The notes under the pieces are model-generated. The model was not told the DNA's origin. It did no database searches and saw only the letters and a program-made list of their open reading frames with translations. DNA of 64,000 nucleotides from Marchantia polymorpha subsp. ruderalis (taxonomy: Eukaryota; Streptophyta; Marchantiopsida; Marchantiales; Marchantiaceae), in NCBI GenBank assembly GCA_037833965.1, contig AP031355.1, positions 1,017,501 through 1,081,500 of the forward strand, in the 5' to 3' direction. A program made the translations under genes and the position numbers. Numbering within the stretch: position 1 is the first letter of the stretch; each line of letters opens with the position of its first letter. Below are positions 1 through 64,000 of the stretch, piece by piece.

Positions 1-399
1 ATTTAAACAATTTTAGAAAACTAGTACCAAAGCAGTGTTTGTAGCTAGAGAAGGGTACGCTAAATAGAGTGGATTGATGAGATCGTCACGAGGGCACCAA
101 GAATCACGTAGTCGGATGTACCAACGCCAACGTCTTCGGCGCCTTCGGCAAAGACTCATTTTTGAGGTGTCTCTACTCACGCGCCTTTAGCGTATAAGGA
201 AGCTACGCTTCCGGCGCAGACACCCCAGGAGGAGGTTTGGCTAAAGACGTCAGGAGAAGGGCCCGGACCTCTAAAGGCATCCGACCATGAGTGCGCCTTC
301 GGCGAAGCGCCGCTAGCGCGGAAAGGGAAAACCTTCATAACAATCGGGATACACGGTAGATCCAGTTGGTTGAAGTTGCATTAGAAAGAGCTCGGGACG

Positions 400-413
400 C
401 TCGTTCTAACGAG
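400..413 (+). promoter_or_regulatory. Conserved U3 block with CTCGTT-CT-AACGAG hairpin
   Basis: The hairpin CTCGTTCTAACGAG lies in a block (about 385-460) whose GAGCTC...CGAG.CCAAG core recurs in all four LTRs of the window: near 51000, 63650, and on the minus strand near 58240. Conservation across subfamilies whose surrounding U3 differs greatly suggests a regulatory or RNA-structural role. This is inference. Confidence 0.35.
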
Positions 414-1324
414 TCCAAGAGCGCCGGAGATGGATCAGGAATGGAGAAGTTATGAGCGTCGGAAAACTCGTAGCCGGACATGCGCCGTTCGCGCTAGGGT
501 TCACAGCCGGAAAGGATTCCCGTACGCCCTCGGCGATGCGCCTTCGGCGGAATCACGCGCTCACAGGAGGAAACCAACTCAGAGTCGGAAGCGCCCTTGG
601 CGGCTGTTCATGGAAGGAAAGCGCCGGTCGGATGTACGCCTCCGACGTGGCGCTGACGGCCGGACGCGCTGGCATGAGTTGCGCTGACGGCTATGCGCTG
701 GCAGCAACGGACGAGGCATAAAGGACAAAATAGGCGGTACGACTGCGCGCCGGCGTAATTCGCTCCGGCTGGATGTGCGCCTCCAGCAAGGCGCCGACGG
801 ATAATGAACGCACCAGCGGCGACACGCCTCCGGAGAAGGGCCGGGTTAGGAAAAGACAACAGGGCCGACGTATACCCTGCAGCGGACTCGAGTCCGGAAG
901 GTGGCGGCGGCGGGAGAATTCAACGTTTAAGCATGCGAATGCGCGCAATGCGGGGACGTGAATTCGCGCATGCAAAGGGCGAACCGTTAAGCCGTATAGC
1001 CGGCTGCGTACGTTGCAACCAGTAAGAACGTTGGACGTTCTTGAAATCGGAGAAGAAAAGACTGCGCTCCAGTCTCATTCTCTCATTCTTGACTTTGCGA
1101 TTTCCAGTTCCAAGATTACGCGCAAGGGCGGAGCGACCTGCAGTGAGAGTAGAGAGTGCGGAGACGAGTTGCACAAGGATCTTGGCGGACCTTGAAAGAA
1201 TTGGGAGTAGCGATCTTGAACGAGCGCAGAGAGAGTGAGCAGTCCGTGCTTGAGTGGCAGACGCGCAGTGGCGATTGTGAGAGAGTGAGCGACAGGGAGA
1301 ACGTTTGTGTGTGCAGGCAACGCA

Positions 1325-3880
1325 ATGTCGAAGGTTCCCCAACTGCGAGTGTCTCCACTCAGGGTGCCGCAGATCGGTCTACGCGCATTTCAAGATGTGC
1401 TGACGAGGCTGAAGCTCGATTTTCTCCTCTGGGGGTGGAATTGGACGTGTCCGGAGATGGTGCGCGAGTACCTGCAAGAGAGACACAAGCCTTCTCGCGG
1501 ATTTCGCCCACACCCAGAGAGATGGGAAATTTGCAATTGGGCGCAGGTGTTGGGCAGGTGTGCCGGCGAGGAAGGGGATCTCCTCTTCGAGGCCGAAAGC
1601 GTGAAAGTGTCCCAGGAGGAAGAAGTCTCTTACAATGAGCTCTTCAAGGTGGCTAGACATCCCAAGAACGGTTTCCGGACTCGGGATTACAAGGATCGAT
1701 TGCGGAGAAATGTCGCGACAGCATTGCTGCAGATATTGCAGCCGACCAAGACCGCTTACATGCATGGTTGGCAGGTAGAGTTCGTGGAGCTAGTGTTGTC
1801 AGGAGCTCCGGTGCATTGGGCACGACTTCTGTGGAAGGTGACGCGCCAACATGCGCAAGAAGAGAGGGGAGGAACGCTCAATCATCTATCGCCTTACTTA
1901 ATCGTGTTTTACCGGGCGATGGGATGTTTGACGAATGCTGAGAAAACTCGGTTTCCGCAGCTGAGTCGGTCTTATCCAGGTAGATATTCGAGGGAGGCCG
2001 AAGTAGACACGGATCCGGACGAGGAACCTGCCAGTACGCCTCCGGCTCCGGCTCCAGCCAGAGCAGCAGAAGAACGGCGAAGTGAGCGCATTCCGCGCAA
2101 GCGGAAGTGGGATGAGAGACCTGAGGACAGGCAGCCGGAAGTACCAGCTGCGCCGACTCGTGGTCGGCCCACCCCCGAGCCTCATAGTCGACCAAAACAG
2201 AGGGCACGCAGAATGCCAACTGTTACTGAGGAGACCAGGCGAACTCCGACCCGGCGGAATCTCACGCAGGAAGAGATAATTGCTCAGGTCCTAGGGAAGA
2301 CGGCAGAAACCTCTGCACAGAAGGCACCACGGCCTTCGGGAGGAGATGGACGGACTGACGACCGGCCGACTGCGAGTCGGATGACTGAAGGTCGACAGAC
2401 GGAAGGAAGGCCAACTGAACGGCGCGTTGAACCGGACAGCAGGCCGGAAGCGGAAGAGAGTTTGGCTGACGAGCCAACAATCCTCAGAGGGTCGTCTTCG
2501 GCGGAAGGCACTTCTGGAAGAACGCCACCAGCAAACAGGCCAAGTGGAGTCAAGACGCGCAGGGTGTATCCGACTCCCAGTCGGACAACTGCTGGTCGGC
2601 CGACTGCGAGTCGGACAACAGAGAGTCAGCCGGATTCGCCGACTGCGAGACGGATGGGGCCAACGACCAGTATGCGGACGCCTTCGGCGGACGCACCTTC
2701 AGCAAGGACACCTTCCGCGCAGATTGCGCCGGAAGGACAGGCAGCAAAAGCGGGCGGTGCAAGAGTGACAAAAGTCACTGCGGCGTCGACCCCTTCACAA
2801 ACCGAAGATCGAGCCGGAACAGGGGCTCAAGCAGTGGGATCTCCCACTGCCCTGGATATTTTAGCAGGCAGTGGAGCAGCAGTCGCAGCAGAAGCTGCTG
2901 CGCGCCACAGTTCCAGGGAGTCGCCAAGGGATTCGGTGGCAACTGAGATCCTCGAGACTGAGGATGAGACGAGCTCGGAAGAGCAAGAAGAGGATTCGGT
3001 GCAGAAAACGCCAACAGGGGTGCTGTGCGAACAGATAGTTCCACTCCTGCGATATCTGGATCGCAAGACATCCAAATACGCAAGTGCCTTAAAACCGCAG
3101 TCTTATGTGGAGACAATCAGGCGAAGGACGAGGAGCAAGGTGGCAAGGTGGGCCTCTAGATGCGGAGTATATGTGGATAGGAACACCGCCCTCCGACAAC
3201 ACCTGGCGGTCACCCAGAAGCTGTACCAAGCCTTGCAGCAGCAGAAGGAGGATGCGGCGACGAAGAGTCAGGCGGAGGCCGAACTAATACGGGCAAAGAT
3301 CGAGTCGGAACTGCAGGAGGAGCGGAGACAGAACAAAGTCCTAGCAGCCGAGCTTGCGCGCCAGACGCGCGCCTTAGAGGAAAGTCAACGAGCCCGCAAG
3401 GAGGATGAGGAGTTGTTGTGCAACTTGCAAACCGAGTGCTCGGATTTGAGGGCACAACGTGCGGATTTAGAAATGCAGCTGGCAGAGGTGGAGAGCAGCT
3501 GCAGGGCACGAGAAGAGTTGGCGGCACGGGTGACTCGTTGTCTAAACGGATACACCCATTGGGAGGTGGCAGCTCAAGAGAGGGTTACACTCCGGGAGTT
3601 CGAGCTTCGGGCGGCGGCATTGACGGAAGGTGACAGTCGGAGTCGGCGGCGAGTGGCGAGAAAATTAGAAACTTTCTTGTCGGGTGCGCGCGACACTATG
3701 GCGCACTTGCAGTCGGAAGTCACTGCAGCGCTCCGACGCCTGGGGTTACGCAGCCGGTCGGAAGACTGGCAAGGTAGAGACAGTAAGCGGAGCAGTCCGG
3801 CGCGAAGGAGGCGCAGCACCGGATCTGCTGAGTGCAGTAGAGTAGTTTGGTTTCGCGCAGATACTGCGAGTGGTAGATAG
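1325..3880 (+). CDS. LTR-encoded ORF (5' LTR copy), unknown accessory protein with C-terminal coiled coil
   Basis: An uninterrupted 851-codon ORF lies inside the LTR, upstream of the TATA box, so in U3. The ATG at 1325 is chosen because the tripeptide NAM around it recurs at the same place in the two solo-LTR copies; the frame opens just upstream at 1289. Three parts are visible. Residues 1-225 are a conserved globular-looking domain with FLLWGWN, RTRDYKDR and GGTLNHLSP motifs. Residues about 235-550 are a low-complexity Pro/Thr/Arg/Ser linker with PSA repeats. Residues about 560-851 are a conserved region starting LCEQIVPLLRYLDRK, with a long Glu/Arg/Gln-rich coiled coil (about 626-739) and a basic Arg/Ser tail (RRRRSTGSAECS). 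The N-terminal part vaguely recalls the 'putative plant transposon protein' domains of Athila-type elements, but I cannot confirm that. No enzyme motif is seen. Structural, nucleic-acid-binding or silencing-countering roles are all possible. Confidence 0.8.
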   Translation: MSKVPQLRVSPLRVPQIGLRAFQDVLTRLKLDFLLWGWNWTCPEMVREYLQERHKPSRGFRPHPERWEICNWAQVLGRCAGEEGDLLFEAESVKVSQEEEVSYNELFKVARHPKNGFRTRDYKDRLRRNVATALLQILQPTKTAYMHGWQVEFVELVLSGAPVHWARLLWKVTRQHAQEERGGTLNHLSPYLIVFYRAMGCLTNAEKTRFPQLSRSYPGRYSREAEVDTDPDEEPASTPPAPAPARAAEERRSERIPRKRKWDERPEDRQPEVPAAPTRGRPTPEPHSRPKQRARRMPTVTEETRRTPTRRNLTQEEIIAQVLGKTAETSAQKAPRPSGGDGRTDDRPTASRMTEGRQTEGRPTERRVEPDSRPEAEESLADEPTILRGSSSAEGTSGRTPPANRPSGVKTRRVYPTPSRTTAGRPTASRTTESQPDSPTARRMGPTTSMRTPSADAPSARTPSAQIAPEGQAAKAGGARVTKVTAASTPSQTEDRAGTGAQAVGSPTALDILAGSGAAVAAEAAARHSSRESPRDSVATEILETEDETSSEEQEEDSVQKTPTGVLCEQIVPLLRYLDRKTSKYASALKPQSYVETIRRRTRSKVARWASRCGVYVDRNTALRQHLAVTQKLYQALQQQKEDAATKSQAEAELIRAKIESELQEERRQNKVLAAELARQTRALEESQRARKEDEELLCNLQTECSDLRAQRADLEMQLAEVESSCRAREELAARVTRCLNGYTHWEVAAQERVTLREFELRAAALTEGDSRSRRRVARKLETFLSGARDTMAHLQSEVTAALRRLGLRSRSEDWQGRDSKRSSPARRRRSTGSAECSRVVWFRADTASGR

Positions 3881-3913
3881 GATAGCGTAGTGCTAGTTAG
3901 GATCTTTTGAGAG

Positions 3914-3942
3914 TATAAAGTAGATCAAGGCGTTTTGCCTTG
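3914..3942 (+). promoter_or_regulatory. LTR promoter TATA box and conserved hairpin (U3/R boundary)
   Basis: TATAAA at 3914-3919 is followed by the small hairpin CAAGGC-GTTTT-GCCTTG at about 3926-3942. The same TATA plus hairpin occurs in the 3' LTR, the outer solo LTR (60082) and, on the minus strand, the inner solo LTR (54205-54210). It lies just after the LTR ORF, so genomic RNA should start near 3945. That leaves the ORF in U3 and a leader of nearly 1 kb before gag. Confidence 0.6.
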
Positions 3943-4083
3943 GGACTCTTCCAGTTTCGGAAGTACAGATCAGGAACTCACTTTCTTGGCGTGTTTGTGC
4001 ATTTTGGTCCTGGCACCACGTAGAGAAGCTGCAGCATAGCGAAGTTACCGTATGTTGTAGTTGAAGGCCTTCGGCTGAATGTT

Positions 4084-4181
4084 CAGAGCTCGCACCCGGT
4101 TAGAGACTTGAGTAGTGCGGATCTGCACCTGCGGGTGATTTCTGATACTCAGAGCCGGCTGCGAGTTAGATACTTGAACAG
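4084..4181 (+). repeat. Imperfect direct repeat within R/U5
   Basis: Two diverged copies, about 4084-4115 and 4150-4181, share the pattern CAGAGC...GTTAGA.ACTTGA.CAG. The equivalent pair is visible in the solo LTRs near 60248 and 60316 and, inverted, near 53950-54050, so the duplication predates the split of the subfamilies. Confidence 0.5.
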
Positions 4182-4862
4182 TTCCCCCTTACTCCTTCGA
4201 GTGACATATCCTGATTGTACTCCTACGGGAAGTTTCCCCTGAATGCCAATGTGAAGTTTCATTACTTCGTGTAAACCTTGGTTTGTAATTCAGGTTGTGT
4301 GTGTGTTACTGGATCGTGTTTTCAGTAAGTTCTCAGTCGGGTCTGCACTCCCTGCGTTTTGTGTGATAGTCGAGGGTGACGTCCACGGCGTACGTAGAGG
4401 CTTCGTTCCGAAGTGAGAAGTCCAGTCCGGGTACCCCCGCTAGTTCCTGGCGGAAGGGCAGTAAAAGCCGGAGTGGGAGGCACTTCCTGCAGAACCTCTG
4501 AGTGAACTTACGAGACACTTTCCTCCTGAAATCCGAAGCGGAGGTCCTGACCGACCTCCGAGTTGTGCTTTTTGCCAGTTTCAGGTGTGTGTGTTTGTGT
4601 GTGTTGAGTGACCAAGCTGTACCGTGCATCCTCCGAGCATCCTCCGAGTTGAGTTCCTCCTCCGAGTCGAGCCTCCGAGTCGAGCACTACAGTATTTCTG
4701 GGAGTGACAGTCGCCTAGAATTCAAACTCTACCAAAAGTCTGTTAAACGTGACACTTTTACTCTGTGTGTTGCCTCTGTCCCTGTGGGTTCGATCTTTTT
4801 ACCACCATACTGCAGTTTTAGCCTTTGGTGGGTTATTACATAAGGAGCCGACAACTTCTTTT

Positions 4863-4880
4863 TGGCGCCGCTGCCGGGGA
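4863..4880 (+). other. Primer-binding site, tRNA-Asp type
   Basis: TGGCGCCGCTGCCGGGGA matches the complement of the plant tRNA-Asp 3' end (TGGCGCCGTTGCCGGGGA) with one mismatch. tRNA-Asp priming is known for Athila-type elements. The site begins 22 bases after the LTR end, an unusually large gap, because most PBSs lie within a few bases of U5. Confidence 0.8.
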
Positions 4881-4923
4881 CAGTGCGTCAACACCAGAAT
4901 ACTTGAGCAGCAATGCTCGGTGA

Positions 4924-7752
4924 ATGTCGACGAGCGATAGTGTGGGAAACCTGAGTGCGAGAGCCACACGGAAACTCCGTCGAGATTCAGAAAAAGCCGT
5001 GGAAACAAAACGGCGAACTAAAAAGAAGACTCCCGGTGAGGACTCTGCAGAAAGATCGCCATCACCGACTACTGGAAGACAAAGGTGTTCCAGTTCACCT
5101 ACCGAGAGCATTGAGCTAACAGTTCTATTGGACATCCCTCCGACAGGAACTCTTCCTGAGTTTGGCCAACCTAGGATCAGTCCGTCGACAGGATCACCGA
5201 TGGCAGAACATCAAGCCAATCTCCGCCAGGTGTTTTCCCAACCTACCACCAAACATTCGTATCCAAGATACACGGGAACGGGCGACGACGATGATGCAGA
5301 TTCATACATAAAGCTCTTCGAGTCTGTCTCCATCGCCAATCGTGAGACCAGTGATGAAGACAGATTACGAATCTTTCCTAGCCTGCTACGCAGACGAGCG
5401 CGTAGCTGGTACAACCATGAGAGCACCGACCCCACTGGCATCCGGACCTGGGCTCAGCTCAAGGAAAAGTTTCTGAAGCGGTTCCGCGAACTCGGATACG
5501 ACAGTCGAGTTCTGACCCGGCTTCGAAATCTTCGACGCGAGCGGAAGGAGAATCTTCGAGACTACACGGAGAGATTCCAAGACCTCCTAGATCGAATTCC
5601 GAAGACAGGCCCGGGAGAACCGTATTCGGTACAACAGGCAGTGGATTGGTATGTGACAGGGCTCTCAAGAGAAATGGAGACCTTCTATAGGAGAGGCAAG
5701 ACTGACACAATCCAAGATGTGATAGCTTCCGCGGAGACCTTTGAGACGTCAACCCTTGACACTCGAAGACGCGACCGACGGTCGACGAAGAAGAAGTCGC
5801 AAGGCGGACGTCGGAAGAGAAGGAACTCGCCTTCCTCGACAGAAGAATCAAGCTCCTCCGAATCAAGTTCTTCCTCGGAAGAGGAAGAGGACTCGTCATC
5901 TTCAGAAGAAGAAAGACGGAAGAAGAAACGCAGTGCGATCAAGAAGAAGGATCGAGGTAAGGGAATCCCAGTGAAGACTCAAGGGGACATCGCAGCCAAG
6001 GTAGACAACCTGGTGAAGAATTTTGCGGACCTGAAAGTTCATGTAGTGGGAGGCCAAGACCGACGTAAATCACCTGCGAGACAACGAGCGAATCTCTGGT
6101 GTACTACGTGCGGACAGGTGGGACATGCCAACACGGAGTGCATGTCCGCGAGGCCATCTTACCCAGTGAATGCGGTCGAATGGGCACCACAATGGGAGAA
6201 CCCCATGTATTATGCTGAGCCGCCTATGTATTATGCTGAGCAGGTTGAGGACACCGCCTACTCAGTACAGACAGCTCCAGCTACAACTCCGAACCCACCG
6301 GTGCATATACCGCGCTTTGTTCCAAGGGAAATGGCGGGTACACTCCCACCAAGACGCATGGCACCTCCAGGCAATCACAACCGACCTCGACCACAATTCG
6401 ATGGTTGCTACAACTGCGGAGACATGGGGCATTACGCGCCAAGCTGTCCCCACCCGAGGAAGCCAATGGGGTATGCACCATTGTGCAGCAATTGCAAGAA
6501 GTCTGGACATACAGCAGCCGAATGTGACCAGCCCCAAATCCCTAGGCCAGCCGTGCGTTTCGTATCAACACCTGGCAAGGAAGAGGTGCAGGTCAACCAG
6601 GTAGAACTGAGTCTGGACCCAGCTGAAGAAAACGAAGTATGGCCAGAGGAAGAAGTAATGTGCGGCCGGGTAGAAACCCGAAGTTCGAAGAGGAAAGGAG
6701 AAGGCCACGAGGACACTCGCCGCCTCGAGCGTAGGGAAGAGAGGAGGAAGTCTAAAGAAGTTAGAGAAGGCCCGAGGAGAAGGCCGGGTACACCTCCGGC
6801 TATGAGAAACACCCAGCCGGAGCAGAGCTCAGAAAAAGCGGACAGGTATTCAGAAGAGTTCCGGACTCGAGATTACCTTCCGGACATCAAAGATGAGGTG
6901 AGTCACCTCATCAAGGAAGCACTGAACGCCGGAATGACATCCGACGACCGGAAGGCGGTTAGGCCCCCTACACCCCTTCCGACCGCGAGTACAGGGAAAC
7001 TTCCGGCTGTGACTTCCAACACTCCCTACGACATAGTGAAAGACATGGGGAGCCAGAGGGCAAATATTTCCTTCCACCAGTTGTTGGAAGACAATAAGAC
7101 GTACAGGAGGATGCTGATGCTTTCGTTGCGCCGACCACGCAAACCCCGAAAAGAGAAACTTCCGGCTGTGTACAGAGTGGAAGGAGGAGACCTGGGACCA
7201 CCAGAGATCGAAGTAGAGATCGGAGGCTGTGTCATTCAGAAGGTACCAGTGGACTCCGGCTCGGGCGTGAATATCATGACCGAGGAGACAGCGAACTCCT
7301 TGGGGTTCCAGACCTTCGAGCCTACATCCCGAGTATTGCGACTGGCCGATCAAACACGCAGAATGCCACTAGGAATGTTGAGCAATGTGAGAACCAACAT
7401 TGGAGGAGTGGACTTTCAACTGTCCTACATAATACTGCAACCTCTGATGAAGAAAGGTTATGATGTGCTGCTTGGCAGACCGTGGCTATACGATGCCAAA
7501 GCAAGGTGTGACTGGAGTAGGAAGAGATTACAGTTCCGTAGCCCTGCGGACCCTCCGACTGTCATTACCGTACCGTGGACCAAGGTACCCCATGAGGGCG
7601 AAACACCTTCCACCACCTCCGGTTACACAACCGGAGGGGAGACCAGCTCATCATGCACTTCAGAGACCGAAACGTCAGAGGACTTTGTGGGCTACGTCAC
7701 TTGCTGCTCCATTGAGGAGGAAGGAGACGAGGTGTATCCGGATGAGGAATAG
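4924..7752 (+). CDS. gag: Gag-protease polyprotein
   Basis: 942 residues from the ATG at 4924, 44 bases after the PBS. Residues about 110-270 match the plant retrotransposon Gag capsid domain (SYIKLFESV, RARSWYNH, TWAQLKEKFLKRF). Residues about 282-345 are a basic and Ser/Glu-rich tract. Three CCHC zinc knuckles follow, for RNA packaging: C393-C396-H401-C406, C495-C498-H503-C508 and C521-C524-H529-C534. An aspartic protease lies near the C-terminus, with D777-S-G (VPVDSGSGVNIM) and the distal LLGRPWL. The protein assembles the cytoplasmic virus-like particle and matures itself. The ORF ends at a UAG (7750-7752) directly in frame with pol. It is longer than a typical gag because the protease is included and the linkers are long. 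No frameshift or internal stop is present. Confidence 0.95.
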   Translation: MSTSDSVGNLSARATRKLRRDSEKAVETKRRTKKKTPGEDSAERSPSPTTGRQRCSSSPTESIELTVLLDIPPTGTLPEFGQPRISPSTGSPMAEHQANLRQVFSQPTTKHSYPRYTGTGDDDDADSYIKLFESVSIANRETSDEDRLRIFPSLLRRRARSWYNHESTDPTGIRTWAQLKEKFLKRFRELGYDSRVLTRLRNLRRERKENLRDYTERFQDLLDRIPKTGPGEPYSVQQAVDWYVTGLSREMETFYRRGKTDTIQDVIASAETFETSTLDTRRRDRRSTKKKSQGGRRKRRNSPSSTEESSSSESSSSSEEEEDSSSSEEERRKKKRSAIKKKDRGKGIPVKTQGDIAAKVDNLVKNFADLKVHVVGGQDRRKSPARQRANLWCTTCGQVGHANTECMSARPSYPVNAVEWAPQWENPMYYAEPPMYYAEQVEDTAYSVQTAPATTPNPPVHIPRFVPREMAGTLPPRRMAPPGNHNRPRPQFDGCYNCGDMGHYAPSCPHPRKPMGYAPLCSNCKKSGHTAAECDQPQIPRPAVRFVSTPGKEEVQVNQVELSLDPAEENEVWPEEEVMCGRVETRSSKRKGEGHEDTRRLERREERRKSKEVREGPRRRPGTPPAMRNTQPEQSSEKADRYSEEFRTRDYLPDIKDEVSHLIKEALNAGMTSDDRKAVRPPTPLPTASTGKLPAVTSNTPYDIVKDMGSQRANISFHQLLEDNKTYRRMLMLSLRRPRKPRKEKLPAVYRVEGGDLGPPEIEVEIGGCVIQKVPVDSGSGVNIMTEETANSLGFQTFEPTSRVLRLADQTRRMPLGMLSNVRTNIGGVDFQLSYIILQPLMKKGYDVLLGRPWLYDAKARCDWSRKRLQFRSPADPPTVITVPWTKVPHEGETPSTTSGYTTGGETSSSCTSETETSEDFVGYVTCCSIEEEGDEVYPDEE

Positions 7753-7758
7753 CAACTA
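7750..7758 (+). promoter_or_regulatory. TMV-type UAG readthrough signal between gag-pro and pol
   Basis: The stop and the next six bases read TAG CAA CTA, a perfect fit to UAG-CAR-YYA, the readthrough context of tobamoviruses. Gag-pro and pol are in the same frame, no other stop lies between 7753 and 10593, and pol has no ATG near its start (the first in-frame ATG is about 200 bases downstream, inside the conserved pol region). Suppression of this codon would give a Gag-Pol fusion. Confidence 0.75.
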
Positions 7759-10593
7759 GCAGCCGGACTGGGCAGAAGCGAGATCAGTCACACAGAGGGG
7801 ATTGTTGACCCGAGTGATTGCTGCGAACTGCAGCTCAGTCCAGGTAAAGGCTTGAAGGTGTCAAGCCAAGTACAAGGAGAAGAGTTGAACAGGGTACAGG
7901 CGTTTCTTCGCCAGTATGAGGATGTCTTCGCATGGAAGATTGAAGACATGAAAGGCATACCTGCAAGGTATGGAGAGCACAGGATCGACTTGTTGGACGA
8001 GGCAGTTCCGGTTCGCCAACGCCAATACAGGCTCAACCCAAAATATTCATTATTGGTGAAGGACGAAATCGATAAGTACCTGAGCGCAGGAATCATCTAC
8101 CCGGTACTCAGTAGCGAGTGGGTGTCGCCTATCGTGATCGTGCCCAAGAAACTGACGGGTAAGATCCGGGTGTGTCAGGACTTCAGGAAGCTGAACGCAG
8201 CAACGCGGAAGGACCATCACCCTCTTCCTTTCACGGACTCTATTCTGGACCATGTAGCAGGGCATGAATGCTACAGTTTCCTAGACGGATTTTCCGGATA
8301 CAACCAGGTGTCCATCAGGGAACAGGACAAGGACAAAACAACCTTCACAACCGACTGGGGAACCTATGCTTATCACAAGATGCCGTTCGGTCTGTGCAAC
8401 GCGCCAGCGACGTTCCAGCGGATGATGACAAACATCTTCCAAGAGCACCTGAGGAAGTTCCTAGAAATTTTCATCGACGACTTTTGTGTCTTCGGTAAGA
8501 GGTCGGAGCACCTTAACCATCTTCGGCAAACGTTCGACAGGTGTAGGGAAAGCAGCTTGTCCTTACACCCTGAGAAATGTTTTTTCTTCATGACCAGCGG
8601 AATCCTGCTGGGACACCGAGTTTCGTCCGATGGCATTGCAGTGGATGTAGAGAAGGTGAAGATTATTCTTGAACTGCAGCCGCCAACAAATCTGCGTGAG
8701 TTGAGGGCCTTCCTTGGTCATGTAGGTTATTACAGAAGGTTCATAAATATGTATGCCATCTTGGCAGCCGATCTGACGAAGCTGCTTAAGAAGGATGAAC
8801 CCTATGTGTGGGGCAAGGAGCAACAGCTGGCCTTTGAAACGCTCAAAGCCAAACTGACGACTGCTCCGGTTCTGAGAAGTCCGGATTGGAACAGACCTTT
8901 CCATGTCTATGTAGACACGTCGGCGTTTGCAATCGGGGTGGTTCTCAGTCAGAAGGATGACAACAAGAAAGACTACCCGATTTACTTCGCGAGTCGTCAG
9001 TTGTCAGCAGCAGAGAAGAAGTACACGACAACTGAGAGGGAGGCGTTGGGAATGGTGTACTCCTGCAAGAAGTTTCGACATTATTTGATCTGCTATGAGT
9101 TCGTGTTTCATGTAGATCATTACGCCTTACAGCACCTGGTGAAGAAGGCGGATCTGTCCGGACGAATTGCCAGGTGGGTACTACTGCTGCAGGAATTCAC
9201 CTACACTGTACAGACACGGAAAGGCGTTCACCATGAGAACGCGGACTACCTCTCCCGACTATGGACCGAACCTATAGAGGAGGAAGTAGTGGATGATTTT
9301 CCCGACGAACAACTTTTTCAGTTGTCCGCCAGCCATGAGTCCAGGTACGCGGACTTATACAGGTTTCTGCTCACACTCCAATGTCCGGAAGGATTGGATG
9401 CGGAGCAGCGCACAGTCTTCGTTCATAAAGCGGGACCTTACCAGCTTCAACAGGGGGTCTTGTTCAAGAAAATGGCAGACGAGAGGTTGTGCAGATGTCT
9501 AGAGGAGTCTGAAGTACCGCGAGTTGTCAAAGCCATGCACACAGAAGACGCTGGTGGTCACTACGCCACCAGAAACACAGTGACCAAAATTGTGAATGCA
9601 GGATACTGGTGGCCGACGATGTTCAAAGATGTACACGACTACGTTCGCAAATGCGACAGCTGCCAGAGGACGGGAAGGCCGACTCCGACCACGAGATGGC
9701 CTCTTACACCAATCATGCCATTGGCACCATTTGAAAAATGGGGGATCGACTTCGTGGGACCAATACAACCTGTCACTAAAGGCACGCGCAGGCGCTACAT
9801 ATTGGTAGCAACAGACTATGCGACCAAGATGGTGGAGGCAGAAGCCACAAGGCACGACGACGCAGCCGCAGTAGCACGGTTCCTATTCGAATCAATCATC
9901 ACACGCTACGGGTGCCCCCTAGAAATAGTCAGTGACAGAGGAACGCACTTTCTGAATCAGGTGATAGAGAGTTTGACGCGGCACTTCCAGATTAAGCATC
10001 GGAAGACTACTCCATACAACCCCAAGGCAAATGGTCTGACAGAGAAGTCCAATGGATTACTCTGTAAGATACTCCTCAAGGTGACTGTAAACCATGCTCA
10101 TGACTGGGACACCAAGCTACCGGCCGCCTTATGGGCATACAGAACGGCAGAAAAAGTCACCACCAGGCAAACACCTTACTTCCTAGTTTATGGGCAGCAT
10201 CCGATCTTACCCATCGAATTCGAGATACCTACCAAGAGGACCTTAGATCAGAGAAGGCTGGACGCGGAAGAAAGTCAGGCATATCGACTGCAAGAGGTAA
10301 TGGCACTGGAGGAAAGACGTCAAGAGGCCGAAGATCGAACAAAGCAATTACAACTCAGGCGGAAGGAGAAGTACGATCGAAGGCTCAAACCAGTACTGCT
10401 GGAGAAGGGCGACTCGGCTCTGCTATACGATAGCAGACATGCTAGATTTCCAGGCAAACTCCACTTGAGGTGGATGGGACCTTACAAGGTGATAGAAGTT
10501 TTCCCAAATGGATCCATCCAACTCGCAGAACTGACGGGAGAATGGTTAGGCACCCGCGTGAACGGATGGCGTCTGAAGAAATACCACGTGTAA
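7753..10593 (+). CDS. pol: Pol: reverse transcriptase, RNase H and integrase
   Basis: 946 codons are open after the UAG. Residues below count from 7852, where conserved pol sequence begins. The RT has D145 (LDGFSGYNQV) and the FIDD box with D209 and D210. The RNase H has D355 (HVYVDTS), E395/E397 (TTEREALG) and D422 (HVDHYALQHL). The integrase has an HHCC zinc finger (H563, H570, C601, C604) and the catalytic triad D633, D695 and E731 with canonical D-35-E spacing. The C-terminus has a WMGPYKV motif and ends VNGWRLKKYHV, with no chromodomain. All catalytic residues are present and no stop or frameshift is seen, so the enzyme looks functional. It copies element RNA into cDNA in the particle and inserts it into chromosomes. 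It is probably made only as a Gag-Pol readthrough product. Confidence 0.95.
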   Translation, partial: QLAAGLGRSEISHTEGIVDPSDCCELQLSPGKGLKVSSQVQGEELNRVQAFLRQYEDVFAWKIEDMKGIPARYGEHRIDLLDEAVPVRQRQYRLNPKYSLLVKDEIDKYLSAGIIYPVLSSEWVSPIVIVPKKLTGKIRVCQDFRKLNAATRKDHHPLPFTDSILDHVAGHECYSFLDGFSGYNQVSIREQDKDKTTFTTDWGTYAYHKMPFGLCNAPATFQRMMTNIFQEHLRKFLEIFIDDFCVFGKRSEHLNHLRQTFDRCRESSLSLHPEKCFFFMTSGILLGHRVSSDGIAVDVEKVKIILELQPPTNLRELRAFLGHVGYYRRFINMYAILAADLTKLLKKDEPYVWGKEQQLAFETLKAKLTTAPVLRSPDWNRPFHVYVDTSAFAIGVVLSQKDDNKKDYPIYFASRQLSAAEKKYTTTEREALGMVYSCKKFRHYLICYEFVFHVDHYALQHLVKKADLSGRIARWVLLLQEFTYTVQTRKGVHHENADYLSRLWTEPIEEEVVDDFPDEQLFQLSASHESRYADLYRFLLTLQCPEGLDAEQRTVFVHKAGPYQLQQGVLFKKMADERLCRCLEESEVPRVVKAMHTEDAGGHYATRNTVTKIVNAGYWWPTMFKDVHDYVRKCDSCQRTGRPTPTTRWPLTPIMPLAPFEKWGIDFVGPIQPVTKGTRRRYILVATDYATKMVEAEATRHDDAAAVARFLFESIITRYGCPLEIVSDRGTHFLNQVIESLTRHFQIKHRKTTPYNPKANGLTEKSNGLLCKILLKVTVNHAHDWDTKLPAALWAYRTAEKVTTRQTPYFLVYGQHPILPIEFEIPTKRTLDQRRLDAEESQAYRLQEVMALEERRQEAEDRTKQLQLRRKEKYDRRLKPVLLEKGDSALLYDSRHARFPGKLHLRWMGPYKVIEVFPNGSIQLAELTGEWLGTRVNGWRLKKYHV

Positions 10594-10617
10594 ATGTTCG
10601 CGTGGGCGCTCACAATT

Positions 10618-10628
10618 GAGGAGGGGGG
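10618..10628 (+). other. Polypurine tract
   Basis: GAGGAGGGGGG followed by CA lies directly before the 3' LTR start at 10631. This is the expected RNase H-resistant primer for plus-strand synthesis. Confidence 0.85.
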
Positions 10629-11986
10629 CATGTGGTAACACACTTTTTGTTTTTTTTGCAGAATTTAAACAATTTTAGAAAACTAGTACCAAAGCAGTGT
10701 TTGTAGCTAGAGAAGGGTACGCTAAATAGAGTGGATTGATGAGATCGTCACGAGGGCACCAAGAATCACGTAGTCGGATGTACCAACGCCAACGTCTTCG
10801 GCGCCTTCGGCAAAGACTCATTTTTGAGGTGTCTCTACTCACGCGCCTTTAGCGTATAAGGAAGCTACGCTTCCGGCGCAGACACCCCAGGAGGAGGTTT
10901 GGCTAAAGACGTCAGGAGAAGGGCCCGGACCTCTAAAGGCATCCGACCATGAGTGCGCCTTCGGCGAAGCGCCGCTAGCGCGGAAAGGGAAAACCTTCAT
11001 AACAATCGGGATACACGGTAGATCCAGTTGGTTGAAGTTGCATTAGAAAGAGCTCGGGACGCTCGTTCTAACGAGTCCAAGAGCGCCGGAGATGGATCAG
11101 GAATGGAGAAGTTATGAGCGTCGGAAAACTCGTAGCCGGACATGCGCCGTTCGCGCTAGGGTTCACAGCCGGAAAGGATTCCCGTACGCCCTCGGCGATG
11201 CGCCTTCGGCGGAATCACGCGCTCACAGGAGGAAACCAACTCAGAGTCGGAAGCGCCCTTGGCGGCTGTTCATGGAAGGAAAGCGCCGGTCGGATGTACG
11301 CCTCCGACGTGGCGCTGACGGCCGGACGCGCTGGCATGAGTTGCGCTGACGGCTATGCGCTGGCAGCAACGGACGAGGCATAAAGGACAAAATAGGCGGT
11401 ACGACTGCGCGCCGGCGTAATTCGCTCCGGCTGGATGTGCGCCTCCAGCAAGGCGCCGACGGATAATGAACGCACCAGCGGCGACACGCCTCCGGAGAAG
11501 GGCCGGGTTAGGAAAAGACAACAGGGCCGACGTATACCCTGCAGCGGACTCGAGTCCGGAAGGTGGCGGCGGCGGGAGAATTCAACGTTTAAGCATGCGA
11601 ATGCGCGCAATGCGGGGACGTGAATTCGCGCATGCAAAGGGCGAACCGTTAAGCCGTATAGCCGGCTGCGTACGTTGCAACCAGTAAGAACGTTGGACGT
11701 TCTTGAAATCGGAGAAGAAAAGACTGCGCTCCAGTCTCATTCTCTCATTCTTGACTTTGCGATTTCCAGTTCCAAGATTACGCGCAAGGGCGGAGCGACC
11801 TGCAGTGAGAGTAGAGAGTGCGGAGACGAGTTGCACAAGGATCTTGGCGGACCTTGAAAGAATTGGGAGTAGCGATCTTGAACGAGCGCAGAGAGAGTGA
11901 GCAGTCCGTGCTTGAGTGGCAGACGCGCAGTGGCGATTGTGAGAGAGTGAGCGACAGGGAGAACGTTTGTGTGTGCAGGCAACGCA

Positions 11987-14542
11987 ATGTCGAAGGTTCC
12001 CCAACTGCGAGTGTCTCCACTCAGGGTGCCGCAGATCGGTCTACGCGCATTTCAAGATGTGCTGACGAGGCTGAAGCTCGATTTTCTCCTCTGGGGGTGG
12101 AATTGGACGTGTCCGGAGATGGTGCGCGAGTACCTGCAAGAGAGACACAAGCCTTCTCGCGGATTTCGCCCACACCCAGAGAGATGGGAAATTTGCAATT
12201 GGGCGCAGGTGTTGGGCAGGTGTGCCGGCGAGGAAGGGGATCTCCTCTTCGAGGCCGAAAGCGTGAAAGTGTCCCAGGAGGAAGAAGTCTCTTACAATGA
12301 GCTCTTCAAGGTGGCTAGACATCCCAAGAACGGTTTCCGGACTCGGGATTACAAGGATCGATTGCGGAGAAATGTCGCGACAGCATTGCTGCAGATATTG
12401 CAGCCGACCAAGACCGCTTACATGCATGGTTGGCAGGTAGAGTTCGTGGAGCTAGTGTTGTCAGGAGCTCCGGTGCATTGGGCACGACTTCTGTGGAAGG
12501 TGACGCGCCAACATGCGCAAGAAGAGAGGGGAGGAACGCTCAATCATCTATCGCCTTACTTAATCGTGTTTTACCGGGCGATGGGATGTTTGACGAATGC
12601 TGAGAAAACTCGGTTTCCGCAGCTGAGTCGGTCTTATCCAGGTAGATATTCGAGGGAGGCCGAAGTAGACACGGATCCGGACGAGGAACCTGCCAGTACG
12701 CCTCCGGCTCCGGCTCCAGCCAGAGCAGCAGAAGAACGGCGAAGTGAGCGCATTCCGCGCAAGCGGAAGTGGGATGAGAGACCTGAGGACAGGCAGCCGG
12801 AAGTACCAGCTGCGCCGACTCGTGGTCGGCCCACCCCCGAGCCTCATAGTCGACCAAAACAGAGGGCACGCAGAATGCCAACTGTTACTGAGGAGACCAG
12901 GCGAACTCCGACCCGGCGGAATCTCACGCAGGAAGAGATAATTGCTCAGGTCCTAGGGAAGACGGCAGAAACCTCTGCACAGAAGGCACCACGGCCTTCG
13001 GGAGGAGATGGACGGACTGACGACCGGCCGACTGCGAGTCGGATGACTGAAGGTCGACAGACGGAAGGAAGGCCAACTGAACGGCGCGTTGAACCGGACA
13101 GCAGGCCGGAAGCGGAAGAGAGTTTGGCTGACGAGCCAACAATCCTCAGAGGGTCGTCTTCGGCGGAAGGCACTTCTGGAAGAACGCCACCAGCAAACAG
13201 GCCAAGTGGAGTCAAGACGCGCAGGGTGTATCCGACTCCCAGTCGGACAACTGCTGGTCGGCCGACTGCGAGTCGGACAACAGAGAGTCAGCCGGATTCG
13301 CCGACTGCGAGACGGATGGGGCCAACGACCAGTATGCGGACGCCTTCGGCGGACGCACCTTCAGCAAGGACACCTTCCGCGCAGATTGCGCCGGAAGGAC
13401 AGGCAGCAAAAGCGGGCGGTGCAAGAGTGACAAAAGTCACTGCGGCGTCGACCCCTTCACAAACCGAAGATCGAGCCGGAACAGGGGCTCAAGCAGTGGG
13501 ATCTCCCACTGCCCTGGATATTTTAGCAGGCAGTGGAGCAGCAGTCGCAGCAGAAGCTGCTGCGCGCCACAGTTCCAGGGAGTCGCCAAGGGATTCGGTG
13601 GCAACTGAGATCCTCGAGACTGAGGATGAGACGAGCTCGGAAGAGCAAGAAGAGGATTCGGTGCAGAAAACGCCAACAGGGGTGCTGTGCGAACAGATAG
13701 TTCCACTCCTGCGATATCTGGATCGCAAGACATCCAAATACGCAAGTGCCTTAAAACCGCAGTCTTATGTGGAGACAATCAGGCGAAGGACGAGGAGCAA
13801 GGTGGCAAGGTGGGCCTCTAGATGCGGAGTATATGTGGATAGGAACACCGCCCTCCGACAACACCTGGCGGTCACCCAGAAGCTGTACCAAGCCTTGCAG
13901 CAGCAGAAGGAGGATGCGGCGACGAAGAGTCAGGCGGAGGCCGAACTAATACGGGCAAAGATCGAGTCGGAACTGCAGGAGGAGCGGAGACAGAACAAAG
14001 TCCTAGCAGCCGAGCTTGCGCGCCAGACGCGCGCCTTAGAGGAAAGTCAACGAGCCCGCAAGGAGGATGAGGAGTTGTTGTGCAACTTGCAAACCGAGTG
14101 CTCGGATTTGAGGGCACAACGTGCGGATTTAGAAATGCAGCTGGCAGAGGTGGAGAGCAGCTGCAGGGCACGAGAAGAGTTGGCGGCACGGGTGACTCGT
14201 TGTCTAAACGGATACACCCATTGGGAGGTGGCAGCTCAAGAGAGGGTTACACTCCGGGAGTTCGAGCTTCGGGCGGCGGCATTGACGGAAGGTGACAGTC
14301 GGAGTCGGCGGCGAGTGGCGAGAAAATTAGAAACTTTCTTGTCGGGTGCGCGCGACACTATGGCGCACTTGCAGTCGGAAGTCACTGCAGCGCTCCGACG
14401 CCTGGGGTTACGCAGCCGGTCGGAAGACTGGCAAGGTAGAGACAGTAAGCGGAGCAGTCCGGCGCGCAGGAGGCGCAGCACCGGATCTGCTGAGTGCAGT
14501 AGAGTAGTTTGGTTTCGCGCAGATACTGCGAGTGGTAGATAG
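11987..14542 (+). CDS. LTR-encoded ORF (3' LTR copy)
   Basis: Same 851-residue protein as at 1325-3880, identical in translation. In the genomic RNA, which should start near 3945 and run through to R in the 3' LTR, this is the copy that would be carried in full, as a third cistron after gag-pro and pol. Expression would need a spliced or separate transcript, because it begins about 1.4 kb after the pol stop. The position is like that of accessory genes in the 3' U3 of some retroviruses. No splice sites can be assigned from sequence alone. Confidence 0.8.
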   Translation: MSKVPQLRVSPLRVPQIGLRAFQDVLTRLKLDFLLWGWNWTCPEMVREYLQERHKPSRGFRPHPERWEICNWAQVLGRCAGEEGDLLFEAESVKVSQEEEVSYNELFKVARHPKNGFRTRDYKDRLRRNVATALLQILQPTKTAYMHGWQVEFVELVLSGAPVHWARLLWKVTRQHAQEERGGTLNHLSPYLIVFYRAMGCLTNAEKTRFPQLSRSYPGRYSREAEVDTDPDEEPASTPPAPAPARAAEERRSERIPRKRKWDERPEDRQPEVPAAPTRGRPTPEPHSRPKQRARRMPTVTEETRRTPTRRNLTQEEIIAQVLGKTAETSAQKAPRPSGGDGRTDDRPTASRMTEGRQTEGRPTERRVEPDSRPEAEESLADEPTILRGSSSAEGTSGRTPPANRPSGVKTRRVYPTPSRTTAGRPTASRTTESQPDSPTARRMGPTTSMRTPSADAPSARTPSAQIAPEGQAAKAGGARVTKVTAASTPSQTEDRAGTGAQAVGSPTALDILAGSGAAVAAEAAARHSSRESPRDSVATEILETEDETSSEEQEEDSVQKTPTGVLCEQIVPLLRYLDRKTSKYASALKPQSYVETIRRRTRSKVARWASRCGVYVDRNTALRQHLAVTQKLYQALQQQKEDAATKSQAEAELIRAKIESELQEERRQNKVLAAELARQTRALEESQRARKEDEELLCNLQTECSDLRAQRADLEMQLAEVESSCRAREELAARVTRCLNGYTHWEVAAQERVTLREFELRAAALTEGDSRSRRRVARKLETFLSGARDTMAHLQSEVTAALRRLGLRSRSEDWQGRDSKRSSPARRRRSTGSAECSRVVWFRADTASGR

Positions 14543-14575
14543 GATAGCGTAGTGCTAGTTAGGATCTTTTGAGAG

Positions 14576-14604
14576 TATAAAGTAGATCAAGGCGTTTTGC
14601 CTTG
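14576..14604 (+). promoter_or_regulatory. TATA box and hairpin of the 3' LTR
   Basis: Copy of the 3914-3942 element. A transcript starting here would read out of the element into 15503 onward. Confidence 0.5.
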
Positions 14605-15502
14605 GGACTCTTCCAGTTTCGGAAGTACAGATCAGGAACTCACTTTCTTGGCGTGTTTGTGCATTTTGGTCCTGGCACCACGTAGAGAAGCTGCAGCATA
14701 GCGAAGTTACCGTATGTTGTAGTTGAAGGCCTTCGGCTGAATGTTCAGAGCTCGCACCCGGTTAGAGACTTGAGTAGTGCGGATCTGCACCTGCGGGTGA
14801 TTTCTGATACTCAGAGCCGGCTGCGAGTTAGATACTTGAACAGTTCCCCCTTACTCCTTCGAGTGACATATCCTGATTGTACTCCTACGGGAAGTTTCCC
14901 CTGAATGCCAATGTGAAGTTTCATTACTTCGTGTAAACCTTGGTTTGTAATTCAGGTTGTGTGTGTGTTACTGGATCGTGTTTTCAGTAAGTTCTCAGTC
15001 GGGTCTGCACTCCCTGCGTTTTGTGTGATAGTCGAGGGTGACGTCCACGGCGTACGTAGAGGCTTCGTTCCGAAGTGAGAAGTCCAGTCCGGGTACCCCC
15101 GCTAGTTCCTGGCGGAAGGGCAGTAAAAGCCGGAGTGGGAGGCACTTCCTGCAGAACCTCTGAGTGAACTTACGAGACACTTTCCTCCTGAAATCCGAAG
15201 CGGAGGTCCTGACCGACCTCCGAGTTGTGCTTTTTGCCAGTTTCAGGTGTGTGTGTTTGTGTGTGTTGAGTGACCAAGCTGTACCGTGCATCCTCCGAGC
15301 ATCCTCCGAGTTGAGTTCCTCCTCCGAGTCGAGCCTCCGAGTCGAGCACTACAGTATTTCTGGGAGTGACAGTCGCCTAGAATTCAAACTCTACCAAAAG
15401 TCTGTTAAACGTGACACTTTTACTCTGTGTGTTGCCTCTGTCCCTGTGGGTTCGATCTTTTTACCACCATACTGCAGTTTTAGCCTTTGGTGGGTTATTA
15501 CA

Positions 15503-17757
15503 CAACGTGATGCCTTTTTATGTGTTGCATTTAAGATGTAAAACGTTGTGCTTAATCATTAGGGCAAAAAAGATTCTCATCCATCTCCAACAGAAGATAC
15601 AATGGCACCAGTCCTAAATATGTCAGGTCATCACTAACGTATGACCTGACACGCCTGCGCGCCGTATTCAACCCAAAATCTCACGTTTCTTGTACCGAGC
15701 AAAAAGCTAGCAGCTCCGAAGGAGTGAAAGCACGACAACTTCCAAGGGGAAGAGCTCTCTTTAGCTTCTAGAGGAAATTGGCATAGTCGCACATGCAGCA
15801 TGGCAGGCATGCCCATGTGGTTGCTTTGATGCCCTTCTTCGGGCAAATGCCTCGGATTGGCGTGACTGGCGATGCAGTTATGACATTCAGCTTTCTTTTG
15901 CGGAGAGTTAGTGTATTATTTACTGTCCAAATAAACTTTTCATTATACACACTATCATATATACTGATGCAAAGGTCCAAACAAATGTCCAGAATTCGAA
16001 GAAATCTTGCAACGCATAAGATTTTCGAATAATTTCCTCGTCAAAATAATTTGGTGATGGGTGCCTTCTATCCCGAACGTAACATGAACTTAGTAGATGG
16101 GTTGGTGCCAATTATTTGTAAAGGACATGAACTACGTGATAACGTAGTCGATTGCCATAACTACTATCCTTACATGGTATGGTCAACAAACTGCTACAAC
16201 TGTACAGTAGATTGGACCTTAGTCTAGTGCCAAGTCTCTTAACTAGACGTTTATCGGCGACATACTCGAGTGAATATCCCACGAGTCAGTCCAGTCAACA
16301 ACCTGACACGAACAAGTTGTTCATTAGACCAAGTCAAGATCAACAAGCTCGGAGAACAATTCTTGTGATTAGAGCTTTGAGATGTCGAATCAATTGCATC
16401 GCGCCGTCGCGCCGTTTGTTCCTTGGATTTATTCTTCTGTATCAAGAACTAATGCACTGTACGAAGCATGGAATATAAAGAAGTGGCCTCCTCGAGTTCT
16501 TCATATGCAATCAATATTCAAATGTGTACAAAGTGCCGCTGTTGGGCTCTTGAAGGTGTATATTTGATAGAGATTTATGTGCGATTAGATGAAAAAGTGT
16601 CACGAGAATCACGCACCATAATAGCACTCGATGAAGAGACAAGCCCACGATGAAAAATCTAGGAAGATGTGTGCATGAAAGCCTACCGAGAATGAAAACG
16701 TAGTTTGAAGGTAAGGAGTATGATGAAATATGTAAAACAGATCAAATACATATTAAACAGAATGGAACATGGAATTAGGAATCAAGAGGTCCGAAGAGAT
16801 TATTGTTACGGGGATATAAGCTGGACAGACTGGTTTCGCGCTCTTCATTGTCTGAGTGATCAAATTTGTTTGGTTCTCTAATTTTCAAAATACAGATCTT
16901 AGAGTCCGTGATATGGAAGCACTTCATGCCACAATCCATGTGAGCCATCCTGAGCAATGATAAGAAATATTCAAAGACTGCGAAACTAAATTCAACACCT
17001 AGAATGAATCAACAATATTTTTGATATCTTTGTGAGAAGTGAGGCTCGTGCCCTAGAGCTTTACAATTAAATTTCATTATAGCAAGAATCAGGTAAAAAC
17101 ATTGTGACGTATTAGGAACAGACAACGAATCTGTGCTGCATACTGAGCCACAAAACCTTCAAAAATCCAGGTGATCAATCAAGTAGATATTTCCCCCGTG
17201 CACAAAGTAGTAAAAATCTGGTACATGAACAACGCTGATTCAGAGAGACATGATTATGAGATCAAGATTAAATGGTCATACTGCAAACAACTGATTAGAT
17301 TGTCTAATGATCTAGCGAGGTGTGCTGCAAAATTTGCGTGACTTCGAACACCAGTGGTCATCCGCAGAATCTGCGTGACTTTAAAGACAAGTGGAAGTAA
17401 AAGAGCCGACCGCTCTAGAGTAACAGATACGACATTAGAGTTCCTCTGTTGGTTGTCAGAATAGAACTTCAAAGTAGACCGGCAGCTCAGATCGATACAT
17501 CTCAGAAAGGAAATTTTTATGCCTCGTAACACAGCGCGAAGGGAAAGAATCTGCTCTGAACGGTGCTACCTATCCTTGTCGCGGAAGAGTAGTTTACACA
17601 TTCAGAATATACTTCGAAATATTCTGAAGATTAGTATATATATGAGAACGATACATGAAGGTTCTGTTTTCACACTTCATTTTCCGGAGGCGCCAAGGGT
17701 CTGTTCCGCATTCTTTCACCCCAATTGTCTTGGGTTGCGCACACCAGGGACACCACT
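15503..17757. other. AT-rich intergenic stretch
   Basis: No gene recognised on either strand. The only structure noted is the inverted repeat at 15621-15651. Short open frames around 15634-16653 show no family motif. Confidence 0.5.
15621..15651. repeat. Inverted repeat, 11-bp arms
   Basis: TGTCAGGTCAT and ATGACCTGACA are separated by 9 bases. Perfect arms; function unknown. Confidence 0.6.
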
Positions 17758-18033
17758 ATGGATCGTAAGGCGGCCGATAACAACAAAACTATGGATGCTG
17801 AGATGAAAGTTAACATGGTCAGATTGATGTCTTCAGACGGAGAAATCTTTGAATTGGAGGAGGAAGCAGCTTCTCAATCTCAAGCGATCAAATCTTTGAT
17901 CGAAACTCTAGGCACGGATGAACCGATCCAGCTGCCTTATGTGAGCAGGAAGATTCTCGCGACAATGGTACGAATTTGCAAGAGCAAACTGGAGTCACAG
18001 AATCTTCTCAAGCGCAGCAATCAGAAAAGTTAA
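17758..18033 (+). CDS. SKP1-like POZ-domain fragment
   Basis: 91 residues from the ATG at 17758. Residues about 17-78 match the N-terminal Skp1 POZ fold: VRLMSSDGEIFELEEEAA, then a gap region, then LPYVSRKILATMVRICK, corresponding to the LPNVTSKILAKVIEYCK strand-helix of plant SKP1. SKP1 is the adaptor of SCF ubiquitin ligases and binds cullin through this fold and F-box proteins through its C-terminal helices. The C-terminal Skp1 domain is absent: after ICKSK the frame runs into unrelated residues and stops, and I found no continuation downstream. It is therefore a truncated gene, a pseudogene, or a first exon whose partner I cannot see. On its own it could not bind an F-box in the normal way. 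Confidence 0.65.
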   Translation: MDRKAADNNKTMDAEMKVNMVRLMSSDGEIFELEEEAASQSQAIKSLIETLGTDEPIQLPYVSRKILATMVRICKSKLESQNLLKRSNQKS

Positions 18034-21000
18034 CCGTGAAGGTTGTTTACAGGGTGGAGTAAAAGTGGATATCACTTTGATACGTGGACTGTTGCAATTC
18101 GGAGCTGATCACCAAGATTGTTTCATTCTTTTATTTAGACGGTGATACACTGTGAAAGACGTATATATTTGTATATTTCGATATTACACGTTTCAGGCTG
18201 TAATCCTGAAACCATATCCACGGAAGATGAAGATGTGCTCTTCCTTCTGGCTCATATATATTTGATGTAATCGAAACCTTTACCTGAAGTGCATAAATGT
18301 TTTGCTTGTCGCTAGATGAATTTGTTGCTAGACTTAAGTATAGAAAGATGATTGCGCTTCCTTGCTTACGACCTCCAATGGAGAATGCTATCTCATGGTA
18401 TTCTAATGAATAATCTAATTTGTTGCGTTCATTTAATTTGAAAATTTTAAGTGCATATTTCGACACCAATTCCAGAGGCCCTTTTGCTTATATCGTAAAC
18501 TTGTTAAAGGTCGGAATGTTTGCTTTCACAAATTCCTGGTACGTGATGTAGAATTATTATTTCAATTTTCTAGTTTTAAGACACCCGCAAATGACATCCA
18601 AAGCGGCTTTCCTCAAGAATTATTGGAAACCTTTCCAGGTCTGATTTTACGACAGCCTAGATTAAGAGTGGCACCCTACGACTGTGATCTTAGCTGGCCT
18701 TTACACCTCAAGCTCAGCTGAGGCCGTGCAAAACAGTTATACGGCTGTTCTGATCTTCACAGGAAAAACGCCTGAACTCGCCAAAACAAGTAATGCAATT
18801 TGCACCATATTCAGAACATAGTACTAACAAGAAGACTGATCTACTTCGTATCAAATGCTAAGTCAAGCTTAGAATAAGGAACAAGCCAGGAGGGATAACA
18901 TGAAATTAGTTCACAACAGTGGAAGATATGCCCAGTAGTTGAAGATCCGGAATCTGACTGCTAAAAGTAACTAATCTTCTGAAAGTAAGGCTTTTGATTA
19001 TGACTAGATTACGAAGCTTAAATTGTGTGCAGATACAATCATACTACATATTTTACTTTCTATTACAGGTTTGTTCACCGAAGGTTCAACACATTAATAC
19101 TACTACATGCTATAAATCTACTCTTAAAGCTCTTGCATACTACCTAACATGGAGTCAAAACTTTTTGACATTTAAACAACTTCTGCACTTACACCTTTAA
19201 AGTACATCCATTCATGCTTGATTTCACAATCTATGTCAAGCATTTTAAGTCCATTTCCTAATCAAAAGATGACCTTCTGATGATTGCAATAGTTTACATT
19301 TCGTTGATAATATTGATACAATTTTGAAAATTTTGAAAATTTTTCGTAATAAAATATGAAAATTGAGTATTTTTGCTTCTGCTGAAATTTTTTTTTACCA
19401 AACTCTGCAGTTATTTGTCGTTGAAAAGTGTCTTTTCCTGTAACCGTGATCAACTTCACTAGTATAAAATTTTTTATTTTACCAGCAATTTAATTTCGCA
19501 GGATTTACATGCAAACTGTAACGTTTCAGAAATGCAAGCAGCATACGATTGAAAATAGAAACTTGTGAAGGTTACCATCTGAGCTCGTGTGGAGAAGGCA
19601 GTGTCGGTAAAAGAAAAGTTTGACATCCAGAGTTGAAATGAAATTGCAGAGGAAATAATGTAAAATCAAAGAAAAAATAAATCGTATTGGGCAGCAAGCG
19701 AACATGGACAAAAATCGTCCATAAGGAGAAAGAAATGGATAACTCATAAACATTACAGTCTTCGGTCATGACCGCGCACAGGTGCATGCATTTGAGAAAT
19801 GAACCTAAGCGATCACTGAACCTAACTTTCATTGGAAGTATGATGAGTTGATTGAGTTATTGTCATTCGAGTACGAGATATTTTGTACGAAATATTTTGT
19901 AGTCATATTTCGTTACATTAGTACAAAAGCCCACAATGTATCAAGCAATATCTGTTTATGATTAGAGCAACACATGTCTTCATGGTAACTTCAATTGTGT
20001 AGATATTTTTGTAGTTCTAGTACATAGTCCATAGCTTTCTCTCGAATCGTATGTATAGTACCTCTCATCCATAGCTTGCACAATACATGATGTTATGACG
20101 ACTCCAATGTTGTAAGTATTGTTCTATCAGCATGAGCTAACAGTTTGATTCTTCACCCATGTGCTTGATCTATGTCAAGCAGTTGATATGTGTTTGCGTA
20201 GTTGACATATGAAGTTTTGATCACCCCAATATTGTGCTACATGTTATATTATAGGCACAAGAGTCCAGACTATGCTCTTACGATATATGTTTTTTCTACT
20301 TTGTAGAAGAATTGTTAAAAAATTAGTTTTTTTTTGTGGGGCTATCTGCATGAAAAAAAGCCACACTCGGTGCAGTTGGACCAAAAACAAATATGAATGC
20401 TCTTTCGATTCAAGGGTTTAGAGTTCCAAATATTAAATGCTCTTCAAAGTAACTTTGACGATTAGGTTGGAAGGATCAACGTCAATAGAAATATATTCAC
20501 ATTCTATACAGAAAATCATAAAATCGAAGTAAGAAGATTGTCGGGGTATGAGAAGATTCGGATACATAAACGACAACAAAGTAAAGATCTATGTTTCATC
20601 TTAGGTAAAGATGTGCTTGTTGTATCCGTACATATCACTTTCTAACATACATTCCTTTCACATCAAACATCATTATGTATTTTCATAAACATACACAAGT
20701 CTATCACACTCATAAAAACTTACATTTTTTGAGAATCAAAGCGTATATACCTGAACTGTGATATATCTTTTGTGCTATTGTGATAAGCACAATATCCTTG
20801 AAAAGTATTTGAGATGAACAAAATTGACTTTGAAAAAGTAAAACTTTGAGTTCTAGATTTCTGAGCACATTCATCGCCTTAACAGCAATTTTAAGGCAAA
20901 CCGCGCTGGCTCCACAAATGTATCTGATTGTAGCATCTGCCATTATATATGACTATATACCTATAAAAAATTCTAGAGCATAAACTGCTAAATGCACAAT

Positions 21001-21284
21001 TGGCTCTAGTTGTAATATCAATCCTTACACATTACTATCTGCCAAATAAGTATGATAATAGATCAGACCTCCTAAAATCTGGCAAATGCCAGGTTTGCCA
21101 GACTTAAGGTAATTCTGGCAAATTTTTCCACAATTCTGGCATTTTTGGCATTAAAATTGTGATTTTTGTGATTTTTTGTAGGATGTCTCGGCAATAATCA
21201 TTTTAAGCGTTTTGAATTTCTAAACCCAAGGAAAGGCTCGTCAGAAAAGGTGCTGGAGTTATCTTTCTCCGATTTGATGATGGA
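18034..21284. other. AT-rich intergenic stretch
   Basis: No recognisable gene. A cluster of TCTGGCA/TGCCAGA words near 21078-21140 is the only local pattern. Confidence 0.45.
21078..21102. repeat. TCTGGCAAA inverted repeat in a cluster of TGGCA words
   Basis: TCTGGCAAA and TTTGCCAGA are 9-bp perfect arms around TGCCAGG. Two further TCTGGCA words follow by 21135. Function unknown. Confidence 0.5.
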
Positions 21285-21640
21285 GAAGCTAAAAGACTCA
21301 GAATGATCCAAACAAACATACTACAGATATGATATGAAAGAAGAAAAAAATGTATGAAAGATATAAAGTTTACCTAAGCCTTTCTGTTCTAACAAAAAAA
21401 AACGCACAATGATCAAAGCAAAAATGTTATAGAAATGATATGAAAGAAAATAAATGATAAAAAGATATGAAATGTACCTGGGACTTTCTAATCTATCCAA
21501 GAAAAGACTCACAATGATGAGAACAAACATGCTATATAATTGATGTGAAAGTAAAAAAATGAAACAAATGTATTAAATGTACTTGGCACTTCTGTCCCAG
21601 CCAAGAAAAGATTCGCATTTATCAAAACAAACATGCTTAC
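21285..21640. repeat. Degenerate tandem repeat, about 105-bp unit
   Basis: Units begin near 21299, 21406, 21511 and 21614. Each carries a variant of ACAATGATCAAAACAAACATG followed by TATGAAAG-rich sequence, and is preceded by AAGAAAAGACTC. About 3.3 copies with drifting period (107, 105, 103). Confidence 0.6.
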
Positions 21641-21696
21641 ATGATCACCAGGTGAATTTTCTAAGTGATTACTTTATGAGAGTTGTCCAAACAAAT

Positions 21697-21969
21697 TTAA
21701 ACATTGACTAATGAAGGCAAGGCTATACACAAGGTTTTGAGAGTTCCGGAAAGATCCCATAAGATTATGTTCATGGAACCAACTGTATTCAACAGCACCC
21801 CAAGTACATACTCAAAATAAGATACTAATTCAGGCCTCGTAAAAGCTGGAGTTTTATTTTTAGACTCCAACTTTGCCATAAGAAATAGGGACTTTGCAAG
21901 AAATAATCTATTCAAAGTGCAATACTTTATGAAAACGGCCGGCCATAGGGAACTCTCGCGCAAGCCCAT
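21697..21969 (-). CDS. Short unrecognised ORF, possible first exon
   Basis: 90 residues from a true ATG (MGLRESSLWPAVFIK...), preceded on its own strand by a pyrimidine-rich leader-like stretch (about 21980-22040). I recognise no family. The first 15 codons are more GC-rich than the rest and a GTATTG follows them, so only the start may be coding. It lies 179 bases past the stop of the kelch-like gene on the same strand and could instead be its 3' untranslated region. Confidence 0.22.
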   Translation of the reverse strand: MGLRESSLWPAVFIKYCTLNRLFLAKSLFLMAKLESKNKTPAFTRPELVSYFEYVLGVLLNTVGSMNIILWDLSGTLKTLCIALPSLVNV

Positions 21970-22148
21970 ATTTGCAAAGCATTTGGGCGCTCAAAAGGGA
22001 AGGAATAGAGAGAGGAGGGAATTAGGGTAGGAGATTTCGACGAGGCCCGTCGTGAAATGCTTCATGGCGAAAGGCGTGCATGCTCCCGACTCCCGAGACA
22101 GAGCCCGTGAGTTAGGTTCGTGAGACAGGCTCCAAATGAACGGGAAAT

Positions 22149-23672
22149 CTACAATACATTGTTTCTAGCGACCAACGGATTGAAACTCAATGCAGTTTCT
22201 CCCCAACATTGCCAGTCCTCGAGATCTAGTGGATTGGCTGAAGGAAGTTGAGACCATATCCCAGTGGAGACTTCGTACGAGGATACTCTGTCTCTATGCG
22301 CAGAGTTATAGTTTGGACAAATGTAGATGCATTCATCGTCCGATGCAAAGGTCGTGGACATATATTCACACTCAGTGTTGGTTTGCATCATCATGAGAGG
22401 ACTCATCGAGACGAATGGTGGATGGTTGATAGCGGTGCTATCAAAATTCACAAGCTCGTGAATTCTGACTGCAGCACGATATGACAGTGTAACCTCGTCC
22501 GGAGGAAGGCCGATTCGGAACAAGAAGACCAGCATAAGCTTTGAAGCGCACATCAGCACACTGCACTCCAAAGCTTCGGTCTCCACTTGCACGTTTGGAA
22601 GTAAAATATGCCTCCACGATTCATCCTCCTCTTCGCTGCAGATCCAACTGTGAGGGACTTCAAGCAGCATCATCTCCAAGGTTCCGTTATCCATATCAAC
22701 TTTCCACAGGTGATAATGGCCCGAGTTGCTCGATCCCGATGCACGCCATAAGCACATCAGATTTCCATCAACGAAAGCACTGCATCTAGCGAGAAAGCTG
22801 GTCCGAGTTTCATAATCACCGGACTGCCACCGCCACTCCCTCGATTCCCAGTGAGGTAGAACTCCATCATGGTCGTATCGTGCTCCATGAATGGAGATCC
22901 TCGTCCACGATTCGAAGAATGTGACAAATAACATCTGTATCTGATGGATGCAGTTCTGAACTAGTCGAATTGCATAGGGGTCAACGCCTGGATCGTCCGA
23001 CAGAGATTCTTCCAGCAGAAGTGATGTGGGAATAAAATCTATGCGTTCAGATTCTCCAGTTGATATATTGGCAACGAGGCCGTTGGAGATGAACAGCCCT
23101 TCTGGACACATGGATTTCCACACCAGCATCAACCACCGCCCATCGAACGTCACTCGAGGGGAGACAAACTCTGATGCAGGTCGCAGGCAGTCGTTTGAAA
23201 ATACTTTGCACCATGTCCTAGACTGATGGCTGAAGCCAAAAAGGCTTCTTCCAGCTAGGAAGACAGGACAGTATATCGAAGGACTCCGTTGCTCACGTTC
23301 CGGGAAATGAGATGATGAGATGTATCGGTCGAACTGCGATCCTTCTTGTCTTGGAGCAATGCTGGAGCTAATTTCTTCATCCTCGTAATCTCTGAAAGGC
23401 AGCTTAGCTTGGACCTTGGCAAGCGCAACACTCCCATTTCCAGTGCCACTCCGCTTCAATTTCGCTTCCAACGTCATTTCGCGCACTACGGCCGGACAAG
23501 GACCACATTTCATTGCTGGTAGACTCGGAATGCCCATCACGGAATCAATGTTGGAGTGCTTGGAGCGGGAGGAGGCATTGCCCGAAAAATATGCCTGTGC
23601 ACGAGCATGTAGAGAGTCGGCAGAGCTTTCTCCACTGAATCTCTTGACTCCACACCGAGGGATTGAGCGCAT
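22149..23672 (-). CDS. Kelch / F-box-associated-like protein
   Basis: 507 residues in one open frame with a true ATG. The N-terminal 150 residues are Ser/Arg-rich and disordered-looking. From about residue 155 the sequence looks like beta-propeller blades of plant F-box/kelch proteins: VTFDGRWLMLVWKS, LFISNGLVANISTGESERIDF, FASDDECIYICPNYN and VSSYEVSTGIWSQLP, each a strand-turn-strand unit with a late Trp. Proteins of this type present substrates to SCF ubiquitin ligases. No F-box is visible. A possible splice acceptor (CTCCTCCTGCAG) lies about 16 bases before the ATG and the frame stays open there, so an upstream exon could carry the F-box. Base composition and the open frame set it apart from the AT-rich surroundings. 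The family assignment is moderate, from fold-like pattern only. Confidence 0.55.
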   Translation of the reverse strand: MRSIPRCGVKRFSGESSADSLHARAQAYFSGNASSRSKHSNIDSVMGIPSLPAMKCGPCPAVVREMTLEAKLKRSGTGNGSVALAKVQAKLPFRDYEDEEISSSIAPRQEGSQFDRYISSSHFPEREQRSPSIYCPVFLAGRSLFGFSHQSRTWCKVFSNDCLRPASEFVSPRVTFDGRWLMLVWKSMCPEGLFISNGLVANISTGESERIDFIPTSLLLEESLSDDPGVDPYAIRLVQNCIHQIQMLFVTFFESWTRISIHGARYDHDGVLPHWESREWRWQSGDYETRTSFLARCSAFVDGNLMCLWRASGSSNSGHYHLWKVDMDNGTLEMMLLEVPHSWICSEEEDESWRHILLPNVQVETEALECSVLMCASKLMLVFLFRIGLPPDEVTLSYRAAVRIHELVNFDSTAINHPPFVSMSPLMMMQTNTECEYMSTTFASDDECIYICPNYNSAHRDRVSSYEVSTGIWSQLPSANPLDLEDWQCWGETALSFNPLVARNNVL

Positions 23673-26248
23673 ATCAGGTCCGATTCTGCAGGAGGAGATA
23701 TGATTGCATTCTCTGACTGCAGCGCTCTCATAGTAGTTGAGGAAGATACAATCGAGTCATACTAAAGTAGTTGTAAATATATAAGCACATCTCAGAATCA
23801 GCTTTAGAAAAGAGAGAACATGTTGCACTGGCTCTGCTCAGAGCTGGATCGAATGGGACATCTGTGAGACACATGCATGCATGAACTTCATACGTCGGTT
23901 ATTTTGGAAATCTGAGCATGTTGAAGTAGCGTACTATCTCATCTGTCAGTGTTTTCAGCAGAATCATTCATTGTAAGAAAAACTCGTTTAGTGATATGTT
24001 CTCTTGTCTTCGTGAAAAGATATGACCCCAAACAAGATAATTAAAGACAGAGTCTCGGCTTCTTTGACCGTCATGCATTCTTGATGCGTAATTGACTACT
24101 TCAACCCATGAACATAAGAATAGAAGATCGAAGCTTAAAAATGCTATCCAACAGTCGTGAACAAAGACCTGCGCAACTTGACCGTTTCAACAGGGAGATG
24201 AATTGTATCAATTATGATGGAGAAAATCCCAAACCAGCAATTTGCACATGTTGCTGAAAACTTACTGCTATATGGTACTTTCACTTCATCTGTGTTAGAT
24301 TCTAAGCGGTACTATAAGCAGAGAAACGAGCAGATCCATGACAATTTCAAGATTTATTCTTCTCAGTTGCAACTGGGGGTTATACTTTGAAAAGACGCGA
24401 AGTAAAAGCAAATCAACTCCTGGTCTTAGAGACAATTTTCTAATTAAACTATATCGGTTTTAAGTACCTCATGGAAGATCGGTAGTTTACGCTTAGCGAT
24501 GTGCATCAAAGTAATCCGAAGACAACAAAACAGCGGAACATTTGCTCGTACATCATGTACTAGAATTTCCACGCTTGAAGTGCTTCCCACAACACTGTAC
24601 ATTAGGAAGATAACGGGCATCTTGGCATGGCGATGCAAGAGGCATGTACAGCTCACGGATCAACCTCACCAAGAAACGAAAAAGAATGTCCTCTAGCGCT
24701 GTACTGTGATTACATGATTGTTTTAAGTATTTCTGTAAACACATCGCTAACACTTGCTGGTACGTTTGTACCTGGAAGAATTTTCTCCTCGTACTGAGAA
24801 GAACTTTCTCTGGGCCTTGGTGAGCACGTGATTGGAAACATAAGTCTTTATTCACACTCTGGATTGAAAATATAGAATGAAGTTCCGTCGTTAGAAAAGA
24901 AGTCAAGATGGAACCTGTTAGTGAAGATTTGCCCCTTTGCACAAATCAACTACCTTTAACCTATCGTGACTGCTTTGTGATGGTAATTTTATAGCAAAGT
25001 AGCATCCGTGAAGACCGAACTGTGTGACTGAAAATTGCTCTATTAGTGGTAACGAATAATTGTGCTTATATTTCCGTATGACGTGCTATATATACCGCCT
25101 TTGAGTACAAAGATAAGATTTGGATAAGATTTAGTGTTGTTATTCTGCTCACTTAATATTCATTTCCTGAATACATGGTATAAGTAAACATAAAATGAAA
25201 TCAACATAGACTTTCATTAGAACCTAATAGAAAACAATAAGTAAAACATAAATTCGTAAACACATTTTTGGTTTTTTCTTCCTGCCACTTTGATAGATTT
25301 TTATGTTCCAAATATACTCTTCATTGACAAGAAATATAGGAAAGTGGATTGTGCTTGGTGATCTAAAACATTTCCAACAAACAGCTCTCATATTGGTTTA
25401 CTCTAACTCCACACAAATTGTCCCAATTGCTATGAATATGTCGTGAAAGTCTTTTTACAAGAGAACTAGAAGTACATGACAAGTTAAGCAAGTTAAGCAT
25501 ATTTTTGCACTCAAGATAGTGCATCCTGAAGAATGATCCAAACACATGCACTTGTGCCTATAGTATAAAGCAAAATGGTTAACAAAACTTCTTTACTATA
25601 AGTGGGAACGCCCCTCTACAAGCCGGAGTCGAGGTAGTTTATCACAAGAAATTCTCTTGGGCCTAAATCAACCGCTCAGCTCATAGCTGAATAACTTGTA
25701 TTATTATCAATCTACGCTTATGTTCTAATATTGGAAATTTTATATGTGCATCTGCATATTACCACATTAAATGATTCAAGAATTGTGATGATATATCAAG
25801 AATCTGAAAACTACTACAATTTTTTGTTGAAAGCACTACAAAAAATTCACAGATGCATGCAACTATCTATGAAGTTTGGCCAAGAGTGGAGATCTCACTT
25901 AGTAAGGGTCATAAAGTTTTTGTGATGGAATTTTAGCTACCCACAAAAACTAAAAATAATCATGATAAAAATTAAAAACCCGAAGAGGTTAACTCACAGC
26001 AACATAAAAATCCACAATTAAACTCTACGGTCAAACGTTTGAACTTTTTCGAAGAAACTTTTGTGTATGAAATATAAAGAGTATTTTGTCATGAACTCTT
26101 CTAAATGAGAGGGCATCTTTTTTTCAATATTCGGAATCAGCAACCTCACAATCTCTTTCTCTTCTTGTGACAGTTAATTTCCTTCAACATCTACCTGAAA
26201 CTCTAACTCTCCTCTGCAAAAGCCATACTCGCAAGCAAGCAGAGACTT

Positions 26249-26305
26249 CTGCAATTTTTCTAAACAAATGATAAACAAATGATTTTTTGTTTAGAAAAAT
26301 TGCAG
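26249..26305. repeat. Perfect inverted repeat, 20-bp arms
   Basis: CTGCAATTTTTCTAAACAAA at 26249-26268 is exactly complementary to 26286-26305, with a 17-base spacer. Possible remnant of a small foldback element or a template-switch product. Confidence 0.7.
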
Positions 26306-27896
26306 AACAAACAAATTACTCTTTTTGGGAAAAATGACGAATTATATTGCACATCGAAAGCCAAATAGATACAGTAACAATTTTTTTTTGTATGTAGCTA
26401 GTATATAAACTTCACTTATACTTATATTCTATAGTATAAGAAATTTTATTCACAAACTTGAACTAGCAAGTCATTTGTTTCATGTTATTATTTGCTGCAT
26501 TCATAACACTTTGGAGCTTATGAAGACTTAAAAAATAATCTTAAATTTGAGTCATTTTCAATTTAACTCATGTTTTAATTAGAATGAATCCGTTTTTTGC
26601 AATCCACAATTCAACTCTAACATCACTGACTAGTCAATCTCAATAAACTAAACTCATTACAAGGCATGTTATGACAACATCACTACACACAAAAGCACTT
26701 TTATATTGATCTTAATATCATATAACTATACATGTATCGAATATGTTTTCATACTGTGTAGTTGCCAGCGTATATTATATGTTTCACGATAAAGACTTTT
26801 GTTTCATTGTTTGAGCAACTTTTACTTGCAATAGAACATGTAATCTAAAAAAGTGACAAATTTTCATACTTGACATACAATAAATTTTAAGTTTTGAAAA
26901 TTTCAAAACTATCATTTGGAAAATTCGGAAAAAAATTAATTTTGTGCTGTTTGCATAAAAAATAAATGTTATTTTTTAATATTATTTCCTTTAAATATAT
27001 TTTCAATAATGAAATAATTAGCTGTTGGACCAACTCTTTTTTGTTAGCATATCTTCTGCTCTTGCAAGTATTATGGTAAATTTCTCTCGCAATATATCAT
27101 AAATTTTGTAATTAATTTCATGATTGCATGTGAGAAAATTTAGAATCTAATTTAGAGGGGCTAAACTGATTTTCAGTAATTACAAAAATTAAATTTTTTT
27201 CTTTTCATAATTATTACTTCTATCTTGAACCAAAACTCTCGGTAAGATTTAGGATTTATCGCCCATCAAAAACGATGACTTCAAAGAAATAAAGATGTGT
27301 AGCAAATTTGATATGCTTATGGAGGTTCATGCTTGACTTCAGCCATATAAGCCTTCGAAGTAGAAAAACTGCCTAATATTTATCTCATGTGGATAGAGGT
27401 CATAATCGTCTTTGTTCGCAAATATATATTTCCCCCAATTGTATTTGAAACATACTTGTTCTTGCTCTAATTAATTTACCGTCGTTTGGACTGGCCAAAT
27501 GCCTCATTATTACCACCAAGCATTCTTAAACCTGAAATGATCTTGCCCACTATCTAGATATGCTAGTGGCTAAAAGCGAGAAACATTTGTCAGGATAGTC
27601 ATCTATAATATGACTAGTAATATGTTATTATCATCTGATGAGTAGTGCTACGTTTTTATCTTTGTTTGGACAAAGACGTACGCGAAGTGCAGTTTTGATT
27701 AGAGTTTGTATGTAGCAAGTCTTTGTTAGCAAGACTCTTTGTTTTTTGCATAAGTAACCACTTGTGCACATGTTGTACATGTACAGCATGTACTATGTAC
27801 ATTCATGGATGTGTACGCCAAGTCGATTGGGTATGGATGTGAAAGGGGTAAGATGACAATATCCATATATTAATTACGGATAGGAAACATATCTTT

Positions 27897-27897
27897 G

Positions 27898-27925
<28 letters not shown>
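27897..27925. repeat. (TA)n microsatellite
   Basis: About 14 uninterrupted TA units. Confidence 0.9.
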
Positions 27926-27928
<3 letters not shown>

Positions 27929-30024
27929 TTCTTTTTAGTATGTGAAAATACTCGGAATCCATGCTTGCTTCATGTACACGTACATATCGACCCAATCTAT
28001 CGCAGTCTATGAGAACATACAAAATCTGTCGGAACAAATTGGTAGAAAGTTGGTCATGGTCAGACGCAACCTCTTCAATAATACCCCTCTCATCTTCGGT
28101 GGAGTATATGTCGTACATGTCATTCAACGACACAAGACAACAAGGTGCACGAGATCCTTACGTATCATCTTCGGTGGGAGGTGTCACGTGAATTTCCAAC
28201 TTCATTCACACTTTCAAATTATGTGCACATGTCATTGTACAATTTAAAGCAACAAAGATGGTTGAAATTGGCTACAGCGGGAGAACATGTCAAGATAGTT
28301 TCGACTCTGACATCAGACAAGAAGACTGATGACAAAAGCAACCATCTTAGTGAAGCTTCTAGTTGTAGCATCATCTGACAACAATACTGAGAGTTGGGTC
28401 CCACCTCCGTTTGAGGATGCATTTTTCTGTATAATCTGTAAGTTCCTTATTTCATAAGATTCCTCATATTGAAGCTAAAACATGCATTCATGTGAATAAC
28501 ATAGAGACAATGTGATGACAACTCAACTGCAAAGACATATAAAATCATTTGGTTCAAATCACCAAATAATTATTGCAGATATGGCAAAACTCTATTATTT
28601 ACTCTACAGAGATTTAAACGTGGATTATCAGCTTAATTATACGTGTTAAAATTGGAGCACAACATTCAAAGTCTCAGAAGAGAAATGCACAAAAAAAGCT
28701 ATTTTTTTCTCTACATTTAAAGCTATATGGAGCTAGGAATGCCAACTTCCGACGCGCCTGAAACTATAATAGATGATTTTCTAGGCAATATATATCATAT
28801 TGGGCACTACCTAGAGCTTTGCAGAAATCACTTCTTATTGCGATACACGAAAATGAATCACACTGGGAAAATTGATCTCCAATACTAATATATCTTATTT
28901 TAGGTGGATGTATACGTGATATTAGTATGATCCATATCTTTGATCCATATCTTTTTGTTTACCTGCTTGGATTGCTTAATGCTTTGATATTATTTGGCCT
29001 CTGAAATATTTTTATTTTATTAAAATTCAGGAACATAGAAAAAAAATTATACTTTAATATCGTATGTAAGACTAAAATATTACGGATATCACTAATATCT
29101 TTCGAGAAAACATGAAAATACATAAGAATTCCTGAATGACTAAATGAGCATGGATATATGATAAATTAATGAAATGTAATCACGATGAATCCACTATCGT
29201 AAATTAATAGATTGAATAACTATTTGAATAAGTAGATATTTACATGAGAATAGCATAAAAGTCGTATAGGATTTCATTCCTTTTTTCTTGCATTCAGTTT
29301 TTCTTAAATTTACATGTTTATATATATTCAGACAGATAGTCCATTTGAAATTGTTAAAATGAATCGTCAAGCTCATAAGCTAATATTGTATTTAGGCGAT
29401 GTTTCATCTTTCAGATGAAATCGACCTCAATTAGTTATAATTATACACTGTACTCGTTAAGTTTACGTTTTTGGCAAATAGTTATGTTTGGTGAAAACAC
29501 TTGACCCCTCATTGAACCCAAAATTGCAAAAGTATTACAGAAATGCAGATCAAACGATGCCGTATAAGTTGATACTTGAGAAGTGCATATCTGTAAGCTC
29601 GGGTGAATGAAGTCTCCACCTGTCTTGACTACGGAGCTCAGATTTGATTTCGATTCGAGTTTGATCGACTCAGTGGAGTAATGAAAAGCTTTATCATACT
29701 CGAAGTGGGACCAAGTTTACGGACGTCATCGAGTTGAGTAAACTCACAACGACTGACAACAATTTTGTGACTGTACTCGCAGTTGCCCACTTCAATCAAG
29801 GACTGCGAGCAGAAAATTCATCTCCGAAGTGCTACTGCATTTCTTGAAGATCCGTCCAGTACTGGAAGACCTTTAACCACTACGAGCTCCAAGAAGACTC
29901 TGGAACGGAGCTTCGTCATGGCGAACCAGTGCAATAAATTCAGACGGTACACCTCCAGGCACATCTTGCACCTTCGTGGTGCAAGTGAGATGTACAAGAA
30001 AAGTTGTTGTAACCTTAAAGGCAT

Positions 30025-30478
30025 TCACACATGAATTCTCGGCGCAGTACCTCCGTATTCCTCATACTTTATGCACGGGACGTCTGTCATTCTCTTCTCT
30101 CTAATATCTGACGAGGACTTGCATCTGATGTAAATGTTGCACCTCTCGGACGAGAGATAGTACAGCCTCGATACTGATTTCATGAGAGGACCGGATGCGA
30201 CTGAGTCAAGACTCATGTTCCGGAGACGGAGAGCTCCTCATTTCATTCATTAGAAAGGAGAGAATGACAGATGTACCGCACATGCAGTGGTCAAAGTAAG
30301 AGAAGATATCGGATTCGTTTGACTTGCCTTTTGCAATTGTCGACCGAATCAGATCAAGAATCACTCCTTCGTGACATTCAAAAAGGTAACAATACGATCC
30401 AAAAGCACAAGGGTACTGATACCTGAACATTCTTATCATATCTTTGATCATCAACTGCTTTATCTTGTGAAGCTGCAT
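30025..30478 (-). other. Two adjoining unrecognised ORFs
   Basis: Minus-strand frames of 90 residues (30206-30478) and 63 residues (30025-30216) overlap slightly in different frames. They read MIKDMIRMFRYQYPCAFGSY... and MSLDSVASGPLMKSVSRLYY.... The composition looks more protein-like than the surroundings, which might mean one decayed gene with a frameshift. No family recognised. Confidence 0.15.
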
Positions 30479-32719
30479 GTTTTCATTCGATGCATCGTAT
30501 CCACTGCCTTTAAAGGGGGCATTATGCTCCCAGAATTTGAATAACTGAGAACCTGTGCATGCACAATGGGTTAATTATGATGGTTGATAAGCAGAACGTC
30601 CTTGAGTGACATGACAGAAAATAGGAGCAACACCTATGATAGTATGACCTATAGAAGACAGAAGATTGTTACGCAGATGGAGAATAATGCGAAATCTCAT
30701 AATCATCGAGAACTCTCAGTTCGAGCTCTGAGAGTCTGAACTTTGAAGAATATTCTGACTTTAGACGTAAACCCGTCGTACATGGTGGAGGTTCCGAATC
30801 TCTGCAAGCACTGTTTTTCCACTTATGGAAGCTAATCATTGGCTCTTGCCGTTGACCGACTTGTTCTACCTCTTCAAGCTTGTTCTTATGAGTTTATTAT
30901 ATTGACTATCATCGAGACAGACTCTACGTTTTCTCACTCTTCATGCATACCTTTTTACTTATGATTCCGATGTGGGTTTCTTGTCTGTCTGGTGACAGGA
31001 ATCTCTTAGCTCGTTTTAGTGATCCCTTTCTCGTCGCTTGAGACGAGACTGCATGGATTTTTTATTGTCTTCATTGCTAGAGCCTCTCCACTTTCTACCT
31101 TTGGCTACCAGATCCTTCCTGTCCATTATGCCTTCATGGCCTGTGCTCAATTCTGGTTGTTTAATGCAGTTAGAAGAAATACAGTATTATTGGTCTGTCG
31201 TTTAGTATATACATTTAACGGTTGGAACATGATTCTGGGCGATATAGGAAATATGATAATGCCATGAGTTAATTGTTCAAATGCCAAGATCATCAAATTG
31301 TTTTCCATCAAATTGCTTTACTCAAAGGTATACGAGGGTCAGTAGGCCTGAAAAGAAAAGACAGGATAGCGATAATCACCTTTTAAATCACGGAGCATGC
31401 AGCATACTACTCGTTTAGCTGAAGAAGATTATGAGCTTCAATCCTCTTCGTTCACCGTGCCTCACAATAGTCATGCCTCACGTTTGATTCAGGTTCTTTC
31501 ATATGATTCAAAATATGCCTAAAAATGATGATCGCCGACAGCATTCACGACCTTAACGTGCACCTGTAAGCGATGTGCAGTTGAAATATAGATCTAGAGT
31601 GAGGCATCTGAATCTATAAACCTAGAAATCAGAAACCAATAGAATAAATGTGTATCAGAAACACAATGTGGTATATGTTACGCTATCTGCAGAAAATGTG
31701 TTCACAGTACTGTTGCTGTTTACGGAACAATTGAAGCATCGAAAATTCCACAGTAACTGTAGAGATTGACATAAAGAAAAGCAAATGGCGATGGTGTACG
31801 TAAGCATACAAGATATTCGAATCATGGTCAAATTAGATGAATTATAAGATTTGAATGAAAGGTAGGTGCATTTACCCATATATTACACCCATGAATATGT
31901 TGGTGCTATCACGGGTGCAACCTACAAGGTTCTGGGTCTTCATGGACAAGGATGATATATCTAGTTACTACCTGAAGGATATATAGCGAGCGAAGGTCTC
32001 TACGAAATGGTTCATATAATTCTCTCCGTCGAGTTTCAAATTGGCTACAAAGATTCACAAGTCAACAGTGCAGTTTTGGGAGAATCTGGTGCTGTCGGTC
32101 CCCGTATCTCCATTCTATATCCTGTCATTGGAACTCGCTCCATCGTAATACCTGTAGTAACATCCCACAGGTTAGCCGTAATGTTGTCCATGTCACGACA
32201 AGGGCGTGAGCAGCATCAGCGAGACAAGTGATCGGCTGTATGACGCACAGATTGACAACCACAAGTGAATCCTAATCGCAATGGTTTCTACGTAAAGTTC
32301 CAGCATAAAACATACATCTAAAATTGTTCGAAATACGTGTTGAGGAAATCGAATCTTCCAATTTTGCGCGTGGTTTAGCTATGCTAGACAACAGGTGTCA
32401 AGTAGGAGCAGAGAAATACGCTAATTCATGGCCCAGTTGTTCACAATGACAAGTGTAATGTATATAATATGTACATAATACTTTTGAATCTGAACGTATC
32501 AAATTTTCGCAAATGTTGGGAGCAAATACTCTGAACGTGAACTGTACAGACCCATTTCAAACTTTTTTTATGACCATCACGGTTGGAAGGTCTCCGAAGC
32601 ACGAAGGCATGGTTACACACTTTCACTGTAGCCTTGGAAGATATTTCGGAACGTAACGGGTAGCTACGTTCACATGTTCAGAGAAGAGGCATCAGCCACA
32701 GCTGGTGTTGGGCATATAA

Positions 32720-32979
32720 CATTGTCTGACTCAGACACAGTTCTCACTCTGTCATGTTATGAATTCACCGTATGGGATACCAGAGACAGCTAGTCATTCG
32801 GTGAGCAGAACAACACAGCTAATTCTCATGAGGACACAGGCAGGGCAAAGGCTCTGCCCTGTCCTCTGTTTCTATGTGAATTAGCTGCATGTTTGCTCAC
32901 TTCAAGCAGTAACTATGGAAGTGCAAGTTGTGTGTATGCTGCAGTAGTCTGGTATACAGTGACTGACTGGGAGACAATG
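32720..32979. repeat. Imperfect foldback element with an inner ~100-nt hairpin
   Basis: Inner arms 32801-32846 and 32853-32900 pair well around a short loop: GTGAGCA/TGCTCAC at the base, CAGCTAATT/AATTAGCTG in the middle, and CAGGGCA/TGCCCTG at the tip, with small internal loops. The outer ends CATTGTCTGACTCAG (32720) and GACTGACTGGGAGACAATG (to 32979) are also inverted relatives. No clear target duplication. Could be a MITE-like foldback or a MIRNA-type precursor. Confidence 0.6.
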
Positions 32980-32990
32980 ACTCAAAATTT

Positions 32991-33013
32991 GTTGCATGAC
33001 GTCATCATGCAAC
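32991..33013. repeat. Palindrome with TGACGTCA core
   Basis: GTTGCATGA and TCATGCAAC are perfect 9-bp arms around CGTCA. The TGACGTCA core is a classical bZIP site, but no gene lies next to it. Confidence 0.5.
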
Positions 33014-35649
33014 ACTTTGCTATGCACAGGTCCTGGTTCGGAGTCTAATTGTGTTTTGAATTAGTGTCAACTTTACTATAGCACTTGCATCTGAGAGAGA
33101 CGTTCACAGATCCCAGATCCAAAACCTACAGATGTTTAGTGACAAATATCCTTAACAGACGTCACTCGAGCAGGGAACTGAAATTCGTCCGTCATGACAA
33201 CAATTATTTTCATAGAGGGAGTGTTCGGTCGTCTCGTTCACTCTTAGGCTATCCCTAAGATTTTGCAGACACCCAATTAATTATCCGGTCTTACCACATG
33301 GATGTCAACCGTGAGATGCAGCAATTATCGTAAGTACACATTATAGAAACTCCAACGTCATAAAGTGTCTCTGGAATAGACAATTTAGTCCTTCACATTG
33401 TCACTGACCTCCAGTCTACTTGCAGCTGATGAGGTAGATACAAGGAAGTTAGTGAATGGATCCATTTCGAACTGCTGAATCATGGGACTCATAGCCGGAA
33501 TCAGCTCGGAATAAACTGCATGACGTCTTCACTACATGTCCGAGGTAGCTAGCAAATGTACATGGGGCGCAGAAACAGACTTCTTTTAGGGTTCTTCGGA
33601 TATCCTTGTTAGCATGTCGGATCGATCTCTACAGGAAAATGTTTCCATCTGAGCAAGCTGATAATATTTTTAATATAAGCAACATGATGGATACATACAT
33701 ACGTGCAGGTAGGTTCGTGGACTCGAGCTTGGATCATGATTGGACGACGATAATGCAATATTCAACACTTCGGCGACGTTCCCACTTACCCATGCGAAAA
33801 GACGCCAACATTGAGAAGCATACTTCTCCCGACGGAATGTAGAGATTTTAAATGTACCCTGCACTACGTTTGGTATTTTTTAATAGATATCTTGGCTTTG
33901 CGGAGGCCGTACCAAAGTCTTCCACCTCTGTGAACCAGACTGTCAAATCAATCATATTCCTTCTTTCCCGTATTGGAACTTCCGCTATAATGGGACTGAA
34001 GAAGCTCCCAGTTCGTTTTGCGAGGGAGATTTATCAAGTGTAGCTGATGATATGCATGTTTGCAGTTTTGCCAAAATCATTTGATATTTATCGGCTCAGA
34101 GTTTGACAATCAGTTTCATAATCTTCAAAAAGACATCCAAGAGATTCATATCTTCAAGTCATGTTCCACCATCAACTGAAGTACACTTAACAATATCAAC
34201 CTACATGTGGTCTTTATTTCTGAATATAGTTAGGGTAGGCTGGATGTGTCCTAAGAATAGTCTCAATCTTTTTCCTCAAGCAAAGAAGATGCGTAAGACC
34301 CAGAGATGATCTAGGTTTTTATCGTATCGGCAAGATGATTATATATAGCAATATTCGTTGAGAAAATTGCGCTCACACAGCTCAACTCGACATCTGTCGA
34401 TTGCTTTTGACTTTCTCCGAAAGTTCTATTTCTCCTAGAGGTTCGAAGAAACTTTACGTACAAGATTATAATGGTAGTGAGTAATAATAGCTTCTCTCAG
34501 TAGCAACTCCGAGAGAAGCTTGAACCTCCAGAGCCAGGGGTTTCTATTAATGCCAAGAACCGATCCTATGGTGGGCTGTTATACAAATCCCTGTCATTCA
34601 GTTCGTCCGTTTCCTGCTGGACAACGAGATAAATCGAGCACATTTGTGGGCCTACGGTACGAGGCTTTAACAAGCAAAGGATCACACAACGACCCTTGTC
34701 CTGCGAAGCATAACTTCATCTTTTGATTTAAAGATTACGGGGCTGAGCCCAACATATCTAGAGAGTAAGCTTATTGAAAGACAACAAATCTGCACATTTC
34801 TCAAAGTTAAAGCGAGAACCTGACGAAGTATAAAACTCTCGCGAAGAACTAGTGTGCACGTCACTCGTTCGGGAACGACGTATTGGTCGGAGCTTGGAAT
34901 TATGTATTATGATATGTATAGCTGTAATGAAGTCAGAAACCTAATCTGGCCGTACAGGCAACAAAAGAAAAAATTGGCCAGGCCTTGCTTTATCCTCTCA
35001 CGCGGTTTCAAGGTCGTCTTCATCTAGAGGCTACAATATTCGCAAGTCAAGTCCAGGCTTAACATTGAATTTTCATTCCCTGTGTTTCGAATTATCTTCT
35101 CATGGACGACAAGGACGAAAAATCAGATTTTGCAACAATTTCAAATTTTTTATATACTTGAGCGTAATACTGGACATACTACGCAGTGTATTAATCTGAT
35201 ACGTAATTGTTAGCGTTCCTTGCTTTATACAATTCTACAGTGTTTATCAGAGACTTACCAAAACAAGAATGAATTGTGGAACTTTTATCTCTCATCCCTC
35301 TTCGTGCAGCAGTGTTCAGATAAAGATTTCGCATGCAGAAGAAAACGAAACTCTGCCGACTGAATTTTGTTTCTGAATACATTAATAACAATGGACTGAC
35401 AGTAACTACTCAGTTACGAGCATGATATGCGAGATCTGAAATCGACTTTCTATTAAAAGTGTTGACACTTCGCTCTCCTGTACTCTCAAGCTGGATGTGG
35501 AAAAGATCAGATCGGAATGCGAAATTCAAAGAATCACTTGATGCCGAATAAGTAAGCGAACCCGTATTTGTTATAATTATAAATATGTCAAAATTGTCAG
35601 AAAAAATTGTCTGAAATTTGACAACAACGCAAAAACCAACCATTTGTGG

Positions 35650-35883
35650 TCAAATATTGACAAAACAGTGCTTGACTTTAATGAACCTCCACGAGCCTAT
35701 TCCTGGGACTTGGGAAGGAAAGTTAACTCGTAGCGGGCCAGATGCATGACAGTGGTTCACGACGTACAGCAATACAAACGATCCAGTGGTAATCGCGAAT
35801 CCTCGCATTGTATATGTGGCCGACGTTGGTCTTTGCGTTGTTCTTACGTGTGTCATTAGGCACCTGAACTGCAGCCCCTCCAT
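35650..35883 (-). CDS. Small unrecognised protein, possible membrane segment
   Basis: 77 residues from a true ATG (MEGLQFRCLMTHVRT...). A hydrophobic stretch at about residues 27-41 (GFAITTGSFVLLYVV) could span a membrane, and a second in-frame ATG lies just before it. The GC content is higher than in the flanking DNA, and a TGACGT-containing region and telo box lie directly upstream, shared head to head with the plus-strand transcription unit starting near 35970. I recognise no family. It may be only the first exon of a longer gene. Confidence 0.35.
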   Translation of the reverse strand: MEGLQFRCLMTHVRTTQRPTSATYTMRGFAITTGSFVLLYVVNHCHASGPLRVNFPSQVPGIGSWRFIKVKHCFVNI

Positions 35884-36300
35884 CTTCGATTACCTCGATT
35901 CATGATCACGTCAGTGACGTAACCCCAACCCCATCCCTCGCCGTGCTTTGCTTTGGGCTCCAAAGCCACGGTTAGGGTTTTCGGATAATCACGCTGCGCG
36001 GTCCGTCTCGCTTTCTCCTCTCGCCGAGTCGCTGGCTCACTTCACTCCTCCATTGCTTGCGTATTTGCAAAGAGAAGGAATGCGAATTTATCGCCGGCTC
36101 CCGCCGCTCGCCGGAGCATGGCTAGTGTAGACGTTTACGTTTAGATTGACTGGGTTGACCAGCGGCATCAGAAGGGAGACAGAGCAGAAGACGGGAGGGT
36201 GGAATTTGAGCCTCCGGACAAGGGGCTGTAATTCTCGCGGGGGCGATTGGAGGGCCTCAGACTATTTGCGAGCGCGTCGGGATGATGGCGGTGCTCAGCC
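35884..36300. promoter_or_regulatory. GC-rich divergent promoter with inverted TGACGT boxes and telo box
   Basis: TCACGTCA (35906-35913) and TGACGTAA (35915-35922) are two bZIP-type ACGT boxes facing each other. The telo-box word TAGGGTTT (35973-35980) follows, typical of plant 5' leaders. After that comes a pyrimidine-rich, GC-rich stretch ending near two ATGs at 36283. A possible splice donor (ATCAG|GTGCGC) lies 65 bases after the first of these ATGs. The stretch probably serves the plus-strand gene at 37190 and perhaps the minus-strand ORF at 35883. Confidence 0.4.
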
Positions 36301-37189
36301 ATTCTAGATCATCGTCGCTTGTTATTCGTATCTGCTCCGGAATCAGGTGCGCCTGCTCGTAGTCCCGTAGGCTGGTTCTGACGGTGATGGTGTCTTGAGC
36401 GTGAAGCTTTGTCTGATTGAAGTTCTTTCATGTCACGCAACGTTCGCGGCGACGGTGGTGGTCTTGATTTTGGGGGCACGGAAGCTGACTTTATTACAGT
36501 CCAGTTTTCTCGACGGGTATTTGTTGTCTGGTCGTCAATTGAATGCTGAGATTGGATTCATGCTGGACGTGGTAAGTGGGCAAACCTTGACTGGCGTGTG
36601 GAACAGCTCTTGCCGTCTTGGACGTTTTGTGAGGTCTTATATTTGAAGCTGGAAGTGTGTCCGTGGAATCGAAGACGCATGTGCTTTGGGTCTGACTTAG
36701 CTCGTCTACGCTCGGCTGTCTGGGAGAGAATTTCTAGAGTGTTGTCGAGCACTTGTTGCCACTTGTTATATGCCACGGAACTGAAGATTGAATCATGTGT
36801 TTAATATGGGACTCGCCTCTAGGTAAGGTTTAGCCTAAATAATTTACCAAACATAGGAGATTGAATTTATTTCCCAGCGCATGAATCACTGGAAGATTAC
36901 ATATCCGTGACAGGGATTCTCAATGTTGGCAGGCGGTGGACCGAAGACAGTTAAACGGTTACCATTCGAACGGCGTCCAGTGCCCATGTCTTGCAAACAT
37001 TTTGTAATTTTTGGTCACTACTTTCATGATTGGTAGTGAGGAGTCCAGCGCCTGCTCTTGAATTATATCGGCCGTCGGCTGCTTTGTTGCGAATAGCGAT
37101 ATCAGCGAATTTCTTTTTGCCAGTATAAAACTGCTTCTCGTAGCAATTGCGAAGTGACACATAGCATCACAGGCTCTTCTTGCTCCACA

Positions 37190-38308
37190 ATGTTACTTCA
37201 TCATGGAGCATATGCAGATGGCAGAACCCCTCCCACTATCACTGAGCGGGGACCTAATCGTTCCTTAAATCTGTACGTCGATTTAGGGATAAGGCCCAGC
37301 TCAATAACCTTGTTCTCGGAACTAGGTATAGATCTTTATGTGGATTTACCCATCATAAGTCAGAGTGGTGGCGGACGAACCGAAGGTGGGAAACGAGACA
37401 GCAATGAAATCAGCAGTGAATGTGGAGATCTAGTGCAAGAACATTTAGACCTCTCCACTAATTTGTGCATTGAAGATTCTGATGGACCATTGGAGCACTT
37501 TCGAAACACAGGTGCTATTCTTTCGGATGGAATGACAACGGGACCTGGGGTTTCTGAAAGGTTTACAGCCACGGATTTAGAGGGTTATGATGGTGCAACT
37601 AAATTTGTGGTTACAGATGTATCCACAAATTCGGAGACTGCGAATGCCTGTGAGACATGGGCAGGTGCCAAATTGGAGCATGTGGATATTAGTGAGTCAT
37701 TTAGAGGTGCCGATGTAGAGAATGTTGATGCCATAGAAACCTATACAGATACAGATGTGGAGAATGTTGATGTGCTCAGCCTACAAAATGTCCAGCTTCC
37801 CTTATTCTCGTCGTCTCAGAAAGGAAGCGATGGTCGAGATAACTGGAGTTGGGGCTGCACGGAGATGGAAACGACTTTTGAGCAAGACGTCTGGGATGAT
37901 GCTGAAATCGGGGCAATTCATGGACTCACGAAGCTTAGGGATGCTTTGAAATACCAACCCTCAAAGTGGTGTTCCGGTGGGGGAGCTGAGTTTTCAACAG
38001 GAGGCACACCGAGCTTGGATAAAATGAGGGAGTCCATGAAATTGCCAGATGATGAGCTCTACCATCTACGACTTCACTTAGAGTACTTGTCTAAGCGGGT
38101 AAAGCATTGCCGAGCCAGTGTACAACAGCCGAAATCAGCGTCGGAATTCAAAAGCATGAAACCTTGGAGAAGGAATGTCTGCAAAGACGGTCAGACTTGT
38201 AAGCCGAAGAAGGGTAAACCTCTGAGTTTAAAGAGCTACTACAAGGAAAGCGAACGCATGAGAAGACCCTTGCTGCAAGCATTTAGATCCGTCAAACCCT
38301 ATATGTAA
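37190..38308 (+). CDS. Unrecognised acidic protein with internal repeats and basic C-terminus
   Basis: About 372 residues from the first ATG. The frame opens earlier, near a possible splice acceptor (CATCACAG) at 37171, so an upstream exon is possible. The N-terminal part has two LYVDL motifs (LNLYVDLGI and GIDLYVDLPI). The middle is acidic and contains two copies of DVENVD 42 bases apart (37712 and 37754), from a short in-frame duplication. The C-terminal 150 residues are the most structured-looking: WSWGCTEMETTFEQDVWDD, LPDDELYHLRLHLEYLSKRVKHC, then a basic tail with KPKKGKPLSLKSYYKE that could be a nuclear signal. I know no family with this layout. It has the best coding character in the middle of the window and sits downstream of a GC-rich promoter, so it is probably a real gene. 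Confidence 0.55.
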   Translation: MLLHHGAYADGRTPPTITERGPNRSLNLYVDLGIRPSSITLFSELGIDLYVDLPIISQSGGGRTEGGKRDSNEISSECGDLVQEHLDLSTNLCIEDSDGPLEHFRNTGAILSDGMTTGPGVSERFTATDLEGYDGATKFVVTDVSTNSETANACETWAGAKLEHVDISESFRGADVENVDAIETYTDTDVENVDVLSLQNVQLPLFSSSQKGSDGRDNWSWGCTEMETTFEQDVWDDAEIGAIHGLTKLRDALKYQPSKWCSGGGAEFSTGGTPSLDKMRESMKLPDDELYHLRLHLEYLSKRVKHCRASVQQPKSASEFKSMKPWRRNVCKDGQTCKPKKGKPLSLKSYYKESERMRRPLLQAFRSVKPYM

Positions 38309-40618
38309 ATTTATGCTTAGAGGGCTCGATACTGTGCATACTAGAAATTGATACCCTGTAAAATTCAACGTTAGAAACGCCTACAGTAGTTCTCGACAGG
38401 TATCTCGAGGTACTCAAATATGTAAATTAAGTCAACTGTATTTTAGTAGCACGTAAAGACTAAAATGCAAGAGAGATGATACAGATCCGGCTTTAAGATA
38501 CGAATGTAGAATACGAAAATTTGTGACCTCTCAAACAATTTCACACCATTTTGTGTAAACTGCACTGCCGTTCAGTTCTCAGTCTTATATGTCACTCACA
38601 TTCATTTTCTCCAGATCCAAATACTCTTGGCTTTTATGGTCTAAAGACATCTAAAGCAGCCAGGGTCGAAATTTGCTTAACTGAATTGAGGGATGTACAT
38701 ATCCACCTGCAATAGACTCTCATTTTAGTTCTTATAGTTCGGTCTAATTTCTTCTGTCCAATCAAATAAACTCCATTAACTCACGCGAAAGGTCTTCACT
38801 GTGTTTACCGGGGTGACCGTATAGTCCGAAAATCAGAAAAATATAGTGCACTTGATCATCTTGGTTGCACATTCATCTAAGAAGTTGCATTGCATTGTTT
38901 GGCATCTTTCTTTGTTCTGAGCCCTCATATCTTTCTTTGTCATACCTGATACATGATCAAAATGGAAACACCGTCTTACTATTTCTATATCTCAACTGTT
39001 AAATAGCTGGTCCTAAAAGCAATTCGTTCCGGTACTAGTTTAATCTATATCAAGACCGTTTTCTTCAGAAGTATGAAGCATAGTATTCTGCATCTGAATA
39101 TACCTACCTTTCTTGCTGCATTGGAAACTCATAACATTTTAATGCTTCCGCAAATCATTTCTTTAACTAGTCATTTTCTGATCGTTTCATTCTAGCCTAT
39201 CGGACGATAAAGCAAAACAGTGCATACTTTGTAGAACAACCTTAGGGGCAGCAGTACTTTATAGATAGCAGTAAACAATGTACATGAAAAGAAACTATCT
39301 TACTGAAGATCTATCTTAGCTGAAATCTCTGTGTCTAAGTTGTGGAGAACGATGGAGCCATCATATCCAGTGTTAATTAAATGTGGAGAGTGATGTGAGA
39401 TTATTCTCAATTATCCCTATATTTCCTTAAAGTCATCAACCTTGGGTAATCACACAAAAACGAGGAAACATGAAGACGTTTAGTGGGACTTCATTTGTAG
39501 CAGCCAAATTCTTAGATATTTAGGTTTCATTCACTTTGGCAGATAGTGTTCTTAACGATATAAAGCTGCCCTTGAATGTTCTTCTGCGCTGAACCTTGCA
39601 TTCTTCACGATTTGCTATCACTTCACGACCACATCTTCTATTTCGTCAACGTTTCATAAAGCAGAAACTATGTCAAGCATTTTTCCAACTATTGGGCATA
39701 GGATACGTGTCTACATAAATGTAATGCCAATCTTCCAAACTCTACCGTCTGGATGATGTCTGTATAAATTGCATCGGAAAAGAACTTCAATTATTTTGGT
39801 TGTTTCAAGATAACTCTAGATTATCACATTTTCTGACTTAGTGCTACTGGTAAAGCATCTGGCTAAATTATTGGATTTAGTGAATCACAAGATCTTACTG
39901 AAAGATTCAGTATTCAATCAAGGTAGTTTCCAAGCCATTTCGGTAAGAGGTTAGTGTATAAAGATACTGGACAGAAGATAATCACGTTCCCATGTTTTCC
40001 CTCGAGCAATCGGCAGCATTTGTTTGGAGTGTACATTTATCGGCAACCTGCCCAAAAATAATTTTCTCAATTATATATGATGTCTGCAGTGAAAGCAAAG
40101 TATGCAGCAAATGAGGTTGAAGTAATGGTTCTATCATACTTTTTCTACCCTTCCTGCATCTGCACAAAGTTTAAGCATAAAGAAAACAAGAGTCTAACTA
40201 GACAGAGGAAATTTATCTTCGACGCTCAATGTTGTTAAGTTCCAGTAAACCTGGTCAGGGTAGCAACTCGTATTTATGGACTAAATTTTAATTTATAAAA
40301 TCGCAACGCTTAAGGTCGTTCGAAAGAAGTCAAACCTCATATTTATCAACTGTAACGCAAAGATTTTTCAGTTTTGGGATTAGTATAAATCACAACAATA
40401 ACAGCAATCTCTTACTATATATATATGCCATCTGACAAGAGTGAGACTTAATCTTAAGATATGCTCTACGTTTACCTTATAAAATGGAAATGGTGTTATA
40501 AATTAAACCATTCGTTTCTAGAGCCATCCCATGTTGGCTGTAAACGGCTTTCCTATGCGACCAGCTTTGACTCTGCCTGCAAATAAATAAAAGAAGAAGC
40601 CACTAGTTACTGAATTGT
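38309..40618. other. AT-rich intergenic stretch
   Basis: No gene or clear repeat seen. It probably includes the 3' untranslated region of the gene ending at 38308. Confidence 0.45.
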
Positions 40619-40825
40619 TCAAAATCTGCTCGTCTCCATGGAAGCTTGGAATTTTCTTCTGCCGTAGGCGGGAATGCTGATGTCCACGCCGAGCTCAAAC
40701 AAGAGTATCGTCACCACGGCCGCCGCGTCCTGGCTGCCCCCGGGGAGCAGCACTTCACGCCATTCAGGAGGGAGCCCCGTGGAAGGCGCTTTGTGTCTTA
40801 TGAATGTCGGGTGGATGGCGGGCAT
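40619..40825 (-). CDS. Small GC-rich unrecognised gene candidate
   Basis: 68 residues from a true ATG (MPAIHPTFIRHKAPSTGLPPEWREV...), in a GC-rich island inside AT-rich DNA. A leader-like pyrimidine stretch ending TTCTTAG lies directly before the ATG on the minus strand. The protein has a central Ala/Val/Leu helix-like part (DAAAVVTILLFELGVD) and a basic end. Just downstream on the same strand, TTTATTTATTTGCAG looks like a 3' splice site followed by a short open frame (GRVKAGRIGKPFTANMGWL, stop near 40520). The ORF may therefore be one exon of a spliced gene, although no clean donor is visible. Not recognised. Confidence 0.4.
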   Translation of the reverse strand: MPAIHPTFIRHKAPSTGLPPEWREVLLPGGSQDAAAVVTILLFELGVDISIPAYGRRKFQASMETSRF

Positions 40826-43399
40826 CTAAGAATCAAATTTCAGAGGAGAGGGTGGTGTGATTGAGTTTTAAAACATCAAGCGCCTTGGGGTCACGCGAAC
40901 GAAATAGAAGTACTCGAATTTCGACCAGAATTTGCGATCCTAATAATTAGTGAAGATCCAGATCCTTGACTTTAATCCGATTAATGCGGCTCAGATCATA
41001 ATATGATTCAATACATGAAGCTCGATATCGGACGCCTTACTAAAATCTGTGATTCAGAAAGCTCAAGCTTTCATCATCCGCTCTGACTGTAAAGCCTATC
41101 ATTGATAATTTTTCATATTCTTCTGTAGAAGATGTAGTTAAGCAATCTTTCTTCATCTTATTTATTTTCCTGTATTCATATCTTAATCAGTTTTGATGAG
41201 TATCAATAGAGAAAGATGTGAACATGCTCACACATCAAGATACAAGTGAATTTTGCCAAAAAAAAAATATCTAACTCAAATTTTCAACATACAGTAGGAA
41301 TAAAAAAAATACGGAAACAACTCATTTTATATCAATGTCCAAAAATGGATACATTTGAAAATTTGAAGCCCCATTGAATTTTTTTTAAGAAAAATAATGA
41401 GACATCAAATCAAAAATCATGAAAAATCTTTTTCAAAATGACTAACCCGAAAAAAAAAATTCAATAAGTTTTTCAGTTATATGTTTAGTTTTTCCAAAAA
41501 AAAATTCCACATTGCATTTTTTTCTTTATCAACTATAGACAAAATTATAATTTCTTCTATGTGTCATCCTTTATAGCTTTGTGTATACAAAGAAATTATG
41601 TGTTATTTAATTTTAAAAAAACAAAGATATTTATAAATTGACAACCTAGAAGTCACACTATTATAAAATAGATTTCAAGATGTAATTAAAATTCCAAATG
41701 ATGTTCGTCTTGGTTGATTGAATTTTTTTAGATGACTCTTACACTACAACATTATTAAACATATTACATACTAGATATTATAATGAGACTATATAAATTT
41801 TATAATGATATGCAAATCTTACTACAACTCCAAATCTGTATTGTAAAAATTGGAAAATTTGAAAATTATGTGCTGTAAGAAATGATTTTTTGCCAAAGAT
41901 TGAATGTTGAGCACAACATTGCATTTGAGCTTTTTGAAAGTAGTTGAAGTAGGCGCGGAATTCAACAAAATCTAATATAGTTGATCCTCATTAAAAACAG
42001 AATTTTTAACTTGAGATACATTACAAACGAATCCACTGTTTACAAGTAGATTTTCAAAGATTATAGATAAAGTTGCTATTTACGTCTTCCTTGTTGATCA
42101 ATCATTTTCATTCATGTTCAAGTTCTAGCACAACCTGATTTTAATGCCGATTGAAAAATAATGCACATCATGTTATAAGTTAAGAAAGAATTTTATTCAA
42201 CTCTAGTCAGTTTGAATCCAATTAATTGAGCTTGTTTGTTCATCACTTTATTGAAAAACTCATCAAAGCTCTGAATGACATAAATTGGATTTATCGTGAG
42301 TTCATTCGGAATTCATATGTATATCTAGACTAATTCTCACCCAAATTTAGCTCTAATGCTTTTCAATAGCTGAAAAGATTTTAGACAGTTGATATTTCAT
42401 CTATATGTCCATCTGTAAAAAAAATCTAATTTTTTCTTTTCATTCTTAATAAACTCTCAAGAAGTTCAAAAATATTTTGCCAATACAAAGTATTTTGATG
42501 AAACAATTTTTTAACAAAAATCTCTCCGAACTTGCTTGTAAATTTTTTGTATATTTCACTATTGTTATTAAAACTCCATAAATTATCAAGACAATGTGTT
42601 ATTATCTAATTTATTTTCATTAAGATTAATTTTGATAGTTATGAAGAATTTCTAAGAAAAGGATAATCTCGTAGATAAGGATATTTTTTACTACCTGTAT
42701 ATAGATTTTAGGTAATAGAATAAGGACAACCTTGACCGTAAGTATATCTTTAGTGATTCACAATGCCAATTTCTCAATCTCACCTATTTTGACTTTGAGT
42801 ATCCTTAAGTCTAAATCCTCAACAACACAACCACCAAAATGGACAACAATAAACGATATAGAGCCTTGAGTAATGCTGAGAAATGCATTATTGAAAGGAT
42901 TTTAGTCCAATACGATTTCCAGTGATGAAAAGAAAAAGTAAGATGTTGAAATTATAACTACGCTTGAAGCATTAAGGTGTATGGAAAAGTTCAACCTTTG
43001 CAAGTTACAGAAGGGAAATATTCGCAATATTCGTGTTACAAGATTTCTACAACCATTAAGACTACGCTCGACAACTTCCTTAAGTCTAAATAGACCATCT
43101 TTAATATAAGATTACTTCGACATCTCATTGAAATTTCACGCTTCCAATCGTATCCTTATATTGAGTTTTGATTGTATTATTGTTGATCAGTTTAGAAATT
43201 TTATAAGCTTAGTGTCTTCAAATTGAAATGATAATATGCTATCGAAATTTTTGAAATTTTTAAAATCACAATTTGTCACTGAATCAAACTTAGACTTGGT
43301 CTTATCAATTAAAATTGTACTACTAAGTAAGATAATTTCAAATTTTCATGTATTCAAAATTTTCTTGTTTAAATTTTTAAATTTAATCAAAAAAAGGTG
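40826..43399. other. Very AT-rich stretch
   Basis: Poly-A/T-rich with no recognised gene. It could be further decayed parts of the minus-strand gypsy element whose pol remnants begin near 43.4 kb, but I find no motif that shows this. Confidence 0.35.
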
Positions 43400-46100
43400 T
43401 GATGCTCATTAATCATTTATAATATTATTCTAATTTTTTTTGAAATATATAATCAATAGCTAGACTAAATCATAGCTAGTTAAAATAAGTCACGGCTACT
43501 AATCAAGGTCAAATTTTTCATAAATCTACAATTGATACACTTACATATTTTTGGCTTTTACACTTATTTCTAGATCAATATTTCACCAAGTTTTTTTAAT
43601 ATAAAATGTGATATTTTTATGAAACTACTTTAACTTGTCATGATTATTTTTTTCACTTTTTGATATCATAAGTACAATTTGTTCACATTTTTTTACCTTG
43701 AAAGAATCAAGATATTTGAAAATAAGATTTATTAACCTTCATGAATCTAATTGCATCAAAGTAAGTCATTGATAAATTTCACTAAAGGAATTTAACTTTT
43801 GAATTTCAAATCAATGTAATGATACTTTTTTTGCAACTATTGAACTCACTTCACATATAACATGGTCATATCTTTAACTTCTTCTGAGTCTATTAATTTT
43901 TGTTGACAATACCTGATGTATTTTGTTATACTCGTCTTCTTCAAATGTTTTTGAATCGTCATGGAGTCGATCAAATTAAAATATATTGTTTTTTTATTCA
44001 ATTTTGTATATCATCCAAAATAATGTATTTGATAGATGCATTTTAAATTATTTGATGCTTTCATAACAGAGTTTTTAGTTTTTGTTTCAATTTCGCTTGC
44101 TTTTTTCCAAGTCTAAAGCATTGATCAACATTATAAAAAATGTGTAGTTGGCACTTGACGTCAATCGATTAATAAGTAGATGATAAAAAATTGATTGATC
44201 CTACCTTGATGGAAAAGTGTCTAACACGGTTTGAATTATTATAATACAAACTACTATCCTCTATTTGATATTAATTTTAAGGCACATCCAAAACTAGATG
44301 TGATTTTTTCATATGGAAATTTTCCTTTTTTTCCATTAATAGACTTAAGAACTCTAGTCTTTTAGTAAGATAATCAATAATTATCAAAATAAAATTATTT
44401 TCACAACAATTAAGTTCAAAATACCTATAAATTATATTTTTCATCTTTCAAATGTACCTAAAACGATATCAAAGTAGTGAATTTTATTGATATTTAAGCA
44501 TAAACTTGACACAGATCAGAATTTTTAAAAAATTTATACAATCTTTGAAAAAATCTTTCCCATGATAATAATTGTCAAGATCTTGAAATTAATTTTTTTA
44601 TATTGTATAAACCACTTAAATCAAACCTTCGTGGAATTTTATGAATCATTTGTGTTACTTTTTCGTTTCCAGTTACTCTTTGTATTAGTATATATATTCC
44701 TTAATGAAATAATATTTCTTCCACAATCATTTACGATTAACATTTTCTCACCAATACATGTTTCTTTCTTATATACATGATTTGAAAAATTTACTTAAAG
44801 AAATCAACTTCTATTTCTCCTCTACCGTGATCACTATGTTTATCATTAGCATAGTTTCATTTGAAAATGTATCATTTACCGGTTGATCCACTTACTCATC
44901 GTTTGCTCAAGGCATTAAGTCAGCATTAGCATGCTTCTTGCCAAATCAATCATTGATTATACTATAAAATTTCTGATATAAATTATAATCTAGCTATTAT
45001 TTTTCAACACTAGGCTTGATTAAAATTATTTTCAAGACCTCTTGACTAAAATCATCAAAAAAATCTTCGAATCAAAATATAATGTCAACACCTTTTATGC
45101 TAAGGAATCCAACCAAGGCATTTTTTTCTATCATTGTGTAAATTTTGTCCGCTTGCGCCATTTGAATGATCATAATTTTTTTTCTTCACTTAATTTAAAG
45201 TACATTCTACAAATATAATAAAAAGAATCATATTTTAAAAAGAGATTTTTTTTATTTAGATCTACCAAAATAACATTTATTATCAACCTTTTTTTAGATA
45301 GCTCACACGCCATACTTGAAGATAAGCTTGTATTTCATTACGCTTTTTCTATTGGTTTTGAATACATGAACTTTGTTGGGAACAAAATTATTGATAAAAT
45401 CCTAACATATTAAGAATAACAACAATGCATCAAAATCTTTAAGATGATTGAAATAGGTAGCTCAAAAATTTGTTTCATATTCTGCAAATACACTACTTTA
45501 ACGTTTTAGGATATGATGTGTACAAGTAACAAATATTTTTTATTTCAAAATATGCATTTTATTTATAAGTGAAACTTTGAATTCGGCCAAACTATTTTTA
45601 TATGTTAATGAAATCATCCATATGATATAATTTTTCATTCAATTTTTCATTACACACAAAATTCATCTATAAAAATTCGCACATAATAAAATGCTCAAAA
45701 ATTCTATGAATGAAACTTTGAAACGTGTCTTAAGCATTACATAAGCTTAATTATATCATTTTACAATAAAAAATTCCTCATGGTATGATCTAATAAATTT
45801 TTTCAATATTTTGAAGCTATTGAAATTTGGTTGTAATGGCTATATTTTATCAAATATTTGAGTTATGATAGATCAAATAATTTTAATCTAACATGTTTGA
45901 TAATTTTTCAGAAGATTTAACTTGTCTAAAACTGACGAAGTATAAAATAACTTAGTATAAAGTAACAAATGTGATCATAAAAAATACAATATAGTTTGAT
46001 GAGTTGCTCGTATCATATATTTGATATGATAGTCCATTGTTGAGAAACTTATACTTCTTAAAATCAAATTTTTGAGTCACATTGGCAACAAAAATAAAAT
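43400..46100 (-). pseudogene. Decayed Ty3/gypsy pol remnant
   Basis: Reading the minus strand and crossing many stops and frameshifts, pol landmarks appear in the correct order and spacing. RT: an LCNA...DTFQ...IF segment at about 45700-45750, and FIDEFCV at 45652-45673, a relic of the FIDDFCV box. RNase H tail: GKKHANADL...VNDTFSNETM at about 44870-44955, comparable to HHENADYLSRL...VDDFPDE in the intact pol. Integrase: FGCALKLISNRG at 44259-44293, equivalent to YGCPLEIVSDRG. A weaker YVK..Q..QKKYHY stretch at about 43700-43800 fits the integrase C-terminus. The sequence is extremely AT-rich, as expected from long C-to-T decay. It belongs to a different, much older lineage than the intact element. 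LTR ends were not found. Confidence 0.7.
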
Positions 46101-46640
46101 CATCTTGATTTCTTCACATGAAAGTATTTTTGTAAGTGAAATCTAATAGAATTTTTTTTTAAAGATTTATTCTTAGAATTGGATCTAGTTTTGGATCTAA
46201 AATACCTTGCATCTTTGTTTTTTCATGAATATAAATAACTTTAATCGCATTTAGTGCCATAGCCAAAAAAAAAGATGAAAAAATATCATCATCATTTTTT
46301 TCTTTAATTGATCAATCAGCAAAGCATTTTTTTCTTTTTTGGAAGTGATTATTTTCTAAACCAATAAAGTAACACATGTGACAATGAATAATAAGATGCA
46401 ATTGAAGAACTTGAGAGTTGAAGATTATGTAATTTACTAGTCAATCAATCTTACAACTGCAAACTTGCCAGTTTTGACAACACAAATATGCTTAGCAATT
46501 TGATATGTCACCTTTTTTTAAGTATATCCTTGTTGTGCCAATAGATTCTTTACCGCCTTGGCTTTATTCGAAAAAATAATTTCCTGTAGCAATTCCAACA
46601 TCAGCAGCAGTTTCACATCTTCTTAATGATGCTCTTTGCG

Positions 46641-47030
46641 TGTTGATAATCAAATCCATGGATGCTTTGATAATAAATATTGGAGTCTAATGATCAACAA
46701 GAGGTTTTAAGATATTGTAGGGAGTTAGAATGGAGAGATGTTGATAATCAAATACATTAATGCTTTGACAATAACTATTGAAGACTGATGATCAACAAGA
46801 GGTTTTAAGATATTGTAGGGAGTTAGAATGGAGAGATGTTGATAATCAAATACATTAATGCTTTGACAATAACTATTGAAGACTGATGATCAACAAGATG
46901 TTATAAAAGATTGCCGGAAGTTAGAATAAAGAGATATTGATAAACAAATTCATGAATGCTTCGATAATAACTATTGGAGGCTCATGATCAACAAGATGTT
47001 ATAAAAGATTGCCGGAAGTGGAGTGAGGTA
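46641..47030. repeat. Tandem repeat, 98-bp unit, four copies
   Basis: Units start at 46641, 46739, 46837 and 46935, each beginning T(G/A)TTGATAA.CAAAT. Copies 2 and 3 share an almost identical first half and copies 3 and 4 share the second half (GATTGCCGGAAGT), which suggests unequal exchange. Confidence 0.85.
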
Positions 47031-47204
47031 TCGATGAACTCTTTTACTCAGCTTTTGCATGTATGGACTTCCTTGGCAATGATGTCTAGCTCTTCTGCTT
47101 GAATTTGATGTGCATCTCAGATGTACATCTTGTATGTTTCCCGATTGAGCAGAGTGTTCTTCTTCGATGTTTGTTTGCTTGCATTTTATTTGTATGTCTG
47201 CCAA
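46971..47204 (-). other. Unrecognised short ORF overlapping the tandem repeat edge
   Basis: 77 codons with no ATG at the start. The C-terminal end comes from the last 98-bp unit. It lies upstream, in minus-strand sense, of the decayed pol and could be leftover gag sequence, but no motif supports that. Confidence 0.15.
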
Positions 47205-50200
47205 TATGTTTGGATGAACAAAGAAGATTGCGACAACTAGAAAATAAATTCCAAAATTAAAGCTTTTTAGGATGTGAATTCATGAATCTTTCCTTACTTT
47301 CCAGTGAAGCACCAAATCTTAGTCTCCTACTTCTTATTCTGCTGATATAACCTCTCCTTGTAAAAAAGAAACCATCATTAAAATCCACTATTGCAAATAA
47401 ATGAACGGTTATATCATCCAACATACATATAGCCAAGCCCATAGAAGTGATGACATACACTAAACTAGCATTAGTACTTACGGAATTTCCGTTTTCACTT
47501 AGTCTGAAAAGACTCCATGAAGTCCGTGCTTCAGGATGGCGTGACTTAGAAAAACAAATGGTACCAATGATTACCACAAACCAATGACAATAATCTTTGG
47601 TTAGAATACGAGTGGCCCTTTGAATAGATTAGACTGCAAAAATTTAGCATCTTATACATTTACAACACCAGACAGTAGAAAATATTCAATGATGTACGAC
47701 ACAAATTTCCAAGCTTTATAACCAAATTTTTTAAAACATTTCACAAAGAATCCACAAGCATACACAAAGTACTCAAACTCAAGGTACAACATAAAGTTTT
47801 AGACCCTATAATCAAATTCTTTGAAGTGACTTATAAAGAATTCACAAACATACATTGTTTGTAGATGCGTATAGAGTTCACATGAATTCAAAATAATTTA
47901 CACTAATAAATACCCTGAAATACTTGTCAAAAATTTTGGTTAGTTCCTTTTTTAACTGTCAACAAAACCTAAATCCTAACTTGGATTAAACTATTTGAGT
48001 TAAAATTAACTTGAATTGATAATAACACAATTACATTAAAGTTTTTACAAGTCTCATGCCCAAATTTTTTTAAAAATTTTTGTACATTGCATTGACAAAG
48101 GATCCGGCATCATCAATCGATCAAAAACATTATGACTATCAATTTTTACTTCAATGTTCAAATCATGAACATATAACTCCAAGACAACATCTATCACATC
48201 AACTTTCACGTTTGTTGTGTGAATTTTTTTTTCACTTAGATCTCAAAACTCTCTTCAATAATTTTTAAATTGTAGGATTCAAATCAATTGATTGATCAAC
48301 TATTGTATTAATTAACCAGTTTTCATTACATGATATTTAGGTACTAAGTATGAAATGAAATTTTTTTTGTTTCTAGTTTTTTTTTCCACTTTTGGCTAGC
48401 TCACATCACTAGATCAAATATTTTGACTTGGTTTGTTCTCCAACAAGATAAATGTTTTTTCAAGTTTTATTCATCATGAAGAAGAATAGTTATACTAAAT
48501 CTTATTAAACTATCATCCTTCTCAAAAGTTAATTGATGCATAAAATACATCAAAATATATTTTTTTTTTCATCGTTTGCATACTGCATAATTGGTGCATT
48601 TTTATTTTCCCAAATTTCATCTCCTTACATATGTTAAAAATAATTTTTTTCCAAATAGGTTTAAAATATAGAACAAAAAACTGCATATTTTTTCTGCAAT
48701 GAATTTATTGTAAAATTATAATTTTCATAAATTATGTAGAAATTTCAAAGGATACATTATCCATATATATTTTCTATTAATTTGATCTCAAAAACTTTAG
48801 TTAATGATAGAATAAAATTCATGTTGCAAATTTATTGTTGAATCACTCATTGTGAATAAACTAACAAGATTTTGAGCAGATGATTTTACTACAATTTTAC
48901 TAGCCGTTAAGCTTAATCATTTTGAAATCATTATCCTTTAAGACTTACTCCAATATAAAATTTGAATGCCTTAAAACTTGTAATTCTTTTTTTGTCTTAC
49001 ATCAAACTTTTTTATTTCTTTAAACATAAATTTTTATCTTGAAAAAATTTTAAAAATGTAAAAAAATATTTTTAGATATTAAATATTATTTTTATATTTT
49101 GTCTATCTACATATGCAATATCTACAGTGCATTAATTTTCTGAAACAAATAAAAAACTTTTTTTTGATATGAAACAAGTTATAATAAATTACTTGTTATT
49201 TTTATGTAGCTTAATCATTTTATCAATCAAATTTAAAAAGAAACTTGAATATAAATATATTTTAAATCTATTATTAATTAATTGATTAACAGCTATATGT
49301 AAAATACTTTCCATTACAATAAAATTCCACTATGTCATGCATTTACATCATCAATAATAGACTAAGTGAAGTAATTCGTAACAACTTTTAATCAACTTAT
49401 GCACTCAACTCTAAGTATAAAAAAGTAACTTGCAAAGTTTTTCCATTCACATTATACTCATAAATAGATAATATTCATAAAATTAAGGATGTTGCATTGT
49501 ATTATTTAACATCAAATTAAACAAAAAAATTAAAAAAAAACGTATGTGTTGAAAAAGTCTGTTTAATTAATTCTTAATATATTGGTATAAAATTATATTG
49601 GTAATAATTTAGGAAAAAATTCAGTTAATTAAAGTCTCTGGGTAACTCAGATTAGTTGGATTTGATGTTATATTGAGAGTTTAGGTTTATCCTAAATTTC
49701 CAAAAACTTTTAAACTATCTAACTATATAAGATAGTTGAAAAAAGACTTTATTGATATTTCTTTGAATTTAATTTAAAATCTAAGATGTTTTTGTAAAAA
49801 ATGCCCAAATGGCTAATTAATTATGTCTGTCTGTGATAATGTTTTTGTGGGTTTGATGTTCAAGATTTCATATTTTGTGTGAAAGCAGTAATTTCATTTT
49901 TTTAATGACACAATATGAGTTAATGTGAAGCATGTGTGAGTGCAATTTTGTGGTCATATTTGAAATTTAAATTTATAAATAACAAAATCTTTGAATCAGC
50001 CGTAGAAGTAGTTAGAAGAACAAAAAATGATCAAAAGCTCCGCTGTTTAGATGCAATAACATAAAATATTGTTTTTCTTACCATAAGTTATTTATTTGAA
50101 TCAGGATAATCTTTAGTATAAAAGAAGCACAATTAGAATTTGAAACTCGAATCAACTCTAGGGTGAGAAGATATTTTTGGTGTCTCCAAAGTAGATTACC

Positions 50201-50671
50201 TTGATGTGACAATGACCGAGAACTATTACAAGGATTTTAACATTTGCGATTTGAAATTTTTTGAAAAATATTTGACAAGTATTGTAGAAACACTAAGCGG
50301 GAGAGGTCAAGGAGAAGATGTTGTTGGAAATAGCAGTAGTGATGAGGAGCAATGATGTAGTGCACAAGATGCAGAGTTTTATGAGGTGAATAGGGAGTAA
50401 TTATCATGCTTATGAATTTTGTCTGATTTATTCATGCTAATGAATAAATCAGACATGAATGTTAAAAACATCATTTGTGAAAAATTCAAGATTAGTTCTA
50501 GATTTTTTTCCAAAATCAATTTCCAAAACAGGAAACAAAATACTTTGATTCTAAGACTTTTAGCTCCTTGAAGACCTCCTTTGCAAAGCACATTGTCCCT
50601 CAAGCTAGAGTAGAAGCGGCTGAGGATCTTTACTACGGATTGCACACATGGATAGATCTTGACTTAAAGTG
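47031..50671. other. AT-rich stretch left of the solo LTR
   Basis: An open frame on the minus strand (47257-47577, 106 codons, GTG start) has slightly higher GC and a hydrophobic middle (VYVITSMGLAICML) but no recognised family. The remainder is poly-A/T-rich with no gene seen, apart from the hairpin at 50421. Confidence 0.35.
50421..50454. repeat. Perfect hairpin, 15-bp stem, 4-base loop
   Basis: GTCTGATTTATTCAT and ATGAATAAATCAGAC around GCTA, 217 bases before the outer solo LTR. Confidence 0.75.
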
Positions 50672-50879
50672 TGTGGTAACCCACTTTTTGTTTTTGTGCG
50701 GAATTTAAAACATTTTTGGAAAACAGTACCGAAGCAGCCGTGTAAATGGTAATCGGTACATTTAAATAGAGTGAAGATGGATAATCGCGGGTCTCGTATG
50801 ATCTCGTAGAATCCAGGAGTTGGGCGCAATGTCCGGAATAGGCGCCCCAACCTGAACGATCAATTCTGAAGGAGATCTC

Positions 50880-51575
50880 CTTCGGCGCAAGGCGCATAAT
50901 CCGCCTTCGGCGATACGCCTTTGGCGCTAGGGAAATCCCTCAGATATTATTCAATTCACAACGCCTTGACTTGGTTTGGGTGTCGTTGAAAAGTGCTCAA
51001 CACGTTCGTTCTAACGAGCCCAAGCACGCTTAGAACGGATGAGGACTCAAGGAGTTATGATTATCGAAAGATACGTAAACAGTCGCATTCGGCGGAAGAT
51101 CCGCCTTCGGCCCTAGATGTTCGACTTCGGAGGTGAAATTCTTCGTACGGCGCCTTCGGCGCCAGCGCATCAAGATTAGGTAAGTGCCTTCGGGGGTAGC
51201 AACTCCATACGGTCCGCCTTCGGCTCAACGCCCTCGGCGGTACGGACATGTGCGCCTTCGGCGGAACAGAGCTCCGGCGGCAAAAGCGCCTTCGGAGGGA
51301 CAAGAGGGATCGACAAAAAGGACAAGACCCATTGACTACGGTCAATGCCTTCGGCACAGCCGCCTTCGGCGCTGCGCCTTCGGCGATGCACCTACGTCGA
51401 CGAACGTCTTCAAGAAGTTCGCCTTCGGCGCTGGGAGTCAACGCCTTCAGCGGTAGATGTTTGCCTTCGGCGCTGCGGGTCAACGCCTTCGGCGATGCGG
51501 GATAGATATGAGTTGCGAGTCGGCCAGAGGCGAAAGACTTTATCGCCGCGCCTTCGGCGATACGCCTTCGACACT
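50880..51575. repeat. Cluster of CGCCTTCGGCG micro-palindromes
   Basis: Roughly twenty exact or near copies of CGCCTTCGGCG (stem CGCC/GGCG around TTC) in about 700 bases of U3, for example near 50903, 51162, 51255, 51361, 51374, 51420, 51485 and 51550. The homologous region of the intact element has only a few. Confidence 0.8.
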
Positions 51576-52006
51576 GCGCGAACACGGCCACGGCGAAGTA
51601 CGATGGCGGAAATCAAATTGAATTTTCGAGCGTGTGAGTCCGCGCGACGGCGGAGCGTGAAGCCGCGCGTGCGAGAGGAGGGCCGTTACGCCTCCAAGCC
51701 GGCACAGCCATCAAGCGAGTCGACACTCACGACCAAGTGTCGACAATGAAATCTTGTGAGCCAAGGGCGGACGACTCATTCTTGAATTTGCAATTTTGAT
51801 TTCTTGTGAGAGCTGCGCGCGCACACATTCTGGCAGAGAGAAAATCGAGAAGGCGACGCGCAGAGACTTGCATAGCAAGTGGGAGCAAGCTGAGTGCGCG
51901 AATGCAGGAATTGAGAGAGATTAAAGTTTGCAGAGGAATCGCAGCCGCGGGCAAGAAGCTTGGGCATAGCGGAGGAGAGTTTGCAAAATCCGATTTCAAG
52001 AACGCA

Positions 52007-53234
52007 ATGTCGAAGGTCATTCAGCTGCGGATGATCCCGCTGAAGATTTCGCAGATTGGGCTGCGCGCTTTCCAGACCCAACTGTCTGCGGTGAAGCTCA
52101 ATTTCCTCCTGTGGGGATGGAATTACGTGCGCCAGGACATGGTGCGCGAATGGCAGAGGAAGAGACACCAACCTACGCGCGGGTTTTGACCGCACGTAGA
52201 GCGTTGGACCGTCCAAGATTGGACACAGGTACTGGGAAGATGTGCGACAGAGGACGGATATCTCATATTTGATAGCTAGAGCATCAAGGTCACGAAGGAG
52301 AAGGAGATTTGCTTTGCGACCCTGTTCACGAGTGCAAAGTCCAGCAAGAATGGGTACAGGACCCTGGACTACAAGGATCGCTACCGCAGAAATGTTGCGG
52401 TAGCACTTCTCCGACTCTTGCAGCCGCACAAGACCACATACATCACTTCTTGGCAAGTGTCTTTCGTAGAGCTGGCGTTGGTCGGAGCTCCGATTCACTG
52501 GGCGCGCATCTTATGGAAGATAACGCTGCAGCATGCGTTTGAGTAGAAGGGGGGATCGATCAATCATCTCTCCCCCTTCTTGATCAACTTTTATCGGTCG
52601 ATGGGTTGCCTAACCGCGACCGAGCGTGTTCAATTTCCATTGCTATCACTTAGCAATCCCGAGAGGTATGTGAAGGATGTCGAGGTCAACACCGACACGG
52701 AAGAGACTCATGCCTCCACGCCACCAGCCCAACAGAGTGCGGGAAGGGAAACATTCGTAGCGCGAGTGCCGCGGAAGCGAAGATGGAAGTGAGAAGGGTC
52801 AACATCGAGACTCGGCTGCTCTCAAACGGAAGCGGCCATTGGAGGAGCTCTGCAGTCGTCCAAGCAGAAAGCACGCAGGCTCGTATTGCCTGCAAGTAGC
52901 GCGGAGATAGGACGTGCCGCCGAAGAGAAGAAGACACCATCCTTGGAGGAGGACGGGAACACGCGGACGGCAGAGGGGTCAGCGGACCTCCCTACGCCGA
53001 AGGCACGGACGCCTTCGGCGAAAGCAAGACGGCCTTCAGGTCAAGAGAGACGACACGCGGCACCGATAAATGTGCCGGCAACGGATAGGAGTTCCGCACG
53101 AGCACCGTACGCGGACTCGCCTTTGGGGCTGGGGCCTTCGGCTCGAGCGTCTTCGGCGCAACGGAGGAAGGGAAAGGAGCCGGCGGAAGATCCGCCTTCG
53201 GCGCAAGGGCCTTCGGGCCAAGGAGTTGCGAGTA
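52007..53234 (+). pseudogene. Broken LTR ORF of the outer solo LTR, first part
   Basis: Begins at the conserved NAM start (52007) and follows the intact LTR ORF closely: LRAFQTQLSAVKLNFLLWGWN, DYKDRYRRNVAVALL, INHLSPFLINFYRSMGCLT. In-frame stops lie at 52187 (TGA), 52277 (TAG), 52544 (TAG) and 52790 (TGA). The first replaces an Arg CGN codon, as expected from deamination of methylated CpG. The Pro/Ser-rich linker carries many PSA units encoded by CCTTCGGCG-type palindromes. The ORF is then split by the inner solo LTR at 53235 and resumes at 58602. Confidence 0.8.
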
Positions 53235-53432
53235 TGTAATAACCCACTAAAGGCTAAAACTGCAATATAGTGGTAGAAAGGTCGAACCCACAGGGACAGA
53301 GGAACACACAGGGTACAAAGTGTCACGTTTTAACAGACTATTGAGGAGTTTGAATTCTCAGGCAACTGTCACTCCCAGAAATACTGCAAGTGTCCACTCG
53401 GAGCGCACTCGGAGGTCGCACAGTGCAGCGTA

Positions 53433-53451
53433 ACACACACACACACACACC
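53433..53451. repeat. (AC)n microsatellite in U5 of inner LTR
   Basis: About nine AC units; the homologous U5 position in the outer LTR (60836-60853) carries (TG)n, so the tract is a family feature. Confidence 0.8.
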
Positions 53452-54204
53452 TGAAACTACAGAAACACAACCCAGAGATCCGTTAGGACCTCTACTCAAG
53501 ATTTCAGGGGGGGGGGAAAGTCTCTCGGGAGTACACTCAGCGAAGCTGCGGGTAGTGACTCCCAACTCCGGCTTTTACAACACTTCCGCTAGCTTGCTGC
53601 TAGCGTAGGAAACCCGGTTTGGACTGCCTACTTCGGATCGAAGTCACTCAGACGCGGTGAACAACACTCTCAACTCACAAAACGCGCAGAGAACACAGGT
53701 CCGCACTGAAGGACTCACGGAGAAGCATTCCAGTAACACAACAACAGTCTATTGAAGAGTTTGAATTCTCAGGCACTTGTCATTCCCAGAAATACTACAG
53801 GGGTTACCCTCAAGGCACCGGCTGCAGCGTAACCTGAATTTACAACCAAGGCTTACACGAAGTAGCAAAACTTCACTTTGACATTCAGGGGAAAAATCCC
53901 AAGGGAGTACAATCAGAAAGGAACACTCGAAGGTGTAGGGGCGAAACTGTTCAAGTATCTAACTAGTCACTGGCTCTGAGCATCGGCAGTCACCCGCAGG
54001 TGCAGATCCGAACTACTCAAGTCTCTAACCAATGTACTAGCTCTGAACATTCGGCCGAAGGCCTTCAGCTACAAAATGCGGAACGCTAAGTTGTAACTCC
54101 TCATGCGTGGTGACAGAACTCAAGGACACAAACACGCAAAGGAAATGGGTTCCTGATCTGCACTTCTGATGGGAAAGAACCCAAGGCAAAACGCCTTGAA
54201 CTAT

Positions 54205-54210
54205 TTTATA
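54205..54210 (-). promoter_or_regulatory. TATA box of inner solo LTR
   Basis: TATAAA on the minus strand, followed by the conserved AAGGCG-TTTT-GCCTT hairpin (about 54181-54197), as in the intact element. Confidence 0.5.
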
Positions 54211-54246
54211 CCTTCTAAGTCCTAACTAGCACTACACTTCACTACG

Positions 54247-57102
54247 CTACACGCCTGCATGGAACCACGCTACACTACACTCCGCGGAACCTGTGCTACG
54301 TCTCCTGCGCGACGGACTGCCGCGCACTAACTCCCTACCCTGCCAGTCTTCTGCTCGACTGCGCAGTCCCAATCGCTGCAACGCCGCGGACACCTCCACT
54401 TCGAGGGCGGACATGGTATCCCGCGCCTTCGACAGAAAAGCATCGAGCTTCTTTGCTACCTTCCGCCGACTCCTGCTGTCGCCTGACAACAACCCGGCTG
54501 CGCGAAGTTCAAACTCACGCAGTGTGAGTTTCTCCTGCGCCGCCACTTCCCAGTGGGCGTAGCCCTTGAGACAGTGGGCGACACGCCTCGCCGTCTCCAC
54601 CTTTGTGCGATCTGCCTCCTTCCTGCGATCCTCTTCAATTACCACTAATTGCGATTCGGCCTCAGCACGTTGCGCTCTCAATTCGCCACACTCTGACTGT
54701 AGCCTGCGGATTACCTCCTCATCCGCCTGCCGTGCGAGCTGACACTGTTCTAACAACCGCGTCTGTCGCACGAGCTCCTCTGACAAAATCCGATTCTGGG
54801 CCTGCTCAGAAATTAGTGCTTCTGTGACCTTCACCTGCTCCTTGGTGAGCTCTTCCAGTTTCCCATCCCTCACCTTCTCGGAGTACTTGTAGAATTTCTG
54901 ATTGAGTTTATACTGACCCCACAAGCATTCATGCTTCTCCTTCAATTCCCTCAACTCCTGGTCCACTCTAGCTAGTAGCTTGCTGGTGTGGACTTTAGTG
55001 CGAGTCCGCCTGCGCACTAACTCGATGTAAGATCCCGGCTGAAGTGGGTCGGCGTATTTATCGACTTTGCGATCCAAGTACCTCAGCAACGGAATCACCT
55101 GCTCAGAGAGCGCCGCCGCCGGCGCTCCAACAATTTCCTCCTCCTCCTCCTCGGTGTCCCCTGCTCCTGACATTTCTTCGGTGGAGCTTCCGTCGTCATC
55201 ATCCGAGTGGAGAATTTCAGTCGCCATTGATTGCGTCGGCGACTGACCCGAGTGGGGCTGCACGTCGTCGACGTGTGCTGCCTGCGAAGGCACGGCTGCA
55301 GCCTCGCTGCTCTTCGCCAAAATGTCTAAGGCGGTAGGCGAATGTGCCTGTGCTGCATCCCCGCCGCCCGCTTGTTGATCGTCTACCGTATCCTCTCTAC
55401 CGCCGACGTCCGCCGCCGAAGGCGATCGAGCGGAGGGTGGCTGCGCGGGGTTTGATTGCGCATCGCGCACCGAAAATTCATCCCGCGGACAGTCACTCCG
55501 CTACTCCGACTGTTGCTGCTCCCTTGATCGGCCCGCGGGGGCTGCGCTTGGTCTGTGCGCAGGCGAAAATACCGGCACCTTGTCCGCCGCAGGCGTAGCG
55601 CCGCGGACGTCCATCGCCAAAGGCGACATGGCCGGGGGCCGCTCGCCCGATGTCCCTTGGCCCTGAGGCCCTACCGCCGAAGGCGCATCCACCGGCGGAT
55701 TACCCGCCGATGGTGCGGCCTCCGCACACTCCCTGCTCGTATCTCCTCGGCTCGAAGGCCCTGGCGCCGAAGGCGCAAATCGCAGCGCGTTGTGCGCCGG
55801 AGGGTCTGGCCCCGAAGGCCGGTGTCTCGTAGGCGGCTCTTCCGCCGGCTCCTTCCCCTTCCTACGTTGGAACGGGGGTGATTCCTGCCTGTGCACAGGC
55901 GGCACGTGTGGAGGTGACCTGTGCACAGGCGAACTGCTTCTTCTCACGCGTAGACGTAGATCTACGTCCGCTTGTGATCGTCCGTCCGCGGAGTCTCGTC
56001 TGTCCGCGGAGGCTCGCCTGTGCGCAAACGGAACACCTGTCCGCAACGCACGTGGTAACTCCGGAGGCCCTTGGCCCGTAGGCGGCCTTTCGCCCGTCGA
56101 GGCTGCAGCGTGGTCCGTTGCTCCTGCGGACGTCCGCGCTCCCTCATTCTTCTCTGGCGACGCACTTCCTTTCTCCGTCGCAATCGTCGCCGTGTCCGCA
56201 CTGTTGGCTGGTAACACCAGTCTGCGTACCTTCTGCTTCGGCCGGCTGTATGATTCGTACAACGGCCGCGGTCGAATGGGAGCAGAGGGTTCTTGATGCT
56301 GCTCCTCTTCGGACTCCTCTCTCCATCGCCGCTTCCGCGGCACTCGTGCTGCAGGAGTGTTCCTCCCTTCGTCCCTCCGCCTTGACGGAGTAGAAGTCGG
56401 TGACTCCTCTGCATCAGTGTCGACCTCATTCTCCCGCGCATACTTCCCGGGATGGTCGACGGACAACGGCGGAAAACGCTCAAGCTCCGCCGCCGTCAAA
56501 CAATTCCGCTGTCGATAAAAATTGATGAGGAAAGGAGAGAGATGGTTTAGAGTTCCCCCCTTCTCCTCAAAAGCGTGCTGTCGCATCACCCTGTGCAGGA
56601 TGCTCGCCCAGTGAATTGGAGTTCCCTCGATGACGCACTCCACAAAAGAGACCTGCCACAATGTGACGTAGCAGGCGCGGTGTGGCTGCAGTAATTGCAT
56701 CAGCGCCGCGAACAAAGTCCGGCGGAATCGATCCTTGTAATCGCGGGTCCTGTACCCATTCTTGGTAGACCTCCCGGTCTTGAACAGCTCCACAAATTGC
56801 GCCTCTTCCTGCTTGGTCACCTTGATGCTCTCACTGTCGAAGAGGAGATGCCATGGCATGCCGGCACATCTTCCCAATGCCTGCGCCCAATCTTGGACTG
56901 TCCACCGATCAACATGCGGACGCAATCCGCGCGAGGGTGGTCCCTGTGGCTCTAGCCACTCGCGCACCATATCCGCACAGATGTAGTTCCATTCCCATAG
57001 CAAGAAATCGAGCTTTCTTGCTATCAAGCGCTCCTCGAAAGCGCGCAGCCCGTTCTGTGGTAGACGAAGCGGCAGCATCCGCAATCGGCCCGGTCTCGTC
57101 AT
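54247..57102 (-). pseudogene. LTR ORF of inner solo LTR, interrupted by one UAG
   Basis: From the conserved ATG at 57102 (in NAM), 951 codons are open in one frame except for a TAG at 55503-55501. It aligns along the whole intact LTR ORF: FLLWEWNYICADMVREWL, RTRDYKDRFRR, GGTLNHLSPFLINFYR, then LSEQVIPLLRYLDRK, a coiled coil, and RRRRSTGSAECS. The Pro/Ser linker is longer than in the intact copy, which accounts for the extra length. The frame also stays open for about 84 codons upstream of the ATG. Apart from the single stop the copy looks intact, so it decayed only recently, or the UAG is tolerated. Confidence 0.8.
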
Positions 57103-57599
57103 TGCGTTCCTGGAGTTCGCTCGCCCGCTCATTCTACTTCCGCACCACCCGAGCTCCTTTCTCTCTCGGCAAACTCTAATCGCCCTCAATTCCAAATCAC
57201 GCGCACTCACTTCTCCCTCAATCACCAAGAAATCCTCTATGCGGCGATGTCGAGAATGCTTAGCAGCCAGCAGATGGACGCGCGCAGCTCGCACAAGAGA
57301 ATGGAATCGCGAATTCAAGAATGGGACGCTCTCCGCCGCCCGGTCGAAGGTCATGGTCGGCTCTTGCTCGTGGAGGACGTCTCAATTGATGGCCGCGCCG
57401 GCTCTACGCTGAAACGGTCTCCGCTCTCACGCGCGGCTTCACGCTCCGCCGTCGCCGATTAAACTCTCACGCTCGAATTGGCGGATTGAACTCCGCGAGC
57501 GTACTACCCCGCGGACATGGGTGCGCAGCGCCGAAGGCGAGTTTTCCGCCTTGCGCGGTACACTTGTTCGTACCGCTCCTCAGCCAATCCCCTTCTGCC

Positions 57600-58200
57600 T
57601 TGACGCGTGTGTCCGCATGTCGGACAAAAGTTCAACTCCTGCCTGTGCGCAGGCAGACTCCCCGGCGGATTCCCCGCCGGCGCGGAACTTCATCCTCCTG
57701 TGCACATACGCTCGCTTGTGCGCAGGCGAATTCCGTCCGCGGCGACGCGCTGGCGCGGAAGGCGTTGACCGCGGTCAGCCGTCTCCGTCCAGACTGTCCG
57801 TTCCTTGTCTCTTCGTCGGCGCTTCCGCCGCCGCAACTCCGTCCGTCAAAGAGCGCATCCACCCGTCCCGTCCGTACGGTCCGTACGGATTTGACTATTC
57901 TGGCGGCTCCTTGCTCGTCCGCGGCGCTGCGCTGGCGCAGAAGGCGCCGTACACTTTCTACCTCACAAGGCGCATTTCTAGGGCCCAAGGCGGATTTCCC
58001 GCCGACGCCGAAGCGCCTGTGCACAGGCGACCGCCTGTGCGTAGGCGAACTTCGCGCCTCCTCAAACCCTATTTTGCCTGTGCAAGGCGAACTTCCTTCG
58101 TCCGCGCATAGGACAAAACTTGATCTCCCTTCCGCGTAGGCGGAATTCCCGCCGGTGGCGAACTCCTTCCGTCGAAGGCGAACGTCTACGTATCTTCCGA
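57600..58200. repeat. Cluster of GCCTGTGCGCAGGC-type palindromes
   Basis: Several palindromes of the form CGCCTGTGCRCAGGCG occur here, for example near 57641, 57716, 58015 and 58030, in the U3 of the inner LTR. The same word type fills the U3 of the partial LTR (63825-63905) and is essentially absent from the U3 of the intact element. Confidence 0.7.
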
Positions 58201-58601
58201 TAGTGATAACTCCCTAAGTCCTCATCCGTTCCAAGCGTTCTTGGGCTCGTTGGAATCAGTGCGTTGAGCTCTTTCCAACGAGACCCTAACTAGGTCAAGG
58301 CGCCCGGGGGTTGACCTAAATATGAAGGATTTCCCTACCGCCGCGGACGCAGCTTCCGAAGGCGGGTTTTGCGCCTTGCGCCGTAGGGATCCTAACTGCA
58401 GAGCTCGTAGGGAGGGTGGTTTCCGTCCTTACTGCTGCACCCAACTCCTAGATTCTACGAGATCCCTCGAGAATCCCCGCGATCTTCCGAATTCACTCTG
58501 TTTTGATGCACCGAAGGCTATTTACATTGCTGCCAGGGTACAGTTTTTCCAAAAATGTTTTAATTTCCTCAAAATTATCAAAAGTGGGGTACCACAGAGT
58601 A

Positions 58602-60045
58602 GGGAGCCTTCGGCGATAAGTCCGCCGGAAGGTGCGCCTTCGGCTCAAGGGCCTTCGGGCCTTCGGGCCAAGGGACTTCAGGCGAGCCGCCTTCGGCGGA
58701 AGCGCCGCCGACAAATGTGCCTTCGGCGGAGGCAACTTCAGAGCAGGACCTATCAAAGGAGCAGGACCTAACGGAGGAGCGGCATGACAATCAGAAGGGA
58801 GAAACACGTGTGCACGCCGCACAATTACAATCCGCACAAACACCTTCCGCACGAACGCCTTCAGCGGTGGACGCCTTCGGCAATGCGGAGTTGGTAGAAG
58901 CCGGACGGGCGAGCGGTGCGAGTTTGACACAACCAAAATCCTCCACCGCCTTAGACATTCTGGCCGGAAGCAGTGAGGCAGCAGCTGCAACAGCGGCAGA
59001 AGACGAAGCAGACACTACGAAGTCCCACTCATGAGAATCGCCAGAGAATTCAGTGGCGACCGAAATCCTCAATTCGGAGGATGACGAAGAAGGAGAAACA
59101 GAATCGGGATCGGGATCGGGATCGGGTGAGGAGGAGGAGCAATCGATGGCAGGCACGCCGACGGCGGCACTCTGCGAGCAAGTGGTACCTCTGTTGAGGT
59201 ATCTTGATCGCAAGGTGACGAAGTATGCATACCCTCGCCAGCCTGGGTCCTACGTCGAGTTAGTGCGTAGGCGGACTCGCACTAAAGTCCGCACCAGCAA
59301 GTTGTTGGCACGTCTGGATGGGGACATTAAAGATTTGCGGGAGAAGAATGAGTGCCTGCTGGGCCACATTACTCTTACGCGGAAGATGCACCAGGCCGTC
59401 GACAAGTTGCGCGATGAGAAACTTGAAGAGGTGACGAAGGAGTTCGCCAAGGAGAAGGCGAAGCTCGCAGATGAGCTGGATTCTGAGCAGACTCATAATC
59501 AAATTTTGTCAGAGGAGCTCGTGCGGCAGACACGATTGCTGGAGCAGTGTCAGCTCGCACGTCAGGCGGATGAAGAATTAATCCGCAAACTGCAATCAGA
59601 GTGTGAGGAATTGAGAGCGCAGCGTGCGGACGCAGAATTGCAGTTAGTAATAGTTGAAGACGATCGCCGGCGGGAGGCAGATCGCACGAAAGAGGAGTTG
59701 GCGAGGCGAGTCAACCACTGTCTCAGAGGTTACACCCACTGGGAAGTGGCGGCGCAGGAGAAACTCACACTGCGCGAGTTAGAGCTTCGTGCGGCGGGTT
59801 TGGTGTCAGGTGACAATCGGAGCCGGCGGCGAGTAGCAAAGAAGTTAGATTCGTTTCTGTCAAGGTCGCGGGATGCCATGGCCACCCTCGAGGCGGAGGT
59901 TACGGCGGTGCTGCGGCGGCTGGAACTGCGCAGTCGAGCGGAAGACTGGGCGGGTAGGGAGTTAGTGCGCGGCAGTCCTTCGCGCAGAAGGCTAAGCACG
60001 AGATCTGTAGAGTCTAGCGTAGCGTGGTTCCGTGCAGGCGTGTAG
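58602..60045 (+). pseudogene. Broken LTR ORF of the outer solo LTR, second part
   Basis: Frame resumes in the PSA-rich linker and reads through LCEQVVPLLRYLDRK (about 59172), the coiled coil (about 59340-59700) and FELRAA-like and RRRLSTRSVESS motifs to a stop at 60045. One in-frame TGA lies at 59032, at an Arg position in the intact copy. The C-terminal third (59053-60045) has no stop and stays close to the intact protein. Confidence 0.8.
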
Positions 60046-60081
60046 TGTAGTGTAGGGTAGTGTTAGTTAGGACTTAGAAGG

Positions 60082-60087
60082 TATAAA
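60082..60087 (+). promoter_or_regulatory. TATA box of outer solo LTR
   Basis: TATAAA followed by AAGGCG-TCTT-GCCTT, the same arrangement as at 3914. It could start transcription toward 61063 onward. Confidence 0.5.
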
Positions 60088-60484
60088 GTAGTTCAAGGCG
60101 TCTTGCCTTGGGATTCTTCCAGTTCGGAAGTGCAGATCAGGAACTCATTTTCTCTGCGTGTTTGTGTCCTTAGTTCTGTCACCGCGCAAGAGGAGCTACA
60201 ACTTGGCGATCCGCATTTTGTAGCTGAAGGCCTTCAGCCAAATGTTCAGAGCTAGTACACTGGTTAGAGACTTGAGTAGTTCAAATCTACACCTGCGGGT
60301 GATTGCCGATGCTCACAGCTAGTTACTAGTTAGATACTAGACCAGTTTCCCCCTTACACTTTCGAGTGATTGTTCCTGATTGTACTCCTTCTGGATTTTT
60401 CTCCTGAATGCCAAAGTGAAGTTTTGCTACTTCGAGTAAGCCTTGGTTGTAATTCAGGTTACGCTGTAGCAGGTGCCTTCAGGC

Positions 60485-60964
60485 TAACCCCTGTAGTATT
60501 TCTAAGAATGACAAGTGCCTAAGAATTCAAACTCTTCAATAGACTGTTATGGTGTGCTACTGGAACGTTTCTTAGTTGAGTCTCTCGGTTCAGACCTGTG
60601 TTCTCTGCACGTTTTGTGAATTGAGGGTGTTGTTCACCGCGTGTGAGTGACTTCAATCCGAAGTAGGAAGTCCAATCCGGGTTCCCTGTGCTAGCAGAAA
60701 CTAGTGGAAGGGTTGTAAAAGCCGGAGTTGGGAGTCACTACCCGCAGATTTGCTAAGTGTATTCGTGAGAGACTTTCCCCCTAAAATCTTAAGTAGAGGT
60801 CCTAACCGACCTTTGAGTTGTGTTTCTATAGTTTCATGTGTGTGTGTGTGTGTTGAGTGAACTACGCTGCACTGTGCGACCTCCGAGTGAGCTTCGAGTG
60901 AACACTTGCAGTATTTCTGGGAGTGACAGTTGCCTAAGAATTCAAACTCTTCAATAGTCTGTTA
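60485..60964 (+). repeat. Direct repeat inside U5
   Basis: A segment with GTATTTCT.(A/G)GA(A/G)TGACA...GCCTAAGAATTCAAACTCTTCAATAG occurs at about 60487 and again at about 60910. The inner LTR has the same pair (about 53339 and 53751). The intact element has only one copy (about 4690), so the duplication distinguishes subfamilies. Confidence 0.65.
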
Positions 60965-61062
60965 AATGTGACACTTTGTACTCTCTGTGTGTTGCCTCTG
61001 TCCCTGTGGGTTTGACCTTTCTATCACTATATTGCAGTTTTAGCCTTTGGTGGGTTGTTACA

Positions 61063-63318
61063 AAGTGTTCACAATGGAAGTAGACAATAAAGTCTTCAAC
61101 ACATCATTCTCAAATAACGTTTTGTCACATAAATATTTGACTATTTCTAGCGTAAATATACCTTCCACCTTCAGTCTTTCATCTTATCAGTTCCAAGGAT
61201 TTTGCTCCAGTCTTTGAACGTGAAATGAGAGTATTCAACCAAAACATGAATTTTTAGATCACTTGTTCCGTACAATCTGTTGTACGGTGAAGTTTGCATA
61301 ACACAATTTTTGTTTGAGCTTGAACGTAAGTTTTCCTAGCCAAACCTACGTCTATATCACATGAAAAATATCAGATATCTTGCTTGTGAAGCTAGAAAAA
61401 TGATCATCAAGCTTTGAAGCTTGCAAGAGCAGCACAAGTTAGCTTGCAAACACATTGTTCGAAACAAGAATTGAGAGTTGGAAGTAATTCAACATCCATA
61501 AGTGTAGGGACTATCACACGCATTACAGTCTTGACATTACCACAGATGGTAATGTCAAGACCTCTTGACATTATGATAGTCTTGAAACCCTAAAATTTAT
61601 GTACATTGAGTTAAATAATCCGCTTTGTTGTACATCTTGTATATAAAGTTAGAGCTTATATAACATTGAAGGTAGGGTACTTTGTTCTAAAAAGTGAGAA
61701 ATTCTAGCTTGGCTTTTTGGCTAGTAGCCACAATTCTAGATACTTCAAATGAAGCTTGAGCTCTAAAAAAAACTAGTGAATGTGATAGAATTTAGAAGAA
61801 AATCAACGCAAGGATATATCAAAAAATAATCAAAAAAATATGCTTTTTGAGAATTGATTTTGCAAAATCATTTGCACCGCATTTGATACTAGAAGATAGA
61901 AGTGCTCAATGCATCATCTACCCAAGTTTTTTCTTTCACATAGGGTGATGTATTCTACAATTTAAAGGATAATTGGATAAAATTTGAGACAAATCAGGGA
62001 GAGGTAGAGTTTTTGAGGGGACAAAGGCCTTGAAAGAAACAAAGAAGAAGATAATGAGGGATCATTACATTTAGCTGAATCAAGCTAACATGCAATTGAG
62101 GAGATTAGACTTCAGTCCTTCATTTTCGAAGCTTTTTAATCCTAAGCATTAAAGTGTTATTCTTATAGCATGACTTAGAAGAAAGAATATTCATTTTTGA
62201 ATACGTTACAAGAGACATATTTAAATGTCCAACGGAACAAGATAGCAGTGGTGAAGTTTGAAACAACATGATATGATATAGTCAAATACTATAGATGTGA
62301 TAATATTCTGCTTTGTGATAGACAAGTCAAAACCAAGCTGAACATTACATATATATGCAAGACGAAGAGGCTAAATAATTCATCTACAACAAAGATTCCA
62401 AGCATCTTTAAGTTCAGGCAATGACAATTCCTATAAAACATTTGCAATTTCTGATTTTGAATCAACTTAATGAGTGTGATGATTGTAATCTATTCATTGA
62501 AACTCTTGAACAACAATTTCATTGCAAAGATTTGGTGAAATAGATTGTGTGTTTACTTGAAGCTAATGAGCTTCAAGATGGAGTATTTTTGCACAAAGAT
62601 TCAAACTCGCTTGTGATAATGTTGTTTGTGTTTAAAATCTTGAAATTATATAAATGAAAAATATAAACAAAAATTTCATATAATTACAAAAATATAAAAA
62701 TAATCTTTCATATCTTAAGATCATTGCTTGCATCTTCTCAGTTATTGTCACGTGTGTGTTGTTTAATCATGATAGGCACATAATCACTTACCACATGGTT
62801 TTAAAAGCTTTGTTGACAGTGATTTACAACAAATAATAATGATGTCAACTTCTTCAAAAAATTTTACCAGACATGGCATTAGATGTGATTTGAGATTGAT
62901 TGTGTTCACAAAATGACAAACACATTAAATTTTTTGATGAAGAGATAGATTCAAGTCTAGGAGAAAAAATTTCCAAAAAATAGGCGATAATCTGTTGAAA
63001 ATGCAATAAGAGTGCTAGCGTAAGAAAAAAATAAGTGCAAAGATCAAAACTCATGGTCATTTTGTAGGCAATGTGACTCAAGATCTTTATCTAGATGGAT
63101 ATGATTTGCTCTAAAATGGTATATAATGCCAAGAATATGTTGTATGTACCTCGTCAAAGAATAATGATGATATTAAATTCACATAATCCTTGCTTTTTTC
63201 ACATTGGTTATATTTAGTAGTTTTTAGTATCAAAAATTCCAGTATCAAAAATTTCAATTTCTTATGATGCATGATCAATCTTGTAGACTAAAAAATATTA
63301 AATAAAAAAAAATTCAAG
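61063..63318. other. AT-rich stretch between LTRs
   Basis: No recognised gene. A possible decayed coding stretch near 62420-62600 (HLQFLILNQLNECDDCNLFI) has no known motif. Confidence 0.35.
61528..61561. repeat. Perfect hairpin, 15-bp stem, 4-base loop
   Basis: GTCTTGACATTACCA and TGGTAATGTCAAGAC around CAGA. A third, direct partial copy (TCTTGACATTA) follows at about 61564. Confidence 0.8.
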
Positions 63319-64000
63319 TGTGGTACCCCACTTTTGGCAATTTTGAGGAAATTAAAACATTTTTGGAAAACTGTACCCTGGCAGCATTGTAAATAGCCTT
63401 CGGTACATCAAAACAGAGTGAATCCGGAAGATCGCGGGGATTCTCGAGGGATCTTGTAGAATCTGGGATTTGGGGTGCCGCAGCACGCACAGGCACCACC
63501 CTCCCTGCGAGCTCCGCAGTTAGGATCTCAACGGCGCAAGGCGCAAAACCCGCCTTCGGAGGTTGCGGCCGCGGCTGTAGGGAAACCCCCGTAATTAGGT
63601 AAACCCTCGGGCGCCTTGACCAAGTTAGGATCCCGTTGGAAAGAGCTCGACGCGCTGATTCCAACGAGCCCAAGATCGCTTGGAACGGACGAGGACTTAG
63701 GGAGTTATCGCTACTGGAAGAAACGGAGGCGGTCGCCCCCGGCGGAAGAATTTCGCCACCGGCGCGAATTCCGCCTGCGCGGAAGGGGGATTCAAGTTTT
63801 GTCCTATGCGCGGACGAAGGCGTTCGCCTGTGCGCAGGCGAAGTAGGGTTAGGGAAGGCGCGAAGTCCGCCTACGCACAGGCGTTCGCCTGCGCACAGGC
63901 ACTTCGGCGTCGGCGGAAAATCAGCCTTGGGCCCTAGAAATGCGCCTTGTGAGGTAGAAAGTGTACGGCGCCTTCCGCGCCAGCGCAGCGCAGCGTACGT
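63319..64000 (+). mobile_element. Partial LTR (start of a fourth family member)
   Basis: Starts TGTGGTACCCCACTTTTGG, almost the same as the minus-strand inner solo LTR, and runs off the window before reaching the LTR ORF. It contains the conserved block with CAACGAGCCCAAG (about 63662) and several CGCCTGTGCGCAGGCG-type palindromes. The left flank is TCAAG, the expected target duplication. Whether it is a solo LTR or a full element cannot be told. Confidence 0.88.

What the first reader, a model, noticed from the sequence alone, without database searches (positions are those of the whole stretch)
11987..14542. A long ORF lies inside the LTR, in U3, and is conserved across three LTR copies
Plant LTRs rarely code for protein. 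Here an 851-codon frame sits upstream of the TATA box in both LTRs of an intact element. Two diverged solo LTRs (minus 57102-54247; plus 52007-53234 with 58602-60045) keep the same N-terminal domain, linker, coiled coil and basic tail, and the same start. DNA-level divergence with protein-level conservation suggests selection on the protein. The position matches accessory genes in the 3' U3 of some retroviruses, such as MMTV sag. No known function is recognised.
Basis: partly seen in the sequence, partly recalled or inferred. Interest (0 to 1): 0.85.

Follow-up and report, generated by a model that had tools for sequence, protein, structure and literature searches.

The report
A gene inside liverwort retrotransposon LTRs
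A family of jumping elements in a liverwort genome carries an extra protein gene inside the repeats that flank each element, a place where plant elements are not expected to code for protein, and selection has kept that protein intact.

Summary
The window (named protein hits: Marchantia polymorpha) holds a young Ty3/gypsy element with 4,872-nt LTRs (1 mismatch, TSD CAACG). An 851-codon ORF lies in U3 of both LTRs, just before a TATA box seen in 23 of 23 LTRs examined. It has no internal stop in 52 of the 53 scored (best) genome copies. Two diverged window copies are TSD-flanked solo LTRs, one nested in the other. A deeper subfamily (42-46% identity) also has the ORF inside its LTR. Selection on the protein is clear: pN/pS about 0.4 in both terminal domains, median dN/dS 0.22 in the unsaturated subfamily, most change at third codon positions. 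In the window's clade, about 240 nt from an initiator-like motif to the ATG hold 10 ATGs against 98.7 expected (26 leaders), which suggests a private U3 promoter as in MMTV sag; the deeper subfamily does not show this. Splicing from R/U5 is poorly supported. The protein (95.6 kDa, basic, no membrane segment, likely coiled coil) had no credible Pfam, PDB or fold match. I read it as an element-encoded accessory protein, probably regulatory. Expression and function are untested.

The parts
1..4840 (+). 5' LTR (its first 32 nt lie before the window)
1325..3880 (+). LTR ORF, copy in the 5' LTR
4863..4880 (+). putative primer-binding site, 22 nt after the 5' LTR (likeness to known plant primer sites is recalled, not tested)
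   Evidence: read by eye
4924..7752 (+). gag-protease ORF (Retrotrans_gag, zinc knuckles, weak aspartyl-protease match)
7852..10593 (+). pol ORF (RT, RNase H, integrase; no chromodomain listed)
10631..15502 (+). 3' LTR, followed by TSD CAACG
11745..11986 (+). ATG-free leader from an initiator-like motif to the ORF start; proposed 5' UTR of a U3 promoter transcript
11987..14542 (+). LTR ORF, 851 codons: N domain (1-240), low-complexity linker (241-560), likely coiled-coil and helical C part (561-851), basic tail
14576..14582 (+). TATA box after the ORF, the presumed genomic-RNA promoter; TATAAA present in 23 of 23 LTRs
53235..58596 (-). diverged solo LTR with TSD TACTC, nested in the plus LTR; carries the ORF in two frames
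50672..61062 (+). diverged solo LTR with TSD AAGTG, interrupted by the minus LTR; carries a decayed ORF (N part from 52007, C part to 60045)

Best explanation
It is an accessory gene of a Ty3/gypsy retrotransposon lineage, carried inside U3 of the LTR and so present twice in a full element and once in a solo LTR. Shown: the gene lies in the LTR in two deeply diverged subfamilies, and its protein has been under purifying selection. Inferred: in the window's clade the mRNA starts at a private, TATA-less U3 promoter about 240 nt upstream of the ATG and ends in the same LTR, while the genomic RNA starts at the TATA box after the ORF. Inferred: the product is a soluble, basic, self-associating (coiled-coil) protein that acts in trans for the element, most likely as a regulatory or anti-silencing factor in the nucleus (about 0.4), less likely as an RNA-binding particle component (about 0.25).
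For: Both LTRs hold it, with matching TSDs. 52 of 53 scored copies have no internal stop; 30 of these 53 lie in 13 places where copies sit 10.6-10.9 kb apart, as LTR-internal-LTR units should, and seven of the 50 scored pol copies (the window's own included) lie between such pairs, each starting 6,523-6,532 nt after the upstream ORF. Subfamily B: the repeat begins at TGTG[AG]T in 24 of 30 loci, the 200-nt flanks share a 14-mer in 1 of 435 pairs, and the start ATG is kept in 29 of 30. Selection: median pN/pS 0.247/0.632 (N), 0.424/0.688 (linker), 0.300/0.689 (C); B median dN/dS 0.22, n=29; window against L003, 15 synonymous and 6 nonsynonymous changes, p=1.3e-5; third-position excess in all five sets. 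AACGC[AG]ATG in 26 of 29. 26 leaders: 10 ATGs, 98.7 expected; upstream of the motif 61 against 69.4; in the 23 leaders left after three young copies were dropped, ATG has the lowest ratio of 64 trinucleotides (10 against 88.1). TATAAA in 23 of 23. Highest 19-residue hydropathy 1.22, pI 9.7.
Against: No transcript or protein evidence was available. The ATG-poor leader is absent in subfamily B: 117 ATGs against 98.5 expected between LTR start and an upstream in-frame ATG, in 27 copies, so the promoter model rests on the window's clade alone. TAA and TAT are also depleted in the A leaders, and five of the 26 leaders come from the young window-like family. No homologue of known function was found, so the function is a guess from composition. 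A-clade dS is near saturation. Many diverged copies are decayed and all are related, so counts are not independent. Two of six young pairs showed no significant selection.
Confidence: 0.72

Rival explanations
1. The protein is made from a spliced subgenomic RNA that starts at the 5' LTR TATA box and joins R/U5 to the 3' LTR ORF.
For: The window copy has a 3' splice-like site just before the ATG and a CAGTAAGT in R/U5. Gene models P0072 and P0086 join integrase to the ORF, and P0015 joins it to gag. The ATG-poor leader would also fit a leader that begins at a splice acceptor.
Against: That donor is in 1 of 23 LTRs and that acceptor in 5 of 29. All 23 genomic-RNA leaders examined hold 2-6 ATGs in their first 330 nt, which a spliced leader could keep. 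The models are predictions. Other donors were not tested.
Confidence: 0.15
2. An ancestral internal gene (for instance an env-like or plant-transposon-type ORF of a related clade) that moved into the LTR and keeps an old role in particle assembly or RNA binding.
For: Plant LTR retrotransposons carry extra ORFs, most often between pol and the 3' LTR (PMC7264820, abstract and sections 3 and 4 read); this ORF lies just past that site. A basic tail and likely coiled coil suit nucleic-acid binding.
Against: No match to PF20167 in 40 and 53 family members or in the genome (uninformative because no control matched). No relation to the element's own Gag detected. No membrane segment by hydropathy.
Confidence: 0.2
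3. The ORF is a by-product: a long GC-rich open frame with no protein function.
For: The LTR is GC-rich (0.56), which lengthens chance frames.
Against: 863 codons against a maximum of 366 in 300 resamplings; third-position excess and low dN/dS; conserved start.
Confidence: 0.02

Closest known systems
MMTV sag/naf (betaretrovirus genes in U3 of the LTR)
   Same: Protein gene inside U3; a separate U3 promoter (P2) drives Sag (PMC9412291, passages seen). Here an ATG-poor leader points to a separate U3 start in one clade.
   Different: Plant Ty3/gypsy element, not a retrovirus; no sequence or fold match to a known family; about 850 aa with no membrane segment by hydropathy.
Additional ORFs of plant LTR retrotransposons (Athila env-like; antisense ORFs of Grande, RIRE2, Retand)
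   Same: Conserved non-gag-pol ORF in many copies of a plant lineage (PMC7264820, abstract and sections 3-4).
   Different: That review places them in the internal region, most often between pol and the 3' LTR; this one is sense and lies inside the LTR, so it survives in solo LTRs.
Retrosat2/RIRE3/RIRE8 ORF0 (rice)
   Same: LTRs of about 3 kb or more and an extra ORF of unknown role, with Ka above that of the gag-pol ORF but below Ks (PMC3485330, passages seen).
   Different: ORF0 lies upstream of gag-pol and is not described as inside the LTR in the passages seen; found in grasses.
[not shown]
   Same: Ty3/gypsy elements reported from Marchantia, no extra RNase H found in liverworts (PMC10508981, passages seen).
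   Different: Membership of this element was not tested; no LTR ORF is mentioned in the passages seen.

Membership tests
Ty3/gypsy LTR retrotransposon | Gag, protease, RT, RNase H and integrase in the order RT-RH-INT between LTRs | tested here: met
   Pfam matches (protease matches weak, below their cut-offs); LTRs and TSD
Ty3/gypsy chromovirus | Chromodomain at the integrase C-terminus | tested here: not met
   no chromodomain among the 6 Pfam families listed for the pol ORF at E up to 1
Tat (dual RNase H type) | Additional RNase H domain | tested here: inconclusive
   only RNase H models next to RT matched; PMC10508981 reports Marchantia Tat Z elements and no extra RNase H in liverworts
Tat/Athila clade | RT phylogeny | not tested
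   no tree with reference RTs was built
LTR-encoded gene of the MMTV sag kind (works like) | Protein-coding ORF in U3, upstream of the genomic promoter | tested here: met
   the TATA box as genomic promoter is inferred
LTR-encoded gene of the MMTV sag kind (works like) | Separate U3 promoter | tested here: inconclusive
   ATG-poor leader in 26 A-clade LTRs, not in 27 subfamily B copies; no RNA data
Sag protein family | Sequence similarity | tested here: inconclusive
   Pfam: two weak unrelated hits below cut-off; PDB sequences: none at E up to 1
Env-like extra ORF | Transmembrane segment | tested here: not met
   highest Kyte-Doolittle mean over 19 residues is 1.22; hydropathy only
PF20167 Transposase_32 (plant transposon protein) | Profile match | tested here: inconclusive
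   not among the families listed for 40 and 53 members; one search found none in the genome but no control matched either

The most novel reading that the evidence does not exclude
Each LTR of this lineage is a complete gene (promoter, 851-codon ORF, terminator) nested in the promoter region of a retrotransposon, so solo LTRs are stand-alone selfish genes that can go on making a trans-acting factor for the element after the element itself is lost. That would be a plant counterpart, independently evolved, of the U3 genes of complex retroviruses, with a protein family not yet described.
Probability: 0.35. Interest if true: 0.85.

Novelty: new variant of a known kind. Interest (0 to 1): 0.7.

Why it matters
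Extra ORFs of plant LTR retrotransposons are described from the internal region (PMC7264820, sections 3-4). One kept by selection inside the LTR changes what a solo LTR is (a possible gene, not only a promoter scar) and breaks the assumption of neutral LTR evolution on which dating of insertions rests. Marchantia is a genetic model, so whether the protein counters silencing, regulates the element or builds particles can be tested directly.

Tried and rejected

Rows dropped before counts: L001, L002, L004, L006, L008 (partners or near-duplicates of copies kept), L033 (133 nt upstream) and copies whose match did not begin at residue 1-2 were left out of the 29-LTR upstream set; of those 29, L034, L035 and L037 lack the motif because their loci hold 157-208 nt upstream. 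L001-L008 were left out of the diverged medians; parts with under 60 aligned codons were left out. The 23-LTR downstream set holds the window and copies whose match reached residue 838 with over 700 nt behind it. L055, L056 and L066 were left out.

Full report
Source and element. The window lies at G000:C6:1017501-1081500 of a 241-Mb, nine-contig assembly. Every protein hit that bears an organism name is Marchantia polymorpha, so the organism is taken to be that liverwort or a very close one. The element is a Ty3/gypsy retrotransposon: gag-protease at 4924-7752 and RT-RNase H-integrase at 7852-10593. The LTRs are 4,872 nt, differ at one site and are flanked by CAACG, so the insertion is young.

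The ORF. An ATG at 11987 opens 851 codons (1325-3880 in the 5' LTR). The open frame, 863 codons, compares with a maximum of 366 in 300 Markov resamplings. Of the 53 scored genomic copies, 52 have no internal stop; these are the best of 13,524 first-look candidates, so they are biased towards intact copies. Thirty of the 53 sit in 13 places where copies repeat at 10.6-10.9 kb, including a five-copy and a three-copy array. Seven of the 50 scored pol copies (on C3, C5 twice, C6 twice including the window's, C7 and C9) lie between such ORF pairs, each starting 6,523-6,532 nt after the upstream ORF; both lists are capped, so overlap is partial. In these elements the ORF is in both LTRs. Pol is listed at 100% identity (rounded) in all 50 scored copies, the LTR ORF at 98-100% in 53; the two lists are mostly different copies.

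The diverged window copies. A minus-strand solo LTR (58596 to 53235, 5,362 nt, TSD TACTC) is nested in a plus-strand LTR (50672-61062, about 5,024 nt without the insert and its TSD, own TSD AAGTG); a third LTR-like start lies at 63319.

Subfamily B. Thirty loci found with P0016 align up to a boundary that reads TGTG[AG]T in 24 of 30; the other six are degenerate or differ there. Beyond it the flanks are unrelated: 1 of 435 pairs shares a 14-mer in 200 nt, and that pair is L055/L056. The boundary resembles the LTR start of the window's element, so the ORF lies in the LTR there too, 542 nt after the LTR start in L039 and 1,356 nt in the window. Over the N domain L039 is 46% identical to the window protein and about 42% to L009 and L030. 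The equivalent ATG is kept in 29 of 30. L039's frame stops after 238 codons, so no fully intact B copy was seen. A further gene model, P0137, seems to keep N domain, coiled coil and C-terminal helical block (by eye); its genome search did not complete.

Selection. Pairwise Nei-Gojobori values against the window ORF: N domain median pN 0.247 and pS 0.632 (28 copies), linker 0.424 and 0.688 (32), C part 0.300 and 0.689 (32). Synonymous sites are near saturation, so exact omega is unreliable there. Subfamily B is unsaturated: median dN/dS 0.22 for 29 copies against L039 (range 0.11-0.47). Among four young copies, window against L003 gives 15 synonymous and 6 nonsynonymous changes (p=1.3e-5); of the six pairs, four have p at or below 0.0063 and two do not reach significance (L003/L007 p=0.12; L005/L007 p=0.17). 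Mismatch rates at codon positions 1-3 are 0.159/0.147/0.347 (B), 0.289/0.231/0.505 (A, N domain), 0.452/0.404/0.636 (linker), 0.359/0.271/0.567 (C part) and 0.004/0.003/0.016 (three young copies). Many copies are decayed, which pushes these values towards neutrality.

Expression signals. TATAAA lies within 80 nt of the ORF end in 23 of 23 LTRs, taken as the genomic-RNA promoter. Upstream of the ORF, AACGC[AG]ATG is present in 26 of 29 LTRs and a [CT]CATT[CT]TTG[AG] motif in 26 of 29, the three without it being loci too short to hold it. From motif to ATG (222-254 nt), 26 leaders hold 10 ATGs against 98.7 expected; upstream of the motif there is no marked depletion (61 against 69.4). In 23 leaders (three young copies dropped) ATG is the most depleted of 64 trinucleotides, 10 against 88.1, followed by TAA and TAT. 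The simplest reading is a scanned 5' UTR. It could begin at a transcription start or just after a 3' splice site, but the genomic leader that would supply a first exon has 2-6 ATGs in its first 330 nt in all 23 LTRs, and the donor and acceptor seen in the window copy are in 1 of 23 and 5 of 29. In subfamily B there is no such depletion (117 against 98.5 in 27 copies), and an upstream in-frame ATG there is followed by 58 codons under weak constraint (median pN 0.181, pS 0.248, 29 copies). The promoter model is therefore limited to the window's clade. The terminator within the LTR is assumed, not tested.

The protein. 95.6 kDa, pI 9.7, highest 19-residue hydropathy 1.22; linker 53% P/S/T/G/A; residues 631-770 are 71% E/K/R/Q/L/A; net charge +13 in the last 81 residues. 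The coiled coil is read from composition and sequence, not from a predictor. The N-domain model is mostly helical with a confident core at about residues 90-165 and has no credible structural match.

Interpretation. The data show an LTR-embedded gene under selection. That it is an accessory factor acting for the element is inferred from its being kept with the element in two deeply diverged subfamilies. A regulatory or anti-silencing role is my leading guess (about 0.4) because the protein is basic, soluble and probably coiled-coil; an RNA-binding particle role is about 0.25.

Noticed in passing
genome, e.g. G000:C6:10770097-10815297 and C5:9246393-9270257: Arrays of LTR ORFs at 10,662 and 10,656 nt spacing (five and three copies), as expected of LTR-internal-LTR-internal arrays; for the C5 array pol copies lie between.
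   Followed up: partly
window 46641-47032: Four tandem copies of a 98-nt repeat, the later three 73-92% like the first.
   Followed up: no
window 22149-23672 (-) and 37154-38308 (+): ORFs of 507 and 384 aa with no Pfam match at E up to 1.
   Followed up: no
proteins P0015, P0072, P0086: Public gene models join parts of the LTR ORF to gag (P0015) or integrase (P0072, P0086); they look like annotation artefacts of retroelements.
   Followed up: partly
Pol is listed at 100% identity in all 50 scored copies while the LTR ORF is 98-100% in 53, so the LTR gene may vary more than pol among young copies; the two lists are mostly different copies.
   Followed up: no
window 63319-64000: A further LTR-like start of the diverged kind runs off the window's end.
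   Followed up: no
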